Source of the DNA: Desulfobacteraceae bacterium
GTDB taxonomy: Bacteria > Desulfobacterota > Desulfobacteria > Desulfobacterales > Desulfosalsimonadaceae
Assembly (NCBI GenBank): GCA_014237465.1
Contig: JABZFM010000017.1
Location: 1 to 64,000 of the forward strand
Length of the DNA stretch: 64,000 nucleotides
Reading direction: 5' to 3'
Part shown: positions 1-64,000 of the stretch, one piece after another
How the letters are laid out: the number at the start of each line of letters is the position of its first letter
Position numbering within the stretch: the stretch's first letter is position 1
The notes under the pieces: generated by a model
What the model was told of the DNA's origin: nothing
Database searches by the model: none
The model's input: only the letters and a program-made list of their open reading frames with translations
Program-made: the position numbers and the translations under genes

Positions 1-117
1 AACGTCTCGTTAAGTGAACTTGCCCGCAGGCTGATGATGACACCTGCAGGGGTTGGGTACGCGGTCCAACGGGGTGAATCGATTGTCAGGCATTATGGCT
101 ACAGTCTGCTGAAATAA
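1..117 (+). CDS. C-terminal end of an unidentified gene, HTH-like tail (possible REP-associated transposase)
   Basis: The first frame is open from the window edge to a TAA, giving 38 residues. It contains a short helix-turn-helix-like stretch (SLSELARRLMMTPAGVGYAV) followed by QRGESIVRHYGYSLL. Tails of this kind, a DnaA/HTH-like module ending in 'V.RGE.I....GY.L', are common at the C-terminus of Y1 (REP-associated tyrosine) transposases in Desulfobacterota. The catalytic part lies outside the window, so the assignment is an inference from the tail only. It could equally be another small HTH protein. Its presence near dispersed palindromic repeats is suggestive but not proof of a link. Confidence 0.4.
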   Translation, partial: NVSLSELARRLMMTPAGVGYAVQRGESIVRHYGYSLLK

Positions 118-211
118 GTTATTGAGATATTTAAGGACGTCCCCCTCTAGGACGCTTCCCTCTTTTCCTGACGGGAATTTGAGAAGGGGGAGGAGGGCAT
201 CGATCAAAAGA

Positions 212-1135
212 CTACAGCATTTTCCGGTAAGACTGAAATCGGGTTACAACCGTGGCCATCTGTGCGGCATCCGGATATTTTTTCTGCCATTGATAACATT
301 TTTCAAGCCGGGATGACAGGGGTGGATGGGTTGAAAACCATGAGCCTTTGCTGGTGGCGGTGGCCTCTTTTTGCTGCAGCATTTTCAGAACACGGATCAG
401 CCCATTGGGGTCATACCCGGTTCGGTAGGCAACCGCCATTGCAGATTCATCGGCTTCATATTCCATGCCTTTATCCAGTCCTTTATCAAAGAGCATGGTC
501 TGTAGACCGCCGACCATTTCCTGGTACTGTTTCCCCTGGTCCCCTTTCATGTTAATGGTACCAATCTTGGCGGCACTTTCAAAAAATTTAGCCCGTCGTA
601 CAGAGCTGAGGGCGTGTTTATGCGCCACATGAGCCACTTCATGGGACAAAACACAGGCCAGCTCCGATTCATCATTCATTCCCTTTACCAGTGACCCGCT
701 GACAAAAACGATGCCACCGGGACAGGAAAACGCGTTATAAATCGGCGTGTCCACGACCACAAAATAATAGGTGATATCGGGACGCATGGAATTTTGTGCC
801 ACCGCGTTGCCCAGAGTATTGACATATGTCTGGAGTTTTTTGTTTTTTACCGGAAGACCGTAACGCTGAAACCCTTCCAAAGCCAATGTCTCACCTATGG
901 TGAATTCGGACTTGTAATCAATGCCCTCGGCACTCTGGACAATGCCGGTTAAGCCTTCTAAGGCCTGTTTTGCTTTCTGGATATCGCTGTTTTGGCCGTC
1001 TGGATCAATGATTTTGAAAAGATCAAACGCATACGCCGGACATGAAAGGAACAGGGCAAAAGGACCTGCCAGTTTTAAAAAATTTCTTCGACTGGAGACT
1101 GAATTATTTGGGGAAATATCTTTTGGATTATTCAT
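212..1135 (-). CDS. Exported M48-family zinc metalloprotease with Tat-type signal
   Basis: Predicted zinc endopeptidase of family M48, probably acting in the periplasm on damaged or misassembled envelope proteins. The HEVAH zinc motif is at residues 165-169, and the third ligand is the first Glu of EYEAD (E225). The N-terminus carries SRRNFLK followed by a hydrophobic stretch ending in AYA, a good twin-arginine signal, which would mean export of the folded, metal-loaded enzyme. At 307 residues it is a normal length for the BepA/YfgC-like or Oma1-like periplasmic class, without TPRs. GAGAGG sits just before the ATG. The gene lies 22 nt downstream of an SH3 protein on the same strand and is probably co-transcribed with it. 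The M48 assignment is secure; the substrate is unknown. Confidence 0.88.
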   Translation of the reverse strand: MNNPKDISPNNSVSSRRNFLKLAGPFALFLSCPAYAFDLFKIIDPDGQNSDIQKAKQALEGLTGIVQSAEGIDYKSEFTIGETLALEGFQRYGLPVKNKKLQTYVNTLGNAVAQNSMRPDITYYFVVVDTPIYNAFSCPGGIVFVSGSLVKGMNDESELACVLSHEVAHVAHKHALSSVRRAKFFESAAKIGTINMKGDQGKQYQEMVGGLQTMLFDKGLDKGMEYEADESAMAVAYRTGYDPNGLIRVLKMLQQKEATATSKGSWFSTHPPLSSRLEKCYQWQKKYPDAAQMATVVTRFQSYRKML

Positions 1136-1157
1136 GATATCCTCTCATTTTATGAAA

Positions 1158-1685
1158 TTAATCAGCATATTCGCCGATTTTACCTTCTTTTAAAAACTGA
1201 TCAATCTCCTGGTTACTGGTCTTCAGTGATATTACGGAATCAAGCGCATCCTGGCTCTGCTGGGGCGTTCCGGTCGTTTCGGCATATTCCTTCGCTTCCG
1301 GTGACAGCCCTCTGATGCTTCGAGAAGAATCGGCCGCATCCGCGTTGATGTCACTGCCGGACAGTCCGCCGAGTAGTCCGCCAAGTCCTCCTTCGTCATC
1401 CCCGGCATCTTCAATTTCCGGTTCTTCTTCGGAAACTTTGCCCCGATAAATCCAGCCGGTCTCATTCAACAATGTCGTGACTTTATACCATCTGCCCTCA
1501 GAGACTACAAGGGTAAGGGCGGAACCGCGCTTCAGTTCGACAATAGTAGCAGAGGAACTGGAACAGTCGGATTTCAATTCAGCATTTTCAGAAGTGACAT
1601 ACAGTGTTGTGGCGGCAAAACAGACAGATAAAAGAAAAAATAGTAAAAACGTCAGAGTTGAGGAAAAAATAAGCGGTCGTTTCAT
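1158..1685 (-). CDS. Exported SH3b-domain protein
   Basis: A 175-residue protein with a clear signal peptide (hydrophobic residues 5-24, cleavage near CFA-A). One bacterial SH3 domain follows, from about residue 27 to 83 (TLYVTSENAELKSD to ETGWIYRGKVS). Next come an acidic/Gly-rich linker (GGLGGLLGGLSG) and a C-terminal segment (about 125-175) of the form SPEAKEYAETTGTPQQSQDA. SH3b domains of exported proteins usually bind peptidoglycan or partner peptides. The next gene on the strand is the M48 protease, so this may be its targeting or regulatory partner; that is inferred from order alone. It was probably co-transcribed with the CHAT operon originally, but a dispersed repeat now occupies the gap upstream. 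Confidence 0.75.
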   Translation of the reverse strand: MKRPLIFSSTLTFLLFFLLSVCFAATTLYVTSENAELKSDCSSSSATIVELKRGSALTLVVSEGRWYKVTTLLNETGWIYRGKVSEEEPEIEDAGDDEGGLGGLLGGLSGSDINADAADSSRSIRGLSPEAKEYAETTGTPQQSQDALDSVISLKTSNQEIDQFLKEGKIGEYAD

Positions 1686-1715
1686 TTTGACACCTCAGTT
1701 ACGAGATTTAATTAT

Positions 1716-1827
1716 GATGGATTCGTAAAAAGTCAAAAACGGCGGTTGATTGACTTTTACTATTTATGAATTCAATATATTAAAAGAATGATGATCCCAA
1801 AATCCAACTTTTTGCGGAGACATCATC
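1716..1827. repeat. Full copy (about 112 bp) of a dispersed element with terminal inverted repeats
   Basis: It begins GATGGATTCGTAAAAAGTC and ends AATCCAACTTTTTGCGGAGACATCATC in two parts. The termini are imperfect inverted repeats (GTAAAAAGTC against ACTTTTTGC). The same left and right ends, with a similar AT-rich interior and length, recur at 51198-51304, and a right-half copy occurs at 44146-44189. This copy fills the gap between the giant CHAT gene and the SH3 gene. It has no coding capacity, so it is MITE- or REP-like. Confidence 0.75.
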
Positions 1828-1828
1828 A

Positions 1829-4800
1829 TTAATAATAATCCCCCACCAGGGTAAACGCCCCCCAGTATCCGGGGTGGGGGTAACGCGTTTTTACATGGAG
1901 TGCTGCCTGCTTCAAGCAGTCGGCCTTGTTTTTGTTCATGTACATGCGATAAAAAGTTTTAATCAAAATCGCAGTGGATACATCACTGACCCGCCAGAGG
2001 CTTGACACGACCGTATGTGTTCCCGCAAAGAAGAATGACCGGTTAAGTCCGACAACATCATCTCCAGCGTTTATTTTGCCCAGTCCTGTCTGGCAGGCGC
2101 TTAAAAATACCATGTCCGCATTTATTTTCAGGCCGAAAATTTCACCTGCCTCTAAATTGCCATCGAAATCTGATTTTGTAAAGTTTTTATCTTTTGCCCC
2201 GGCAAGTTTAATAGCAGACAGCAGGGGATTTACCGGGTCAAATTCACCGTGGGAAGCGATATGGATGATGTCAAATCCGGATATGTTGTTAATCACCCAG
2301 TCTTCCGTCGCTTTTTCTCTTGTTAGAATAGTTACTTCCGGAAAGTTCCAGGAGATGGATCCGACTTCCTGTTCTGCAAATGGAAGATCTAAAATCGGGT
2401 CGCCCAGGTCCGGGTTTCCGATAGCAAGAACTCTGGGACTCCGGTAAGGGCGTGCAACCCGTCGACCTAATGTATACTCAAGTACGCCGGCGCTGGGAAC
2501 ATAAAACAAAGAGAATTGATCCAGGAGAAAGGAGTCCTCATTGTACAGCGTGGCAAAAGAAAGATAATGCAGCGACCCGTAAGGACTGATGCCAAGGGTA
2601 TAAACGCCCTCCAGTTGTGGCATTAGGGGTGCGAACAACTGGGCGTAAAGACCGGCGGCATGCTTTTCATAGGGCTCAAGGTTCTGGATGATTCGGCGAA
2701 ATTCTAATATCCGCTTTTCAAGTTCGATCCTGTCTGCGGGTATCCGGATCAGCTGCAGACGTTTTTCGTTAATTTCAATATCAGAACGCAAAACCCAGCA
2801 GAAAACTTCCTTTTCAAGGAGATAATAGGACAACAAAGCGGTTCCGGGTTCCAGATATTCCAGCAGTTTTTCCGTATCCACATGGGGAACGGATACCATT
2901 GACACCAGCTGCGGGTTTTGCAGCTGCATATCGAGCATCACGTTTTGAAGATCATGGTTCAGTTTTTCAATGGATTTTCTGTAAATATCTCGTTCTGCAA
3001 GGGCTGTGGACATTCCCAGCAACAACTCAGTTGTTTCAATTTCCGATTTTAAGATCTGCTGTTTTTTATAAAGTATGCTATCTGCTTCATCCGCTAACCC
3101 GATCTGATGATTGCCCAGAAGGTCAATAAAGTTCCTTGCACGGGAACGTTCGGCCATCTCAAAGGCCTGTTTTGGCTGTCCCTTATCTGCCAACAGTTTT
3201 ACCAGTGTTTCATAAACCGAAAGCTTATTTGAGATAAAGTTTTCCTTGAGCTCTTTGACTTTTATGTCAGACCGGAGCTGTTCAATCACATCCACGGATT
3301 TTCGGAGCAGTTTTTCAGCAGCGTCAAGATCATTATAAAATATGATCTGGATTCTTGCCAGGCCGAACAGAGCACGCCATTGAGTCTCTTTAATCAGCAT
3401 AGATTCGGAAAGTTCCAGCGCGGTTTGAAAAGCAGCTTGCGAGCCTTTATAATCTTTTAAAACTAACAGCGCGTCACCTTTTCCGAGAATTGCCTTGGCT
3501 GCATTAATGCGGTTGCCGATGGCAGTAGAAATCGAATATGCCTGATCAAACAGCTCTGCAGCTGTTACCGGCTGATCGAGTTTCAGGTATGTCAGTCCTT
3601 TATTTCTGTAATCATAGGCCAGTCCCCATTTTGAATCAATCGAAGTGTCAATGGAAATTGCCTGTTCAAATGTTTCCAGGGCTTTTTCATAATTACCCAT
3701 GTCCCGGAATATGAGTCCCACGTTATTGAGTGTTGAGGCGATTTCATCTTTTCGTATTTTCAGGGCTGCGGCATCGGTTAATGCATTGTTCAGTGCTTCG
3801 AGCGCCTTATCATAATCCCCCAAGGTCCACCAGATCAGGCCTTCGGTATTGAGTGATATGACCTGCATGAGCGGTAAATCCTGTTCCTGTGAAATCGTAT
3901 AACATTGCCGTTGGAGACGGAATGCTTCTTCGTATCTTCCCTGGAACCATGAATTGTTCGCCTGTTCAATCAGAATTTTGACTTTAATCATTAACTGCGC
4001 GGGCGCTTTTGAGCTAATCAGTTCCAGACTTTCAGTGTAATAGCGGTCCGCAGCAGTAAAATTTCCCAGCAGACGATAACATCGACCGATGTTTAGTTTT
4101 GATTCAGCAATTTTTTCAAAATCCGCGGACGCCGTATAAATTTCCAGGGCCTTTTCATAATTTAATATGGCCGTGGCATACTGGTTTAAGCGCAAGTCAT
4201 AGACCCGGCCGATGTTCAGATATTGTTCCCCCATCAGTTCAGATTGGTTTAAAGTCCGGCTCAGGTCTACCGCGGTTTTAAAACGGCTTAAAGCGGTTTC
4301 ATAATTTGTCGCATTTTCCAGGACAATGCCCAGATCCATGAAGGCACGGATCAGGTCTTCATCAGGCGGCAATTGGGACATAATGTGAACAGCGCTTTCG
4401 ATAACGGGAATGGCCTTTTCATAATTATCTTTTTTGGAATACATCAACCCCAGCCGCAGAAGGGCATCGGCATGCGCTTTTGACTCCGGTTCCATGTTTT
4501 TTTGAAGATGGACAAGTTCTTTTGAAAAATTTAACGCTGCCTCATTATTGCCGGACCGGTAGGCACTTTCACGGGCGAATTTATATAAATCCGGCAGGTA
4601 TCGGCTGTATTTTGAAATTTCGCTGGCAACGGAAATAGCATTTTCAAACATCACCAGGGCGGATACATAATTTGCCTGATCAAAATTTGATCTTCCGGTT
4701 TTGACATATTTGATGAAATTGTTTTTGGCGAATTTGATGGATTCTTTGCCCGTCATTCCCTGATACCCAAGGTACAGGAGCCTGTCAGTTTTAATGTCAG

Positions 4801-7800
4801 AAGGTTTAAAATTTTGAGGCATGGTTTCTGTTTCAGGTATCAAAGTAAGTGCAGCTGTATTTAGCGCGTCAATACCTGACGTTTCAGGATATAATGTAAG
4901 AAGGTCAGGAACCAATTTCGTACTGTCGGCCGTATCATTAATAAAAATAATCCCCGGACATCCATATATGGAAAACAGGTGTCCGACGAGATACACATTA
5001 TTCGTGTAATTTCCCGAGAGAATAGATAATGAAAGGTTGGATGTCTTAGCCAGGAGTTTTTCTAGCTTAACTCGTGTGTCAGGGTCTGGATATACGGCAA
5101 AAAAACGACTGGCGATTTCTCCGGGTTCAGTGGGAACCGTTGATACCGCCTTCGGACCACTGGAAATGAGCAGTGTATTGATGGATGAAAATTCATTCCG
5201 GAAATGGTCTTCATCGTTTTCTGTCACCGACGCATAGGATTTGATATTATATTGTTGGGCCACCAGGTCGGCAAACGGAATCTGCGGCACTGAGAGTAAT
5301 TTTTGTTTAAACGGTTTCCGGCTGTTTATACATCTTGCCAGATGCTTTGCGCTTAATGCGTAAGGGTATGTGATTTCAAGATTCAGAGCAGGGGGATTTT
5401 CATTGGCAATATAGGGGGTTATCCAGTCGATTTCTTCGTCAATTTTTTCTTTTAATGTATCGGTATTTTCTGCGGTAAATCCGGTGATTTCTTCTTTGGT
5501 GATCAGAAAAGCAGCATAGGGTGAATTTTTGATGCCGGTATGGAAAATCCTTGCCACCGCATCATCATCTGAAAGCGCATCCATCAGATCCATGGCCTCA
5601 AACGGTTCCGGCGACATCAATGCAATAAAATCAGGTGGAGATGAAACTGGCCGGGCGTAATATGCGTCTTCGGCAAGCCCCTTGTATCTGCTGACCAGGG
5701 AATGATATTTTTGTTCAAGTACCCGGGCCAGATTCCGGGTTTTTTCATCATTAATATTTTTATCAGACAATTTTATGCTCACATTCGCCAGTGCATCTGC
5801 CGTTTCTTCAATTTTTACAGTCATCGACATGAGGAGGACAGCAAGGTCCTGTATGTCACTATTCCGGATGTCTTTAAACGGACCCGGAAGATTTTCATTG
5901 TCTGCCCCCATTTGATTAGCAAGCAGAACCTGTTCATTATCAAGGCGTTCTTGAAGAAAGGGCACGTTGTCTTCATCTGCTTGTTTGATTTCTTTTTTCA
6001 GTAATCGGATCCGTTCAAGCCGGGGATACAATTTTAAGAAAAATGATTGTTCATGCTTGCTTTGCGGACGGACAAAGGGTGCCAGGCGATTGAAACGTTC
6101 CAGTTCGGAAATCTTTTCCGCCAGGTTTAATGCGGCTTCGGTGTTTTTACTTTCCAGTTTTTTGAAAATCAGTGATCCAAAACTACGGATAATCTCCAAG
6201 GGTTCGCATCCGGCACGGGATATGGGAACCGTTTCCAGCACATTCAGCGCATCTGTCAGTTGACCAAGCCCAGCTAATGCCCGCCATTCTAAATCCGGGA
6301 AAATACCGGTTTTCGAAGTTTTAAGTGCATGTTGATAATACCGTATTGCGGTTTCCTCGTCTCCGAGTGCGCGCGCAACAACAGCCATATTCAAGTATAG
6401 CGAGGTGCCGGTTTCAAGCTGTTTCCGGCTGACTTGAGAGACGTTATTTTCAAACAGTTCCAATCCCCGGGTGAAGTGACTCACCGCATGCTGCTGCAGG
6501 ATAATTTTATGTACAGCTGACGATAATTCTTTGCTGTATTGCTCTGCAGCATTTGAATAAAATACCCCAAGGATATTGTGATATTCTATCAGGATCGTAG
6601 AACCGGTAATATTTGTATTTTTTGATAGAAGGTCTGCTGTTTGATTGTCGAATTTCTGCAGACGCCTCATTTGTGCATCGGGTAACCCGGTTTTTGTTTG
6701 CAGATCAAATATTTTTTGTCCCACAGATGTCATGTTTGTAATATTTGCGGCAGCGCTCGCCGGGTTTTCCATTTTCAGGCAGAGTTCTGCGGAAAAAGCG
6801 AATTTTTCAAATGCGTTCAGGTAATTACCCACTGCATTATCTAAAAGAGCGGCGCGATGATACAGCAGGGAGACACCATAACGATCTTTTTCATTAACGG
6901 ATTCCGGGTCAGGGTATTGCCTGAGCTGTTTTACAAGTTCATTCCGTGATGTTTCCAGATGACCCAGCTCCAGCTGAATCCGGGAAATGAAAGTTTCGGC
7001 AAGCCTTTTTTCCTGGGTCGCAGAAAATCCTTTGGCGGCCTGTGTTGCAGAAGACGCGTCCAGTGAAGTAGATACGGAAATATCAATTAACGCTCTTTTG
7101 GGTTTTTCCGCAGGTTCCGGCACACTGTATTGATCGATCAGGGAAAGCACCTGATCGAAGTCCTTTGAAGCTTTTTTCAGCAGTTTGATATGCTGACCAC
7201 TGGTAACGCTTTTAGCCTGCTGATACGTATTATAGGCGACCGAACGCCTGTTCCGGGCCAGGTTTTCATTGTTACCGGTTTTCTCATTTAATGAAAATAC
7301 TTTTTCAAATATTTCAGTTGCCTTATCCCATTCGCTATTGTCCTGATAAGCCAGTCCCAAACGGTCTGAAATTTCAATTTTTAGTTCAATCAGGCGTTCC
7401 GGAAAATCCAGCGCTTTTGTGATCTGCCGGGTTAAATTCAAAAGATTCTGACGCGGATTGTCAATGGGCAGGTTTCCGGGCTTTTTTTCATTTACGGCAT
7501 TCAGTTTCCTGGCCAGCTTTAATGCGGATTTATTCAGCTTTTCCTGATCATAGACAAGGAACAGCATTTTTTCCTTATATGACTGCCACTGTTCTGAAGG
7601 GGGAGGAGATGTGTTTTCGCTAAGATCCGCCACCTTAAGATTTTGTTCGGACTGCTCCCGGGCGATTTTTAAGGCGAACTCTTTTGTTTCCGGTGTGTTG
7701 ATGGCCGGATCAATAATCCGGTCTTTCAAGTACCGGTTCAACCGATCAAACGCACGAGACGGTGCTAATGGATCTATATGACCGTCAATGAGTTCGATCG

Positions 7801-10456
7801 CTTTTTGGAAAGCGGTAATTGTGTTTTTAATATCGTTATCCTGAAACGCGCACTCCCCAAACCGTTTGTAGAAAACGATCTGTGTGTTCGGATCAGCAAA
7901 TTCAATATTTCTTTCCTGGCGCCGGGAATAAAATTTAAATGCCTTTTCGTATTGACCCATCAAATAATATATATTTCCCAGGTTTAACTCCAGGTTTGCG
8001 GCATTCTCGGTATTGTTGACATGATCGTTTAAAAAATATGCCTTTTGATAAGACATTAAAGCCTGTTCCAGCTTTTTTGTTTCACCATACACGGTTTCAA
8101 GAACTTCAAATACGTATCCAAGCGTCTGGTGAAAATACTCGACACTGCTGTTGAAACGGATCGATTTTTCAATCAGCTTTTTTGCTTCCTTTGCGGAATC
8201 AAAATTATTTAAGTAAGACAGGCACAGCCCGGTACAATAAAGCCAGACCGGATCATTAGGCGATGATTTCAGATTTTTACGGTATTTATAAAGGACGTTT
8301 TCAATATCGCCGGTTACCGCAGCACATTTGATATACCCGCGATGGGCTTCGATAATCTGATCATCATAATCCAACAGTTCCTTGAACGTGCTGCGTGCGG
8401 AAGGAATTTCACCGAGCCGAAACAGAAATTCTCCGGCAGAAATGTTTTTGCGGATATACCCCAGGCGTGCCAGCTGATAAATCCGGTCCGAGGAATCCCA
8501 TAGACTGATTTCTGTTTCATAAAGATCAATGGCTTGGCGAAACTGTTCTTCACGAAAAAGAATTTCAGCTAAAGAGAAGCGGGCTGAGGCAGTCTGGGTT
8601 GTGAGCTCTGAAAATGAATCAATGACATTTTGATAGGCGGCTTTTGCCTGGACCAGTTGATCGGCTTCATAATACAGATCGCCAATGCGATTTAAGGCAC
8701 CCATGGAAAGCGGCGGGGCTGCAAACTGGTTTTCGATTGCCGTGAGATTGAGTTTTCGGATCTTTTCATTCAGATCCGCATAGGCAAAATCAGTCTGAAT
8801 CGTATCAATAATACGTTCCACTGCTCTGTCCACCCAGTTCCGCTGCTCCGGGTAATTGATCAGAATCAGACGGTATGTCTCTATCACTTTATTGTTTGTC
8901 ACGGTTTTAGCGTAAATTTGCGCTTTAAGAAACAAGGCCTGTGCTTTTTGAGACGTTTCTGCAGAATCGTCAGCAATCACTTCATCAAGCCAGTCAAGAG
9001 CTTTTGTCAAATCAGACAGGCTTTCGCTGCCTTTCAATAATATGGTGACACTTTCAATTCTGGATTCTGCTGCAATTGTCCCGGGATACTGGAGCGCGAT
9101 CTGGTCCAGACGGGTCAGGCTTTTTTCATAAATATTTTGTTTTTCCGAGGTCCGGACAGCTGATTCCGCGGCTGTTTGAAATTCAATACCAATTTGCTTT
9201 ATTTCCGCCAGCAGGGACTCGGGAAGAATCTCTTTATACGCACTGCGGATATACTGGTAAGCGGCCTGTGCTGATACAGGCAGGTCCATTTGATGAAATA
9301 TGCTGGCCACTTTATAACCGGCTTTTGCACATACGGCATGGTTATCGGAAAAATTTTCAATAACGTTGACATAAGCCAGCAAGGTCACATTCGGATCATA
9401 TGGAATCCGGTTTGCGATTTTTCCTGCTGCCAAAAACTGATCGTGGGGACTGTTTGCGTTGCGGATATATCCTTCTTCCGGAACAGACCAGCAGTTGCTG
9501 ACGCCGCCCTGGTTGGAGAGGAAATAAATCCTGCTTTTGGCGACAAACGGTTTGAAAGAAACAATATTTAAAGGGGTCACAGGATAGGGGATACTGTCGG
9601 GTGAATCGGTGCTGATTCTGCAGATAATTGAGTGATCTTCAGTGCTCAGTTTTTTATCATGATTGGTATCTGATCCGATCCTTGAAAAATAGAGCGTACG
9701 GCTGTCTGCCGCCCATTGCGGCAACATATCAATGGCTGGACCGCCGGTAATTTGACGGATGGTGTTGTCGCTCATATTCATGATGAAAATATCGCCGGAT
9801 GCGTCATTTCTAACAGATACAAAAGCCAGTCTGCGATTATCCGGAGACATGGCGCAGAACATGGCATCCCCACCGGTACTGAGGGATGCGGGGCGGAGGC
9901 CGCTTCTCTTCAGGTCAAGGACAGACAGCCGACGGAGTCGATTGCCGATGGCCTGATGAAAATATAGAAACCGGCCATCGGGTGAAAAACACGGACCGCC
10001 GTCTTCGGTCTTCCTGTCGGTCAGGCGGATGGGCTTTTCATTTACTTTTTTCAGGTCTAACAAATAGATGTCACCCTTAACGTCATAATCCGTGTCCACA
10101 TACGCCACATATCGTCCGTTAGCGGAAACTGCCGGGGATGATTTAACAGAAGGTCCGTCAGACAGCTTTTGGGGCAGTATCATAACAGACGGATCTGCCG
10201 ATGCCAGCCAGAGTGTTGTCGGTTTTGCGTCTCCGCTGATATAAGCAATATGGCGGCCATCTAATGAAACTGCCATGTCAAGGACCGGTTCCGTGCGGGA
10301 TGTTATCTGGATCGGGCGGTTGATGCTGTATGATTCCTCAGCAGATACCGCGGTTGCCGGACATAAATAGCCGGACAATATTATGGCGATCATCACTAAA
10401 CCAAAATATAAAGTATCCGAACGGATTAACCGGTTTAACAATCGGATTGGTTTCAT
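1829..10456 (-). CDS. Giant exported beta-propeller / TPR / CHAT-domain protein (caspase-like protease candidate)
   Basis: A 2875-residue multidomain protein. Residues about 16-40 form a signal peptide or signal anchor (LYFGLVMIAIILSGYL, then ATAVSA). Residues about 45-345 hold WD40-like/TolB-like (PD40) blades with repeated 'SPDGR..', 'VSANGRYVAYV' and 'MSPDNRRLAFVS' motifs. The long middle is tetratricopeptide repeats (G.Y..A...YE.AL patterns). The C-terminal 230 residues are a CHAT peptidase domain with the catalytic pair intact: His2736 in IASHGEF and Cys2788 in FLSACQTG. Residues about 1600-1870 look like a second CHAT domain without the catalytic His and Cys. CHAT enzymes are clan CD cysteine proteases that act on specific partner proteins. 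The ATG overlaps the TGA of the DUF1318 lipoprotein gene by 4 nt (ATGA), so translation is coupled. Partner and substrate are unknown. There is no frameshift across 8.6 kb, which argues for selection. Confidence 0.85.
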   Translation of the reverse strand: MKPIRLLNRLIRSDTLYFGLVMIAIILSGYLCPATAVSAEESYSINRPIQITSRTEPVLDMAVSLDGRHIAYISGDAKPTTLWLASADPSVMILPQKLSDGPSVKSSPAVSANGRYVAYVDTDYDVKGDIYLLDLKKVNEKPIRLTDRKTEDGGPCFSPDGRFLYFHQAIGNRLRRLSVLDLKRSGLRPASLSTGGDAMFCAMSPDNRRLAFVSVRNDASGDIFIMNMSDNTIRQITGGPAIDMLPQWAADSRTLYFSRIGSDTNHDKKLSTEDHSIICRISTDSPDSIPYPVTPLNIVSFKPFVAKSRIYFLSNQGGVSNCWSVPEEGYIRNANSPHDQFLAAGKIANRIPYDPNVTLLAYVNVIENFSDNHAVCAKAGYKVASIFHQMDLPVSAQAAYQYIRSAYKEILPESLLAEIKQIGIEFQTAAESAVRTSEKQNIYEKSLTRLDQIALQYPGTIAAESRIESVTILLKGSESLSDLTKALDWLDEVIADDSAETSQKAQALFLKAQIYAKTVTNNKVIETYRLILINYPEQRNWVDRAVERIIDTIQTDFAYADLNEKIRKLNLTAIENQFAAPPLSMGALNRIGDLYYEADQLVQAKAAYQNVIDSFSELTTQTASARFSLAEILFREEQFRQAIDLYETEISLWDSSDRIYQLARLGYIRKNISAGEFLFRLGEIPSARSTFKELLDYDDQIIEAHRGYIKCAAVTGDIENVLYKYRKNLKSSPNDPVWLYCTGLCLSYLNNFDSAKEAKKLIEKSIRFNSSVEYFHQTLGYVFEVLETVYGETKKLEQALMSYQKAYFLNDHVNNTENAANLELNLGNIYYLMGQYEKAFKFYSRRQERNIEFADPNTQIVFYKRFGECAFQDNDIKNTITAFQKAIELIDGHIDPLAPSRAFDRLNRYLKDRIIDPAINTPETKEFALKIAREQSEQNLKVADLSENTSPPPSEQWQSYKEKMLFLVYDQEKLNKSALKLARKLNAVNEKKPGNLPIDNPRQNLLNLTRQITKALDFPERLIELKIEISDRLGLAYQDNSEWDKATEIFEKVFSLNEKTGNNENLARNRRSVAYNTYQQAKSVTSGQHIKLLKKASKDFDQVLSLIDQYSVPEPAEKPKRALIDISVSTSLDASSATQAAKGFSATQEKRLAETFISRIQLELGHLETSRNELVKQLRQYPDPESVNEKDRYGVSLLYHRAALLDNAVGNYLNAFEKFAFSAELCLKMENPASAAANITNMTSVGQKIFDLQTKTGLPDAQMRRLQKFDNQTADLLSKNTNITGSTILIEYHNILGVFYSNAAEQYSKELSSAVHKIILQQHAVSHFTRGLELFENNVSQVSRKQLETGTSLYLNMAVVARALGDEETAIRYYQHALKTSKTGIFPDLEWRALAGLGQLTDALNVLETVPISRAGCEPLEIIRSFGSLIFKKLESKNTEAALNLAEKISELERFNRLAPFVRPQSKHEQSFFLKLYPRLERIRLLKKEIKQADEDNVPFLQERLDNEQVLLANQMGADNENLPGPFKDIRNSDIQDLAVLLMSMTVKIEETADALANVSIKLSDKNINDEKTRNLARVLEQKYHSLVSRYKGLAEDAYYARPVSSPPDFIALMSPEPFEAMDLMDALSDDDAVARIFHTGIKNSPYAAFLITKEEITGFTAENTDTLKEKIDEEIDWITPYIANENPPALNLEITYPYALSAKHLARCINSRKPFKQKLLSVPQIPFADLVAQQYNIKSYASVTENDEDHFRNEFSSINTLLISSGPKAVSTVPTEPGEIASRFFAVYPDPDTRVKLEKLLAKTSNLSLSILSGNYTNNVYLVGHLFSIYGCPGIIFINDTADSTKLVPDLLTLYPETSGIDALNTAALTLIPETETMPQNFKPSDIKTDRLLYLGYQGMTGKESIKFAKNNFIKYVKTGRSNFDQANYVSALVMFENAISVASEISKYSRYLPDLYKFARESAYRSGNNEAALNFSKELVHLQKNMEPESKAHADALLRLGLMYSKKDNYEKAIPVIESAVHIMSQLPPDEDLIRAFMDLGIVLENATNYETALSRFKTAVDLSRTLNQSELMGEQYLNIGRVYDLRLNQYATAILNYEKALEIYTASADFEKIAESKLNIGRCYRLLGNFTAADRYYTESLELISSKAPAQLMIKVKILIEQANNSWFQGRYEEAFRLQRQCYTISQEQDLPLMQVISLNTEGLIWWTLGDYDKALEALNNALTDAAALKIRKDEIASTLNNVGLIFRDMGNYEKALETFEQAISIDTSIDSKWGLAYDYRNKGLTYLKLDQPVTAAELFDQAYSISTAIGNRINAAKAILGKGDALLVLKDYKGSQAAFQTALELSESMLIKETQWRALFGLARIQIIFYNDLDAAEKLLRKSVDVIEQLRSDIKVKELKENFISNKLSVYETLVKLLADKGQPKQAFEMAERSRARNFIDLLGNHQIGLADEADSILYKKQQILKSEIETTELLLGMSTALAERDIYRKSIEKLNHDLQNVMLDMQLQNPQLVSMVSVPHVDTEKLLEYLEPGTALLSYYLLEKEVFCWVLRSDIEINEKRLQLIRIPADRIELEKRILEFRRIIQNLEPYEKHAAGLYAQLFAPLMPQLEGVYTLGISPYGSLHYLSFATLYNEDSFLLDQFSLFYVPSAGVLEYTLGRRVARPYRSPRVLAIGNPDLGDPILDLPFAEQEVGSISWNFPEVTILTREKATEDWVINNISGFDIIHIASHGEFDPVNPLLSAIKLAGAKDKNFTKSDFDGNLEAGEIFGLKINADMVFLSACQTGLGKINAGDDVVGLNRSFFFAGTHTVVSSLWRVSDVSTAILIKTFYRMYMNKNKADCLKQAALHVKTRYPHPGYWGAFTLVGDYY

Positions 10457-11046
10457 GAGGCTTCCTTTTTTGTCAGCCAGTTTCCCTCTGCATCCTGAAT
10501 TTTATCTCCAGGGTTTGCATTTTCCGCATTTATTTTAGCAAAAATTTTTCTCACTTCTGTCAGGTCGGATTCGCTCAGGTCTTCATTCATATAGATTACC
10601 CGAAGCATAATTTTTTCACGGGACTCGTTAATTTTTAAAATCACAAATTCAAATTCTTCAGCAGAATAGGTATCTGCAAAACTTTTGAGTTCATCCGGAA
10701 CATCTGTGCGGTTAATTGAAAAAGGTTCCACCAGTCCCTGATTGTTTTCACCCACCCAGCCCAGGTGTTTGAAAGTATCAAGATCATCTGCATGAAAATC
10801 GATAATCTGCATGGCATTGATGGTATCCTTGTACTCCCGGCTGTGCTCCGGCGGTCTGGTGATATTTCCGCTTGTATCCACTCCCCGGACGGATGCGGCC
10901 AGCAGCATTTGCGCGTCAAGGGAATTGTAGGAACCGAGCACCTGGTTTTCCAGCGCGGTCCGTTCACTGAGCATTTCTACTTTCACATCTGCCAGTGTAC
11001 ATCCGGCAAGCCCTGTTAAGATAAAAAAAATGAAGATTTTTTTCAT
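10453..11046 (-). CDS. DUF1318 (YdbL-like) lipoprotein
   Basis: A 197-residue predicted lipoprotein. The signal MKKIFIFFILTGLAGC has a lipobox (LAGC) with Cys16. The C-terminal 60 residues match the DUF1318/YdbL pattern (SDLTEVRKIFAKINAENANPGDKIQDAEGNWL in sequence, ending GNWLTKK), as in E. coli YdbL. In E. coli, ydbH-ynbE-ydbL encode an AsmA-like intermembrane bridge, a small lipoprotein partner and a periplasmic accessory. Here the DUF1318 protein is itself lipidated and is sandwiched 11 nt after an AsmA-like gene and overlapping (ATGA) the giant CHAT gene. I infer that it sits at the outer membrane and links the two neighbours. No separate YnbE-like gene is visible. Residues 17-130 match nothing I can name. 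Confidence 0.72.
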   Translation of the reverse strand: MKKIFIFFILTGLAGCTLADVKVEMLSERTALENQVLGSYNSLDAQMLLAASVRGVDTSGNITRPPEHSREYKDTINAMQIIDFHADDLDTFKHLGWVGENNQGLVEPFSINRTDVPDELKSFADTYSAEEFEFVILKINESREKIMLRVIYMNEDLSESDLTEVRKIFAKINAENANPGDKIQDAEGNWLTKKEAS

Positions 11047-11057
11047 GAGGATTTCCC

Positions 11058-14000
11058 TTATTCAAAATAAATGAAATTCGTTTTTTTGTTGATAAAGATA
11101 TTATCAGCGGAAATTTTTTGCAAAATTAAAATAATCGGTTTTAAACCGGAAAGAATGTCGTTAAACTTATCCATTCCCGGAACCTGTGCAATATTTAAAC
11201 GGCGGATGGCAGGCAGGGAAATATCTATCCCTTTGATCCCAACTTCTCCGTTTAAAGACAGAAAACCATCCTTAATCTTCAGGCGTATTTGCTTTGGGGA
11301 TCCCGCTTTTAAAATCCGACGCTGGGTGACGATTGCTTCGTTGTTTTCATATGGGTCCAGGGCATATAAGAGCCTTTCAAGAGACCTTGAGCCGATACTG
11401 GTAAATTCAACCGTAATGGCTGCATTTTCCAGCATGGTTTGAAGCTCGTCGGTGACGGGAAAGTCGGCATAGAGTGAGCCGCTGATGTCTGCTTCCGAAT
11501 AATCGCTTTGGGAAAAAGCTTCCGGAAATATTTCAGCAGTATTTATTCCGGAAAAGGTTAATGCCGTGTTTACGTAAAATTCCTGCTGTTCGACAAACAG
11601 GGAAACAGATCCGTTCATGGTTCCGCCCAGCAGGTTAAACTGAAAATAATCCAGGTTCGGCAGTCCGTTTTTTAAATTCAGCATTACCATGGATTCTCCA
11701 ATGGTAAGCGGGAAAGGGGCGGCGGCAATGTCTGCTTTTTGAATTGATATTTCCGGATCAGGATTCATCCGTTCATGCAAAAGGCGGATGTGACGAAAAA
11801 TATCGGCATTTTCGCTAAATGACGTTGTTTCCAATACTGATTTGATCACATTCATGGAAAGGGCAGGCAAATTCGATACAGGAACTTGCCGGTTGGCAGA
11901 TTGAATCTGATATGATTTTGAAAAATCAATGTTTGTATTAATTTTTTCAACGTCAATGGTATTGGGCATCATAAAGTTCAAGCTGTTGGCAGATAGTGAA
12001 AAACCGCCATCAATCGATTGATCAGGTACCAGGTGAAATTCAAGTCCGGCTGCGATTTGACCGTCAATGTCTGTTCCGGACAGACCGGGCAGCCCCAAAT
12101 TCTTAAACGTCCTGCAGTCCGGGATATTTACATTGGCAGTAATTTGTGCGCCCATATCTGAAATCCACAGGGGAAGTTCGGGCAATGGAGATCGGGTGAT
12201 AATCCGGTCCAGGCCGTCAATTGTCGCATCAATAGTTTCGTGAATACCTGACGGAAGAACGGAAAATTCCTGGTAAAGTCTAATCGATTCAGCATAATCA
12301 TGACTACCGGATAATGAAAAATCAACGGAAATCGGCTTGTCAGGATTTACGGCCGGCAAACCCTCTATGGAACCGGCTATAATATAACTGTCTAGATTAC
12401 CTTTGCCGCTTGTTCCGTTGAGTTCATACGCCAGTAAAGGGCTGGCTGTGATGGATCCAATAATGAAGTTGTTTTTATCTGTTTGGACAATTTCAATGCG
12501 TCCTTTATCAGCGAGGATGCCGAGCTTCACATTATCAATAAACCCAATATTGTCTGTAAATTGCATGTTTTTGAGCGCATCCAGTTCGCTTGCATCCGGT
12601 CTGCGTCCGGCAGCATTTAAGTGAATATTTAAATTTCCGCCGCCGGAAATGCCGGCCAGAAACTGGGGAGGTATTTTCTTTGTCAGCGCATTAAGGTCTG
12701 AATTGATTTTTATATCCGCGCTAAAAGACGTATTTCCGGTATCAACGGTACTGGCATCCATTGTTATGGAAACAGCATCTTCTGCGGTCATGCGAGCAAT
12801 AAAATTTTTAATATCTATATTAAAAGGGTCAAGGCTTTTTAAAAATAATTCTTTTAATGTAAGATTAACAGAAGCAGCAGTTCGAACAGGGCCGATGTCT
12901 TTTTTCAGAACAGAAATTTGCGGTGTGCTGATCTTAAGATGATCCAGAGCCCCCTTGATGGAACCATCCGGCAGAATGTCAGCGCGGACATCTAAAGACT
13001 GCTCCAGGTCACTGATTTGAACCAGGTTCGGAATTTGAATCTGTTCGATCATCAGCTTATTGTTAAGCGATAAACTGCCTTCAATTCCGGCAAACGACTG
13101 ATCGGATTTTTGAATATTTACAGCTTCCGCGGTTAAATGGTCCAGACGAATCCCGGAAACAGATACAGATAGGGATTCACCTTGGTTAACCACTTCATCA
13201 ACTTTCACCGATAATTTGAAAGCTGCTGAGTCAGGAAACAGGTTGATAAGTTTTGCCTCAAGTTTATCAAGATTTAAACGAGTACCTGATACTTTCAGGG
13301 CGGCGTTGCCGTTTCTTTCACTAGTTAATACGATTCCCGGCAGCTGTATATCAAGACCGTCAAGGGCTATGTCAGTTTGTCCGTCAGGGACCAGGCCGTC
13401 TACCCGCAGTTCTTTTATCGATATTTTTGCTTTTGCATCTTGATTGTCCAGTACAAGTGATGACGGAATAAATGGTTGAACAAAGGAAGTGATTTCATTT
13501 AAATCAAGATAAAGTGGAGAAATGGCCATGTGGATTTCCCGGCCATCACTTTTTATCTGTTCAATACGGCCGGATGCATTTATATGGCTGTTTTCAAGTA
13601 TATTAATATCACCTGTTTCCAGTTCCAGCCTTTCGTTGTTTAAATCCATGATACCATTTAAATGAATGTTGAAATTCCCCGGGCCGATTGATTTTCCGTC
13701 AATGATTCTCCCGCAAACCTGAAGATCAGCAACGGTCAGCCGGGCATTAAATGCCATTGGATCTTCAGGGTGGGTGCCGGTAGCAGCAGTCAATTCTATC
13801 GTACCTTTAATATCTGTGGGAGACGGAAATTCAGGAATCAGGGGAACGGCAACTTCCATCAAAGCTGCCAGATCAACTCGGATTTCGCTCTTTATATCTG
13901 ATGCCGCCATATCCACACGAACATCAGTGACGATGCCGGGTAAATTGGCATCCAGACCGGCTAATAATCCATCAATATTTAAAGCACCATCAGCGTCAAA

Positions 14001-14732
14001 CAGGTTTTTTACAGATGCGACAAGGGTAGACCGGGGGATGGTCTGATCATTAACCTGAACATCCATCCCAATTGCCAGGTCCACGGGCGAGGTTTTTACA
14101 GACGGTGCCTTAAGCGTAATTTCAAGGTCTTTGACAATATATTTTTCCGATTTCACCTGGTCATCATAGAAGAGATTGATGCCTTTTAAACGGATGTCAG
14201 CAGATACATCTAATGGCAGAACAAACGGTTTTTTCTCTTTTTTGTCTTTCTTTTCGTCATCTGTTTTGCGTGGGGCAGGGGGCTTGTCTTCAGAAGATTT
14301 TTTTTTAGCAAGCGTTTCAATATTAAGGTGTCCGCTGCTGTCTTTAATAATATGGATATCCAGGTCTTTAAGCAAAAATTCAAGGTTTAATTCCCGGTGC
14401 AGCAGCCGTTTAACATTGATTTTGAGTTTGGTGTGTTCAAGGGATACCAGCGAATCTTCGGAGAAACCCGGTGAGTCCGGTATTAATAATTTACTTATGA
14501 GAATCCCGTCTTTCCATGACCAGTCTATTTTCTCAATACGGACAGGCCGATCCAGAGCATCTGAAATCTGACTTTGAATAAACTGATTGCTCCAGTCCGT
14601 GGAAACCGCGGTCGGCAAAAAAACAAGGATCAAAGATACCAGCAGAATCAATGAAATGAGGAAGATGGCGGAATATTTAAACAGCTTGATCAGCCATCTG
14701 AAAGTGCGGAATTTTTTTAATGACAGGGGCAT
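11058..14732 (-). CDS. AsmA/YdbH-like intermembrane bridge protein
   Basis: A 1224-residue protein with one N-terminal transmembrane segment (residues 19-40) after a basic start, then a long, mostly beta, repetitive periplasmic region. The first 120 residues have the AsmA/chorein-like signature: SDALDRPVRIEKIDWSW, then 'LEHTKLKINVKRLLHREL' style groove-forming strands. A low-complexity charged stretch (KKKSSEDKPPAPRKTDDEKKD, about 145-170) follows. The C-terminal 100 residues (LERLLYALDPYENNEAIV onward, ending in IFINKKTNFIYFE) resemble the end of YdbH-type proteins. AsmA-like proteins are hydrophobic-groove tubes that move phospholipid between inner and outer membrane. It is the first gene of the CHAT operon, 11 nt ahead of the DUF1318 lipoprotein gene. 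The AsmA superfamily call is solid; the YdbH subgroup rests partly on its neighbour. Confidence 0.8.
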   Translation of the reverse strand: MPLSLKKFRTFRWLIKLFKYSAIFLISLILLVSLILVFLPTAVSTDWSNQFIQSQISDALDRPVRIEKIDWSWKDGILISKLLIPDSPGFSEDSLVSLEHTKLKINVKRLLHRELNLEFLLKDLDIHIIKDSSGHLNIETLAKKKSSEDKPPAPRKTDDEKKDKKEKKPFVLPLDVSADIRLKGINLFYDDQVKSEKYIVKDLEITLKAPSVKTSPVDLAIGMDVQVNDQTIPRSTLVASVKNLFDADGALNIDGLLAGLDANLPGIVTDVRVDMAASDIKSEIRVDLAALMEVAVPLIPEFPSPTDIKGTIELTAATGTHPEDPMAFNARLTVADLQVCGRIIDGKSIGPGNFNIHLNGIMDLNNERLELETGDINILENSHINASGRIEQIKSDGREIHMAISPLYLDLNEITSFVQPFIPSSLVLDNQDAKAKISIKELRVDGLVPDGQTDIALDGLDIQLPGIVLTSERNGNAALKVSGTRLNLDKLEAKLINLFPDSAAFKLSVKVDEVVNQGESLSVSVSGIRLDHLTAEAVNIQKSDQSFAGIEGSLSLNNKLMIEQIQIPNLVQISDLEQSLDVRADILPDGSIKGALDHLKISTPQISVLKKDIGPVRTAASVNLTLKELFLKSLDPFNIDIKNFIARMTAEDAVSITMDASTVDTGNTSFSADIKINSDLNALTKKIPPQFLAGISGGGNLNIHLNAAGRRPDASELDALKNMQFTDNIGFIDNVKLGILADKGRIEIVQTDKNNFIIGSITASPLLAYELNGTSGKGNLDSYIIAGSIEGLPAVNPDKPISVDFSLSGSHDYAESIRLYQEFSVLPSGIHETIDATIDGLDRIITRSPLPELPLWISDMGAQITANVNIPDCRTFKNLGLPGLSGTDIDGQIAAGLEFHLVPDQSIDGGFSLSANSLNFMMPNTIDVEKINTNIDFSKSYQIQSANRQVPVSNLPALSMNVIKSVLETTSFSENADIFRHIRLLHERMNPDPEISIQKADIAAAPFPLTIGESMVMLNLKNGLPNLDYFQFNLLGGTMNGSVSLFVEQQEFYVNTALTFSGINTAEIFPEAFSQSDYSEADISGSLYADFPVTDELQTMLENAAITVEFTSIGSRSLERLLYALDPYENNEAIVTQRRILKAGSPKQIRLKIKDGFLSLNGEVGIKGIDISLPAIRRLNIAQVPGMDKFNDILSGLKPIILILQKISADNIFINKKTNFIYFE

Positions 14733-14802
14733 GGTTGTTTAATCACCGATAATGTAACTTCATTTATATGAGATTATTCAGTTAACCCGGGTTTCTCACA
14801 AG

Positions 14803-14891
14803 CCTGATTCGTTCACTTACAAGGCATAAGGGGTGAAGTGGTAGTGAGTTTACCGCGAACCGCATATAACGCAGCAAATGGACGAATCAGG
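14803..14891. repeat. 89-bp palindromic element with 10-bp perfect arms
   Basis: CCTGATTCGT (14803-14812) is exactly complementary to ACGAATCAGG (14882-14891). The interior is moderately GC-rich (AAGGCATAAGGGGTGAAGTG and following) and unlike the AT-rich flanks. No open frame is present. It lies in the 262-nt gap between the methyltransferase and AsmA-like genes. It may be a transposon relic or a REP/MITE-type unit; no second copy was found in the window. Confidence 0.45.
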
Positions 14892-14994
14892 TGTTATATA
14901 TCATTAACAAGGTTTCAATTGCAATAATCTTGGAGTTTTAAATCAGGAGAAATTTTGAAAAAAAGTTTTGGGAAAAAATTTGTTATCGAAATTT

Positions 14995-15729
14995 TCATCC
15001 TATGGGATGGATGCTGCGGGGAATCAGCATTGGGACCCTCCGCTGGTAATCCCGGTAGGCATCGCCGAAGGTCGCGAGAAGGTCCCGCTCCTCGAGGCGC
15101 GCGCCGATGATGACCCAAACGGTCCATAATATATTAAACACCAAACGGTCCGCGGTAATATCCGGGCATGACCAGATTATGACGATGGATAACAGGTAAA
15201 GCGGATGCCTCACGTACCGGTAAGGCCCGCGGATGGCCAACTGTTCCGGCGGCGGTGTCGTGCCGCGAAGATCATGAATAATCGAGTAAAACCCGAAAGG
15301 GTCGAACGGCACAATCGACATAGCCCCCCAGGCCAGCCCGGCGATTGAAAGGAAATAGGCCGCCTGTGGCAGCAACCGAAAAATCCCCCCAAGTGAAAGC
15401 ACCGTATACGTCGACTTCTGCCAGAAAACGAGCATCAGCACCAGTACCCCTCCGGACACGATGGTAAAAAAAATCCCGTGGTATTCGGCCCGGACAAACC
15501 GGACCAGTCGGTCCCGAAAGCCCTTTCTTAACATGACACTGTGCTGAAGGGGAAAGAGTAAAGCCAGAAAGGTGTCTATCGCGAGCTTTCCTGTTGTCCC
15601 CAAGCCGGTATGAATCAGTTCAAAAGATCCATAAAATAAAAATGCACCTAATGCCATCAGCGATACCTGGCCGATGATACAGGAAATCAGAATAATGGTG
15701 TAAGCCTTGATTGATCTTGAAAGACTCAT
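14995..15729 (-). CDS. Isoprenylcysteine carboxyl methyltransferase-like (ICMT/PEMT-type) membrane methyltransferase
   Basis: A multi-pass membrane protein with about five hydrophobic segments. The C-terminal half has the signature of the ICMT/PEMT/NnrU-type SAM-dependent methyltransferases: IRGPYRYVRHPLY, then EERDLLATFGDAYRDYQRRV. The substrate cannot be told from sequence. I place the start at the ATG at 15729, preceded by AAAGGTG about nine bases upstream. An in-frame ATG 69 bases further up (15798) has no convincing ribosome site and would give a charged, non-hydrophobic leader. The gene is visibly richer in G and C (runs such as GGCGGCGGTGTCGTGCCGCG) than either flank, which are very AT-rich, so it may be a recent acquisition. 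It shares no obvious pathway with its neighbours. Confidence 0.8.
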   Translation of the reverse strand: MSLSRSIKAYTIILISCIIGQVSLMALGAFLFYGSFELIHTGLGTTGKLAIDTFLALLFPLQHSVMLRKGFRDRLVRFVRAEYHGIFFTIVSGGVLVLMLVFWQKSTYTVLSLGGIFRLLPQAAYFLSIAGLAWGAMSIVPFDPFGFYSIIHDLRGTTPPPEQLAIRGPYRYVRHPLYLLSIVIIWSCPDITADRLVFNILWTVWVIIGARLEERDLLATFGDAYRDYQRRVPMLIPRSIHPIG

Positions 15730-16287
15730 GGCACGCACACCTTTATCTCTTCTTTGCCATTTTATAGCCCATTTTCTCCAGGTACCCACCCATGGCATAG
15801 GCTTAAGCCTGCTATTGACTCTTGATATAATTTTAAATAGGCCTAAATGGAATCACACCTTGATTATTATATTAAAAACAAGTTTTTATAACCCTTCATT
15901 TAATAAAAAATTATACCATAATAATTATTTGATTGGAAGAACTAATTAAATTAATTCTATTTTTTCAAGAAAACGATTCAAAAAGATAGAATTATAGGAC
16001 GTAAAACGGAATCGTATCTTTAGTTTTGAATTTTTCGCGGCTGGGCGGGGACAGATTAGATGATAAATCAGCCGTTAGCTGAACTTGCCGTCTGTGATTT
16101 ACATGGTGAGCGGGTTGCATGCTGATTATTTAAATCAAAAAATTGATCCCAAAATAATCCGTAAAATAATCCCTAAAATGAAATTTCTTGCCATACCAAT
16201 CAATAATTCGATAATATTATAAATTGTAAATTGTTTACAAAAGACTGAATAGAAACGCTCAATAATCAAATTTACAGGAGGTATAGC
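15730..16287. other. AT-rich intergenic region between divergent genes
   Basis: About 560 nt between the divergent methyltransferase and DUF2892 genes. It is very AT-rich apart from a short GC island near 16037-16060 (CGGCTGGGCGGGGACAG). A 10-nt direct repeat AAAATAATCC occurs twice around 16150-16170. No open frame with a plausible start, and no terminator hairpin, was seen. It should hold both promoters, but none matches consensus well enough to mark. Confidence 0.5.
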
Positions 16288-16485
16288 ATGCAGGTAAACG
16301 AAGGAATGATTGACAGACTGATGCGGGTGGTTGTGGCCATCATTATTGTTGTTGCCTTCTTGGCAGGTAAATTACCGGGTTACTGGGCGTTGCTACTGGT
16401 TTTCAGCGGTTCTTTTTTTATGTCAGCTTTTATCGGATATTGTCCGCTTTACACGCTGTTGGGTATCAATACCTGTAAAAAATAG
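16288..16485 (+). CDS. DUF2892 (YgaP-type transmembrane) small membrane protein
   Basis: A 65-residue protein with two hydrophobic helices (about 13-27 and 31-50). It shows the DUF2892 pattern: an N-terminal NEGMIDRLMRVVV, a central G.LPGYWALLL and a C-terminal CPLYTLLGINTC. This domain is the membrane part of YgaP-like rhodanese proteins and also occurs alone, often near sulfur or redox genes. The Cys pair (C52 and C63) is typical of the family. The start is well supported by AGGAGGTATAGC immediately before the ATG. It is a single-gene unit, and its function is unknown. Confidence 0.85.
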   Translation: MQVNEGMIDRLMRVVVAIIIVVAFLAGKLPGYWALLLVFSGSFFMSAFIGYCPLYTLLGINTCKK

Positions 16486-16566
16486 CGCACAGGGTTTGTG
16501 CAACCACCTTATCAGCGGATTTCATATGGCGGTCAACAGACTTGACCGGGTAGAGCATGGAAAAAA

Positions 16567-17151
16567 TTAAAAATCCGCATACAAATAAAACGTCAACTCT
16601 CCGGTTTTGATTTTTTCATGATCTGCTTGATCCGATGCACGATCAAGAGCTATTTCAGCCGCATCATAGGCAGCTTCAAGCCCTAAATGCACTCTTTTAG
16701 TTTTAAAAATCACAAACCCAATACCGCCGTAAAACCCGGGGGAGGAATCTGAGTAAAAATCACCGGATGCTATATGGTACGAGATGCCCGCCTTGAAATA
16801 CGCGGAATAATCGGATTTTTGAAAAAAAGAATAGCCCATAGTCAGATTTACCGGCACTTGGATGTGTTGCGAATCACCCAGAAAAAGAATTAAGGGCCCG
16901 ACACCGGCACCGGCACGCCACCTGTTTTCAAACTGATAATAGGGCTGAAAGCTTATATTGATGGATGTGTTATAGATGTCATTGCCATCACCGGCGTCTT
17001 TTGAAAGGTTTTTATAGGAATCCTTTAATTCATCCACATTGTTTAAAAAACTGTAGCCCAAAGCAAAACGCCATGCATCACAATCAGCTTTAACTGTTGC
17101 AGGAACGGCTAAAATAAGAATAAAGCAGAAAAAAAGTCGAATAGCTATCAT
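16567..17151 (-). CDS. Outer-membrane beta-barrel-like protein
   Basis: I place the start at the ATG at 17151, which gives a clean signal peptide (MIAIRLFFCFILILAVPATVKA, cleavage before DCDAW) and a mature protein of about 170 residues. Starting further upstream would overlap the exonuclease gene. The mature part has alternating polar/hydrophobic strands with Gly- and Tyr-rich turns (NRWRAGAGVGPL, AYFKAGISYHIASG, SPGFYGGIGFVIF) and ends in YLYADF, a good aromatic C-terminal barrel signal. This is typical of small eight-stranded outer-membrane proteins. I recognise no specific family. It is the last gene of a long minus-strand series. Confidence 0.65.
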   Translation of the reverse strand: MIAIRLFFCFILILAVPATVKADCDAWRFALGYSFLNNVDELKDSYKNLSKDAGDGNDIYNTSINISFQPYYQFENRWRAGAGVGPLILFLGDSQHIQVPVNLTMGYSFFQKSDYSAYFKAGISYHIASGDFYSDSSPGFYGGIGFVIFKTKRVHLGLEAAYDAAEIALDRASDQADHEKIKTGELTFYLYADF

Positions 17152-17206
17152 CAGGCGGTTCTTGTAATCATGATTTAATCTGTTTAATAAAATCAGCCGC
17201 AGCACC

Positions 17207-18055
17207 TTAATAAAAACCGGCCGCAGCACCTGAATACCTGATATGGTCAATGGTGGCCATATCAGGAGAAAACGGGATTTCAGGCTGAACCGGGTCCGGT
17301 AATGCATCGATGCAAATGTGATGGAGCCGTTCAATTTTTTTATTAAACGCTATCACCATCAGTTTTTCCAAGTTTATCACATCTTCAATATTATATGATA
17401 AAAGGGTTTCCAAGGCCTTGATGTTTTTATTTTTACAATAATCGTTCCATAATAAAACGGCAAAATAGCCGTCAACCCCGTCCAGATCACCGCGGGAAAT
17501 TCCCAGTTGTTTTTCACAGCTTTTCAGGCCGCCGGTATATCCCAGGCTTTTTAAAACATATCTTAAATCAATATGCGCCTGATCCAGTTTCATCTTAAAA
17601 AATGTTTCGATAATGGGAATATCAAAGGTTTTGCCGTTGTAAGTGACAAGCAGATTATAATAAAGAATGTCGTCCTGAAACTGATTAAGATTCTGCCCGT
17701 TTACATAGTATTTAATATCGTGGCCGTCATACAACGCAATGGTGGTGATATCAGGATCATATAATCCGGTTGTTTCAATATCAACATATGCAACACTGTG
17801 ACGAAAATCAGCAAACAGACGCCATAGTTCTTTCGAACTTAATCGGTTCGCAAAATATTTCGCATTGCCGTCCGCATACTGCTGAAAAGAATTTTCCAGT
17901 TCGTCTTTTAAATGTGACGTCAGTTTGACGGATTGTCTGATGCCTGGTTCGAGCATTGATAGAAGAGCATCCCAGGAAAAGATATCCTGTTGCCAGAAAG
18001 CATTTTCTTTTTTAAGTCCAATATTTTTCAGGTGGCAAAATGTGTTTTTCAGCAT
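17207..18055 (-). CDS. RNase H-like (YprB-type) DEDD exonuclease domain protein
   Basis: A 282-residue protein with an RNase_H_2/YprB-type 3'-5' exonuclease domain from about residue 85 to 250. The metal-binding motifs are present: YVDIETTGL with D92 and E94 (Exo I), LVTYNGKTFDIPII (Exo II) and YNIEDVINLEKL (Exo III). The N-terminal 80 residues (MLKNTFCHLKNIGLKKENAFW) form the usual leader of this family, where a helix-hairpin-like segment precedes the nuclease. YprB-like proteins are predicted nucleic-acid nucleases; the substrate is unproven. It lies 84 nt after slyD and 55 nt before the outer-membrane gene. The direct repeat GCCGCAGCACCT at 17196-17207 and 17220-17231 spans its stop codon. 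Confidence 0.82.
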   Translation of the reverse strand: MLKNTFCHLKNIGLKKENAFWQQDIFSWDALLSMLEPGIRQSVKLTSHLKDELENSFQQYADGNAKYFANRLSSKELWRLFADFRHSVAYVDIETTGLYDPDITTIALYDGHDIKYYVNGQNLNQFQDDILYYNLLVTYNGKTFDIPIIETFFKMKLDQAHIDLRYVLKSLGYTGGLKSCEKQLGISRGDLDGVDGYFAVLLWNDYCKNKNIKALETLLSYNIEDVINLEKLMVIAFNKKIERLHHICIDALPDPVQPEIPFSPDMATIDHIRYSGAAAGFY

Positions 18056-18139
18056 TTAATTAGAACGCCTTATTTTGAAATAACCATCAGCAAACATAAG
18101 ATTTACATCATTGGATGTATGGCCATTTATGAGTGGAAG

Positions 18140-18562
18140 CTATTTAACGTCTACGACTCTTACATCAAAGAAAAGAGTTTTGCCTGCCAGGGGATGATTT
18201 AAATCTATAACTGTTTTATCCCCATCAATTTCCGTGATTCTTCCCCGAATGACCTGTCCATCCGGTGATTTGGTCTGAAGCATGGCCCCGACTTTTCTGG
18301 AATTTTCCGGCACCTGCTCGGTGCTGAGTTCAATGATGGCTTCCGTGATCACCAGTCCATATCCGTCTTCAGGTTTTACAGTGATCTTTTTGCAGTCTCC
18401 GGTTTTCATCCCCTTCATCTTATCTTCAAGTCCGGGAATGATCTGGTTGGAGCCATGGGTGAATGTCAAGGGTTCAGCACCTACATTTGTATCAATCTTT
18501 TCATTGTCTTCAAGGGTCAGGGTATATTCGCATGAAACGGTTTTTCCTTTTTCTATGATCAT
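18140..18562 (-). CDS. slyD: SlyD-type FKBP peptidyl-prolyl isomerase
   Basis: A 140-residue FKBP-type prolyl isomerase/chaperone. It has the split FKBP fold typical of SlyD: an N-terminal strand set (KTVSCEYTLTLEDNEKID), the PLTFTHGSNQIIPGLEDKMKGM motif, an inserted IF chaperone domain (about 68-120: EDGYGLVITEAIIELS, with RKVGAMLQTKSPDGQ) and the closing NHPLAGKTLFFDVRVVDV. The His/Cys-rich metal-binding tail of E. coli SlyD is absent, so nickel delivery is unlikely. Cytoplasmic folding helper. A good AGGAG precedes the ATG. Confidence in the family is high; the gene name is by family. Confidence 0.9.
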   Translation of the reverse strand: MIIEKGKTVSCEYTLTLEDNEKIDTNVGAEPLTFTHGSNQIIPGLEDKMKGMKTGDCKKITVKPEDGYGLVITEAIIELSTEQVPENSRKVGAMLQTKSPDGQVIRGRITEIDGDKTVIDLNHPLAGKTLFFDVRVVDVK

Positions 18563-18628
18563 GGGTACTCCTATGTTAAAGGGAAATCTTTTATGTTGTA
18601 AAAGTTTAAAATTGGAAAACAGGATAAA

Positions 18629-19477
18629 TCAGGATGAACGTATCATATCCGTCAGCTGATTCAACTTTTTAATTATCGCATCGGGTTTTAAGAATTCGCA
18701 TTTCGGATCATTTTCCCGCAGCCGTAGGGATCGGCTGTCTCCTGCAAAAAGGCAGGTCTGAAAACCGATGGTGTGTGCCGTATAGATGTCATTTAACATA
18801 TCATTTCCAACATACAGGACGTCAATGGGATTCAGGCCTTTTTGAGTTAACTGCCTAACAGCCTGTTCAAACAAAAATAGAGAGGGCTTGGCATAACCAT
18901 ACTCAAAGGAATAGAATATCAAATCCGGATCAAAACCGAGTGATTCGGGAAAGGCGCTGCAAAACAGATCAAATAAATGCGGTGTGAAAAACTGGGCATT
19001 TGAAATAATGCCTATAGGGATGTTGCTTTTTTTTAGGCTTTTCAAGGTTTCATCCAGATGCGGCATGGGATACACCGGATTGGCGATCATTTCATATTCC
19101 ACAGCAAAACGCCGGGCAGTCTTAATATCAACGGTTTGAAGCACCTGCATCCAAATCTGGTCGATCAAGACTTCCGGGAAGTCGATGCCTTTATTTTTTT
19201 TTACTGCATGATCAGATTCAATGGCTTGAAATACCTTATCGGTCAAAAGTGGGGCGCTCAGAGAAATTTCATACTTTTCTAAAAGGGTTTTCAGTAATGC
19301 GGCGGTCTGTGAATTTTTTTGTGCAATACTGATATCACCGGATGCGCTGATAAAAAGGGTTCCGTAAACATCAAATATAACGGCGTGGACCGGGGTTTTG
19401 ATGTGGATTTCAGTATTAATAGACGTGGGAACCGGAAGCAGCGGCGTGACATACGGTGCCATAATTTCCTTAAACAT
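18629..19477 (-). CDS. HAD-superfamily hydrolase (phosphatase)
   Basis: A haloacid-dehalogenase-fold hydrolase. Motif I is VIFDVYGTLF with the nucleophile Asp at residue 36, motif II is GIISNAQF, and motif IV is VGNDMLNDI. An alpha-helical cap lies between motifs I and II, as in subfamily IA phosphatases. A GTG 9 nt upstream could also serve as start, but the ATG at 19477 is preceded by GGGGTG at good distance and is chosen here. The start lies inside the end of the glycosyltransferase gene (8-nt overlap), so the two are translationally coupled. The 28 residues before motif I are unusually long and Pro-rich. The substrate is unknown; coupling suggests a sugar phosphate, which is inference. 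Confidence 0.82.
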   Translation of the reverse strand: MFKEIMAPYVTPLLPVPTSINTEIHIKTPVHAVIFDVYGTLFISASGDISIAQKNSQTAALLKTLLEKYEISLSAPLLTDKVFQAIESDHAVKKNKGIDFPEVLIDQIWMQVLQTVDIKTARRFAVEYEMIANPVYPMPHLDETLKSLKKSNIPIGIISNAQFFTPHLFDLFCSAFPESLGFDPDLIFYSFEYGYAKPSLFLFEQAVRQLTQKGLNPIDVLYVGNDMLNDIYTAHTIGFQTCLFAGDSRSLRLRENDPKCEFLKPDAIIKKLNQLTDMIRSS

Positions 19478-20882
19478 GATGATCACCCCATTTCAACAGG
19501 CTGAAATTTTCCGGGTTTAAAAATTCTTTGGCCAGGATTTGTTTGTCGATTTTATGACTCACAATGTTATGAATCACTTTTTGATAGGTATCCAGCAACC
19601 GGTTTCGATAACCGGACTGATTGAATTCTGTTTCCACGATCAATCGATTATGCCGGATTTTTACGTCTTGATCCTGCATATGGGTTATATCGGATAAAAA
19701 TGGATTCAGATCCATGACCCTGCTTTTAAAATTTTTGTCTGACAGAATTTTTTCAATAACCTGTTTTTGGAAAGACTCATCAAGAATTGCAAAATCAATA
19801 CATTGGCTGCTTGTCAGATTTTCATAAGCCTGGGCAATAGCAGAATCTGAAATCGAAATTTTAAATTTAGCAGCATTATCAAGGATGCAGGATTTCCATT
19901 TTTCATAAAAAAAATCGATTTCAATGGTCTCAATCGGGATGGAAAATTTTTTGTACAGATGATCCAAAAACATTCCTTTTTTTGTAAAATCCATGCATAT
20001 TTCCGATAGACTTCTGCCGGTCAGCATCTGTCCGGCAGTCCAGGGTTCAAGATATGAGAATCCAAACCCTTCGGAAATGCTGGTGGTGATCATGCGCTTG
20101 GCGGATTTGACAAGATCCGTGAAATTATAGGTACCAGACGCTTCAAAAATGACGTTCAATTTTTTTTCGGCAGCAAACTGTTTCCAGCTATTGTAAGGCT
20201 TCCAATCTTCTGGGCTGTTAGGGGGCAATGTGATTGCCAAGACCTCATTTTTGCGGAAAAACAATGAGAGCAAAATGGCTTCGCCAATATTTTTTCTTCG
20301 AATGGCGCGGACAGGATATAAAACAATTTTTGCTGAAAGTTTTCTTTCTGCGCTGACATTAAATGGCGTTACCATGTTCAGCAACAGATGCAACCCGGGT
20401 CTTTTCAGCCCGGATTTTAATAAAATATCAAAATCGCGGGAATTGATGACGCCAAAATGACAATCTGACGGATAGGGCTCATTCGCATAGTAAACCCAGG
20501 GCCGGCCGTCTTCTGCAAAATCATGTATCTGCAAAAACAGCCGGATGTTACTTTCGGAAAGCGCGGACAGAATTTTTAAAAGAATCCGGTTTTTTGCAAG
20601 CAATGGATTGTGAACGTGCAGTACATCACAGCCGGATTTCCAATGATCAGATATTGCATTGATAATTTTTTGCGCGATTTTTTCAGGTTCCGGGCATTTT
20701 TTATGGGGCTGGTCATAACCGATTTCGGGAATTAAAATGGTTTTGAATGGAAAATGATCTGGCGGTGGTTCACCGGTTATCACCAGAATCTCACCATCAT
20801 CTTTTACGGCATTGATTTGTTGTTTAATGACAGTCGTCACACCGCCGGGTTTTAAATGATAATGGAGAAAGGCTATTTTCAT
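19470..20882 (-). CDS. Glycosyltransferase family 4-like protein
   Basis: A 470-residue GT-B-type glycosyltransferase candidate. The N-terminal domain opens with FLHYHLKPGGVTTVIKQQ, the usual GT4 start with a Gly-rich donor loop, and contains DVLHVHNPLLAKN. The C-terminal domain has VLYPVRAIRRKNIGEAILL and the acidic retaining-type region ISEGFGFSYLEPW (the E-G-F-G-x3-x-E motif of GT4). No signal or membrane segment is seen, so it is cytoplasmic. The last 110 residues (after about 360) are helical and unassigned. It stands 58 nt after queC and overlaps the HAD phosphatase gene, which together suggests a small sugar-metabolism pair. The product sugar is not known; a role in compatible-solute or glycoside synthesis is only a guess. 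Confidence 0.78.
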   Translation of the reverse strand: MKIAFLHYHLKPGGVTTVIKQQINAVKDDGEILVITGEPPPDHFPFKTILIPEIGYDQPHKKCPEPEKIAQKIINAISDHWKSGCDVLHVHNPLLAKNRILLKILSALSESNIRLFLQIHDFAEDGRPWVYYANEPYPSDCHFGVINSRDFDILLKSGLKRPGLHLLLNMVTPFNVSAERKLSAKIVLYPVRAIRRKNIGEAILLSLFFRKNEVLAITLPPNSPEDWKPYNSWKQFAAEKKLNVIFEASGTYNFTDLVKSAKRMITTSISEGFGFSYLEPWTAGQMLTGRSLSEICMDFTKKGMFLDHLYKKFSIPIETIEIDFFYEKWKSCILDNAAKFKISISDSAIAQAYENLTSSQCIDFAILDESFQKQVIEKILSDKNFKSRVMDLNPFLSDITHMQDQDVKIRHNRLIVETEFNQSGYRNRLLDTYQKVIHNIVSHKIDKQILAKEFLNPENFSLLKWGDHHV

Positions 20883-20940
20883 TTGATCATCAACGTTTAA
20901 GCAAAAATCTTCATAAAGTTTTTAATATGGTCATAGATGG

Positions 20941-21642
20941 TTATTGAACGGTATAAACGGTCGGATCCGGAACCCCGGCCTCATCAAATCCTTTTTTTCG
21001 AAGCAGGCAGCTGTCGCAGCTTCCGCAAGCGCGTCCGGCATCATCCGGATCATAGCAGCTGTGAGTTATGGAATAATCAACATCCAGTTTCATCCCTGCT
21101 TTGATAATCACAGCTTTGCTCATGTGCAGTAAGGGCGTTCGAATGTGGATGGTTGTCCGGCCTTCAACCGTTGCTTTTAGTGCCAGATTGGCCATTTTTT
21201 CAAAAGCGAATATATATTCCGGCCGGCAGTCCGGATATCCACTATAATCTATGGCATTCACGCCGATAAAAATATCCGAAGCGCCAAGGACCTCCGCCCA
21301 GGCAAGGGCATAAGAAAGAAAAATCGTATTTCGGGCCGGCACATAGGTTAAGGGGATGCCTGTGCTGATTTCTTTCGTATTTCTGTTTTTGGGAACTGCA
21401 ATATCATCAGTTAACGCGGATCCGCCGATTTGTCCCAGGTCGACATTAACCACAAAATGTTTTGCGGCACCCAATGCTTTGGATATTCTTTCGGCAGCAT
21501 GCAATTCATGATGATGGCGCTGGCCGTAAAAAAAACTTAAAGTAAAGCATTCAAAATTTTCAGATCGTGCAATGGCCAGGGCGGTGGTGGAATCCAGACC
21601 GCCGCTGGATAATACAATCGCTTTTTTTTGAGTTTGATTCAC
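20941..21642 (-). CDS. queC: 7-cyano-7-deazaguanine synthase QueC
   Basis: Converts 7-carboxy-7-deazaguanine to preQ0 using ATP and ammonia, in queuosine biosynthesis. The PP-loop SGGLDST is at residues 13-19, and [11 protein letters not shown] and [17 protein letters not shown] are highly characteristic. The zinc site near the C-terminus is SCYDP...ACGSCDSC. The 233-residue length is normal. The start codon is GTG, with AAAGGC upstream. It lies 4 nt after queE, so the two pathway steps are co-expressed. The other early steps (queD and a GTP cyclohydrolase) are not in the window. Confidence 0.96.
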
Positions 21643-21646
21643 TATA

Positions 21647-22291
21647 TTATCTGCCTTTTTTTTCGTTCGGCCAGAGGATTTTGTGAAGCTGAACTTGCAG
21701 TCTTACATCCAGATTGTCTGCGAGTATCCACTCGGCCAATATTGTGGGATCCAGAACTTTATATGCTGCAGAGAATAAAATCGGAACCGGGCATAGGCCG
21801 GTCCAGGTAGAATGAATAATATTTTTTGCATAGTCATAATCTTGTTTGTCAGTGATAATAAACTTTAACTGATCTTTTGCGGACAAACGGTTTAAATTTT
21901 CCAGATCATTACTCTGGGATTCACCGCTGCCCGGACACTTTATATCAACAATTTTTCTGCAGCGCGAATCCGCAATGCGGATATTTTTGCTGCCGTTTGT
22001 CTCCAGAAGAACGGTGTATCCTTTTTCAATCAGACGGGTAATTAAAAGGGGGGTTGCGCTCTGGCACAGGGGTTCACCGCCGGTAATTTCAACAAGCCTG
22101 CAATGATATTGTGAAAGGTGATCGATGATCTCTTCGATGGTCATTAAGCGTCCTTCCTCATATGCATATCGCGTATCACAATAGGAACATCGGAGGTTAC
22201 AGCCGGTTAACCGGACAAATAAACAGGGAAGTCCTGCATAAAGGGATTCGCCCTGTATGCTGTGAAATATTTCATTAACTTTTAAATTCAT
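21647..22291 (-). CDS. queE: 7-carboxy-7-deazaguanine synthase QueE (radical SAM)
   Basis: Radical SAM enzyme that makes 7-carboxy-7-deazaguanine from 6-carboxy-tetrahydropterin. It has CNLRCSYC with Cys31, Cys35 and Cys38 (CxxxCxxC), preceded by SIQGES and followed by DTRYAYEEG, the hallmark of Que[11 protein letters not shown] supplies the SAM-binding GGE motif. The 214-residue length fits. It lies directly upstream of queC and 30 nt after manA. No clear Shine-Dalgarno sequence precedes the ATG, so it may depend on read-through translation from manA. Confidence 0.95.
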
Positions 22292-22321
22292 TTAAAAAAT
22301 TATTGCGCAAATGATTTAAAA

Positions 22322-23515
22322 TCAGAGAGGAACACTTGCCTTGTAGAGACGGGAATCTCCGTTAAGCTGATATACATCAGCGTTCGCAGGAATTAAGACT
22401 GAATCTCCTTTTTTTAAGTCAATAGATTCATTGTGATTATCATTGTATGTTAATTGAGCGTTGCCATGGATGCACAGAAGAATCTCAACACTTCGCTGTT
22501 CAGGTGAAATATAAGTTTTGGAATCACTGAGATGTATCGTGGACAGCATAAATTCTTCGGCCACAACCGGGTATTGCCCCTCGCAGTCGGATATACTTTC
22601 CGGCAGCAGAATTTCAATGTCTGATTCTTTAAAAGCCAGCACATTCAAGAGCTCGGGTACATCCACATGTTTGGGCGTCAGGCCGCCCCGTAAGACATTG
22701 TCGGAATTAGCCATCAATTCAATTCCAAGGCCGTCCAGATAGGCATGCAGCTCACCAGCTGGTAGAAATAATGCCTGACCGGGTTCCAGGCAAAACAGGT
22801 TTAAAAACAGCGGCGAAAGCACACCAATGTCTGACGGGTATTGATGGTAAAGTCTGATCAGCCATTGACATATTATATCCTGAGGGAACTGTTTTTTTGC
22901 ATTTTCAACCGCCTCAAGGATCACCTCATCTTTTTGGGGTTCCGGCAGTTCCATCAGGGATTTAAAAAACTGTTTTAAATCCATTTTTTTAAGCATTTCA
23001 ATTTCGCGTGACAACCTCTTCGGGCAAAAACGTTCGAGCAATTTAAGGGTTAAAGGGATTTCCCGGAATCCCTTTAACCCGGTAAACGTTGTCAGTGCGC
23101 ATATACATTCGGGCTTGGGGCGGGTGTCTTTATAATTTCTTATCGGCGCATTGATATCCAGTCCGGTTTCGGATTCCCGTTTAAATCCGTTGTGCGCCTG
23201 GACAGCATTCGGATGTGCCTGAATGGAAAGCGGCTGTCCAGCGGCCAGTAATTTGAACAAATAAGGCAGGGTGTTGTTAAATTTTTTTGCAGTATCTTCT
23301 CCGAGAATTTTTTCCGGAAAACGGCTGATAAAATTATCTAGAAAAACCCATTGACCATCAATATTAACCTGTGACGGCGCTTTAGGATGCGCCCCCACCC
23401 ATAATTCCGCCCAGGGATCGTCTGACGGGGGGACATCCATCAGCTGCTGAATGGCTGAATGTGATCCCCAGGCGTATTTTTGAATGGTGTTTTTTAAAAT
23501 TAGCGGTTTGTTCAT
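22322..23515 (-). CDS. manA: Class I mannose-6-phosphate isomerase
   Basis: Interconverts mannose-6-phosphate and fructose-6-phosphate, supplying GDP-mannose for surface polysaccharides or feeding mannose into glycolysis. Typical type I motifs are the N-terminal NTIQKYAWGSHSAIQQLM, AELWVGAHPKAPS, the zinc-binding PLSIQAHPN, and the C-terminal LEPGQALFLPAGELHAYLDG followed by NVLRGGLTPKHVDVPELL. At 397 residues it is a normal length. It sits between the aminopeptidase gene (12 nt upstream) and queE (30 nt downstream). Confidence 0.95.
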   Translation of the reverse strand: MNKPLILKNTIQKYAWGSHSAIQQLMDVPPSDDPWAELWVGAHPKAPSQVNIDGQWVFLDNFISRFPEKILGEDTAKKFNNTLPYLFKLLAAGQPLSIQAHPNAVQAHNGFKRESETGLDINAPIRNYKDTRPKPECICALTTFTGLKGFREIPLTLKLLERFCPKRLSREIEMLKKMDLKQFFKSLMELPEPQKDEVILEAVENAKKQFPQDIICQWLIRLYHQYPSDIGVLSPLFLNLFCLEPGQALFLPAGELHAYLDGLGIELMANSDNVLRGGLTPKHVDVPELLNVLAFKESDIEILLPESISDCEGQYPVVAEEFMLSTIHLSDSKTYISPEQRSVEILLCIHGNAQLTYNDNHNESIDLKKGDSVLIPANADVYQLNGDSRLYKASVPL

Positions 23516-23527
23516 TGGTTTTTAATT

Positions 23528-24727
23528 TTAATAAGTAAACCGGCCGTTTTCATAGATGACATTTTTTTTACCGGACGCCAGGTGCGCCGTGACTCTTTTC
23601 TTTTCAGTGTTAACGATATCCCAGTGAAGCGCGGAATCATTGAACCCCAGATTCTTTTTCACCTCTTTGGTTAATTCCGACGACTTCCCGTTGTAAGTAT
23701 CAGAATAGGAAGCGCCCAGTGCTATATGACAGTTACCGAATTTTCCGCCGTAGTTTTCATCAAAAAGCGTGTTGGCCATAAACAGGTTGATCTTCGAGAA
23801 GGTTTTGTCGGTTAATGAAAATTCACCGAGTTTGCAGGCCCCGGCATCCATGGACAATTGTTTTTTTAAAAAGTCCTCTCCTTTTTCAGCCGTCGCATTG
23901 ACTGCTTTTCCGTTTTTAAATTCAATGCGAATCCCGTTGACAAAATTTCCGCTTCGATACGATGGCTGATCCGCGTAATATTTTCCCCTTGTACCGCGCC
24001 AGTCAGGTGATACAAACAATTCAAAGCTGGGTATGTTATGCCCGGAAATGCCGATCCATCTGCGTTTTTCACCGGGTGTAATTTCAAGATCCACATTATC
24101 GGATTCAATATGATATTTTAAGACGTTCATCCGGTTCAGCCATTTTTTGAGTGTCTGCGCTTTACGGTACACGGATTCCCACTGGGCAATGGGATCGGTA
24201 CGGTTCAAAAAACAGGCTTGAACAATCTGATCGGAATAATCTTTAACAGACATCCCGGCATGGCTTGCCAGTTCTGCAGTAGGATACATGCCCAGAGTCC
24301 AGCTGAAAAGACCCTGTTCCTCACGCTGGTCCAGGATTTCGCGTAAAGCTTTTCTTGCTTTTAAAGATTGTGCGATTTTATTTGAATCAATATTGCTCAA
24401 GTGTGTAAGGGATTCCGGGCCAAGAACAGCAATGGTTCCGTTTAAGTTTTTATATAATTCTTCTTCTCCCGGCGGGATGAAAACCCGCTGTTTTTTTGAA
24501 GACAAAGAATAAAAATTTTTTTCCATAACCGGTGTCTGCAAAAGGCGGTGGACCGGATGGACACCGATTTCGATTAATTTTTTGTGAAGTATCTCCACGA
24601 GTTTTATTGCGGGCAGATCATATCGAATGGCAATAACATCGTTTTTTTTTATTTTACCGCTCCTGGCGGTTTTAAGCCCCCACAAGAGAACATCAGCATA
24701 ACGGTGAAGTTGTTTATCATTAAGCAT
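23528..24727 (-). CDS. M29-family (thermophilic aminopeptidase-like) metallopeptidase
   Basis: A cytoplasmic dimetal aminopeptidase of family M29 (AmpS/PepS/aminopeptidase T group). It is recognised by GEKRRWIGISGHNIPSFELF, SPDWRGTRGKYYADQP, RSGNFVNGIRIEFKNGKAVNATAEKGEDFL, GEFSLTD and the C-terminal FGNCHIALGASYSDTYNG and LHWDIVN. The start is taken at the ATG at 24727, which has GGGAG nine bases upstream; an ATG 18 nt earlier has no such site. It appears to be the first gene of the long minus-strand series that runs through manA, queE and queC. Family assignment is firm. Confidence 0.9.
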   Translation of the reverse strand: MLNDKQLHRYADVLLWGLKTARSGKIKKNDVIAIRYDLPAIKLVEILHKKLIEIGVHPVHRLLQTPVMEKNFYSLSSKKQRVFIPPGEEELYKNLNGTIAVLGPESLTHLSNIDSNKIAQSLKARKALREILDQREEQGLFSWTLGMYPTAELASHAGMSVKDYSDQIVQACFLNRTDPIAQWESVYRKAQTLKKWLNRMNVLKYHIESDNVDLEITPGEKRRWIGISGHNIPSFELFVSPDWRGTRGKYYADQPSYRSGNFVNGIRIEFKNGKAVNATAEKGEDFLKKQLSMDAGACKLGEFSLTDKTFSKINLFMANTLFDENYGGKFGNCHIALGASYSDTYNGKSSELTKEVKKNLGFNDSALHWDIVNTEKKRVTAHLASGKKNVIYENGRFTY

Positions 24728-24826
24728 TGGAGAATTCTCCCACATTATGAGTTTAAATTTTTAAATGGGCATTTTGAGCGTCAATTTTAACGCCGTATAG
24801 CCAAGCACAATAGTTTTTATACCCTG

Positions 24827-25081
24827 TTAAGGATGTTCTTCTTTTAAAAACAGCCGATGATATTCGGTATCATTTAAATAAATTTTAAGAAGCCGGTTTA
24901 TCATCGAGTAAACTTCTTCCAGTTCTTCTTCTGAGAATCTGCTGACAATATTTTTCATAAGCATATCATCTGAAAACATCTGGAGATAACAGATAACTGT
25001 ATTTTCGTTACTTTCCCGGTCCAAGCCAAAACCGGGGAAGCCATCATAGCTTTCAACAAAGTTGTGTGAATATTTTTTCAT
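24827..25081 (-). CDS. Small acidic hypothetical protein
   Basis: An 84-residue soluble protein with no signal or membrane segment. Most of it (residues 25-75) looks alpha-helical (DDMLMKNIVSRFSEEELEEVYSMINRLLKIYL). I do not recognise a family. GGAAT lies before the ATG. It stands alone between the aminopeptidase and the divergent LysM gene. A similar-looking small 'cytoplasmic protein' type is common in Desulfobacterota, so it is probably real, but no function can be assigned. Confidence 0.55.
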   Translation of the reverse strand: MKKYSHNFVESYDGFPGFGLDRESNENTVICYLQMFSDDMLMKNIVSRFSEEELEEVYSMINRLLKIYLNDTEYHRLFLKEEHP

Positions 25082-25344
25082 TCAAAATTCCGTTGACTAC
25101 TTTTTTTGTGATTCAAGGTGATGATAAAAGTAACAATGACATCATTGACAATATACTAAATTTGTATCATGTTCTGTTTGAGCACCGATAATGTGAGGGC
25201 ACTCATTTTCTCATCATTTACAATACTTCGAACATAATGAAAAAAAAGATTCAGGTCAAGACGACAATCATTTAATACCTGAATATTGAACGTATAAAAA
25301 TTTAAATTTAAGATGATTTTTGATTAATATTCAGAGGAGACATC

Positions 25345-26175
25345 ATGGACTGGAAAACAGATTCGAATTTACACGAGTCGGAAGTTGAGCCGTATTCTTC
25401 ATTTCAAAGCAATAAATCAGGGAAACTGATCGATCGAATGGAAATTCCGATTATCCTGATAGGCGCCGGCTTATTAGTACTGGTCGTTCTTTTTGTTTTG
25501 TTTATTCCGAAAAAAAGTAAAATCAGCTTGGAAGACTATAAACATATAGTGACTCGACTGGATGAACTGGAACAGAAAATTGAAGATCAGGTCGGATCGG
25601 ATATCAGTATCCGGGAATTTGACCCATCAAAAAATCCTCTTGAATACCAGCAGTTGATTAACTGGATAAAATCAAATGCAGAAGTCATTTCAGAAACAAT
25701 AAAAAAAGTAGATGATATTGAAAACGAATTAAAAACAGCGCAAAAAACTAAACCGGTCGTTGCGGTTAAACCCCGAGCTGAAAAACCGGTTCAACAGAAA
25801 CAAAAGACAACTGCAGTAACAAAATCGCCGGAAAAGCCTAAACCGGTTACTAAGGCCAAGCCTTCCGAAAAATCCAAACCGGTTCAGATAAAACCTCAAA
25901 AAAAATCCAAACCGGAAATTCAGGCAAAGCCCATCGTTGAGACACCTAAACCGGTTGTTCAGTCACAACCGGTCGTTGAAGCAAAACCGATCACTAAAAA
26001 GCCGGAAACTGTTAAATTAATATTTCATCGTGTTGAGAAAGGTGAAACCCTTTATCGTATTTCCAGAAAATACGGTATCAGTGTTGAAAAATTACAGGAG
26101 CTGAACGACATGAAAAAAGAAGATTTGATCATCAATATCGGGCAGGAATTGATCGTCAGTGCGGAGAAACAATAG
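25345..26175 (+). CDS. Membrane-anchored LysM-domain protein
   Basis: A 276-residue protein with a single transmembrane helix (about residues 34-55: IPIILIGAGLLVLVVLFVLF) after a 30-residue cytoplasmic tail. Then come a coiled-coil region (about 62-135) and a Lys/Pro-rich, repetitive spacer of roughly 90 residues with recurring KPV/KPK units. A C-terminal LysM domain follows (about 226-274: HRVEKGETLYRISRKYGISVEKLQELN). LysM binds peptidoglycan, and the spacer is long enough to reach the wall, so it probably tethers or senses the cell wall. It has an excellent AGAGGAGA site before the ATG. Its TAG directly abuts the stop of the convergent phosphoesterase gene. Confidence 0.85.
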   Translation: MDWKTDSNLHESEVEPYSSFQSNKSGKLIDRMEIPIILIGAGLLVLVVLFVLFIPKKSKISLEDYKHIVTRLDELEQKIEDQVGSDISIREFDPSKNPLEYQQLINWIKSNAEVISETIKKVDDIENELKTAQKTKPVVAVKPRAEKPVQQKQKTTAVTKSPEKPKPVTKAKPSEKSKPVQIKPQKKSKPEIQAKPIVETPKPVVQSQPVVEAKPITKKPETVKLIFHRVEKGETLYRISRKYGISVEKLQELNDMKKEDLIINIGQELIVSAEKQ

Positions 26176-26901
26176 TTACAAGAGCCGCAAGGCGTGCTGA
26201 TCGGGGAGACCGGCGTTGTAAATTTTTTTGACGGTATCGAATATATTGTATGTGATATACTTTACGGTCAATTCATGGGTGATGGAATCCCATATCACAT
26301 ATTTCGCCTGACTGTTACCATCTCTTGGCTGGCCGACACTCCCTGAATTAATTAAATATTTATTTTTCGGGTTAAGCGGAAAAATTCCTTTTTCCAGCGG
26401 GTGCCGGGTCAGGCGATCATTTTCCAGAATAAGGATCTCCAGATCATGGGTATGTCCGATAAAACAATATCGTTCAACCATTACTGACAGTGAATTTTCA
26501 ATTTCATTATCTGAAAGTTCAAACAGATATTTTGTAGGTGATTCCGGTGGGAACCCGTGAACAAAACGTAAATCGTCTTTGACAATAGCGTTTGGAAAGT
26601 TTTCAATGTGATGAATACAGTTTTCAGAGAGCATATCAATTGTCATTTCAATTGATTTTCTGGCAATAGGATTAAACAATGGTAAAAAGTCAGGGCGAGT
26701 AACGCCGAGTTCGTGGTTGCCGGTCACTGATGGGATTTTTCGTGAACGTAAAATGTCTATGACTTTTTCAGGTTCCGGGCCGTAACCGATATTGTCACCA
26801 AGGCTTAAAACCATATTAACGGCGCATGAATCAACATCTTTTAAAACAGCTTCAAGGGCTGTTGCATTGCCGTGTATATCAGAAAGAATTGCTGTTTTCA
26901 T
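26176..26901 (-). CDS. YfcE/MJ0936-type metallophosphoesterase
   Basis: A calcineurin-fold phosphoesterase of 241 residues. Metal-binding motifs in order are ILSDIHGN (DxH), LSLGDNIGYGP (GD), VTGNHE (GNH[ED]), HGFPPESP and IGHTHDLEIL (GHTH). This is the usual single-domain form. It is cytoplasmic, and the substrate may be a cyclic nucleotide, an RNA or a phosphodiester metabolite. Its final TAA (26176-26178 on the other strand) is immediately adjacent to the TAG of the LysM gene, with no intergenic base. The tungstate transporter gene lies 55 nt upstream on the same strand. Confidence 0.88.
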   Translation of the reverse strand: MKTAILSDIHGNATALEAVLKDVDSCAVNMVLSLGDNIGYGPEPEKVIDILRSRKIPSVTGNHELGVTRPDFLPLFNPIARKSIEMTIDMLSENCIHHIENFPNAIVKDDLRFVHGFPPESPTKYLFELSDNEIENSLSVMVERYCFIGHTHDLEILILENDRLTRHPLEKGIFPLNPKNKYLINSGSVGQPRDGNSQAKYVIWDSITHELTVKYITYNIFDTVKKIYNAGLPDQHALRLL

Positions 26902-26956
26902 AGATCACTGAACCATTCACCTGTAAGAAATCATCATAACAGATAATCGTTATCCC

Positions 26957-27970
26957 TCAGATAATCGTTATCCCATCGACATCGAAATTTATCTTAACAG
27001 AATCATTAAGCCGGAGCATGTGTAAATCATATTCAGCTTTTTCCATTAAGACGCTGACTGAAATTCCGATATCAATGACCGCCCTTATTTTTTCTTTTTC
27101 CATTCCAAGATGTGTCACGCGCCCCGTATATGATAAGGAAACATCAGAATCACTTTTTTTATGATCAATAATATTAATCATTCCCGGATGAATTGAAATT
27201 TTAATTTTATCTTTATCGGTTGATTGGACAGGGATCAATATCTTTTCATTAATTTTGCAATAATATTCTTTCTGGTTCGATGTGACCAGCTCTCCTTTAA
27301 AAATATTTTCATGATAAATGTCATGTATCTGGCCGTTTAAGAAATATATATTCTTACTTGTCAGTCGCGATGCCTGGGAAAGATCATGGGTACAGAAAAT
27401 AATGGTGATATCTTTCCGGGCGTGGATTTCCCTGATAATGTTTTCTATGGTTAACCGGCTTTCCAGATCAAGGTCTGCAGTCGGCTCGTCCAGCAGCAGA
27501 ACGTCCGGAGAACAGGCAATTGCCCGGGCGATGGCAATTCGGCGGGTTTCCCCACCGGAAAGATGCCTGGCGTCGGCATTTATAAACATTTTCATATCCA
27601 CAAGATCTAACGCGGATTCGATAATTGTTTTTCGTTTTTTACGAGAAATTTTTCTGACTTTTAAACCGAACTCGATGTTTTTATATACGGATGTACTGAA
27701 TAGAATCGGATGCTGATCGACCAGGATAACAGATTTCCTCAACTGCTGAAGATATTTTTCATTATATTTCACAGGTATATTCAGGTAAGCCAGGCGACCC
27801 GAAGAGGGTATTAAAAGAAAGCTTAATATATTTAAAAAAGTGGTTTTTCCTGCACCATTGGGACCTGAAAGGGTATAGATATTTCCGGACTGGATGTCTA
27901 ATTTTGAAATATCCAAAACAGTTCGTCTGTTATATTGTTTCTTTAGATTTTTTAAAGAATAAAGGATCAC
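26957..27970 (-). CDS. tupC: ABC transporter ATPase, tungstate-type (TupC-like)
   Basis: A 337-residue ABC ATPase. Walker A GPNGAGKTT is near residue 36, the signature LSGGETRR near residue 137, and Walker B VLLLDEPTADLDLESR near residue 157; the switch His is in FCTHDLSQ. A C-terminal extension (about 235-337) has TOBE/molybdate-binding-like character (KIKISIHPGMINII, SYTGRVTHLGMEKEKIRAVIDIG), as in oxyanion importers, and may sense intracellular tungstate or molybdate. The start codon overlaps the permease stop (ATGA). Tungstate is the best guess because the partner is TupB-like; molybdate is possible. Confidence 0.82.
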   Translation of the reverse strand: MILYSLKNLKKQYNRRTVLDISKLDIQSGNIYTLSGPNGAGKTTFLNILSFLLIPSSGRLAYLNIPVKYNEKYLQQLRKSVILVDQHPILFSTSVYKNIEFGLKVRKISRKKRKTIIESALDLVDMKMFINADARHLSGGETRRIAIARAIACSPDVLLLDEPTADLDLESRLTIENIIREIHARKDITIIFCTHDLSQASRLTSKNIYFLNGQIHDIYHENIFKGELVTSNQKEYYCKINEKILIPVQSTDKDKIKISIHPGMINIIDHKKSDSDVSLSYTGRVTHLGMEKEKIRAVIDIGISVSVLMEKAEYDLHMLRLNDSVKINFDVDGITII

Positions 27971-28662
27971 TCGGATGTTTTTCCCTGAAAATAGTTAAGC
28001 AGAATATTAACGAACAGACTGATACTTAATAGAATGATCCCAAGCGCAACCGCCAGAATGAACTCACCTTTATCATACTGCAGTGCCATTGCAGTTGTCA
28101 TCGTTCGGGTAAAACCCCGGATGTTGCCTCCCAGCATCATACTGATGCCGATTTCCGAGATCACGCGGCCAAAAGCGGCAACAATCGAAGCGGTTATTCC
28201 AAAACGGGCTTCCACCAGTACAATCAGCGCTGTCTGAACCTGATTGGCACCTAGGGTCAAAGCGGTTTTGCGGTATCTTCTGTCGATTCGATTGATTGCT
28301 GATAAAGTAAAAACTGTGACGATGGGTATAATTAAAATGCTTTGACCGATAATAATGGCCTGCTGAGTGTACAGGAGGTCATATGTACCGAAAACACTGT
28401 TCCTGGATATGAATGCATATACAAACAAACCGATGACAACAGTGGGCAGGGCAAGCAAAGTGTTTAAAATTGTTATAATGGACCTTTTAAACGGGATTTC
28501 ATTTGTTGATATAATAAAACCGGCAGGCACCCCGATGAGACTGGCAATCAGTGTTGAACTGACACTAACTTTAAGAGAAACAGTTACAATGTCAATGAGC
28601 GCGGCATCCAGCGCGGCCATAAGCTTAAGTGCGGATAAAAGGCTATCAATCAGGAAACTCAT
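27967..28662 (-). CDS. tupB: ABC transporter permease, tungstate-type (TupB-like)
   Basis: A 231-residue inner-membrane permease with about six hydrophobic segments. It has the BPD_transp_1 coupling motif region (FGRVISEIGISMMLGGNIRGFTRTMTTAMAL) that is characteristic of TupB/WtpB-like permeases. It imports tungstate for tungsten-dependent formate dehydrogenases and aldehyde oxidoreductases in anaerobes. It overlaps the ATPase gene by 4 nt. No substrate-binding protein gene (TupA) is found upstream: the next gene is pilT-like, 218 nt away on the same strand. The binding protein must therefore be encoded elsewhere or be lost. Confidence 0.8.
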   Translation of the reverse strand: MSFLIDSLLSALKLMAALDAALIDIVTVSLKVSVSSTLIASLIGVPAGFIISTNEIPFKRSIITILNTLLALPTVVIGLFVYAFISRNSVFGTYDLLYTQQAIIIGQSILIIPIVTVFTLSAINRIDRRYRKTALTLGANQVQTALIVLVEARFGITASIVAAFGRVISEIGISMMLGGNIRGFTRTMTTAMALQYDKGEFILAVALGIILLSISLFVNILLNYFQGKTSE

Positions 28663-28880
28663 TTAATGACTTTTTATAAGGCAGTAATCTGCGTGTTTTT
28701 AAAACAATGTGTCCGGGAAAACAAAGGTTGACTGGATAATAGACAACCGGCAAACAGTGAATAATCTTTGTCATTCATCACCTCGTCATCAAATGATAAA
28801 AGAATTATATCATTCAATAAAAATACCTCTCTCCGGCATCGTGACCATATGTATCATTAAATTGCTTAAACGTTTATCTC

Positions 28881-30482
28881 TTAATCGATGCTGATGCCGG
28901 TGATATCCTGATAAAGCTGCTTATTAACCGAATACATCAATCCGTCTTCAAAATCAATTTTTCCCTCTTTGTACAATTCTGCCAGTGAAAGATCTAATGG
29001 GGTAAATTCTTCACACCCGGTTTCCATCTGGGCCCTGATCTGATGAAGTTTTCCTTCTCTGATCAGGTTGCTGATACGATTGGAATTCGTAAATCTTTCT
29101 AATGCCAGAACCTGACCTGTTTGATCCTTAGTCGGCACAAGGCGTTGGGTAAGTGATAGTAGTAGTGAGTCAGCAAGGAGCATGGTAATCAGATTCTGCT
29201 GGCTTTCCTGAAACATGTTCACGATGATTCGAATTACAGCAGTTGAATTGGCGGCGTTCATCGTACTGATTACCAGGCTGCCGGTTCGTGCGGCCCGCAA
29301 TGCAATTTCAAAAGATTCTTTGTCGCGGAGTTCGCCGATGACAATAACATCCGGTGACTGTCTGAAAACAGCACGCATGCCTTTTTCAAATGATGCTGTG
29401 TCTCTGCCGATTTCACGCTGGTTGATGTTGCTTTTTTTATGTTTGTGCAGATACTCAATGGGGTCTTCAAGGGTAATGATATTACATCGCCGGGTGGTAT
29501 TAATTATATCAATCATCGCGCACAGCGTTGTGGATTTACCGTGGCCTGCCGGACCGGATACCAGTATTAATCCCTGGGGTTTTAAAGCATAATCTCTGAT
29601 CCATTCCGGTAATCTTAGCTCTTTTAGAGTAGGCAGACGATCATGGAGACGTCTGATGGTAATTGAAATGGAATGGCGCTGTCTATAAAAATTAATTCTG
29701 AATCGTCCTAAATTCGGATAGGTTGTGGCAATGTCCAGGTCATTGGTCTGCAAAAATTTTTCCCAGTCATCATCTCTGTTTGCAAGCAGTTCTCTGGCAT
29801 ATAATTCACAGTCAGCCGGCGTCAGAGACACGGTTGCCAAACGTTTTACCTGATTACTGACTTTGATGGACGGCGGAACACCGACGGTCAAAAGCATATC
29901 ACTGGCTTCTGTTTTGGCAAGGTAGGAAAGCAAGGCTTCAATTTTAGGAGATGTTTGAGTTTCACTTTTATCTTCAAGGGCAATGTTTTTAACGGTTTCT
30001 CCGCTGATGCCATCTTCAAAACTCGATGTTAGCAAGTTAAGGGCGGCTTCCATCATAAAGAAAGGGATGACAACCGGCTTGATTTTCAGCCCCATAGTGA
30101 ATTCAAGGTCGCTGATAGTCATAAAATCCTGAGGACTGACCATTCCAAGGGTTAGTGTTTTGTTTTTATAGGAAATCGGCAGGATCTTGTATTGTTTGAT
30201 TTTTTCAAGCGGAATCAGGTTTATGATATCCTGCGGTATATTTTTTTTAAAAATATTTACATAGGGAACTCCGAATCTATTTGATAAAAAATTAAGCATG
30301 TCATCGGTAGATACAAAACCCATTTTAATCAATAAGGAACCTAACGGCATATCCACTTGAGATCGTCGTGTGAGGGCCTGATTCAATTGATCACGGGTAA
30401 TCAGTTTTGAACTGACAAGTTCTTCACCAAGAAGGCCCTTGGGGGTTGGTTTTCTTTTTGTACTTGTTGATCCGTCCGTCAT
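28881..30482 (-). CDS. PilT-like ATPase with N-terminal GspE/MshE domain
   Basis: A 533-residue fusion. Residues about 15-150 are a GspE_N/MshEN-like domain (LLGEELVSSKLITRDQLNQA, MPLGSLLIKMGFVSTDDML, RFGVPYVNI), a fold known to bind c-di-GMP or to contact secretion partners. Residues about 178-520 are a PilT-type secretion ATPase: EASDMLLTVG, Asp-box region LEDPIEY, Walker A GPAGHGKST (310-318) and Walker B VIVIGELRD. The His box, usually TGHLVFGTLHT, reads TGSLVISTMNA (401-411), so both histidines are replaced. It probably drives pilus retraction or a related secretion motor at the inner membrane. A strong AAGGAGGT precedes the ATG. No other pilus gene is in the window. Confidence 0.82.
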   Translation of the reverse strand: MTDGSTSTKRKPTPKGLLGEELVSSKLITRDQLNQALTRRSQVDMPLGSLLIKMGFVSTDDMLNFLSNRFGVPYVNIFKKNIPQDIINLIPLEKIKQYKILPISYKNKTLTLGMVSPQDFMTISDLEFTMGLKIKPVVIPFFMMEAALNLLTSSFEDGISGETVKNIALEDKSETQTSPKIEALLSYLAKTEASDMLLTVGVPPSIKVSNQVKRLATVSLTPADCELYARELLANRDDDWEKFLQTNDLDIATTYPNLGRFRINFYRQRHSISITIRRLHDRLPTLKELRLPEWIRDYALKPQGLILVSGPAGHGKSTTLCAMIDIINTTRRCNIITLEDPIEYLHKHKKSNINQREIGRDTASFEKGMRAVFRQSPDVIVIGELRDKESFEIALRAARTGSLVISTMNAANSTAVIRIIVNMFQESQQNLITMLLADSLLLSLTQRLVPTKDQTGQVLALERFTNSNRISNLIREGKLHQIRAQMETGCEEFTPLDLSLAELYKEGKIDFEDGLMYSVNKQLYQDITGISID

Positions 30483-30813
30483 TGATTGACCTCCTTATTA
30501 CTCAAAAAAATGAAAACAGAGCATTGATACAAATGTAAAAGGATAAAAAATATGTAAAGATAATTTAACAAGTCGCAAGAAATCAGATTTTCAAAAAAAA
30601 CAAATTTTTAATTTATCATTATTTAAACGCTTTTTTCAATAAAAATAAACCATAATATCTCTTTTCGAATTATACTGAAAATTTTTTAGATTAAATTTTA
30701 AAGTTTGATCTAAAATAAATGAACATTTAAATTTAATTGTTTTTGAACCTGACGAATACGTAAATTAAAAGTTTTTCTTGTCTTAATCCCTTTGTTTTTT
30801 TACTGATCAGATC
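30483..30813. other. AT-rich divergent intergenic region
   Basis: About 330 nt of extremely AT-rich DNA between the divergent pilT-like and PanE-like fragment genes. I searched it for the missing N-terminal half of the ketopantoate-reductase-like gene and found no matching reading frame. No hairpin or strong promoter consensus stands out. Confidence 0.5.
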
Positions 30814-31101
30814 ATGAAAAATAAATCATCCCGGGAAATGGTCAATGAAATCATGCTTGAAGTAATTCAGGGCGCCAGAGTCTGTGGTTATGAAATTGAA
30901 GATAATTTTGCTGAAATTATGTTAAACGCAACTCTTCAGATGGTCGATTATAGTCCGAGCATGAAACTTGATCATGACGCTGGCCGGCCATTAGAAATTG
31001 ACAGTATCTACTGGCGTCCGATTCATGAAGCCGCAAAGCACGGCTTTGATATGCAGATGTCAAAAATTTTGGCATATCAACTTGATTTCTTAAATCATTA
31101 A
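30814..31101 (+). CDS. Stand-alone ketopantoate reductase C-terminal-like domain (probable gene remnant)
   Basis: The 95 residues read as the C-terminal, helical half of a PanE/ApbA ketopantoate reductase. MVNEIMLEVIQGARVCGYEIE matches the helix that opens the domain, and YSPSMKLDHDAGRPLEIDSI matches the hallmark 'PSM.QD..AGR..EID' substrate/dimer segment. The NADPH-binding Rossmann half is absent, and no trace of it is visible upstream. The ATG at 30814 lacks a clear ribosome site; an in-frame ATG at 30838 is an alternative. It could be a decayed gene or a domesticated domain. There are no internal stops. A full family member would be near 300 residues. Confidence 0.6.
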   Translation: MKNKSSREMVNEIMLEVIQGARVCGYEIEDNFAEIMLNATLQMVDYSPSMKLDHDAGRPLEIDSIYWRPIHEAAKHGFDMQMSKILAYQLDFLNH

Positions 31102-31196
31102 ATGGATAAAATGTTTTTATTTTGTGCCGCAACTTTTAATACTTAAAACGATATCATTTTCCCAAACATATTCACGATTATTATAATCCTAAGTTT

Positions 31197-32039
31197 ATGA
31201 AAGATAACATTCCGATGCTTCCTGACAAAATAATTGATTTTCATGTCCACCTATTTCCGGATAGGCTGCTTGATTCGATCTGGCGTTATTTTTCCGATGT
31301 GTATCAATGGAAAGTTCGATATCATATGTATTACCGTGATTGTGTCGACCATTTAAGACAAAAAGGTGTCGTCCGGATTGTTTATTCGAACTATGCCCAT
31401 AAGGCTGGGATCGCAGAAGGTTTAAACAACTGGAATTTGAAAATTCTTGATGAATTCGATGAACTTTTTTGTTTTGCGGCGTTTCATCCGGAAGATCAGA
31501 ATGCATTGGATATTGCCGACAAAGTTCTTGGACATCCAAAAGTTTTAGGCATTAAGCTCCAACTGCTTGTTCAAAATTTTTACCCGGATGACAAACGGCT
31601 TTTCCCGCTTTATGAAATGATTATGGAAAAAAATAAACGGCTTTTATTCCATGTCGGCACCGGTCCGTCAGGAAATAAATATGTCGGGATTAAAAATTTT
31701 AAAAAATTATTAACACAATACCCCGCGCTTCCGGTAAATGTTGCTCATATGGGCGGTTTTGAATACCGTGAGTTTTTTGATCTTTTGCCAAACTACGAAT
31801 TATTGTTTTTTGATACTTCTTTTTCTTTTCTACCCAAAATGAATCTGATGTTTAATTTAGGAAACCAGTGCCTTGAATGGTATAAAGATAAAATTCTGTA
31901 TGGGTCGGATTTTCCAAACCTGATATACCCCCGTTCAGATGAAATAAATTGTCTTAAAAATCTTAATCTCTCTCAAGAATTTTACCAAAACGTTTTTTAT
32001 AAAAATGGCCAACAATTAATCGATTCGATCACAAAATAA
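31197..32039 (+). CDS. Amidohydrolase-2-family metal-dependent hydrolase
   Basis: A 280-residue TIM-barrel hydrolase of the amidohydrolase superfamily (Amidohydro_2, PF04909 type). It opens with the metal-binding IIDFHVHLFPD (HxH). Further motifs are VLGIKLQLLVQNFYPDD (the Lys/strand region), LLFHVGTG and VAHMGGFEY (metal His residues) and ILYGSDFPNL (catalytic Asp). Members include decarboxylases and lactonases; the substrate cannot be inferred. An in-frame ATG at 31215 is an alternative start and neither has a strong ribosome site. It follows the PanE-like remnant by 95 nt and appears to be a single gene. Confidence 0.82.
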   Translation: MKDNIPMLPDKIIDFHVHLFPDRLLDSIWRYFSDVYQWKVRYHMYYRDCVDHLRQKGVVRIVYSNYAHKAGIAEGLNNWNLKILDEFDELFCFAAFHPEDQNALDIADKVLGHPKVLGIKLQLLVQNFYPDDKRLFPLYEMIMEKNKRLLFHVGTGPSGNKYVGIKNFKKLLTQYPALPVNVAHMGGFEYREFFDLLPNYELLFFDTSFSFLPKMNLMFNLGNQCLEWYKDKILYGSDFPNLIYPRSDEINCLKNLNLSQEFYQNVFYKNGQQLIDSITK

Positions 32040-32080
32040 TCCCTGTCTTATATTTTTTTTATCAATTATCTACTAATTCC

Positions 32081-32109
32081 TTGACAAATATTTAAGAATT
32101 CATTTATCT
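32081..32109 (+). promoter_or_regulatory. Sigma70-type promoter for the ComEA-like gene
   Basis: TTGACA (32081-32086) is followed after exactly 17 nt by TTATCT (32104-32109). Transcription would start near 32116, giving a leader of about 78 nt before the ATG at 32194. The -35 box is perfect and the -10 is moderate. Confidence 0.45.
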
Positions 32110-32193
32110 TCCATTCTAATATTTTTTTATTCTTTATTTTACTGCAATCGATTTCAGCAGAAAACTAACCATTAACTTTGAAAGGAACTCACA

Positions 32194-32475
32194 ATGATGA
32201 AGTTGAAAAGATTAATTGTTTTAGTAACTGTTATTGGATTTGTTTTGGGATTTTCCGGTAGTGTTTTGGCCGCAGATGGCGATGGAAAAATTAATCTTAA
32301 TACCGCTACAGCCGAAGATTTGACACAGTTAAAGGGCGTTGGTGAAAAAATTGCAGAAAGTATCGTTCAATATCGTGAAGAAAACGGATTGTTTAAAAGT
32401 GTGGCAGATCTTGAGCAGGTAAAAGGAATCGGCCCCAAAATTCTGGCAGATAATGCGGACCTGTTGACCATTTAA
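32194..32475 (+). CDS. Exported ComEA-like helix-hairpin-helix protein
   Basis: A 93-residue protein with a signal peptide (MMKLKRLIVLVTVIGFVLGF, cleavage near VLA-A). A double helix-hairpin-helix domain fills the mature part: INLNTATAEDLTQLKGVGEKIAESIVQYRE and FKSVADLEQVKGIGPKILADNADLL. This matches the DNA-binding domain of the competence protein ComEA. In Gram-negative bacteria such proteins bind incoming DNA in the periplasm. Other competence genes are not in the window, though a PilT-like ATPase lies 2 kb away. AAGGAACTCACA precedes the ATG, and a strong terminator follows the stop. Confidence 0.85.
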   Translation: MMKLKRLIVLVTVIGFVLGFSGSVLAADGDGKINLNTATAEDLTQLKGVGEKIAESIVQYREENGLFKSVADLEQVKGIGPKILADNADLLTI

Positions 32476-32504
32476 TTATTTTAAAATCGCGATTTTATAA
32501 TTAT

Positions 32505-32549
32505 AAAATACGAAGACCCGTGCTGCGCTGGCACGGGTCTTTGTATTTT
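32505..32549. terminator. Bidirectional intrinsic terminator
   Basis: A 19-bp stem: AAAATACGAAGACCCGTGC pairs with GCACGGGTCTTTGTATTTT through a 7-nt loop, with one G-U wobble. A/T tracts flank both sides. It serves the ComEA-like gene on the plus strand and the convergent YfaZ-like gene on the minus strand. Confidence 0.9.
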
Positions 32550-32571
32550 AGAAACGGTTCTTTTAATAAAA

Positions 32572-33171
32572 TTAGAAGAAAAATTTCAACCCCAAATATC
32601 CGGCACTCTCTGATTTTTCCCATTTTGTCCGGTTCGTAAAATCGATTTCAAAATATCGGTAACTTAATATCAGGGCTGCCTGGTCCAAAACTTTCCAACT
32701 GCATTCGGCTAAAATCTCAATAAATTTTTTCGTGTCACCGAATGAAAGCGGCTCCGGTGAAAAAAATAAACTTGACGACAGGATCACAGGATAATTATTT
32801 AAAGAGGTTTTAGACAGATCATAACCGGCATAACCCGTAAAACCCAAATTAAGAATATCCCCATCGATATTGCGTTTTTCCGCCTCACCCCATGCGCCCT
32901 TAAACCCCAACCCCCCGGTAAACCCATCAATTAAAATTTCATTTCCGATTAAAGCCTTTAAAAATAAGATTTTGTAATCGTCATTATCATATACACCGCT
33001 GATTCCGGTCATTACTATACTGTTAGACGTATTAATCACAGCTTCAAATTCAGAATCCAGGGCATACTGGTTGGCGGAAAGTCTAACATTGTAATCATCC
33101 GCCATGGAATTATTCACACAAAAAAATAAAATGAGACTGATCGTCACGACCTTAATTGCAGTTGTATTCAT
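32572..33171 (-). CDS. YfaZ-like outer-membrane protein
   Basis: I take the start at the ATG at 33171, which has AAGGAG at good distance and a proper signal peptide (MNTTAIKVVTISLILFFCVNNSMA, cleavage before DDYNV). The mature chain of about 175 residues has the YfaZ-like porin pattern: strands with central Gly (TGGLGFKGAWGEAEKRNIDG, LNLGFTGYAGYDLS) and the closing SAGYLGLKFFF with a terminal Phe, the outer-membrane sorting signal. The role is unknown in this family, and no substrate is suggested. It converges on the ComEA-like gene, sharing the terminator. Confidence 0.7.
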   Translation of the reverse strand: MNTTAIKVVTISLILFFCVNNSMADDYNVRLSANQYALDSEFEAVINTSNSIVMTGISGVYDNDDYKILFLKALIGNEILIDGFTGGLGFKGAWGEAEKRNIDGDILNLGFTGYAGYDLSKTSLNNYPVILSSSLFFSPEPLSFGDTKKFIEILAECSWKVLDQAALILSYRYFEIDFTNRTKWEKSESAGYLGLKFFF

Positions 33172-33288
33172 TAAAAAAAATTTCTCCTTACGAAAGTGTC
33201 TTGAACGTGAATTTGTAAATATGGAAAACAGGTGTACTTGAAAACCAAATATCATATCTTTACATTTTTTAATGATACAAATGTATTT

Positions 33289-33474
33289 TCAGAAATTAGC
33301 GAAGGGATATTTTCCGGTGCAGGAAATGCCCTTTGACAAAATCACTTGGATTTTATCGAGTAAACTGCACTCATCCGAGCATTTCGGCAGGTTATTACGG
33401 TAAGGGCATTCTTTACATGGGCTTTTCACTAAATAGCCGATTTCAAAGTCAAATTTATTTCTTTTCACAGTCAT
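33289..33474 (-). CDS. Small Cys-rich protein, possible metal-binding
   Basis: A 61-residue protein with six cysteines: CKECP (C20, C23), then KCSDEC (C32, C36), one single Cys (C52), and little else between. The first four fit a CxxC...CxxxC zinc or iron-sulfur site. It has no signal peptide. AAAGGTAAC lies upstream of the ATG, a good ribosome site. I do not recognise a named family. It stands alone between the YfaZ-like gene and the DUF2760 operon. Confidence 0.55.
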   Translation of the reverse strand: MTVKRNKFDFEIGYLVKSPCKECPYRNNLPKCSDECSLLDKIQVILSKGISCTGKYPFANF

Positions 33475-33849
33475 GAATTGTTACCTTTCCAAATAGAACT
33501 CAATTTATCATAAAAAAATTTTTATTATCAAGCATAATCGATCAGTGTTTGTTTAATTATTTAAAACGGAATATGGTAAATTTTTTGAGTTTAGCTGCCT
33601 TGAGCTGTGCATCATTGTAAAATTCAGAAAAAGCCCAAATTTTTTTAGCTTTGAAACATGGGGTTTTTATAGTGTAATAATTTGATCTTAGCGTATTTCC
33701 AATTCAAAAGATCCTTGACACTGATAGTGAATATATTTAACAAATGCCGTTTATTCGAGCTTTTAATCATACCCATAAGATAATGAGTATGATTAAACCG
33801 GGTGGAATATTTTAATCCTTGACGTGGCACTATATTAGGAGAATTTAAA
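33475..33849. other. Divergent intergenic region upstream of the DUF2760/Hsp70 operon
   Basis: About 375 nt of AT-rich DNA with no supported gene. Its one clear structure is the inverted repeat at 33762-33797. TTGACG at 33819 resembles a -35 box, but no -10 fits before the ATG. The DUF2760 gene has AGGAG about 9 nt before its ATG. Confidence 0.5.
33762..33797 (+). promoter_or_regulatory. Inverted repeat upstream of the Hsp70 operon (candidate operator)
   Basis: TTTAATCATAC (33762-33772) is perfectly complementary to GTATGATTAAA (33787-33797). An inner CAT/ATG adds three more pairs around a 6-nt loop. It stands 52 nt before the DUF2760 ATG. It is not the CIRCE element (TTAGCACTC-N9-GAGTGCTAA). 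No T-run follows that would make it a terminator. Confidence 0.5.
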
Positions 33850-34653
33850 ATGAATGTCATAAAATCTTTTTCCCGACGGATTTTGTTATGGTCTTTTATT
33901 GTCATGCTGCTGCTGGCCATATTGTTCAATGCCTCAGGTTACTATGGGGCCCGGTTGTTGTTGAACGCCTTGCCGATTCAGGTATTGCAGGATGCTTCCA
34001 TTCATTCTGACGAATTAAAGATCAGCCTGGAAAAAGTTTTGCCTGTAGTCAATATCGTCCAAAAATTTTACATTCCTGTGGTATCAGCTGTTTTTGTAAT
34101 ATTTGCCTTAATATTATGGCTTATTTTAAGGGGATCCATCGCCAGATTCGTTCGAAAATCAGCTCTTGTTGATCAACAGGTTGTTGCGCCAAAGAAAAAA
34201 GGGGGGAAAGATGAATCATCAGCAGATACCCGCGCAGAACCTGTGATTACAAAAAAGGAACTAATGGAAACAAACAAGCGGTTTTATCTGCACTTGCTTT
34301 CCGTTCTGCAAAGGGAAGGGCGTTTAATCGATTTTTTTTCCGAAGACCTGAGCATATATGAGGATGCGCAGATCGGCGCCGCAGTCCGCAGTATTCAGGA
34401 TAACTGCAAAAATTCATTAAAAAAATATTTAAACCCAAAGGCGGTTATTGATAAGAATGAAGGTGACCCCATCTCTGTTTCTGTGGACTTTGATCCGAAT
34501 ACCATCACGCTGACGGGGAATGTGACCGGAGAACCGCCATTTCAGGGAATGCTGCGACATAAGGGGTGGCGTGCTTCCCGTCTTGAACTGCCGACATTAT
34601 CCACAGTAAAAGATCCGAGTATAATTGCCCCGGCCGAAGTTGAAATTATGTAA
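33850..34653 (+). CDS. DUF2760 membrane protein
   Basis: A 267-residue protein with two transmembrane helices (about residues 13-35 and 74-96), then a charged linker (about 115-135, KKKGGKDESSADTRAEP) and a soluble C-terminal domain (about 140-267). The domain is recognisable as DUF2760 by 'FYLHLLSVLQREGRLIDFFSEDLSIYEDAQIGAAVRSIQ' and the ending FQGMLRHKGWRASRLELPTL. This domain nearly always sits beside atypical Hsp70 genes in proteobacteria, as it does here (122 nt upstream). It may anchor the Hsp70 pair at the inner membrane; that is inference from context. No function is known for the family. Confidence 0.85.
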   Translation: MNVIKSFSRRILLWSFIVMLLLAILFNASGYYGARLLLNALPIQVLQDASIHSDELKISLEKVLPVVNIVQKFYIPVVSAVFVIFALILWLILRGSIARFVRKSALVDQQVVAPKKKGGKDESSADTRAEPVITKKELMETNKRFYLHLLSVLQREGRLIDFFSEDLSIYEDAQIGAAVRSIQDNCKNSLKKYLNPKAVIDKNEGDPISVSVDFDPNTITLTGNVTGEPPFQGMLRHKGWRASRLELPTLSTVKDPSIIAPAEVEIM

Positions 34654-34775
34654 TTTAAATTTTGTTCGGGTTGATTCTTTCTTATGATCTTTTATCGGGA
34701 CAGCCAAATTTTTCTGACCTGACACGCAGGGCCGGGTTTTCTAAATTGAAATAAAAAAATTTCAGGAGTAATAGG

Positions 34776-36614
34776 GTGTTGAATCCAGAGTTTATTATCG
34801 GTATTGATTTGGGAACTACTAACAGTATTGTTGCATTTACTGAAGCGGAAATATCTGATGAGCAGAAACATGACGACCGGATACCTGAAATTACGGTTCT
34901 TGATATCCCACAAATTATCAGTGACGGCGTGGTTGATAATCGAAGTATTTTCCCGTCGTTTATTTATTTGCCGGGGAGCCATGAAATTTCAGACAGCAGT
35001 ATGTCGCTTCCATGGAATCATGAAAATAAAACTATCGTCGGTGAATTTGCTAGAGAAAGAGGAGCTGAAGTTCCCCAGCGGCTTATTTCTTCCAGTAAAT
35101 CATGGCTTTGTAATGTAATGATAGACAGGAATAAACCGGTTCTACCATGGAACAGCCCGGATGACATATCCAAAATGTCGCCGGTTGAATCGTCTTCGAT
35201 GATTTTACAGCACATCCGTGATGTGTGGAATCATCTCATGGCTTCAGAGGATGATCGGCGAAAAATTGAAAATCAGGAAATTTTTTTAACGGTTCCCGCC
35301 TCTTTTGACGCAGTTGCCAGGGAACTGACACTCAAGGCCGCCCGTCTTGCAGGACTCTCCAATGTGACATTGCTCGAAGAACCCCAGGCGGCTTTTTATT
35401 CATGGATTGAAGCATCAAAGGATCAATGGCGAAAAAAAGTAAAAAAAGGTGACCGGGTTCTTGTTTGTGATGTGGGCGGTGGAACCAGTGACTTCAGCCT
35501 GATTCATGTGACAGAGGATAACGGTGATCTGGTACTGGAAAGAGTTGCCGTTGGTGATCATTTACTGGTCGGCGGAGATAACATGGACTTGGCGCTGGCA
35601 TATTCGATTGCAAAAAAAATGGCGGATTCCGGTACACGTCTGGATTCCTGGCAGATGCGCGGGCTGGTTCACAGCTGTCGTAAAGCCAAGGAAAAAATTC
35701 TGTCGGATAGTGAAACAGAGGAACATCCGGTAACCATTTTGGGAAGAGGGTCCAGCCTGATCGGTGGTACCATCAAATCATTCATATCCAAAGATGAAAT
35801 TGAAAATTCAATTATTAATGGATTCTTCCCTGCCTGTGAAATCACATCAATACCGATGAAAACGCAGAAGATCGGTCTTGCCGAGGCTGGTCTGTCTTAC
35901 GAATCCGACCCGGCAGTTTCCCGCCATCTGGCGAATTTTTTAAATCACCAGAAGAACGACACTGGTGATTCAATTGCATTGCCTACTGCTGTTTTTTTTA
36001 ATGGCGGAGTGATGAAGTCCGATAAAGTGCGTGAACATATCATCCGCATGATTGATTCCTGGGGCACAAAAGATGGATCGGATTCAATTAGGGAAATCCA
36101 TTCAGATGACTTTGATCTTGCCGTTGCGCGCGGCGCTGCTTATTACGGCCTGGCCCGCCGCGGCAGAGGCGTTCGTATTCGCGGCGGCCTGGGAAGGTCT
36201 TATTATATAGGCATTGCGGCATCTATGCCGGCCGTCCCGGGTATGCCGGTTCCGGTAAAAGCACTGTGTGTGGCGTCATTCGGCATGGAAGAAGGGACGG
36301 ATATTAACCTCAAAAACCAGGAGTTTGTGCTGGCGGTGGGTGAACCGGTGAGATTTGAGCTACTATGCTCTTCCACCCGCAAGAAAGACGCGACCGGTGA
36401 AATAGTTGAAGACTGGCAGGATGAAATTGAAGAAATCACTTCTATTGAGACAACCCTTGACGGAGAATACGGTCAGTTTGTGCGTGTCACCATAGAAATC
36501 AAAGTGACGGAAATCGGAACGCTGGAGCTATGGTGCGTGTCTGTCGAAGATGAACAATCTGGCGAAGATGAACAAAAGTGGAAACTTGAATTTAATGTTC
36601 GAGAGCAGGATTAA
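34776..36614 (+). CDS. Hsp70-family chaperone, short atypical form
   Basis: A 612-residue Hsp70-like ATPase. The nucleotide-binding motifs are FIIGIDLGTTNS (phosphate 1), LLEEPQAAFYSW (connect region), VLVCDVGGGTSDFSL (phosphate 2) and AVFFNGGVMKSDKV plus DLAVARGAAYYGL (adenosine). A beta-rich C-terminal domain of about 130 residues replaces the normal DnaK substrate-binding domain and lid. No DnaJ, GrpE or EEVD-like tail is present. It starts with GTG at 34776 behind AGGAGTAATAGG; a TTG directly after it is possible. Its 3' end overlaps the start of the second Hsp70 gene. The Hsp70 assignment is firm; the client is unknown. Confidence 0.9.
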   Translation: MLNPEFIIGIDLGTTNSIVAFTEAEISDEQKHDDRIPEITVLDIPQIISDGVVDNRSIFPSFIYLPGSHEISDSSMSLPWNHENKTIVGEFARERGAEVPQRLISSSKSWLCNVMIDRNKPVLPWNSPDDISKMSPVESSSMILQHIRDVWNHLMASEDDRRKIENQEIFLTVPASFDAVARELTLKAARLAGLSNVTLLEEPQAAFYSWIEASKDQWRKKVKKGDRVLVCDVGGGTSDFSLIHVTEDNGDLVLERVAVGDHLLVGGDNMDLALAYSIAKKMADSGTRLDSWQMRGLVHSCRKAKEKILSDSETEEHPVTILGRGSSLIGGTIKSFISKDEIENSIINGFFPACEITSIPMKTQKIGLAEAGLSYESDPAVSRHLANFLNHQKNDTGDSIALPTAVFFNGGVMKSDKVREHIIRMIDSWGTKDGSDSIREIHSDDFDLAVARGAAYYGLARRGRGVRIRGGLGRSYYIGIAASMPAVPGMPVPVKALCVASFGMEEGTDINLKNQEFVLAVGEPVRFELLCSSTRKKDATGEIVEDWQDEIEEITSIETTLDGEYGQFVRVTIEIKVTEIGTLELWCVSVEDEQSGEDEQKWKLEFNVREQD

Positions 36615-39387
36615 CTTGGATCTTGAAAACAAAAAAAATATTATTGGTATTGACCTCGGAACAACCAACTCCGCGGTATCCTATGTTGATTTAACGAATG
36701 ACGCTTTAAAAAACAGAGGGATTAAACTTTTTAAAGTGCCTCAACTGACCGGTGCCGGTGAAATATCGCCATTGCCGGTACTTCCGTCTTTTTGTTACAT
36801 TCCCGGTAAATATGATATTACCGAGGATTCGATCCGGCTTCCCTGGGTTAGTGATGAGATTAATTTTGTCGGGAAATTTGCCAGGGACCATGGAGCAAAG
36901 GTCCCATCCCGCCTGGTGTTATCGGCTAAAAGCTGGCTGTGTCACAGTAACGCCGACAGAAGAGCGAAAATATTGCCCTGGGGTTCCGGGGAAGATGTGT
37001 ATAAGATATCACCGGTACAGGCAACCGCTTCCTACCTGAAACATATCCGGATGTCGTGGAACAGCACTAAAGGCGATGATGATGATTTTTATCTTGAAAA
37101 CCAGATGATCATTATCACCGTTCCCGCATCCTTTGATGAGGTGGCCCGAGACTTAACCATCGAAGCATCAAAACTGGCGGGCTTGAGAAATGTTACCTTG
37201 CTGGAAGAGCCGTTGGCCGCATTTTACAGTTGGTTGATCAGGCACGAACAGAACTGGCAGGATTTTATCAAACCCGGAGAACTGGTCCTGGTTTGTGACG
37301 TCGGCGGCGGCACCAGTGATTTTACGTTAATTACGCTGCGTGAGACAGAAGGGACGCCAAGGTTCGAAAGGATTGCCGTTGGGGATCATTTAATTTTAGG
37401 TGGCGATAATATTGATCTTGCCCTGGCAAGATATGTTGAAAAACAGTTTAAGCAATCCAATCAATTGAGTTCTGATCGCTGGAAAACCCTTTGTCATCTT
37501 TGCCGGCAGGCCAAGGAAAATATATTAAATGAAGGCAAGGAATCTGAAACCATTACCATGATGGGCGAAGGGAGCAGTCTGATCGGCGGAACCCTGACGG
37601 CACGACTGAAACGATCAAAATTAGAAGAAATTGTTCTAGATGGTTTTTTTCCTGTTATCGAAAATCATGATCCAATGGCGAAAAAAATCCAAAAAGGAAT
37701 TTCCGAGTTCGGACTGCCTTATGAAACCGAGCCGGCAATTACGCGTCATATCGGTATATTTTTAGAAAAACACAAAGCTGATGTAAAAAAAATTCTGGAT
37801 AAAAAACCGTTTCCGGATTTAATTCTGTTTAACGGCGGATCATTAAAATCCCAATTGATTCAAAAAAGAATTCAGGATTCCGTCCAGCGCTGGTTTGACG
37901 AAGCCGGTTCCCGTCGTCCGTCCATTCTTGAAAATTCGGTGCCGGATCTTGCGGTTGCGCTCGGTGCCGCCTATTACGGGTTGGTTAAAACCGGTAAAGG
38001 CGTCCGTGTCGGCAGCGGCAGTGCCCGTTCATATTATCTGGGTTTTGAAAGAAAAAATGGAACCGCACAAGTTAAAAAATCAGCTGTCTGTCTGGTTGAG
38101 AGAGGGCTTGACGAAGGGTCTCAGATCAGTTTACCGGATAAAAAATTCCAGGTTCTGGCCAATCAGCCGGTGAGTTTTGATTTATACAGTTCCACCTATC
38201 GTTCCGGTGACCGGAGCGGTGATGAGATTTTAATTGATGATACGTTAACCCCTTTGCCGCCTTTACAAACGGTAATTCAGTTCGGCCAGAAAGGCATTAA
38301 AAAGGAAATTCCCATACAGGTTGAAGCTGAGTTCAGCGAGATGGGGGTTCTGTTTTTATGGTGCCGTTCCCTATCCACCTCCCATCGATGGAGACTGCAG
38401 TTCCAGTTAAGAGATACTGCCGGGAAACCAGAAGTCCAGGATTATGAAGTTTTTGATTCCGCAATCATAGATTCCGCGGTATCTGATATCCGATTGTCAT
38501 TTTCACCGAACTTCGAGTCCGCTACATTGATTCAATTAATGAAAACAATTTCCAAAACTGTTGGCCGGGCTAAAGAAAAATGGCCTCTTGCATTGATCCG
38601 AAGACTGGGGGATGAACTTCTTGACGGCATCGATGCCAGGAAGTTTTCAGCCGAACATGAAATCAGATGGCTGAATTTAGCCGGGTATTGCCTGCGTCCC
38701 GGGTTCGGTGATGGAATGGATGACCAGCGGATTCAAGCATTATGGAAGATTTATACGCAGGGGATTCATTATAAAAAAAATTTGCAGGTCAATAATGAGT
38801 GGTGGATCCTGTGGCGTCGGGTGGCCGCTGGATTGACACCCGGGAAACAGCGCCAATTTATTCAGGATCTGAGAGCTCTTTTAATGCCGAAAAAAGGAAC
38901 CAAAGTCAGAATTTCTAATCAGGAACGGATTGAAATCTGGATGGCGGTTGCCAACATGGAAAGACTGACCGTAAAAGATAAAATCGAATACGGCCGACTT
39001 CTTCTTTCCGAACTGCATCCCAAAAAGAGCCGACCGCCGCTTTTATGGGCAATATCCAGAATCGGTGCACGGGAATTGCTTTACGGTCCCATTGACCGGG
39101 TTGTCCCGCCAAAAGAAGTTGAATCATGGATCACGCATATACTGGAAAAAGAGTGGACAAATCCCAAACCCGTTGGCGCGGCACTTGCCCAGATGGCAAG
39201 AAAAACCGGCGACCGCATGCGTGATTCGGATCCGATGATTATGGATCAGGTGATCCAATGGCTGCGGAAAGAGGATTTAAAAACAGAAATCAATTTTTTA
39301 ACATCTGTAAAACCCATGGAAACTGTGGAAGAAAGTACCATCTTTGGCGAATCCCTGCCTTCCGGGATCGTATTGCATGAAACTTGA
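36595..39387 (+). CDS. Hsp70-family chaperone with DUF3731-type C-terminal extension
   Basis: A 930-residue Hsp70 paralogue. The ATPase domain has NIIGIDLGTTNSAVSYV, LLEEPLAAFYSWL, LVLVCDVGGGTSDFTL and ILFNGGSLKS. After a beta-rich middle domain it carries an extra C-terminal region of about 320 residues (from about residue 610), helical and rich in Trp and Arg, which matches the DUF3731 class. Several starts are possible: the ATG at 36595 is used here, giving a 20-nt overlap with the previous gene. The TTG at 36616, 5 nt after AGGA and just past the upstream stop, is a good alternative. It and the 612-residue paralogue are clearly related through the whole first 570 residues, so they probably form a functional pair. 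Confidence 0.88.
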   Translation: MFESRINLDLENKKNIIGIDLGTTNSAVSYVDLTNDALKNRGIKLFKVPQLTGAGEISPLPVLPSFCYIPGKYDITEDSIRLPWVSDEINFVGKFARDHGAKVPSRLVLSAKSWLCHSNADRRAKILPWGSGEDVYKISPVQATASYLKHIRMSWNSTKGDDDDFYLENQMIIITVPASFDEVARDLTIEASKLAGLRNVTLLEEPLAAFYSWLIRHEQNWQDFIKPGELVLVCDVGGGTSDFTLITLRETEGTPRFERIAVGDHLILGGDNIDLALARYVEKQFKQSNQLSSDRWKTLCHLCRQAKENILNEGKESETITMMGEGSSLIGGTLTARLKRSKLEEIVLDGFFPVIENHDPMAKKIQKGISEFGLPYETEPAITRHIGIFLEKHKADVKKILDKKPFPDLILFNGGSLKSQLIQKRIQDSVQRWFDEAGSRRPSILENSVPDLAVALGAAYYGLVKTGKGVRVGSGSARSYYLGFERKNGTAQVKKSAVCLVERGLDEGSQISLPDKKFQVLANQPVSFDLYSSTYRSGDRSGDEILIDDTLTPLPPLQTVIQFGQKGIKKEIPIQVEAEFSEMGVLFLWCRSLSTSHRWRLQFQLRDTAGKPEVQDYEVFDSAIIDSAVSDIRLSFSPNFESATLIQLMKTISKTVGRAKEKWPLALIRRLGDELLDGIDARKFSAEHEIRWLNLAGYCLRPGFGDGMDDQRIQALWKIYTQGIHYKKNLQVNNEWWILWRRVAAGLTPGKQRQFIQDLRALLMPKKGTKVRISNQERIEIWMAVANMERLTVKDKIEYGRLLLSELHPKKSRPPLLWAISRIGARELLYGPIDRVVPPKEVESWITHILEKEWTNPKPVGAALAQMARKTGDRMRDSDPMIMDQVIQWLRKEDLKTEINFLTSVKPMETVEESTIFGESLPSGIVLHET

Positions 39388-39639
39388 TGGCTTTGTATTA
39401 AACTATTCCTTTTCCATTCCCACCTCTTGTTATAATAAAATGAATAGTATAAAATTAATAAAATTTGCAAAAAATGCGGATAGAAATGCTTTCCAGAGCC
39501 TTTCTTTGTGTATATAAATAACTATAAAACCGTGTCTTCTCTTATTGCCATGGTATTAATTGAGCTGAGTTATCGTTATTATTGCCAATATAATTGTTTT
39601 TAATTATCATAACCGAATTATGTTGAGGGGAATAGAAAA

Positions 39640-39861
39640 TTGTCTACCACTAATGATATGATTTCCATAAATGTTACCATCGATATTGCTGCTTCAACGC
39701 TTCAAATGATTGTTGAAAATGTCAAAAAAATTTCAGGGGCAGATGAAAAAGGAATATATCGAGTTGATACGGCTGAAAAAGTCAATGAAATGGTTTCCTC
39801 CTTTCTGAAAAAATATGCTTTTAATGAATACGTGAACAATATCGACAACTACAAACGTTAA
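39640..39861 (+). CDS. Small hypothetical protein
   Basis: A 73-residue protein starting at TTG, behind GAGGGGAATAGAAAA. There is no signal peptide or membrane segment. It looks mostly helical, with a polar middle (ENVKKISGADEKGIYRVDTAEKVNEMVSSFLKKYAF). No family is recognised. It lies 33 nt before the GDPD gene and could be co-transcribed with it. Support is moderate: it has a good ribosome site, uses a non-ATG start and is short. Confidence 0.5.
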   Translation: MSTTNDMISINVTIDIAASTLQMIVENVKKISGADEKGIYRVDTAEKVNEMVSSFLKKYAFNEYVNNIDNYKR

Positions 39862-39894
39862 AACTGATTTTTCCTGATTGACGGGGTATTTATT

Positions 39895-40659
39895 TTGACT
39901 CCTTTAATTATAGCACATCGCGGGGCAATGACAGAGGCTCCGGAAAACACACAAGCCGCCTTTGACAAAGCAATATCTTATTCTGTTGACGGGATTGAGT
40001 TCGATGTTCAGATAAGCAGTGACGGCTGCCCGGTTATTTTTCATGATCCATCACTGGCAAAAATAAACGGAAGTTTGAAATCAATTCCAGACCACACATT
40101 TCACGAGCTATCCGGTTATGACTGGGGCAAATGGTTTTCCGAAAAATTTAGAAATGAAAAAATTCTTACTCTTGAGCAGGTATTAAACACTTACGGGTAT
40201 AGAACCAGCTTGTTGATAGAAATTAAACCTTCTCCCAAAAAAAAGACCGATTCTTTATATTTTAAACTTGCCGGTTTGGTTGTTGAATCAGTCAGAAACT
40301 TGATACCCCATGATTTAATCCCGAATATGTATATACTTTCTTTTGACCCGGAAATCATTAAATCAGCATATATTAATGATCCGGATTTAAATTATGTCCT
40401 GGATTTAAATGCCCCACAGATTAATCAGAATCGCCTGAATATCGACCCGGAAATACTTTGTGGATATTGTATAGAGTATTCACTATTAAACAGACAATTT
40501 GTTGAGGATGTGCATCATGATGGGAAAAAAATCATGACATATTCCTGTAATTCATTGGAATCAGTAAGCCGGGTTCTTGATTTAAATGTTGATGTAATCA
40601 TGACCGATGACCCGGGAAGCAAATTATGGGAGGAATTTCCGCAGGCATTCAATAAATAA
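39895..40659 (+). CDS. Glycerophosphodiester phosphodiesterase (GDPD, UgpQ-like)
   Basis: Hydrolyses glycerophosphodiesters to glycerol-3-phosphate and an alcohol. The GDPD family signature is complete: LIIAHRGAMTEAPENT (catalytic His and Arg), GIEFDVQISSDGCPVIFHDPSL (metal Glu/Asp and His), LLIEIKPS, and MTYSCNSLESVSRVLDLNVDVIMTDDPG at the end. At 254 residues it is a normal cytoplasmic length; there is no signal peptide. The start is TTG (39895). It probably recycles phospholipid head groups. The upstream 73-residue gene may be part of the same transcript. Confidence 0.9.
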   Translation: MTPLIIAHRGAMTEAPENTQAAFDKAISYSVDGIEFDVQISSDGCPVIFHDPSLAKINGSLKSIPDHTFHELSGYDWGKWFSEKFRNEKILTLEQVLNTYGYRTSLLIEIKPSPKKKTDSLYFKLAGLVVESVRNLIPHDLIPNMYILSFDPEIIKSAYINDPDLNYVLDLNAPQINQNRLNIDPEILCGYCIEYSLLNRQFVEDVHHDGKKIMTYSCNSLESVSRVLDLNVDVIMTDDPGSKLWEEFPQAFNK

Positions 40660-40751
40660 TTTAAATTTTTTTAAAAATACGATAAGTTTAGATATTTATT
40701 ATAATATTATTGATGTAAATTATTACAACCTTGTTAACTGGAGTAGTGTAT

Positions 40752-42467
40752 ATGAAATGTCGATTGTTTTACAGGTTTCTCATTCTGCTGATCCTGTCAC
40801 ATTTTCCCTTTGCTGCGGAAGCAATTGCAGGTTTTTCAGATGTCCCGACAGATGTCACGCTGACATCAACAACAACTACAATTACCGTTTCCTGGAACGG
40901 GGATAGTGATGCCAGAGGATATTATATCTATTATGGAACTTCATCGGATAATCTTGATACTCGTATTAAAGTTGAAGGCTCTTCCACCAATGAATATACG
41001 ATTACCAGTTTAAAACCGGATACAACCTATTTTGTTGCAGTCTCCTCTTATGATTTCGAATACTCGGAAAGTGGCCGCTCAGGAACAGAATCGATTAAAA
41101 CTTTAAGTGATAGTAGTCAACCGGCTACCCCGACCGGCTTCGAGATTACCGATATTAATGATATTACGAACAATTCAGTCTCTCTTAAATGGGACAAGAA
41201 TACTGAATCGGATTTGGATCATTACAATATCTATTACGCCACAACGTCCGGGTCCTATGACACCACTTTGACTGTTTATGATTCTGACTCAGACTCATTT
41301 ACAGTCTCAGGTCTTACAGAATCACTTCGATATTATTTTACAATTTCAGCAGTCGACACTTCCGGGAATGAGTCCGGCAAGGCCGAGGAATTAATCATTG
41401 ATACTCTGATTGATTATTTGTCGCCTTATCGGCCGGCCGCAATATCTGGTGTTCTGACAAACACCACTCAAATCACAGTCACCATTGAAAATGGGAACTC
41501 ACAGATGGCCGATTATACCGGAAATATTTTATATTATGGAGAAGTATCCGGTAATCTGGATAACAGCGTAGATCTCGGTGATAGCTTTTCATATGTTTTA
41601 AATGATTTATCTGTGAATTCCACCTGGTATTTTGCTGCTTCATCCTATGATTACAGCGGGAATGAAAGCGTATTAACGAATGAGATTTCAGTGCTTGTGG
41701 AAGAAACTGTCAGGTTTTTAAATCAGCCTGACGATTTTGACGGCGGATGTTTTATCAGTTCAACTAACGGATCGTCCCACACGTTTTCCGAAATATTTTT
41801 TGTGGTCGCTATGATGACGATTATTTTACTATTTAGTTATCTTCAAAAATACTTAAAATTTTTTTTTATGTCCGGTTTAGTCGTTTTGATGTTTACCGGT
41901 TTTGCAAATGCAGTTTCATCAAATGATACCGACGACCTTGATAAAAATATAATCGGTGTTTCTGTTGGATATTATATCCCTTCAGATTCCGAATTTACTG
42001 ATTTTTACGGTGAAGATATATTTCCGGTTTATGGTTTTTATGAACGATTCTTTTTCCGGCACTTTTCGATGGATGTTGAAACCGGGTTCATGAAAGAAAA
42101 AGGGCATCTCTTGACTGAATCAGGTGAGCAAACAGGTATAAATTGCAAAATAACAATTGTTCCTGTTTCTGCCTCAATTAAATATGATATGAATATTTTA
42201 CCAAACATTGTCGGATATGTCGGCATTGGGCCGGATTACTGGTACTGTCAGGAAGAAACTGAAGATAAAATCCAATACCCTGAAATCGAAGAATGGGTGG
42301 GCGGTTTTCATGGAAAAATCGGTGTACGGTTATACAATACAGATGAAGATTTTAAAGGAACCGGAGCCCTGCTTGAAAGCAGCTATTCTCAGATCGATCG
42401 GTTTGGTGATAACAAAACCGATATTGGCGGATGGGCCTTCAAATTCGGTTTTTTTTATCACTTTTAA
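40752..42467 (+). CDS. Exported FN3-domain protein fused to a beta-barrel
   Basis: A 571-residue protein. The start at 40752 has GGAG at good distance; a TTG 21 nt earlier is less likely. A signal peptide (CRLFYRFLILLILSHFPFAAEA) leads into three fibronectin type III-like domains (about residues 34-120, 125-215 and 225-315) that share the TSYY-type strands (YYIYYGTSSD, YNIYYATTSG, NILYYGEVSG). Next come a CFISST motif at 333-338 and a hydrophobic helix (TFSEIFFVVAMMTIILLFSY), the arrangement of a C-terminal sorting/anchor tail. Instead of ending, the frame continues through a second signal-like segment (MSGLVVLMFTGFANA, Met codon at 41868, no ribosome site) into about 180 residues of outer-membrane barrel pattern ending GFFYHF. 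It reads as two proteins joined by a lost stop. Confidence 0.75.
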   Translation: MKCRLFYRFLILLILSHFPFAAEAIAGFSDVPTDVTLTSTTTTITVSWNGDSDARGYYIYYGTSSDNLDTRIKVEGSSTNEYTITSLKPDTTYFVAVSSYDFEYSESGRSGTESIKTLSDSSQPATPTGFEITDINDITNNSVSLKWDKNTESDLDHYNIYYATTSGSYDTTLTVYDSDSDSFTVSGLTESLRYYFTISAVDTSGNESGKAEELIIDTLIDYLSPYRPAAISGVLTNTTQITVTIENGNSQMADYTGNILYYGEVSGNLDNSVDLGDSFSYVLNDLSVNSTWYFAASSYDYSGNESVLTNEISVLVEETVRFLNQPDDFDGGCFISSTNGSSHTFSEIFFVVAMMTIILLFSYLQKYLKFFFMSGLVVLMFTGFANAVSSNDTDDLDKNIIGVSVGYYIPSDSEFTDFYGEDIFPVYGFYERFFFRHFSMDVETGFMKEKGHLLTESGEQTGINCKITIVPVSASIKYDMNILPNIVGYVGIGPDYWYCQEETEDKIQYPEIEEWVGGFHGKIGVRLYNTDEDFKGTGALLESSYSQIDRFGDNKTDIGGWAFKFGFFYHF

Positions 42468-42497
42468 ATTAATAATGGTTCATGGTATGAGGTGACA

Positions 42498-43241
42498 ATG
42501 AAGGTTGTTTTTGATGAATTATTCCATTTTGTTTATTCCTCTGATCCCGCGTCTGCCCAAGGACGTATGGAATCAATTATTGCAGGTCTGCCAACCGATA
42601 CTGAATTTGTTGACGCTGAAGCGGCAACTATTGAACAACTTGAATTGGCACATACCACAGACCACATTAATGATGTTAAAAACGAAGGCGTTTACGATAT
42701 TGCAGCTTTGGCAGTCGGTGGTGCGATTCAGACAGCCAGGACCGGATTAAAGGAACCTTGTTTCGGCCTGATCCGGCCGCCCGGCCATCATGCGTCTGCT
42801 GAGTCTGCCTGGGGCTTCTGTTATTTTAACAATATGGCGGTGTCATTGCTGACTTTACGATCAGAATTTTTGATTAAAACCGCTTTTGTGCTGGATGTTG
42901 ACCTGCACTATGGTGATGGAACAGATAATATACTGGATGCGTTTGACTGGGTTAAAACATACAATCCGGTTAAAAATAATCGGGCGGAATATATTAATGA
43001 AGTTAAAGAGGTTCTTTCCATGATTAATGTGGATATCATCGGTATATCCGCCGGATTTGACAATCATAAGGATGACTGGGGCGGCCTTTTGTCTACGGAA
43101 GATTACTTTTTGATCGGGCGTATGGTCAAAGAAACCTGCAAAGCGTGCGGCGCCGGTTATTTTGCGTTGCTTGAAGGCGGATACAACCATAAGGTGCTGG
43201 GGCAAAATGTCACCGCATTGATTAATGGCATGTCAGTTTGA
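42498..43241 (+). CDS. Histone deacetylase-family (acetoin utilisation/APAH-like) deacetylase
   Basis: A class of arginase-fold zinc amidohydrolases that removes acetyl groups from lysines or acetylpolyamines. All signature motifs are present: LIRPPGHHA (catalytic His pair), DVDLHYGDGT (zinc-binding D and H), SAGFDNHKDDWGGLLS (zinc-binding Asp and the downstream loop) and ALLEGGYN. It is short (247 residues) because the usual insertion after DLHYGDGT is reduced. The ATG at 42498 has GAGG five bases upstream; the GTG 6 nt earlier is an alternative. It lies 37 nt before the SWIM gene, so the two may share a transcript. The substrate is unknown. Confidence 0.86.
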   Translation: MKVVFDELFHFVYSSDPASAQGRMESIIAGLPTDTEFVDAEAATIEQLELAHTTDHINDVKNEGVYDIAALAVGGAIQTARTGLKEPCFGLIRPPGHHASAESAWGFCYFNNMAVSLLTLRSEFLIKTAFVLDVDLHYGDGTDNILDAFDWVKTYNPVKNNRAEYINEVKEVLSMINVDIIGISAGFDNHKDDWGGLLSTEDYFLIGRMVKETCKACGAGYFALLEGGYNHKVLGQNVTALINGMSV

Positions 43242-43278
43242 GTTTTAAAAATTTTTATCAATCGTATTTTTGACGTCT

Positions 43279-43626
43279 ATGATTTCATCATACCATCGAT
43301 TTAGTGAATTAACATGGGTTGATCTGACATTGTGGGCAGGCAAAAAAATTGTTTCAGACGGCCGGGAATGCTTTCAGCGCAAAGAAGTCAGGGAGCTGTC
43401 TTTGACAAAAACTGGTGGTATTCTCGCATGGATCGATGCAGAAGAACTTTTTGCAACAAGGGTTGAATATGAAGAAGGGGAATTGTATTCGGAATGTACC
43501 TGTCATCCGATTGAAAATACATGTATACACTCGATTGCTGTTATCATTGAATTTATAGTGCATTTAAAGAAAAAAATTGATATCCCGCCTGCAAAATCAA
43601 ATGATCGTCGTTTTTTTCTTTTATAG
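43279..43626 (+). CDS. Small SWIM zinc-finger protein
   Basis: A 115-residue protein that is almost entirely one SWIM module. The fragment [18 protein letters not shown] has the CxCxnCxH zinc ligands (C, C, C, H). The N-terminal 40 residues ([21 protein letters not shown]) are a short amphipathic lead. SWIM domains bind DNA or proteins and usually occur inside SWI/SNF ATPases or MuDR transposases; here the module is alone. It lies between the HDAC-like gene and ispF, 40 nt ahead of ispF. The ATG at 43279 has no clear ribosome site. Confidence 0.6.
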
Positions 43627-43666
43627 ATTTTACCAAAAAAATTTAAAATTTATCGGGCTTGAAATA

Positions 43667-44134
43667 ATGCGCATTGGCCATGGATATGATGTTCATCGTT
43701 TTATTAAAGGAAGACCACTCTTTTTAGGAGGTGTTGAAATCCCATTTGAAAAAGGCCTTGATGGTCATTCGGATGCGGATGTTCTATTGCACGCATTGTG
43801 TGACGCGATTTTGGGCGCAGCCGGAATGGGCGATATCGGAATGCATTTTCCGGACACGGACACGGTATATAAAAATATCTACAGTCTCGAGCTTTTGAAA
43901 GAAACATGGAAAATCGTCAGGCCCCATTATTCTTCCATCATTAACATTGACACCACCATTTTTGCGCAAGAACCTAAAATTTTGCCGTATGCAGATAAAA
44001 TGAAAGACAAAATTGCATCAGCGCTCTCAATTTTTCCTAATCAGGTGAATATCAAAGCGACAACAACCGAAGGCTTGGGGTTTATCGGCAGAAAAGAAGG
44101 TATTGCCGCCATGTGTGTTGTACTTATTGATTGA
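43667..44134 (+). CDS. ispF: 2-C-methyl-D-erythritol 2,4-cyclodiphosphate synthase IspF
   Basis: Fifth enzyme of the non-mevalonate (MEP) isoprenoid pathway; converts CDP-ME-2-phosphate to MEcPP. The start is placed at [12 protein letters not shown], the usual N-terminus. Metal ligands Asp8 and His10 are in YDVHRF, and His42 is in [27 protein letters not shown]. The C-terminus [27 protein letters not shown] is typical. The 155-residue length is normal. Upstream is the SWIM gene and downstream is cysS, with a half-copy of the dispersed repeat occupying the 56-nt gap. ispD is not adjacent. Confidence 0.96.
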
Positions 44135-44145
44135 CGAGGCTTTAA

Positions 44146-44189
44146 AAGAGCGACGATTCCAAAATCCGACTTTTTACGGAGACATCATC
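44146..44189 (+). repeat. Right half-copy of the dispersed repeat, forming the cysS leader
   Basis: AAATCCGACTTTTTACGGAG at its core matches the right ends of the copies at 1716-1827 and 51198-51304, including the flanking GACATCATC. The left half (GATGGATTCGTAAAAAGTC) is missing. It ends one base before the cysS ATG and supplies CGGAGA as the ribosome-binding site. Confidence 0.65.
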
Positions 44190-44190
44190 C

Positions 44191-45690
44191 ATGACAATAA
44201 ATATTTATAATTCTTTAAATCGATCCAAGGAACCGTTTGAAACACTTGAACCCGGCCGTGTCAAAATGTATGTTTGCGGTCCGACTGTTTATGACTCCTG
44301 TCATATTGGTCATGCACGATCAGTCATTGTTTTTGACGTGATATATCGATATCTGACTGCTGTTGGATATGATGTCACATATGTGCGGAATTTTACGGAT
44401 ATTGATGATAAAATTATCAACCGGTCCAATGAACTCGGTGTTTCTCCGGAATCTCTTGCTGAAAAATATATTGACGAGTTCCATCATGATATGGACGCGT
44501 TAAATGTTTTACGGCCGACTTTAGAACCCCGGGCAACGGATCATATTGATCATATTATCAGGATCATTGAAATACTCATGGATAAAAAATATGCATACGC
44601 TTCCGACGGCGATGTGTTTTTTTCGGTTGATTTGTTTAAAGGCTATGGGAAGCTTTCCGGTCGGAAACTCGATGATATGGTCGCCGGTGCGCGTGTTGAC
44701 GTTGATCAGCGGAAAAAAAATCCATTTGATTTTGTATTGTGGAAAGCCTCAAAACCCAATGAACCTTTCTGGGACAGTCCCTGGGGGAAGGGCCGGCCGG
44801 GCTGGCATATTGAATGTTCGGCAATGAGTGAAGATTATCTGGGCGCCAGTTTTGATATCCATGGTGGTGGCAAGGACTTGATTTTTCCTCACCATGAAAA
44901 TGAAATCGCGCAATCAGAAGCAGCATTTGGTAAGACATTTGTAAGATTTTGGATTCATAATGGCTTTGTAAATATTAATCACGAGAAAATGTCAAAATCC
45001 CTGGGCAATTTTTTAATGATAAAAGATATTGTTAAAGAATATCACCCGGAAGCGATTCGTCTTTTTCTCCTTTCCCACCATTACAGGTCTCCGGTTGATT
45101 TTACAGACCAGGCAATCAAAAATGTGGCCTCCGGTCTGGACAAGATATACGCACTTCTTGACAGAGCTGAAAAATATCTGGGATCCCTGCCGGATGTGAA
45201 CTCCAACTATCATAAAGACGTAATAGCCTCTCAAAAAGATTTCTGGGTGCTTTTCTGTGATGCCATGAATGACGATTTTAATACAGCCCAGGGGATCGGC
45301 GTGCTGTTTGATGCTGTTCGAAGCTTAAACAGGCTCCTTGATCAATTGGATCAATCGGATCAAACAAATGAAACTGATCAAACGAATCAATCCGATGATA
45401 TTCAGAACCGTCAAATCATACACAATGAATGCCTCAATATTTTAAAAATGGGCGATATCCTTGGCCTGTTAACAGTTTCTCCGGGTGCATATTTCCAGCA
45501 GAAAAAAGAAAGCGTTATTACTAAAAAATCATTTGATGCTGAAATGATCGAGGCCATGATTCAGGAACGCCAGGATGCCCGTAAGGCAAAGGATTTTAAA
45601 AAGGCAGATGAAGTCAGAGACCGGCTGAAGGAAATGAATATTGAAATTGAGGACCGCCCGGAAGGAACAATCTGGAAGGTTCTGTCATAG
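44191..45690 (+). CDS. cysS: Cysteine--tRNA ligase CysS
   Basis: Class I aminoacyl-tRNA synthetase that charges tRNA-Cys. The HIGH motif is at residues 38-41 (DSCHIGHARS), KMSKS at 266-270 (NHEKMSKSLGN), and the zinc Cys site uses C29, C209, H234-H235 region and Glu (GWHIECSAMS, FPHHENEIAQSEA). The 499-residue length is normal. Residues 384-406 form a low-complexity Asp/Gln/Asn/Thr-rich insert encoded by near-tandem repeats. The start ATG uses a ribosome site inside the dispersed repeat half-copy. A perfect 16-nt palindrome (TGTCATAGCTATGACA) spans the stop codon. Confidence 0.96.
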   Translation: MTINIYNSLNRSKEPFETLEPGRVKMYVCGPTVYDSCHIGHARSVIVFDVIYRYLTAVGYDVTYVRNFTDIDDKIINRSNELGVSPESLAEKYIDEFHHDMDALNVLRPTLEPRATDHIDHIIRIIEILMDKKYAYASDGDVFFSVDLFKGYGKLSGRKLDDMVAGARVDVDQRKKNPFDFVLWKASKPNEPFWDSPWGKGRPGWHIECSAMSEDYLGASFDIHGGGKDLIFPHHENEIAQSEAAFGKTFVRFWIHNGFVNINHEKMSKSLGNFLMIKDIVKEYHPEAIRLFLLSHHYRSPVDFTDQAIKNVASGLDKIYALLDRAEKYLGSLPDVNSNYHKDVIASQKDFWVLFCDAMNDDFNTAQGIGVLFDAVRSLNRLLDQLDQSDQTNETDQTNQSDDIQNRQIIHNECLNILKMGDILGLLTVSPGAYFQQKKESVITKKSFDAEMIEAMIQERQDARKAKDFKKADEVRDRLKEMNIEIEDRPEGTIWKVLS

Positions 45691-46033
45691 CTATGACATA
45701 TAATCTGCTATTGCTGTTTTAGATAAAACTTAAGTGATTCAAAAAATCAAAGTTTAATCAATGAATAGTCTATCAGTCAATACGCTACTTTAAAAGTTAA
45801 ACTTCCAATCGCCAACGTTTAACTTCCAGACTGGTATTCGATCAATTCTTAGTGTTTTTTTCTGAAGTTCAAATGCGGATCGTAAAAATTTGATTTATTT
45901 TTCCACTTTATTTTTCGTATTATAAAAATGAGCGAAGCGATATCCGTTTTCGACGTTCGATGTTGGACGTTGAATGTTAATTTTTTCCATTTTTTTCCGG
46001 TTTGTCCGGGTTAGGTTTTAATATACACGTATC
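45691..46033. other. Intergenic region between cysS and uvrB
   Basis: About 340 nt with no supported gene. It begins in the palindrome at the cysS stop (45683-45698). A degenerate 14-nt tandem repeat lies at 45952-45979. AAACTTCCAATCGCCAACGT followed by TTAACTTCCAGA near 45797-45832 gives another imperfect direct repeat. uvrB has no strong ribosome site. Confidence 0.5.
45952..45979. repeat. Two tandem 14-nt units GACGTT(C/G)(G/A)ATGTT(G/A)
   Basis: GACGTTCGATGTTG is followed directly by GACGTTGAATGTTA, differing at three positions. Degenerate strings of this GTTCGATGTTGGACGTT kind recur in intergenic spaces of Desulfobacterota genomes, but only this one stretch occurs in the window. Confidence 0.45.
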
Positions 46034-48043
46034 ATGTCGCGATTTAACTTAGTTTCCGAAATGACCCCAAAAGGTGATCAGGCGAATGCCATCAGCGCTT
46101 TGAGCAAGGGCGTTATGGAAGGCAAAAAAAACCAGGTGATACTCGGAGTTACCGGATCCGGGAAAACGTTTACAATGGCCAACATCATACAGGAAGTTCA
46201 AAAACCTACGCTGGTGCTGGCTCCGAACAAAACACTGGCTGCTCAGCTGTATAATGAGTTTAAAACCCTGTTTCCGGATAACGCGGTGGAATATTTTGTC
46301 AGTTATTATGATTACTATCAGCCGGAAGCGTATATTCCTGTTTCCGATACCTATATCCAGAAGGACTCCTCGATCAATGAAATGATTGATAAAATGAGGC
46401 ATTCTTCGACCCGATCGGTTTTATCCAGGCCGGATGTCATTGTGGTTGCCAGTGTCTCATGTATTTTCGGCTTAGGGGCACCGGAAGATTATATTGCCAT
46501 GCGCCTTGAACTTGAAAATGGCATGGAATTTTCAAGAGAGCAGTTGCTGACGCGTCTGGTGGATATTCAATATGAACGTAATGATACGGATTTCTATCGG
46601 GGTATTTTTCGTGTCAGGGGAGACCGTGTTGAAGTTTATCCGGCTTATGAAGAAAACACTGCTGTCCGCATCGAGTTTTTCGGTGATATGATCGATGGAC
46701 TTGTTGAGATTGATCCGCTCACCGGAAATAAGAAGAAATCTTTGAACCGTTTAATTCTCTATCCGGCTAGTCACTATGTCACCCGGCAACGTACCCGAAA
46801 ACGGGTCATTGAAGTGGTGAATGAAGAATTAAAAGACCGTATCGATTATTTTGTTAAAGCAAATAAATTAATTGAGGCGCAACGGATTGAAGAGCGAACA
46901 AATTTTGATCTGGAAATGATCCAGGAGATCGGCTACTGCAATGGTATTGAAAATTATTCCCGGCACCTCACCGGACGTGCGGCAGGAGAGCCGCCACCGA
47001 CGTTGCTGGATTATTTTCCGGATGATTACCTGGTCTTTATTGATGAAAGCCACATTGCGCTTCCGCAATTGCGGGGAATGTATAAGGGAGACCGATCCCG
47101 CAAGGAAACTCTGGTGGGATTCGGATTCAGACTGCCGTCGGCACTTGACAACCGGCCGTTAAGGTTTGACGAATTCAAATCTCGTGTTTCTCAGCTGATT
47201 TATGTCTCAGCAACACCGGCTGATTATGAACTTGAAATCAGTGATGGTTCAATTGTCGAGCAGATTGTCCGGCCCACCGGTTTAATTGACCCGACAATTG
47301 AATTCCGTGATGCGAAAAAGCAGGTGGACGATTTATTTGAAGAAATTCAGCTTCGGATTGATAAAAATGAAAGGGTTCTTGTCACCACTTTGACTAAGCG
47401 GATGGCAGAAGATTTAACGGATTATTATTCCGAACTCGGCATAGAGGTCCGATATCTTCATTCTGATATTAAAACACTTGAGCGCCTTGAAATAATTCAG
47501 GACCTGCGGACCGGAGAGTTTGATGTGCTGATCGGCATCAATCTCCTTCGTGAAGGCCTTGATATCCCTGAAGTTTCTTTAGTGGCAATTCTGGATGCAG
47601 ACAAAGAAGGCTTTCTGCGTTCCGCCCGTTCCTTAATACAGATCTGTGGCCGTGCATCACGAAATATTAACGGCAAAGTTCTGATGTTTGCAGATGGTGT
47701 TACCTCTTCCATGCAGATGGCTTTTGATGAAACCGCTCGCCGGAGAAAAATTCAGGAAAAATATAATCGCGAGCACAATATTATTCCCATGACGGTTAAA
47801 AAGGAAATTTCTTCCGCCTTAATTTCAGAGTTTTATCCTAAATCAGACCGCCAGTTGTTTCAGGTTGAGGAAAAACAAGCAAATTATGCATCATATGAGA
47901 ACCTGGAAAGTCAGATCGCATCCCTTGAAAAGCTGATGAATGCAGCGGCAAAGGAACTTCAGTTTGAAAAAGCCGCTGAACTCAGGGACCGCATCAGGGA
48001 ATTGAAAGAATTAATTATTTTTGATTTTGAGACAAGTTTTTAA
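46034..48043 (+). CDS. uvrB: Excinuclease ABC subunit B UvrB
   Basis: DNA helicase-like subunit of nucleotide excision repair. Walker [16 protein letters not shown] is at about 37-51, the DNA-gripping beta-hairpin region is [13 protein letters not shown], Walker B is VFIDESH, and the helicase motif VI is [15 protein letters not shown]. The C-terminal UVR domain ([28 protein letters not shown]) contacts UvrC. The 669-residue length is normal. The uvrC gene starts 17 nt after its stop, so the two are an operon. No clear ribosome site precedes the ATG; the leader is AT-rich. Confidence 0.97.
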
Positions 48044-48060
48044 AGAAACAACAAACGCCC

Positions 48061-49896
48061 ATGGATAAAAACCTTTCAGATAAACTGCATTCTGTTTCAT
48101 CAGGTCCGGGTGTATATCTGATGAAAGATAATAATGCCAAGGTCATTTATGTTGGAAAAGCTGCTAATTTGAAAAAGCGGCTGGCGTCCTATTTTGTCCG
48201 GGCATCACATCATGATTTAAAAACAGGCGTTTTGGTCAAAAAAATCTCATTTTTGGAAACCATTGTTACCTTTTCAGAAAAAGAAGCCCTGATACTTGAA
48301 TCCACCCTGATCAAACGTTATAAGCCACGTTATAATGTTATTTTAAAAGATGACAAACGATATCCTTGCCTTCGAATCGCAGTTAAAAGTGATTATCCCT
48401 GCCTACAGATTGTCCGAAAAATAAAAAAGGATGATGCTGTTTATTTCGGGCCGTACGCTTCTGCCGGTGCTGTGCGCCATACCTTAAAATTGATAAATAA
48501 AACATTTAAACTTCGCAAATGTATTTCCAAACAGGTCAAACCGCGGTCCAGGCCATGCCTTAATTATCAAATGGGGTTATGCCTCGCCCCCTGCTGTTAT
48601 GATGTTAATAAACAGATGTATAACAAAATCGTAACTGAAGTCCGGATGTTTTTAAACGGTCAAATCCATGACCTGGTAAAAAAATTAAAGGATGAAATGA
48701 TAGCAGCAGCCCGAATAGAAGAATTTGAAAATGCGGCAAAGTTAAGGGATAAAATATTTGCTCTGGAAAAAACTGTTGAAAAACAAATTGCCGTTACCAC
48801 GGATTTTGTGGATCGGGATGTCATCGGTATTACCGGAAATGATATGTATACCGTTGTCGTCGTGTTGTTAATCAGAAAAGGCTTCTTACAGGGGGTGAGG
48901 CACTTTACGTTTAAGGATTCAATTTCGTCTGTCCATGAAATAATTGATGCATTTGTCAAACAATATTATTGGAATTCCAATTTTATACCCAAGGAAATTT
49001 TACTCCCCGTAAAGCTTTCAGATACAGCAGTTTATAAAGAATGGCTTTCCAGCATCAAAGAATCGAAAGTCAATATTCTGGTTCCGAAAAAGGGAAATAA
49101 AGTCCGCCTGATTGCCATGGCTCGTGATAATGCGGAATCACAATTAAACAAGATGGTCGACGAGTTATCCGCCCAAGCCGATCTAATAAACAGACTTCAG
49201 GAAAAATTGCGGCTTCGTTGTCTTCCCCATCGGATTGAATGTTTTGATAATTCAGGCATGATGGGCAAAAATCTGGTTGCCGGTATGGTGGTCTATGTTG
49301 ACGGCAAACCGGAAAAAAAATATTATCGCCGGTATACCATTAAATCAGTCGACCTTCAGGATGATTATGCCTGCATGAAAGAGGTCATTGAAAGACGCTT
49401 TAAGAAAAATAATCTCAATAATGATTTACCGGAACTGTTAATCGTGGACGGCGGGAAAGGACAGTTAAATATTGCGATAGATGTTCTGGAAAAATTAAAT
49501 TTTAAAAATGCATTTGACGTGATCGGAATCGCAAAAAAAGACATCCAAAGAAAAGAAACTCAGGATAAGATATACAAACCCGGCAGAGTCAATCCGGTTA
49601 ATTTTGGAAAGGATGTTGAAATACTGTATTTCCTTCAACGCATACGGGATGAGGCCCATAGATATGCGATATCTTTTCACCGGCAGAAAAGGTCAAAAAC
49701 CGCTTTGCGTTCAAGCCTTGACTCCATCCCAGGAATCGGTAAAAAACGCAAAGCGGCATTGTTAAAAAAATTTTCAAGCTTCAAAAGGCTCATGCAGGCA
49801 TCAGTTGATGAAATTGCCGATGTGCCCGGCATGAATCAAAAAGTTGCACAGACCGTTCAAACGGCTTTAAGCAATTCTAATAAACCGTCTAAATGA
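48061..49896 (+). CDS. uvrC: Excinuclease ABC subunit C UvrC
   Basis: Dual-incision nuclease of nucleotide excision repair. An N-terminal GIY-YIG domain (GPGVYLMKDNNAKVIYVGKA, about 15-35), a central UVR domain (EFENAAKLRDKIFALEK), an RNase H-like C-terminal endonuclease domain (ECFDNSG, VDGGKGQL) and a helix-hairpin-helix pair (LDSIPGIGKKRKAALLKKFSS, IADVPGMNQKVA) are all in order. The 611-residue length is normal. It is co-transcribed with uvrB. Its TGA abuts the TAA of the convergent mdh gene with no spacer. Confidence 0.97.
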   Translation: MDKNLSDKLHSVSSGPGVYLMKDNNAKVIYVGKAANLKKRLASYFVRASHHDLKTGVLVKKISFLETIVTFSEKEALILESTLIKRYKPRYNVILKDDKRYPCLRIAVKSDYPCLQIVRKIKKDDAVYFGPYASAGAVRHTLKLINKTFKLRKCISKQVKPRSRPCLNYQMGLCLAPCCYDVNKQMYNKIVTEVRMFLNGQIHDLVKKLKDEMIAAARIEEFENAAKLRDKIFALEKTVEKQIAVTTDFVDRDVIGITGNDMYTVVVVLLIRKGFLQGVRHFTFKDSISSVHEIIDAFVKQYYWNSNFIPKEILLPVKLSDTAVYKEWLSSIKESKVNILVPKKGNKVRLIAMARDNAESQLNKMVDELSAQADLINRLQEKLRLRCLPHRIECFDNSGMMGKNLVAGMVVYVDGKPEKKYYRRYTIKSVDLQDDYACMKEVIERRFKKNNLNNDLPELLIVDGGKGQLNIAIDVLEKLNFKNAFDVIGIAKKDIQRKETQDKIYKPGRVNPVNFGKDVEILYFLQRIRDEAHRYAISFHRQKRSKTALRSSLDSIPGIGKKRKAALLKKFSSFKRLMQASVDEIADVPGMNQKVAQTVQTALSNSNKPSK

Positions 49897-50844
<948 letters not shown>

Positions 50845-50914
50845 TCAATTTTTAATGCAGTATTAACCATTAAACTGAGAATTTATATTAACTGTAAGTA
50901 TGCATTACTTATAT

Positions 50915-50943
50915 ATGTTATTATGTCAATAGTTTTTTGTCAA
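50915..50943 (-). promoter_or_regulatory. Sigma70-type promoter for mdh
   Basis: On the minus strand, TTGACA (50943-50938) is followed after 17 nt by TAACAT (50920-50915), giving a start near 50908 and a leader of about 80 nt. A second TTGACA lies within the spacer. Confidence 0.45.
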
Positions 50944-51197
50944 TAATTATAATTACTTGATATTTTAATATAAAATTAATACACGACAGTGTAAGCATCG
51001 CTTACTTAAAGCGTAGTTGCCGTATCACTGCTTTTGAAAGACATGCTAAAATACCATACTTGACAATATTTATGAATATAGGTATTTAACTATAGAGGAA
51101 GATTAACATATTTAATATAATCAACTCCAGTAAAAACGGTTGCCATAATAGAAAATATAAACCTATTTCTTCTTTTCAATTTTTTAATCCAAAACTT

Positions 51198-51304
51198 GAT
51201 GGATTCGTAAAAAGTCAAACAACGGCTATTTATTGTTTTTTGTCATCAATAAATTCATACGGTTAAAAAAACAATTTTTCCCCAATCCGACTTTTTACGG
51301 AGAC
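51198..51304. repeat. Full copy (about 107 bp) of the dispersed element
   Basis: It starts with GATGGATTCGTAAAAAGTC, identical over 19 nt to the copy at 1716, and ends AATCCGACTTTTTACGGAGAC. The arms GTAAAAAGTC and GACTTTTTAC are perfect inverted repeats. The interior differs from the first copy at many positions while keeping its length. It lies just ahead of the truncated sensor gene. Confidence 0.8.
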
Positions 51305-51329
51305 AACAAACTTGAACAGTTAATAAAGA

Positions 51330-51818
51330 ATGAGTTTAAAAAACACCATAATGATAGATAAAACGACTGTTCAATCAATATCATCCCGACAAAGTAAATT
51401 CAAAAGACGAACCATAACAAAAGATTTAACGATCAGTCTTGTTTTGATCGTTATTACCGTGTCAATGATTGCGATCGGTTCCCATTATTTTTATGCCTCC
51501 GTAACTGAAGAACAAAGGCTTGAACAGATTGCCGACGAATACCAGTCTTATTTGATTGAAAGTCTTGAATTGCCCATCTGGACATTGGATCGCAAAATAT
51601 CAGCAAAAATCGCAGAATCATATTTTAACAATGAATTGGTTGAAATGATTCAGGTCAGTGAAAAGTTTTATGATTCAAACCGTTTCCTTTATAATAAAAT
51701 AGTTTTTGATAAATCAAAATCAAATAAATCAGATTTGATTATTCGGGAATTTCAGATTCGTCATAACGGAAGAAGCATCGGCAATGTAAATTATATTGAA
51801 CTTTCAGAAGGTGTTTAG
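51330..51818 (+). CDS. Orphan membrane sensor domain, truncated sensor protein
   Basis: A 162-residue protein. A basic N-terminal tail leads into one transmembrane helix (about residues 33-52: ISLVLIVITVSMIAIGSHYF) and then a periplasmic segment (EEQRLEQIADEYQSYLIESLELPIWTLDRKISAKIAES). That segment resembles the extracytoplasmic input domain of sensor kinases and GGDEF proteins, where a second transmembrane helix and output domain should follow NVNYIELSEG. Here the frame ends at once. No output domain is found in the next 120 nt. It is probably the remnant of a truncated gene, although the protein is still open and may bind its ligand. Confidence 0.6.
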   Translation: MSLKNTIMIDKTTVQSISSRQSKFKRRTITKDLTISLVLIVITVSMIAIGSHYFYASVTEEQRLEQIADEYQSYLIESLELPIWTLDRKISAKIAESYFNNELVEMIQVSEKFYDSNRFLYNKIVFDKSKSNKSDLIIREFQIRHNGRSIGNVNYIELSEGV

Positions 51819-51938
51819 TCTCATCGGTTTATTTATAATATGTAATATATCGTTCATTATTCAGTTTTTTTGTTCAATCAATAGCCCTAATATGCTATAG
51901 AGCAATAATTATAGTAAATTTTAATCGGGACATATCAG

Positions 51939-52856
51939 ATGGATCTTGGGGAGAAAATAAAAAAATATTTCAAGGAGGCGGAACTCTATAGGTCACATGG
52001 ATTGCTGGTAGACGCTCTTGAAAAATATAAATCAGTTGAAGGTCTTGTCAAATCAACCCGGACCATTCGAAACCAACAGGGAATTCTGAAACAAATTGCA
52101 TTAAAGATCGAATTAACAAGCAAAAAAATTCAAAAATCGGATGGACCGAAAACAACGCCTGAAGTAGCCGAAGACGCTCAATCGCTTATGAAAGAGATGT
52201 TCAGCTTTGATGATCCTGAGGCAAAAGGGTCATCGGCTTTAGGGGGAGCAATCGCTCTGGCCAAATTCGGGCAATATGATAAAGCCATTGAAGAGTTGAA
52301 TCGATTGCTCGAGTATGACAGCCTCCGCCTTGATGCGGCAAAAAATATTCTCTGGTGTTGGATTCAGCAAAATTATACGGATTATGCTGTGTCGCTTTAT
52401 CAAAAATGGCGCAAGACCAAATTATTTCCGCCAGAAGAAGCTGATTCCATACAAAGTTATTTTAATGAACTGATGGATAAAGCAGGAGTTGACCACGAAA
52501 TTGATGAACTGGAATCTCAACGGACCGTTGAACCGGATTCGGAAATAGATGATGATGAAATCCTGGATATCAGTTCTGTCAGGTTTGTTTTGCCAAGAGG
52601 GCCAAAGGAAGGCGAAAAAATTGAACTGGAAATTAGCTTCCAGTCGGGAAAATACATTCGAATGATAATTTCCAGAAGGGAAAAGGATCTGATTGACAGT
52701 ATAAATCCCGGTGATCTGCTCAAGGAGATTATGTTCTATTCTCCGGTAGCCATATTCTCCGGAGAAGGATATGTTTCATCTAAAAATGAAATAGATGCAG
52801 GTCCGAAAAAAGGTGATTACAGCCTTGAAATTAAAATCATTAAGATTGTTTCATAA
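51939..52856 (+). CDS. TPR-like protein upstream of an MglA-like GTPase
   Basis: A 305-residue soluble protein. The first 60 residues and residues about 95-190 are helical repeats resembling TPRs (YRSHGLLVDALEKYKSVEGL, KFGQYDKAIEELNRLLEYDS). An acidic linker (EPDSEIDDDEILD, about 195-210) separates a C-terminal beta-rich domain (about 212-305, ISSVRFVLPRGPKEGEKIEL to SLEIKIIKI), which I cannot assign; a PilZ-like fold is possible. Close spacing (72 nt) to the MglA-like GTPase suggests a partner or scaffold. No start alternatives stand out. Confidence 0.65.
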   Translation: MDLGEKIKKYFKEAELYRSHGLLVDALEKYKSVEGLVKSTRTIRNQQGILKQIALKIELTSKKIQKSDGPKTTPEVAEDAQSLMKEMFSFDDPEAKGSSALGGAIALAKFGQYDKAIEELNRLLEYDSLRLDAAKNILWCWIQQNYTDYAVSLYQKWRKTKLFPPEEADSIQSYFNELMDKAGVDHEIDELESQRTVEPDSEIDDDEILDISSVRFVLPRGPKEGEKIELEISFQSGKYIRMIISRREKDLIDSINPGDLLKEIMFYSPVAIFSGEGYVSSKNEIDAGPKKGDYSLEIKIIKIVS

Positions 52857-52928
52857 TGTTTTGAATTCTGCAATCGTTAGGTTCTCAAAGAAAATTAAAT
52901 TTCATAATGGATTTTTTTGGAGTTGAAA

Positions 52929-53543
52929 ATGGCGGTAATTAATCTGAGAAATCGGCAAATTGAATGCAAGCTTGTTTTTTATGGACCTGGCCGAAGTGGT
53001 AAAACAACGAATCTTGAATATATTCACAGGGCGTTTAAAAAACAGGTTACCGGTAAAATGATTTCCATTGATACGGAAGGTGACCGGACTTTGTTTTTTG
53101 ATTTTTTACCCCTTGGATTAGGAAAAATTAAGGGATGTGACGTAAAAGTACAATTATACACTGTCCCCGGTCAGGTGAAATATAAAGCAACCCGGCAGCT
53201 GGTTTTAAAAGGAGTTGACGGGATCATATTTGTGGCGGATTCACTTGCCGTCAGGCGGGAAAAAAATATGCATTCACTAAAAGATCTTCATGAAAACCTG
53301 TTAAAAATGGGGTTGAGTATTCGAAAAATTCCCCTTGTGCTTCAGTATAATAAACGGGATCTTGAGAAAAAGGGATTACCGACAATGTCGATTCAGAAAA
53401 TGGAGCATGAACTGAATCGCCAACTTAAAGTCCCGGCATTTTCTGCCTGTGCCTTGTCCGGGGACGGGGTTGCCAACACATTAACTCAGGCACTTAAACT
53501 GACATTACAGTCGCTACAGAATGAATTTAAATGGGCACAATAA
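52929..53543 (+). CDS. MglA-like small Ras-superfamily GTPase
   Basis: A 204-residue GTPase closely following the MglA polarity-switch pattern: P-loop FYGPGRSGKTTNLEYI, switch-proximal ISIDTEGDRTLFFDFLPL, G3 LYTVPGQVKYKATR, G4 LQYNKRDL and G5-like SACALSGDGVANTL. MglA controls polarity and type IV pilus or gliding motility; the family also acts in other spatial roles. The GTPase-activating partner MglB (Roadblock fold) is not adjacent; instead a TPR protein and a DUF4388/cNMP protein flank it. The ATG at 52929 has TTTGGAG nearby; a TTG 12 nt upstream is less likely. It overlaps the next gene by 23 nt as annotated. Confidence 0.85.
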   Translation: MAVINLRNRQIECKLVFYGPGRSGKTTNLEYIHRAFKKQVTGKMISIDTEGDRTLFFDFLPLGLGKIKGCDVKVQLYTVPGQVKYKATRQLVLKGVDGIIFVADSLAVRREKNMHSLKDLHENLLKMGLSIRKIPLVLQYNKRDLEKKGLPTMSIQKMEHELNRQLKVPAFSACALSGDGVANTLTQALKLTLQSLQNEFKWAQ

Positions 53544-54723
53544 CAAAATGATGAGCTCTAACATTGTATTAAAGGGAAGTCTGAGTTATCTTAGCCTGGG
53601 AGAACTGCTTCAACTGTTTGGCGGATCCGGAAGCACCGGCATACTCAAATTGACGAGTATGCATACGGAAGGTCCCGGTTTTATCTATCTCATTGACGGC
53701 AATCCTGTGGATGCTGAATATCAGAATCAAAAAGGCCAGGATGTTTTGAATTCATTTTTTGGCTGGATGGATGCACAATTTGAATTCAGTGATGAAAAGA
53801 TTCTGCACCGTAAGACGATTCAGAAAAATCGGATGGAGATTATTCTTGATGGATTGCGAATGCTCGATGACGGATTAATCAAAAAGATAGGCCAAACAAC
53901 GCCAAAAAAATCAAAGGCCGAAATTAAGGATGAGTCCGGTATTCCCATAATCAAAGGACCGCTTGTTGATTACCTCTATATCGTTGATGAGGATGGTTTC
54001 TCTGATGGTCAGGAAATCGTTGTTCAGGAAAAGTTTGGTAACTGGTTGTGGGTGATCCTGGAAGGAACGGTTGAGGTTGTCCGTTTGTTACCGGAAGGTC
54101 AGGTAGTGATCAGTAAATTGGCAGAAGGCGCATTTATCGGTAGTATCAGTTCTTTAAAGGAAAAAAGCAATGTACGAAGTGCAACCGTTACGGCTGTGGG
54201 AGATGTTCAGCTTGGTGTATTGGATTATCATCGAATTTTAGAAGAGTTTTCCAAACTATCTGAAAATTTGAATAATGTTTTATATTCTATTGAACAGCGA
54301 TTGATACAAGTTACAGCTATTTGTGCAAATTCACTTGTCAAAAAAATAAAAATCCATAAAAACATGGGGGAACTTAAGGAGTTAAACTTTTCCGAAAAAA
54401 CCGACGATAGAATCCTTAAAATAATTTCCGGAGAAGCAGTTGTCGTTAAACAAATAAATAATCGTTTTGTTCAATTGTGCCTGTTAAAAACAGATGATGT
54501 TCTCGGAAACATCCCTTTTTTAGGCACTTCCCATGAACCGCATTCAGCCACAGTTTTTGTTTCTGATAATTTTCAGACGGAAGAAATTAATTTAATTGAT
54601 TTAAAAGAAGAATATGACGAGTTATCCACTACATTAAAGAATATGATTTTGCATACATCCACTTGTTTATCTGTAACGACCGGAAGACTGATAGATGTTT
54701 TAAAAAATTTCAAAGGCAAATGA
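53521..54723 (+). CDS. DUF4388 / cyclic nucleotide-binding-domain protein
   Basis: A 400-residue protein. The N-terminal part (about 15-120) is a DUF4388 (PATAN-like) domain (LKGSLSYLSLGELLQLFGGSGSTGILKLTS, GFIYLIDGNPVDAEYQNQKGQDVLNSFFGW). It is followed by one cNMP-binding-fold domain (about 150-255: EKFGNWLWVILEGTVEVVRLLPEGQVVISKLAEGAFIGSISS) and a second, divergent one (about 285-385). DUF4388 proteins often sit in chemosensory and GTPase signalling clusters. Start is uncertain: ATGs at 53548 and 53551 are alternatives, avoiding the overlap with the GTPase gene. It is probably an effector or partner of the GTPase. Confidence 0.7.
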   Translation: MNLNGHNNKMMSSNIVLKGSLSYLSLGELLQLFGGSGSTGILKLTSMHTEGPGFIYLIDGNPVDAEYQNQKGQDVLNSFFGWMDAQFEFSDEKILHRKTIQKNRMEIILDGLRMLDDGLIKKIGQTTPKKSKAEIKDESGIPIIKGPLVDYLYIVDEDGFSDGQEIVVQEKFGNWLWVILEGTVEVVRLLPEGQVVISKLAEGAFIGSISSLKEKSNVRSATVTAVGDVQLGVLDYHRILEEFSKLSENLNNVLYSIEQRLIQVTAICANSLVKKIKIHKNMGELKELNFSEKTDDRILKIISGEAVVVKQINNRFVQLCLLKTDDVLGNIPFLGTSHEPHSATVFVSDNFQTEEINLIDLKEEYDELSTTLKNMILHTSTCLSVTTGRLIDVLKNFKGK

Positions 54724-54842
54724 TTGAATGACCATTAATTCTTTTATTATTTTTGTATAAAATAATAATATGTTATATGAACACCATGTATTCATTTTTT
54801 TGTAATTGCTAAAAATATTTCTTAGGGATAAGGAGTTAAGTA

Positions 54843-55193
54843 ATGGGAATCAATAAACGCAAACATGAGAGAGTCGACGCATTAAATCTTTTATCCTATG
54901 TTATTCTTGATGTGGATGGCAAAGAGTGGGGTCAGGGGATGGGTCGAACATTAAATATCAGTGAAAACGGTCTTCAACTGGAAACCCATGAACCGATTGA
55001 TACCAAAAATATTTTACAAATCTCAATTGGAATTGAGGATGAACTTGTTGAAATTAAGGGCAAAGTTGTATACACCAATCGAGGTGATTCAGGCAAGTTT
55101 GAAGCCGGTATCGAATTTATTCAAGTCAAGCAGGATGCCCTGGTTGTGTTAAAAAAATATATAAATGAATTTAATAAGCAATTTAATGAATAG
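54843..55193 (+). CDS. PilZ-domain c-di-GMP-binding protein
   Basis: A 116-residue single PilZ domain. The N-terminal RxxxR-type motif is KRKHERVDA and the second motif is LNISENGLQLE (N/DxSxxG), both expected for c-di-GMP binding; only the first position of the second motif is Asn instead of Asp. RBS AAGGAG precedes the ATG. It lies 119 nt after the DUF4388 gene, completing a GTPase/c-di-GMP cluster that may control motility or the pilus machinery. Confidence 0.85.
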   Translation: MGINKRKHERVDALNLLSYVILDVDGKEWGQGMGRTLNISENGLQLETHEPIDTKNILQISIGIEDELVEIKGKVVYTNRGDSGKFEAGIEFIQVKQDALVVLKKYINEFNKQFNE

Positions 55194-55248
55194 GTTACAA
55201 TCTTTTTTTAAAGTAACTATTTAATTATTAGTACCAAGGATGTTTTTA

Positions 55249-56133
55249 ATGGCAAGCAAACCAATTTTTGAAACTGATTTTCCCGAACTTCAATTGATCA
55301 AAAGAGGAAAGGTCAGAGACATTTATGATCTGGATGATAAAATTTTAATGATCGCAACAGATCGAATATCAGCCTATGATGTGATTATGCCGAATCCGGT
55401 TCCGCGAAAAGGCGAGATTTTAACCCAGATATCACTTTTTTGGTTTAAAATTATGGAAGACATTGTTTCAAATCATTTGATTTCAAGTAATGTCGATGAA
55501 TATCCCGAATCATGCCGACCTTATGCGGATGCTTTACGCGGCAGAAGCATGTTTGTCAAAAAAGCTAAACCATTGCCGATTGAGTGTGTTGTTCGCGGAT
55601 ATATTTCCGGCTCCGGCTGGAAATCATATCAAGAGTCCGGAGAAGTTTGCGGTATAAAACTGCCGCCTGGCCTGAAAGAATCCGACCAGCTTACGGAACC
55701 AATTTTTACCCCATCTACAAAAGAAGAACTTGGTGCGCACGACATTAACATTGATTTTAGTGAGGCGGTTAATATGGTTGGCCTTGAACTGGCTGAGCAG
55801 GTCAAGGATTTAAGTATATCCATTTACAAAAAAGGGGCTGCACTTGCCGCAGAAAAAGGAATTATTATTGCTGATACCAAATTTGAATTTGGAGTTATTA
55901 ACGATCAATTGGTTTTAATTGATGAGGTTTTAACGCCGGATTCATCAAGATTCTGGCCGAAACAAACCTACCAACCCGGTGGTCCTCAGAACAGTTTTGA
56001 TAAACAATATTTACGGGACTATCTGACTTCCATAAACTGGGATAAAACCCCTCCCGCGCCATTACTTCCCGAAGAAGTAATTCAAAAAACATATCAGAAA
56101 TATATGGAGGCACTGACCTCCCTTACCAATTAA
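55249..56133 (+). CDS. purC: Phosphoribosylaminoimidazole-succinocarboxamide synthase PurC
   Basis: ATP-dependent ligation of aspartate to CAIR in purine synthesis. Typical motifs are [13 protein letters not shown] (ATP), [54 protein letters not shown] and [10 protein letters not shown], then [15 protein letters not shown]. At 294 residues it is the long form common in Desulfobacterota and many others. The ATG at 55249 has AAGGA at good distance. Upstream are the signalling genes; eight nt downstream is the ParB-like gene. Confidence 0.96.
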
Positions 56134-56141
56134 TTCATCTC

Positions 56142-57119
56142 ATGCATTTTGTTTCTGATACGGTTAAAATTAATCATATTGATTCTACTGATACCACGTT
56201 TAAAATAACTAACGAAATATCGACTGATGATCTTATCAAATCGATAAATCATGTCGGGTTAATATCACCTCCGATTCTAAAACTTAAAGCTAACAACAGA
56301 TATATTGTTGTTAGCGGTTTTAGAAGGATCGCTGCCTGTCATTTTTTAGGCTGGGGGCACATTGATGCACGGATTGTCAGTGTTGATGAAAGTGATTTGA
56401 ACTGTTTTAAACTTTCAATTGCCGATAACGCCCAAAACAGGCAGCTTAATGTAATTGAACAGGCTGTCTCAATATCAAAGCTTTCGATATTTTTTTCAAA
56501 TGATGATGTCGCATTAAGTCAAGAATCAAAAAAATTAGGCCTGAATGTAAATACGGGACTGATAAAAAAGCTAAAAGAAATAAATACAGTTCATGCTGAA
56601 CTGAAAAAAAAAATAGCAACTGGTGTGATTCCACTTACGATCGGTCTTGAACTTGGCGAACTTGAACATGGAACTGCCATCGTATTTTCACAAATCATCG
56701 AAGAATTAAATCCAACCTTAAATCATCAAAAAGAAATTATTCGCCTGTCAAAAGAGATTTCCAGATTAAACAATGTGCCGATGTCTGATATAATCAACGA
56801 CTGTATTATTGCCGATACCATCAATGACCCGGAACTTGACCGGAATCAAAAAATTAAAAAAATTCGCCGTAAATTAAAGCAGATTCGATACCCGGAAATC
56901 GTTCGTTTTGAAACAAAATATTTTGCCCTCATGCAACGTATCAAATTACCGGAATCAATTCATCTGATCCCGCCTGTAAATTTTGAGGGTAATACGTATT
57001 CAATTAATTTAGTTTTTCAAAATTTGGCCCAATTCAAAGATATCAATAAAATATTAAATAAAATGCAGAATCATCCTGATTTTGCAAAAATCATAGAAAA
57101 AGAACTTGAAGATAACTGA
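56142..57119 (+). CDS. ParB/Spo0J N-domain-like protein
   Basis: A 325-residue protein with a ParB N-terminal (CTP/nuclease-fold) domain in the first 110 residues: box I is VGLISPPILKLKANNRYIVVSGFRRIAACHFLG, with GFRR in place of the usual GERR. The rest is helical without a clear KorB helix-turn-helix, followed by a Lys/Arg-rich C-terminus. It is not a plasmid-type ParB: there is no parA and no parS repeat nearby. It follows purC by 8 nt and overlaps the radical SAM gene, so the three are probably one transcript. A role in DNA handling with the photoproduct-lyase-type enzyme is plausible but unproven. Confidence 0.7.
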   Translation: MHFVSDTVKINHIDSTDTTFKITNEISTDDLIKSINHVGLISPPILKLKANNRYIVVSGFRRIAACHFLGWGHIDARIVSVDESDLNCFKLSIADNAQNRQLNVIEQAVSISKLSIFFSNDDVALSQESKKLGLNVNTGLIKKLKEINTVHAELKKKIATGVIPLTIGLELGELEHGTAIVFSQIIEELNPTLNHQKEIIRLSKEISRLNNVPMSDIINDCIIADTINDPELDRNQKIKKIRRKLKQIRYPEIVRFETKYFALMQRIKLPESIHLIPPVNFEGNTYSINLVFQNLAQFKDINKILNKMQNHPDFAKIIEKELEDN

Positions 57120-58200
57120 CTTATATATTGATAAAGAAGTTCTGGATTATCCTGCAACAAATGTCATTTGTGATCGCCTTAATACTTCCTTCCAGGTAGT
57201 TAATAACGCCGAAGACGTCTATGGTATATTCGCCAACGTCAAGACCCCTGTTGAGAAGGGTAAAAAAACACTTTTTCTAACCAAAAACAAAGGAAAATTT
57301 ATCAGACAATGCCCCGGAACTGATTATTACACATGTTGCAATTATATGATATTGCACTTCGGGATCTTTTGTACAATGGATTGTTCATATTGCATTTTGC
57401 AGTCATATTTTCATCCGCCGTTACTTCAATTTTTTGTAAACCATAAAGACCTCGAAAAATCCCTTGACCATCTTTTTTTGCAAAAAAAACTGACTCGCAT
57501 TGGTACGGGAGAATATACGGACAGCCTGATATGGGAAGAAATCTACCCATTTGCTGAAATGCTGGTCTCAAAATTTTCCAGACAGTCCCATGCGATCCTG
57601 GAGTTAAAAACCAAAACAGTCAATATCGAAAACTTATTATCTCTCAGGCATAATCGAAAGACAGTCGTGTCCTGGTCTTTGAATACGGAACGTGTTGTAA
57701 AGAGTGAGGAAAGGCAAACGGCCAGCATTAAGGCAAGACTGACCGCAGCTGTAAAATGTCAGGAAATGGGATATCCGTTGGCGTTTCATTTTGATCCACT
57801 TATTATTTATCCGGGCTGCGAAGAAGATTACAAAAAAATTATTAAACAGCTGTTTGCAAATATACTGCCAGAAAATATTGTTTGGATCAGTCTGGGGTCA
57901 TTTCGATTTATGCCGGCATTAAAATCGATCATTGAACAAAGATTTGATCAGTCAAAAATTGTTTACGGTGAATTTATCAAAGGGATTGATGGCAAAATGC
58001 GGTATTTTAAACCACTGCGTATTAATTTTTATCGCCAGATTGTTTCATATATCAGGGAAATCGCACCCAATGTAACTGTTTATTTTTGCATGGAAGATGA
58101 TGAGGTGTGGCTTAAAACATTAGGTTTTACGCCATCTGAATATGGGGGACTGCCAATGATGCTTGATAAAAGCGCGTCGCGACATTGTGATGTTTTTTAA
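57106..58200 (+). CDS. Spore-photoproduct-lyase-type radical SAM protein
   Basis: A 364-residue member of the SPL radical SAM branch. The iron-sulfur motif is CTMDCSYC (Cys89, Cys93, Cys96). Further hallmark stretches are GTGEYTDSLIWEEIYPFAEML, LKTKTVNIENLLSL and VVSWSLNTERVV. SPL enzymes reverse a UV-induced thymine dimer in DNA; non-sporulating bacteria carry relatives of unknown substrate. The ATG is not used: the start is TTG at 57106, overlapping the ParB-like gene by 14 nt, so coupling is tight. The extra Cys at positions 69, 77 and 78 (RQCPGTDYYTCCNY) may matter for a second cluster or substrate contact. Confidence 0.78.
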   Translation: MKITDLYIDKEVLDYPATNVICDRLNTSFQVVNNAEDVYGIFANVKTPVEKGKKTLFLTKNKGKFIRQCPGTDYYTCCNYMILHFGIFCTMDCSYCILQSYFHPPLLQFFVNHKDLEKSLDHLFLQKKLTRIGTGEYTDSLIWEEIYPFAEMLVSKFSRQSHAILELKTKTVNIENLLSLRHNRKTVVSWSLNTERVVKSEERQTASIKARLTAAVKCQEMGYPLAFHFDPLIIYPGCEEDYKKIIKQLFANILPENIVWISLGSFRFMPALKSIIEQRFDQSKIVYGEFIKGIDGKMRYFKPLRINFYRQIVSYIREIAPNVTVYFCMEDDEVWLKTLGFTPSEYGGLPMMLDKSASRHCDVF

Positions 58201-58419
58201 AAATTATTATAATATTTTAAAACACAAATCAAAAATTCTTTATTTTTCCAGGTATATTGAATCGTCGGAGGATGCAGTGCAACAAGGGAGTTGAACATAT
58301 TTTACTACTCGACCATTAAAAATAAAAAAATTTTAATCTTTTTTTAACCTTCTTTTAATCTTTCCTGCTTTATATTCGAACTGTCCTCGTGAAATGAGTA
58401 ATTTTCAATCAAAAAAAGG

Positions 58420-59127
58420 TTGATACGGATTACAGTTTTTTGGGGAAGGTTCAGTATAAAGTCATATCATGAAGGGAGTTATGATGATGCAGCTATGGAG
58501 TTCACAAAAATAGCCAAAAGCGGAATTAAAAATGGTCAACTTTTTTATAATCTTGGAAATACTTATTTAAAGCAGGAAAATCTCGGACAGGCTGTTTTGT
58601 GGTATGAGCGAGCCCTTACCTTAATACCAAGAGATCCGGACCTTCAGTTTAATTTGAAATATGCCTGCGGTCTGGTAAAAGATAAGTCTGAAGAACATAC
58701 ATCTCCACTCATTAAATCCTTATTTTTCTGGAATTATATTTTATCTTTTTCTGAAATCATCTGGCTGAGCATCGGTTTTTCCATTTGTTTTTGGCTAATG
58801 GCGGCTTTGCGGCTTGTCTTTGCTAAAAGGTTAAGATCATTATTTTCAAATATTATTTATTACACTTTAATGAATATAAGCGCTGTTCTGATATTAACCA
58901 GCTTCAATAATTATTACCAATTCACATATGCGAAACAGGCCATAATTCTTCCTGAAAAAATATCCATACGTTCAGGCCTTTCAGATGATTCAACAGAGTT
59001 GTTTGTTCTGCATGCCGGATCCAAAATCAAAATTCAATCAGAAAAAAACGACTATGTGAAAATCTACTTTTCAGACGGCAAATTGGGATGGATAAGACGT
59101 TCTTCCATCGGAATCATTCATGCCTAG
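58420..59127 (+). CDS. Truncated BatE-like TPR/SH3 protein
   Basis: A 235-residue product whose body matches BatE: a TPR region (SYHEGSYDDAAMEFTKIAKSGIKNGQLFYNLGNTYLKQENLGQAVLWYERALTLIPRDPDL in order), two transmembrane helices (about 105-125 and 140-160) and a C-terminal SH3b domain (about 170-233, KISIRSGLSDDSTELF to DGKLGWIRRSS). The N-terminus is abnormal: no signal peptide precedes the TPRs, the start is TTG with a GG directly before it, and no matching frame is seen upstream. No batA-D genes are nearby. It is probably a decaying gene that lost its 5' end. Confidence 0.65.
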   Translation: MIRITVFWGRFSIKSYHEGSYDDAAMEFTKIAKSGIKNGQLFYNLGNTYLKQENLGQAVLWYERALTLIPRDPDLQFNLKYACGLVKDKSEEHTSPLIKSLFFWNYILSFSEIIWLSIGFSICFWLMAALRLVFAKRLRSLFSNIIYYTLMNISAVLILTSFNNYYQFTYAKQAIILPEKISIRSGLSDDSTELFVLHAGSKIKIQSEKNDYVKIYFSDGKLGWIRRSSIGIIHA

Positions 59128-59162
59128 TGTCGCGTCAACTCTGAAATGAACAGAATAATTTT

Positions 59163-59447
59163 TTGCAAAAACTTTATTTTCACTTAGACAATCCGGATTC
59201 CAAGGGTATAAAAAGAATTCGGGGCAAAGAGATTCCGCTTGGCGTCAGAATTATTGCGGTTGCGGATTACTTTGAAGCACTGACTGCCAACCGGTATTTC
59301 AACGAATCGATGCCGCCGGAGCAGGTCATTGATATTGTAAAGGATAAAAGCAGGACTTTTTTTGACCGGAAAATTATTGATGCATTTATCAGTTATTATC
59401 GGAACGAATTTTTAAATAATTCAACCCGGCGTGCATCATCCGGGTGA
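59163..59447 (+). pseudogene. C-terminal remnant of an HD-GYP phosphodiesterase
   Basis: The 94 residues match the C-terminal third of HD-GYP domains: KGEEIPLGARIIAVADVFDALT-like text appears as GKEIPLGVRIIAVADYFEALTANR, followed by MPPEQVIDIVKDKSRTFFDRKIIDAFISYY. The HD and GYP residues are missing: the corresponding place reads DSKGIKRI. No upstream part is found in any frame, and there is no good start. Its end overlaps the convergent methyltransferase gene by 12 nt. Intact copies cleave c-di-GMP; this one cannot. Confidence 0.7.
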
Positions 59448-60266
59448 ACCATTTAACGACTTTCGTCCTCGGCATGTGATAACGGGGGTATAAGTGAATC
59501 GCCGGGGGTTTAGAAAAAATTCCTTGAAAACTTCATAAAACTCATTAAACCCGCCTTTGAATTCATTAAAGTCATATCCGGACTGTTTGGCAGCAACCTC
59601 TGCTTTTGTTATCCAGTTGAAAATATTGCTTTGATTCAGTTCGCCATAAAACAGATGATGTGCATATAGGTCCACATCAATATTTTCAAAGTTTAAGTCA
59701 TACAGATATGAGTATAGTTTTCTGCCGGCATAAGGGTCAAAATTTTTATTTGTTTCCAGTTCATTCATCAACCCTGCAAGGCTTCTTATTAACGCCTCCG
59801 GGGCTTCAAAATGATTTAAGCAGTTATGATCAAGATCAATCAGGCAGATAATTCCGCCTGGTTTCAATATTTTAGTGAGGTTACGGACAATTTCAAAACT
59901 GGTTAATCGATGGTATTCAAGCAGAAAACGAACCCAGATAAAATCAAATTCGCCGATATCGTCCAGAGAATTACAAGCATTTTTGCAAAGAAAATGAATG
60001 GAATCACTTTTAAAATTGTGATTCGCATCTTTAATCCGGATTTTTGAGTTGTCAATGCCGACAATCTCACCACCAGGTTCTATTAATTTCTTTAAATAGA
60101 AAGTTGTTTTGCCGGCACCACATCCAATATCCGCAACCCGCATTCCAGGTTTAATTCCCGCCCATTTTGCCTGTTTCTCAAGTGTTGCACGATCAGTTTT
60201 GAGTTTCAGACGAAGCGTCTCCTGATCACTCTCCATCAGGTAATTATATGCAAACATATCTGTCAT
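59436..60266 (-). CDS. Class I SAM-dependent methyltransferase
   Basis: A 276-residue methyltransferase. The SAM-binding motif I is VADIGCGAGKTTFYLKKLI, with motif II VGIDNSKIRIKDAN and motif IV FDFIWVRFLLEY; KPGGIICLIDLDH is motif VI. A C-terminal helical lid follows (about 170-276). Related to UbiE-like and small-molecule methyltransferases. The ATG at 60266 is preferred, with TTGGAAAC at good distance; the TTG 15 nt upstream is an alternative. There are no functional neighbours. The substrate is unknown. Confidence 0.82.
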   Translation of the reverse strand: MTDMFAYNYLMESDQETLRLKLKTDRATLEKQAKWAGIKPGMRVADIGCGAGKTTFYLKKLIEPGGEIVGIDNSKIRIKDANHNFKSDSIHFLCKNACNSLDDIGEFDFIWVRFLLEYHRLTSFEIVRNLTKILKPGGIICLIDLDHNCLNHFEAPEALIRSLAGLMNELETNKNFDPYAGRKLYSYLYDLNFENIDVDLYAHHLFYGELNQSNIFNWITKAEVAAKQSGYDFNEFKGGFNEFYEVFKEFFLNPRRFTYTPVITCRGRKSLNGSPG

Positions 60267-60472
60267 ATCTTTTGTTTCCAAGAACTTTCAGTAAATATCA
60301 AACGGAGACTTGACCCCCTATTAATTAATTTACTATCATTTAAAATATCGACAGTCAATATAATCTTTTGATATTTAGAGAAATTCTTAAAATAATAATT
60401 TTTAAGGCATGATATTTAGGAATTTTGCTAAGGAATGATTAAAAATAGCGTATAATTCAAGCTGGTTATGAA

Positions 60473-62575
60473 TTAAATGAGATAATTAAAATTTTTAAAA
60501 TAATCATCTGTATGCAGCATATTCAAAGCCCAAAGGTTATATGATTTTTCATATTTTAAAGAATGGGTATCAGCATAATCAGCGGGAAATAATAGTACAG
60601 GAAATTTTTTTTCTTTATATTTTTCAGAAAGTGTTGAAACAGCTGAAAGTATAATTTCAGGCGACAGGTTTTCAGGATCAATAACAAACACGTTGATGCA
60701 GTTTGTTAAATCAGACATATTGACCGCAAAATCTGAAATATTTAACATGACAACAGCTTTTAAAGTGTAGTCATGTTTCAAAGAATAAAGTCGACGTTCT
60801 CTTTTTAATTTAATTTTTGCATATTCACTTGACAAATCATGGCGATCGGTCATTTCAGAATCAGGTATCAGATCAAGTGCATCGAGCATCAAACCACCGG
60901 ATTGATGCTCATAGAAATATTCAAGATCTTCGAGATCGCTAAATTCGGATTTGTCTAGATTCCAGTTCTCGGGTAATTCCGGATTGATCCTGGTCGATTT
61001 GCGATAATGAAAATATGCAAATGTATCGACTGAACATGCTTTGGGATCCTGAATATTTTTGGCAACACCGCCAAAAAAATGATTTGGAAAATGATTTTCA
61101 GGTCTGAAATAACATATCAGATAATCCATATGACTTGAAAAAAGACGGTGAGAATCATATGCGTACGCCCCAATCTGGTTTAATATCTCAATACCGACTT
61201 TCAGCTGATATTTTGACATGATTGCTGCCAGATGTTGAATTAACCAGGTGTTATGATAAAACCTGAGCATCGACATGTGACCGAGGATCTCTCCTTTTTT
61301 CTGCCAGATAAAATGGCGGGCAATATTAGACTCCCGGGTATACAGCTTTTCATAAGTTGTTTTGATCTTTTTTTTGTTTTCATGAATGAAAGAATACTTT
61401 TTCGGATAGATAAATCCGCTTTTAAAAAAGAAATCCCATAATTTTTCCATATCAATATCATTACAGATATAAAAATTTTTATTATTCGTTAGATGTAAGA
61501 GCGATAACAGTCGTATATGATCCTCTGATTTCATATCAAGAAATACAATACCGCATTTTATCATCCGCAAGCTGTTATCTGTTTCAAAAGCTTTTCGATA
61601 AACAACCTGGGCTTTACAGGGAAAATTAAAACTGTTTGCAAAGTTAAGTGTCATCGCCGGAATAATCATTCCGGGTAAAAGGACGGAACTTTTTTCTTCG
61701 TCTTCAACCGATACCCCTGAACCGGACAAATCGATGACTTTAAAATTGACCAGTTTGTTAGTAAATGGATGATTGAATTGAATATCCGGAGACGGTGTGA
61801 TTGCTAATCGAATGCTTCGGTAAACTCTGGGGTTAAACCTCTGAATTGTTTCATGAATGGGTTGAAATACGGCCTTTCTCTTTTTTGAAGTACCGGAAGC
61901 CTTTAATATGGTGCATTCTCCAGAATAAAGAGTTTCCTGATCATTAGATACAATCAGGTTTACTTTATCCTTTAAATTAATCCATTGAAAAGGCTTCTTG
62001 GGCGAGTATTCTATTTCTACTTGTAAGGATATGGAGCTGAACTCAACAAGTTTTCCGGAAAAAATAATGCTGTTTTGAATCAGTTGGACGTCAAGGTTGT
62101 TGCATGGAAACCTTTTTGCCTTACGGGCGCTTGTTTGTGATGATTTTTCTGGGAGCGTGAAACAAGCACCTCTGTGGTTAATGCATCTGAGTTCTGCATC
62201 AACCGTAATAATGCTTCGTGCGTCTTTAATTACAAAATTGAGGAATTGATAAGTGGTGATCAGCTTATTGATATTCGGTAGATCTTTCCAGAGGCAGACC
62301 AGTCTTTTGCCAAAGCAGGGTTGAGGGCTTCCATAGAAAGAAATTACCTGCTTTTCATGAATATGTTGAAAATTAATACAAACAGTTTCATCTTTAAAGT
62401 TAATATTGTTTAATTGATTGACGAGAAATTTGCGTTTAACTGTTTTATCGGTTTGAAGTTTTTTGGGTTTCTGTAACACCTCAAGATCCGTATCAATTAT
62501 ACGTAACGAGGCCTCTGATGTATCCACCACGCCATCTGGAGCATCATTGTCTATGATTTTTTCGATATAGTCCAT
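60473..62575 (-). CDS. PilZ-domain protein fused to a GNAT-like acyltransferase domain
   Basis: A 700-residue protein with no membrane segment. The middle (about 235-370) is a PilZ domain: RVYRSIRLAITP supplies the Arg region and NFKVIDLSGSGVSVED the D-x-S-x-x-G motif. Residues about 390-570 resemble an acyl-CoA N-acyltransferase of a type seen in Desulfobacterota (LWDFFFKSGFIYPKKY, ARHFIWQKKGEILGHMSMLRFYHNTWLIQHLAA, LICYFRPENHFPNHFFGGVAKN, FAYFHY). The last 110 residues are unassigned. Residues 1-235 hold a second PilZ-like fold candidate without the motifs. A c-di-GMP-controlled acyltransferase is a fair inference. The gene is a single unit, with no matched neighbours. Confidence 0.7.
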   Translation of the reverse strand: MDYIEKIIDNDAPDGVVDTSEASLRIIDTDLEVLQKPKKLQTDKTVKRKFLVNQLNNINFKDETVCINFQHIHEKQVISFYGSPQPCFGKRLVCLWKDLPNINKLITTYQFLNFVIKDARSIITVDAELRCINHRGACFTLPEKSSQTSARKAKRFPCNNLDVQLIQNSIIFSGKLVEFSSISLQVEIEYSPKKPFQWINLKDKVNLIVSNDQETLYSGECTILKASGTSKKRKAVFQPIHETIQRFNPRVYRSIRLAITPSPDIQFNHPFTNKLVNFKVIDLSGSGVSVEDEEKSSVLLPGMIIPAMTLNFANSFNFPCKAQVVYRKAFETDNSLRMIKCGIVFLDMKSEDHIRLLSLLHLTNNKNFYICNDIDMEKLWDFFFKSGFIYPKKYSFIHENKKKIKTTYEKLYTRESNIARHFIWQKKGEILGHMSMLRFYHNTWLIQHLAAIMSKYQLKVGIEILNQIGAYAYDSHRLFSSHMDYLICYFRPENHFPNHFFGGVAKNIQDPKACSVDTFAYFHYRKSTRINPELPENWNLDKSEFSDLEDLEYFYEHQSGGLMLDALDLIPDSEMTDRHDLSSEYAKIKLKRERRLYSLKHDYTLKAVVMLNISDFAVNMSDLTNCINVFVIDPENLSPEIILSAVSTLSEKYKEKKFPVLLFPADYADTHSLKYEKSYNLWALNMLHTDDYFKNFNYLI

Positions 62576-62775
62576 ATGCTCTCAAAAGAAAGTTTTGTAT
62601 TATAATTTCCTTGGATAATTTACTTATTTTAATATGTTTTTATCCTTTAAGTCAAGAAAAATTCTTTGTATTCCGATAGGTTCTATTTCCATCTTTTGAA
62701 AATCACATAGTTGTGAGCTTTTACGATTATTAAGACATTATTATAAAACTAATTAATTTTTCTAAATAATTTTGC

Positions 62776-62804
62776 TTGACTTATCATATAGGTGAATTTA
62801 TTTA
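62776..62804 (+). promoter_or_regulatory. Candidate promoter for the cobalamin riboswitch operon
   Basis: TTGACT (62776-62781) and TATTTA (62799-62804) are 17 nt apart. A start near 62811 would put the first base right at the riboswitch 5' end. The -35 is good, the -10 weak. Confidence 0.4.
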
Positions 62805-62811
62805 TTTAATT

Positions 62812-62980
62812 AAATTGTTCGGGTGCTTTTTTAAAAGCATAATAGGGAACCCTGTGAAAATCAGGGACGGGCCCGCCGCTGTAATTGGGGATGAACGTCG
62901 CTTACTGCCACTGCAGAAAACTGCGGGAAGGCGCGACAAGTAAATTGATCCAAAAGTCAGAAGACCTGCTTGAACAATTT
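62812..62980 (+). promoter_or_regulatory. Cobalamin (AdoCbl) riboswitch
   Basis: The P1 stem is perfect: AAATTGTTC (62812-62820) pairs with GAACAATTT (62972-62980). Between them lie the conserved core strings GGGAACCCTGTGAAAATCAG, GGGCCCGCCGCTGTAA, CTGCCACTG and GGGAAGGCGC, and the B12-box-like AGTCAGAAGACCTGCT near the 3' side. The whole is 169 nt, a normal size. It should sense adenosylcobalamin and shut down the downstream genes when cobalamin is plentiful. Confidence 0.95.
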
Positions 62981-63028
62981 GACTGTTTTTCTCGGTAAAA
63001 AAAAAGTCATATGATCTGAAGATAAAAA

Positions 63029-63076
63029 GGGAAATCTCAGGGTCGTTTTTATTGATCCGGGGTTTCCCTTTTTTTG
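63029..63076 (+). terminator. Intrinsic terminator of the riboswitch expression platform
   Basis: GGGAAATCTC and its imperfect partner before TTTCCC (63063-63068) form a long stem around a U-rich loop, followed by TTTTTTT. It lies 49 nt after the riboswitch and 51 nt before the DUF4465 ATG, the usual layout of transcription-terminating cobalamin riboswitches. Confidence 0.75.
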
Positions 63077-63126
63077 TTTTTAAGGCTAAATTTTAAATTA
63101 TTAATATAACATCTAAGGAGTTTTTA

Positions 63127-63873
63127 ATGAAACGGTTTACTTTTTTAGTTTTTTTATTTTGTTCGTTTTTTATTATTGCAGGTGGTGTTGATGCGCAAAC
63201 AGCAGATTTTGAAGATTTGTCGCTTGATGTGGAAAGCTACTGGAACGGATCAGACGGTTCCGGTGGTTTTGTCAGCGGCGGTGTCGAGTTCAGCAATAAT
63301 TATAATTCAGACTGGTTTTCCTGGGACGGGTTTGCTTATTCAAATATAACAGACACAACAGCTGAAGGGTTTGGTGCGCAATATAATGTAATTACCGGCA
63401 GCGGGGCAGATGCCAGCGAAATATATTCGGTAGCATATATCAGTTCTTTTGCGGCAACTCCCCCCACCATAAGCCTTAACGAGGAACAGGTTATCTCCGG
63501 TGCTTATTTCACAAATAATAATTATGCCTTTTATTCAATGACCAATGGTGATGACTTTTCAAAAAAATTTACCGACGATGATTGGTTTAAGCTGACCATC
63601 ACAGGGTTTGATGCTGATGGGTCAGAAACCGGTAAAGTGGAATTTAATCTGGCTGATGGAACCAATATCGTTGATACCTGGACATGGGTTGATTTAAACG
63701 GACTGGGGGCAGTCAAGCAGCTGACATTTGGGGTAAGTTCAACGGATAACGGCGATTTTGGCATGAACACCCCGGCTTATTTTTGTATGGATAATTTTAA
63801 CAAAAAAGACAGCAGTGACGACAGCACCTGTTTTATTCATACGATGAAGTCTGAGTTTATATCCTGGCAATAA
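63127..63873 (+). CDS. Exported DUF4465 protein under cobalamin riboswitch control
   Basis: A 248-residue protein with a signal peptide (MKRFTFLVFLFCSFFIIAGG, cleavage before QTADF). The mature part has the DUF4465 pattern: FEDLSLDVESYWNGSDGSGGFVSGGVEFSN, WSGWSYSN-like WFSWDGFAYSNITD, and GAYFTNNNYAFYSM, KLTITGFDADG and VDTWTWVDLNGLGAVKQLTFGVSSTDNG. It ends with CFIHTMKSEF, a CFI tail motif also seen in the FN3/barrel fusion. DUF4465 proteins are frequently encoded beside TonB-dependent cobalamin receptors and behind cobalamin riboswitches; they may be surface cobalamin- or corrinoid-capture proteins. The AAGGAG ribosome site is strong. Function is inferred from context only. Confidence 0.85.
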   Translation: MKRFTFLVFLFCSFFIIAGGVDAQTADFEDLSLDVESYWNGSDGSGGFVSGGVEFSNNYNSDWFSWDGFAYSNITDTTAEGFGAQYNVITGSGADASEIYSVAYISSFAATPPTISLNEEQVISGAYFTNNNYAFYSMTNGDDFSKKFTDDDWFKLTITGFDADGSETGKVEFNLADGTNIVDTWTWVDLNGLGAVKQLTFGVSSTDNGDFGMNTPAYFCMDNFNKKDSSDDSTCFIHTMKSEFISWQ

Positions 63874-63877
63874 AGCT

Positions 63878-64000
63878 ATGATGAAGAAGAAAATTTTTAT
63901 CAAAATATTTGTTTTTGCCGCAAGCCTGTTTTTGTTGCTGCATCCGATTTTTTTGTTTGCCCAGGATAATGAGATCAGTGATGAAGAAGAGGAGAATCCG
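63878..64000 (+). CDS. Start of an exported protein, probably a TonB-dependent receptor (partial)
   Basis: 41 codons run to the window edge. MMKKKIFIKIFVFAASLFLLL begins a signal peptide with cleavage near LFA-Q, followed by an acidic stretch (DNEISDEEEENP). Such acidic starts are typical just before the TonB box and plug of TonB-dependent receptors, and the gene is 4 nt after DUF4465 behind the cobalamin riboswitch, so BtuB-like is the best guess. The rest of the gene is outside the window. Confidence 0.6.
   Translation, partial: MMKKKIFIKIFVFAASLFLLLHPIFLFAQDNEISDEEEENP

Follow-up and report, generated by a model that had tools for sequence, protein, structure and literature searches.

A conserved five-gene cluster combines an AsmA-like protein and a DUF1318 lipoprotein with a giant exported CHAT protein, an SH3 protein and an M48 metalloprotease

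In Escherichia coli, ydbH-ynbE-ydbL encodes a lipid bridge of the AsmA superfamily together with an outer-membrane lipoprotein, and we take YdbL to belong to DUF1318. Separase is a Clan-CD protease that sits on a helical-repeat body and carries a second protease-like domain. Csx29, the TPR-CHAT protein of type III-E CRISPR (Craspase), is described as a combination of TPRs, a pseudo-caspase CHAT1 domain and an active CHAT2 domain with a His/Cys pair (PMC10028731). Each known system that we examined matches only one or two components of the gene cluster reported here, and each component alone belongs to a known family. The literature we searched holds no description of the five-gene system, and an earlier annotation of the trio at its head knew of no described system to which it could be assigned.

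The window, a stretch of 64,000 nucleotides from a Desulfobacteraceae bacterium (contig JABZFM010000017.1), had been annotated in a first pass as carrying a three-gene operon of minus-strand genes separated by an 11-nt gap and an ATGA overlap. This layout was borne out, with ORFs of 1224 (AsmA-like), 197 (DUF1318) and 2875 aa (CHAT), all on the minus strand. The linkage of the trio thus stands, but the unit is a quintet: the trio heads a cluster in the order AsmA-like, DUF1318, CHAT, SH3 and M48, and the last two genes, the second of them encoding another protease, lie downstream and had been missed although they are part of the same conserved cluster. Its features are the following.

11058..14732, minus strand: AsmA-like bridge protein, 1224 aa; N-terminal helix, then nearly all beta-strand (model)
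10453..11046, minus strand: DUF1318 lipoprotein, 197 aa; lipobox LAGC and conserved N-terminal region CTLADVKVEMLSERTALENQVLG
10453..10456, minus strand: ATGA overlap of the DUF1318 stop and the CHAT start, 4 nt
1829..10456, minus strand: exported propeller/TPR/pseudo-CHAT/TPR/CHAT protein, 2875 aa (Pfam; signal peptide by eye)
9437..10339, minus strand: N-terminal beta-propeller region, residues 40-340 of the CHAT protein; PD40 and TolB-like repeats
4742..5704, minus strand: degenerate CHAT/caspase-fold domain, residues 1585-1905 of the CHAT protein (AlphaFold, structure searches)
1838..2659, minus strand: predicted catalytic CHAT domain PF12770, residues 2600-2873, with His2736 and Cys2788 (Pfam and conservation)
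1158..1685, minus strand: exported SH3 protein, 175 aa; linker motif and C-terminal FLKEGKIGEYA tail
1311..1322, minus strand: RSIR motif, SH3 protein residues 122-125; candidate recognition or cleavage site
212..1135, minus strand: M48 zinc metalloprotease, 307 aa; Tat-like signal SRRNFLK by eye, HEVAH motif

An ATG or GTG in the CHAT frame overlaps the DUF1318 stop by 4 nt at 76 of 112 loci (some genomes counted twice), and translational coupling of the two genes via the ATGA overlap is likely. The methyltransferase-like gene upstream (14995-15798) is probably not a member; it has no homolog in 42 other loci, several of them with only a short stretch available on that side. The order AsmA-DUF1318-CHAT-SH3-M48 is kept among relatives recorded in the database as Desulfobacterales, Desulfovibrionales and Geobacteraceae, many of them reducers of sulfate or iron. 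Cultured carriers of the AsmA and DUF1318 genes include Geobacter sp. OR-1 (locus L237) and Desulfonema magnum (L178). Because this gene order recurs in relatives from several orders, the cluster is not a chance arrangement.

The 2875-aa protein contains PD40 propeller repeats, many TPRs and a terminal CHAT domain that scores 184.1 bits in Pfam against a cut-off of 24. This is the only PF12770 match in the genome, which likewise has a single PF07027 (DUF1318) match. A PDB sequence search with the CHAT profile at E 0.01 gave no match. His2736 is present in 80 of 80 alignment rows and Cys2788 in all 79 rows with a residue at that position (matches of at least 500 bits with domains longer than 250 aa; identical sequences merged, though two of the rows may both stand for the protein of the window). 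We infer from this dyad that the terminal domain is an active Cys protease.

A second CHAT-like domain is hidden in the middle of the protein. A Pfam search of this region gave no CHAT match and hhalign detected no sequence-level likeness to the terminal domain (1.4% probability), so that only the predicted structure (pLDDT 82.9) revealed the fold. Its top matches are Craspase TPR-CHAT structures (Foldseek E 1.5e-6), and it aligns with separase 5fby at Z 15.5 (rmsd 3.7, 243 aligned residues, 9% sequence identity). No conserved Cys or His lies on its dyad strands, the matching positions being assigned by eye. According to the model, one protein thus joins a pseudo-CHAT and a catalytic CHAT domain. 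TPRs with a pseudo-CHAT and a CHAT domain are also found in Csx29; unlike Csx29, however, the protein is exported via a signal peptide, is about four times larger, has a propeller, keeps its two CHAT domains about 700 residues apart and has envelope proteins as partners. CRISPR-type families were absent among the 26 window proteins scanned with Pfam. With separase it shares the second, degenerate protease fold, but it differs in compartment and partners. The hidden domain also aligns with DdvA, a transmembrane anti-sigma factor according to its PDB entries (8rot and 8rw5; Z 12.5 and 12.7), which suggests that CHAT-like folds occur in other membrane-linked regulators.

The two CHAT domains make up the smaller part of the protein, and one of them has already degenerated. 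It is therefore conceivable that it serves as a structural organiser of a periplasmic bridge and that CHAT catalysis is unimportant. We consider this improbable, since none of the relatives examined departs from the dyad of the last CHAT domain, which is well kept, with a mean column identity of 69% compared to 38% for the pseudo-CHAT domain.

The AsmA-like protein of the window has no Pfam match at E 0.01. Among 25 aligned family members, however, AsmA (PF05170), DUF748 (PF05359) and YhdP (PF13116) were matched by 14, 14 and 10 members at E<=0.1, with best E values of 8e-11, 3.1e-16 and 4.2e-10, respectively. A PDB sequence search with the AsmA profile at E 0.1 gave no match. The AlphaFold model of residues 30-1224 (pLDDT 83.5, pTM 0.58) consists of an N-terminal helix and a long run of antiparallel beta-strands, as read from its secondary structure, and is bridge-like and almost all beta. 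It matches LPD-3 at E 1.4e-4 but with a TM score of about 0.1, and ApoB100, LptD and outer-membrane barrels match too; TamB, YhdP and VPS13 structures are absent among the 50 matches listed by Foldseek and the 50 listed by VIA. With so many beta-barrels in the list, we set this ranking aside as proof of family. Two low-confidence loops of the model were inspected. The one at about residues 143-168 shows no conserved motif by eye and was dropped as a CHAT target. In the other, at about 948-990, Leu-Ser (958-959) is invariant and Val962 nearly so. This second loop is a possible docking site.

The 197-aa protein matches DUF1318 (PF07027) with 32.5 bits against a cut-off of 27. All 24 aligned members match the family at E<=0.1, and a lipobox-like pattern is found in 130 of 132 loci (some genomes counted twice). 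An apparent 1250-aa DUF1318 frame in one genome (G675) proved to be an overlapping-frame artefact; the true ORF has 196 aa. The top PDB sequence match to the DUF1318 profile is YdbL (28oj), a weak one at E 0.097. As in ydbH-ynbE-ydbL, an AsmA-type protein is encoded with a DUF1318 protein and there is an outer-membrane lipoprotein partner. Unlike in that system, the DUF1318 protein itself is the lipoprotein and has its own conserved N-terminus, and the module adds two proteases and an SH3 protein. The family matches are also different: the AsmA-like proteins match AsmA, DUF748 and YhdP, while no YdbH family was matched by the 25 AsmA-like members and no YnbE-type family by the 24 DUF1318 members (both at E<=0.1). 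The idea that the lipoprotein is a YnbE-YdbL fusion is without Pfam support and remains a guess.

In the SH3 protein, the SH3 profile match falls below the curated cut-off. The RSIR stretch in the linker is better conserved than the domain, with a mean top-residue fraction of 0.78 versus 0.62 in the SH3 domain. The pattern [STG][SAG]RS[IMV]R occurs in 44 of 45 distinct stand-alone SH3 proteins (ORFs of at least 140 aa), and an RSIR-type motif is also present in all three further genomes with scattered genes; the RSxR motif is missing from L258 and the L213/L253 fusion. One genome (G176) has a second SH3 copy, which also carries an RSxR motif. The RSIR linker is a candidate target of the CHAT protease. 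SH3 and M48 are fused in eight loci. The M48 protein scores 102.3 bits with PF01435, and its BepA and LoiP NCBIfam matches lie far below the cut-offs. HEXXH is present in 48 of 54 M48 ORFs; some of the six without it are truncated, and it is truly lost in the full-length-domain fusions L201, L213 and L221. A regular expression found the RRxF Tat motif in 17 of the 54 ORFs. Other members have RRxL-type motifs by eye, and the Tat reading is thus not uniform. Like BepA, YcaL and LoiP, the M48 protein is an envelope HEXXH protease; it differs from them by its Tat-like signal, its pairing or fusion with SH3 and its lack of TPRs.

This resemblance, below curated cut-offs as it is, could point to a clearance pathway for stalled outer-membrane proteins or lipoproteins, made up of the SH3 protein and both proteases, with the AsmA/DUF1318 pair as client or co-regulated assembly factor. 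A precedent is described in E. coli: LptD, like other outer-membrane proteins that stall, is acted on by BepA and YcaL (PMC7950410). Such quality control is an unlikely explanation, though one to be taken seriously. CHAT pairs more constantly with DUF1318 (41 of 45 CHAT genomes) than with M48 (37 of 45), and a CHAT/pseudo-CHAT build is that of regulatory proteases with specific roles, for example separase and Csx29, rather than of bulk degraders. M48 was missing at E 1e-40 in the other eight, two of which end at a contig edge, and it is not obligatory; for example, L050 has sequence beyond CHAT without M48. Conversely, all 37 M48 orthologs at this threshold fall in CHAT-bearing genomes, and the SH3 ortholog (at least 100 bits) was found in 31 of 291 genomes, all of which carry a CHAT ortholog.

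DUF1318 and CHAT are retained together. Of the 389 genomes of the class, 43 encode the DUF1318 protein, and all 43 have a CHAT ortholog (two of these are contig-end pieces and one is broken). Scored across the 389 genomes, 41 have both, two DUF1318 only, four CHAT only and 342 neither, in Fisher tests that treat genomes as independent and ignore shared descent. In both DUF1318-only genomes the CHAT N-terminus adjoins DUF1318 at a contig end, and the four CHAT-only genomes are 65-87% complete. The first-pass annotation took the trio for one functional unit, and this is strongly supported: the three-gene order extends beyond this genome to relatives from several orders, and CHAT adjoins DUF1318 in 33 of 43 loci (counting L069, where only a 225-aa CHAT piece remains) and lies elsewhere in the genome in the other ten. 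Neither of the two findings that would have spoken against that annotation, a trio confined to one genome or CHAT homologs generally unlinked to the AsmA-DUF1318 pair, was thus made. Its further proposal, that the CHAT protein may guard, sense or process the bridge, stays a hypothesis. In a 6.9-Mb single-contig genome the genes are spread over four places and all retained. The AsmA ortholog, too, was found elsewhere when not beside DUF1318 (G057, G205, G324). It was found in none of the 14 module-less genomes searched, seven of which give weak matches of 45-62 bits, and none of the five genes was found in a genome of the same genus that is 98% complete (G008).

Gene order is inherited in many lineages, and the genes might be neighbours through descent alone, without a functional link. 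Ten genomes have co-retained the genes although they are scattered, and close relatives lack them jointly; this largely refutes a link by descent alone, and we regard it as extremely improbable. These genome comparisons give good support to joint action of the five genes. Of the module genomes tested, 16 of 18 also have TamB, compared with 15 of 18 without the module; hence the module is usually not the sole bridge.

Our tentative reading, quite possible if short of probable, is that the module builds a lipid bridge from the inner to the outer membrane and that dedicated proteases control it. We infer lipid transport, a protease activity and its target, as follows. Starting at the inner membrane, the AsmA-like protein would span the periplasm and form a phospholipid bridge together with the DUF1318 lipoprotein of the outer membrane, which would take the YnbE/YdbL role. 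The giant CHAT protein would dock on this envelope machinery via its propeller and TPR coils, restrained or steered by its pseudo-CHAT domain, and would cut a partner when signalled to do so, perhaps by a bridge that is faulty or unoccupied. As substrate we most favour the SH3 protein, at its RSIR linker, rather than the bridge itself; cleavage might release or activate the paired M48 metalloprotease, and the two proteases may jointly determine how much bridge there is or what state it is in. The full periplasmic relay, in which CHAT senses the AsmA-DUF1318 bridge, cuts SH3 at RSIR and frees or activates M48, is more speculative and, taken as a whole, rather unlikely.

A defensive role can also be imagined, in which phage or antagonist attack on the bridge triggers CHAT and the cell is killed; the CHAT proteins described in PMC10907252 and PMC10028731 are conflict or defence effectors. 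However, PADLOC on five proteins returned generic TPR models only and no system-specific match, the partner proteins resemble envelope-maintenance proteins, and the 20 other window proteins scanned have housekeeping-type domains with no recognised defence system. Such a suicide function is very improbable.

In several orders recorded as deltaproteobacteria/Desulfobacterota, the module links a probable AsmA-type bridge to proteases dedicated to it, and it bears on phospholipid delivery to the outer membrane and on the regulation of AsmA-type bridges. The catalytic Cys, a candidate site and the set of partners are all specified. A protease of the caspase/separase type thereby gains an apparent housekeeping role in bacteria and, if the relay is true, it would constitute a caspase-type signalling pathway for bacterial envelope maintenance, outside immunity.

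The three minus-strand ORFs that the first-pass annotation had proposed as one operon were borne out by an ORF check in their coordinates, 11-nt gap and 4-nt ATGA overlap. Two further genes lie downstream of the CHAT gene, an SH3 gene after 143 nt and then an M48 gene after 22 nt.

Genes of the module (all called as ORFs; positions in the window)
11058-14732, minus strand, AsmA-like protein, 1224 aa
10453-11046, minus strand, DUF1318 protein (Pfam DUF1318)
1829-10456, minus strand, CHAT protein (Pfam PD40/TPR/CHAT)
1158-1685, minus strand, exported SH3 protein, 175 aa (Pfam SH3, sub-threshold)
212-1135, minus strand, M48 metalloprotease, 307 aa (Pfam M48)

Signal peptides, the DUF1318 lipobox (LAGC) and the Tat-like motif of the M48 protein (SRRNFLK) were identified by eye. 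The 1224-aa protein has no Pfam match with its own sequence; other members of its alignment match AsmA, DUF748 and YhdP. Across the source genome (5.09 Mb), PF12770 and PF07027 have a single match each.

Of 389 genomes of the same class, 43 encode the DUF1318 protein, the source genome counted, and the surroundings of all 43 loci were retrieved to compare gene order. The proposed AsmA-DUF1318-CHAT order recurs in these relatives: an AsmA ortholog lies upstream in 38/43 loci and a CHAT-protein ortholog downstream in 33/43, one of them a truncated piece. The SH3 gene comes next in 15 of the 16 loci with a CHAT domain and at least 9.6 kb of downstream sequence; where 10.3 kb are available, M48 is the next gene in 15 of 16. 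A separate scan with record titles found 187 relatives, the best 80 of which were examined; these overlap heavily with the 43 class genomes, and the counts of the two sets are not independent. Among these 80, AsmA is upstream in 74 of the 77 loci with room for it; of the 78 with room downstream, 70 have the propeller/CHAT protein; and SH3 is present in 37/45 having a CHAT domain and 9.6 kb. Their titles name Desulfobacterales, Desulfovibrionales (Humidesulfovibrio, Desulfocurvus), Desulfuromonadales/Geobacteraceae, one Deferrisomatales and one Desulfobulbaceae MAG. A phylum-wide draw gave 11 positives in 395. Nine loci new to the class search were retrieved, five of which (L251-L255) duplicate contigs of the titled set, and the CHAT protein adjoins DUF1318 in eight of the nine. 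In the ninth (L257) DUF1318 stands alone, and a 2689-aa CHAT ortholog (38% identity over the C-terminus) is encoded elsewhere in the genome. At the divergent locus L258 the CHAT protein is adjacent and AsmA scores just 113 bits.

The genes are also retained together when they are scattered. A search of the 389 genomes with the CHAT C-terminus gave two separate groups, orthologs (E <=2.4e-114) and other CHATs (E >=1.4e-81); ortholog fragments at contig ends in genomes G004 and G005 score below the ortholog group for their length. DUF1318 and the CHAT ortholog were both found in 41 genomes, DUF1318 only in 2, CHAT only in 4 and neither in 342. In both DUF1318-only genomes (G004, G265) the N-terminus of CHAT lies next to DUF1318, where the contig ends, and the four CHAT-only genomes are 65–87% complete. 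At all ten loci without an adjacent CHAT gene, CHAT is found elsewhere in the genome. For example, genome G205 (one 6.9-Mb contig) has DUF1318 near 2.90, AsmA near 3.24, CHAT near 4.78 and SH3-M48 near 5.16 Mb, and G254 (8,027,777 bases) has AsmA-DUF1318 at 7.51, CHAT at 0.41 and SH3-M48 at 1.56 Mb. The module AsmA occurred in 6/6 module genomes tested (once as a contig-end fragment) and in 0/14 module-less genomes, where other AsmA-type proteins reach at most 62 bits. All 37 M48 orthologs at E 1e-40 were in CHAT genomes; at this threshold 8 of 45 CHAT genomes lack one, a contig end accounting for two. SH3 orthologs of at least 100 bits were present in 31 of 291 genomes, and each of these also has CHAT. 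The same-genus genome G008 (98% complete) lacks all five genes. The co-occurrence p-values are inflated by shared descent. A stronger case comes from the joint absence of the genes and from their being retained together once dispersed.

In the CHAT protein, His2736 (80/80 alignment rows) and Cys2788 (79/79) are invariant. Residues 1585-1905 have no family match by sequence, and are predicted to form a second caspase/CHAT domain (pLDDT 82.9), with Craspase TPR-CHAT as top Foldseek matches (E 1.5e-6) and a VIA-align Z of 15.5 to separase 5fby (rmsd 3.7, 243 residues). The two strands at its dyad positions, assigned by eye, carry no conserved Cys or His (Cys in 2/75 rows, His in a few). Csx29 of Craspase has a pseudo-caspase CHAT1 and an active CHAT2 (PMC10028731), and our protein has an equivalent pair, a predicted degenerate CHAT fold and a CHAT domain with an invariant dyad. 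Such a pairing would point to regulated, specific cleavage. On balance we favor CHAT as an active protease within the system. Some CHAT genes appear interrupted. In G369 the gene is split into pieces at two places far apart (L120:10271-11734, L069:11043-11720), the propeller remnant adjoining DUF1318 and the C-terminus standing in frame behind a PyrF-like start (by eye), followed by SH3-M48; this is either a rearrangement or an assembly error. Two overlapping ORFs (693 and 2164 aa) in G205 (L118 oriented 5003-13575) and three ORFs in L221:5582-14121 are either real splits or frameshifts.

The AsmA model (residues 30-1224; pLDDT 83.5, pTM 0.58) has an N-terminal helix and then a long run of antiparallel strands; its first Foldseek matches were ApoB100, LPD-3 and LptD, all with low TM. 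YdbL is a DUF1318 protein; a chaperone role for it is suggested by its PDB name, 'Probable chaperone-like protein YdbL'. E. coli YdbH partners the outer membrane lipoprotein YnbE (PMC11784454, PMC12977461), and ydbH-ynbE-ydbL form one locus (PMC8593681). The AsmA-like/DUF1318 module is probably a lipid bridge, and usually an additional one, since TamB is common with and without the module (16/18 and 15/18 genomes). In a low-confidence loop of the model at AsmA residues ~948-990 (window 11763-11888), Leu958-Ser959 is invariant and Val962 almost so, which makes a possible short docking motif. The stretch CTLAxVxVEVxSERTALENQVLG in the N-terminal half of the DUF1318 protein (window 10453-11046), outside the PF07027 match, appears better conserved than the domain and may be a binding surface.

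A Gly/Asp-rich linker in the SH3 protein contains DSSRSIRGLSPEA. The core of this motif, [STG][SAG]RS[IMV]R, is found in 44/45 distinct stand-alone SH3 proteins and in 3/3 further ones from scattered-gene genomes. SH3 and M48 are fused in eight loci; the record titles of four give Desulfovibrionales or genera within it, and those of the others are broader. One locus contributes two of the 9 distinct fusion sequences, and 7 of the 9 carry an SRS[ST]RS variant in the inter-domain linker. Arginine often precedes the cut site of clan CD proteases. The SH3 protein is a candidate CHAT target through RSIR, a reading we consider rather unlikely. The same pattern would be expected if the motif bound another protein. 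Against the target reading, the motif is missing in L258 and the L213/L253 fusion, HEXXH is gone in several fusions, and ERSIRG recurs in an additional SH3 copy of G176 (L270). The HEXXH-less M48 domains (fusion ORFs L201, L213, L221) may be non-catalytic partners. One locus (L122 oriented 1606-2752) has a tandem pair of SH3 proteins, each with an RSIRG motif, ahead of M48.

Elsewhere in the window, a methyltransferase gene (14995-15798; resembling methanethiol S-methyltransferase MddA, 127 bits vs a 270 cut-off) showed no association with the module at other loci. Two overlapping ORFs (34776-39387) encode divergent Hsp70-like proteins, of which the second ends in a DUF3731 region, and a cobalamin riboswitch (RF00174, 127.6 bits; 62804-62987) lies upstream of an ORF at 63127.

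Across 5.39 million open-access papers, 'CHAT domain' and 'AsmA' never appear together, and 'DUF1318' is found only in work on hemp rhizosphere microbes. CHAT with tetratricopeptide, periplasm and protease led only to hypermutated conflict systems; two papers mention CHAT alongside bacteria, caspase and the outer membrane. A looser Geobacter/Desulfo search had no 'CHAT domain' among the matches listed. The individual parts of the module are ordinary and their combination is unusual; the five proteins very likely form one envelope system.
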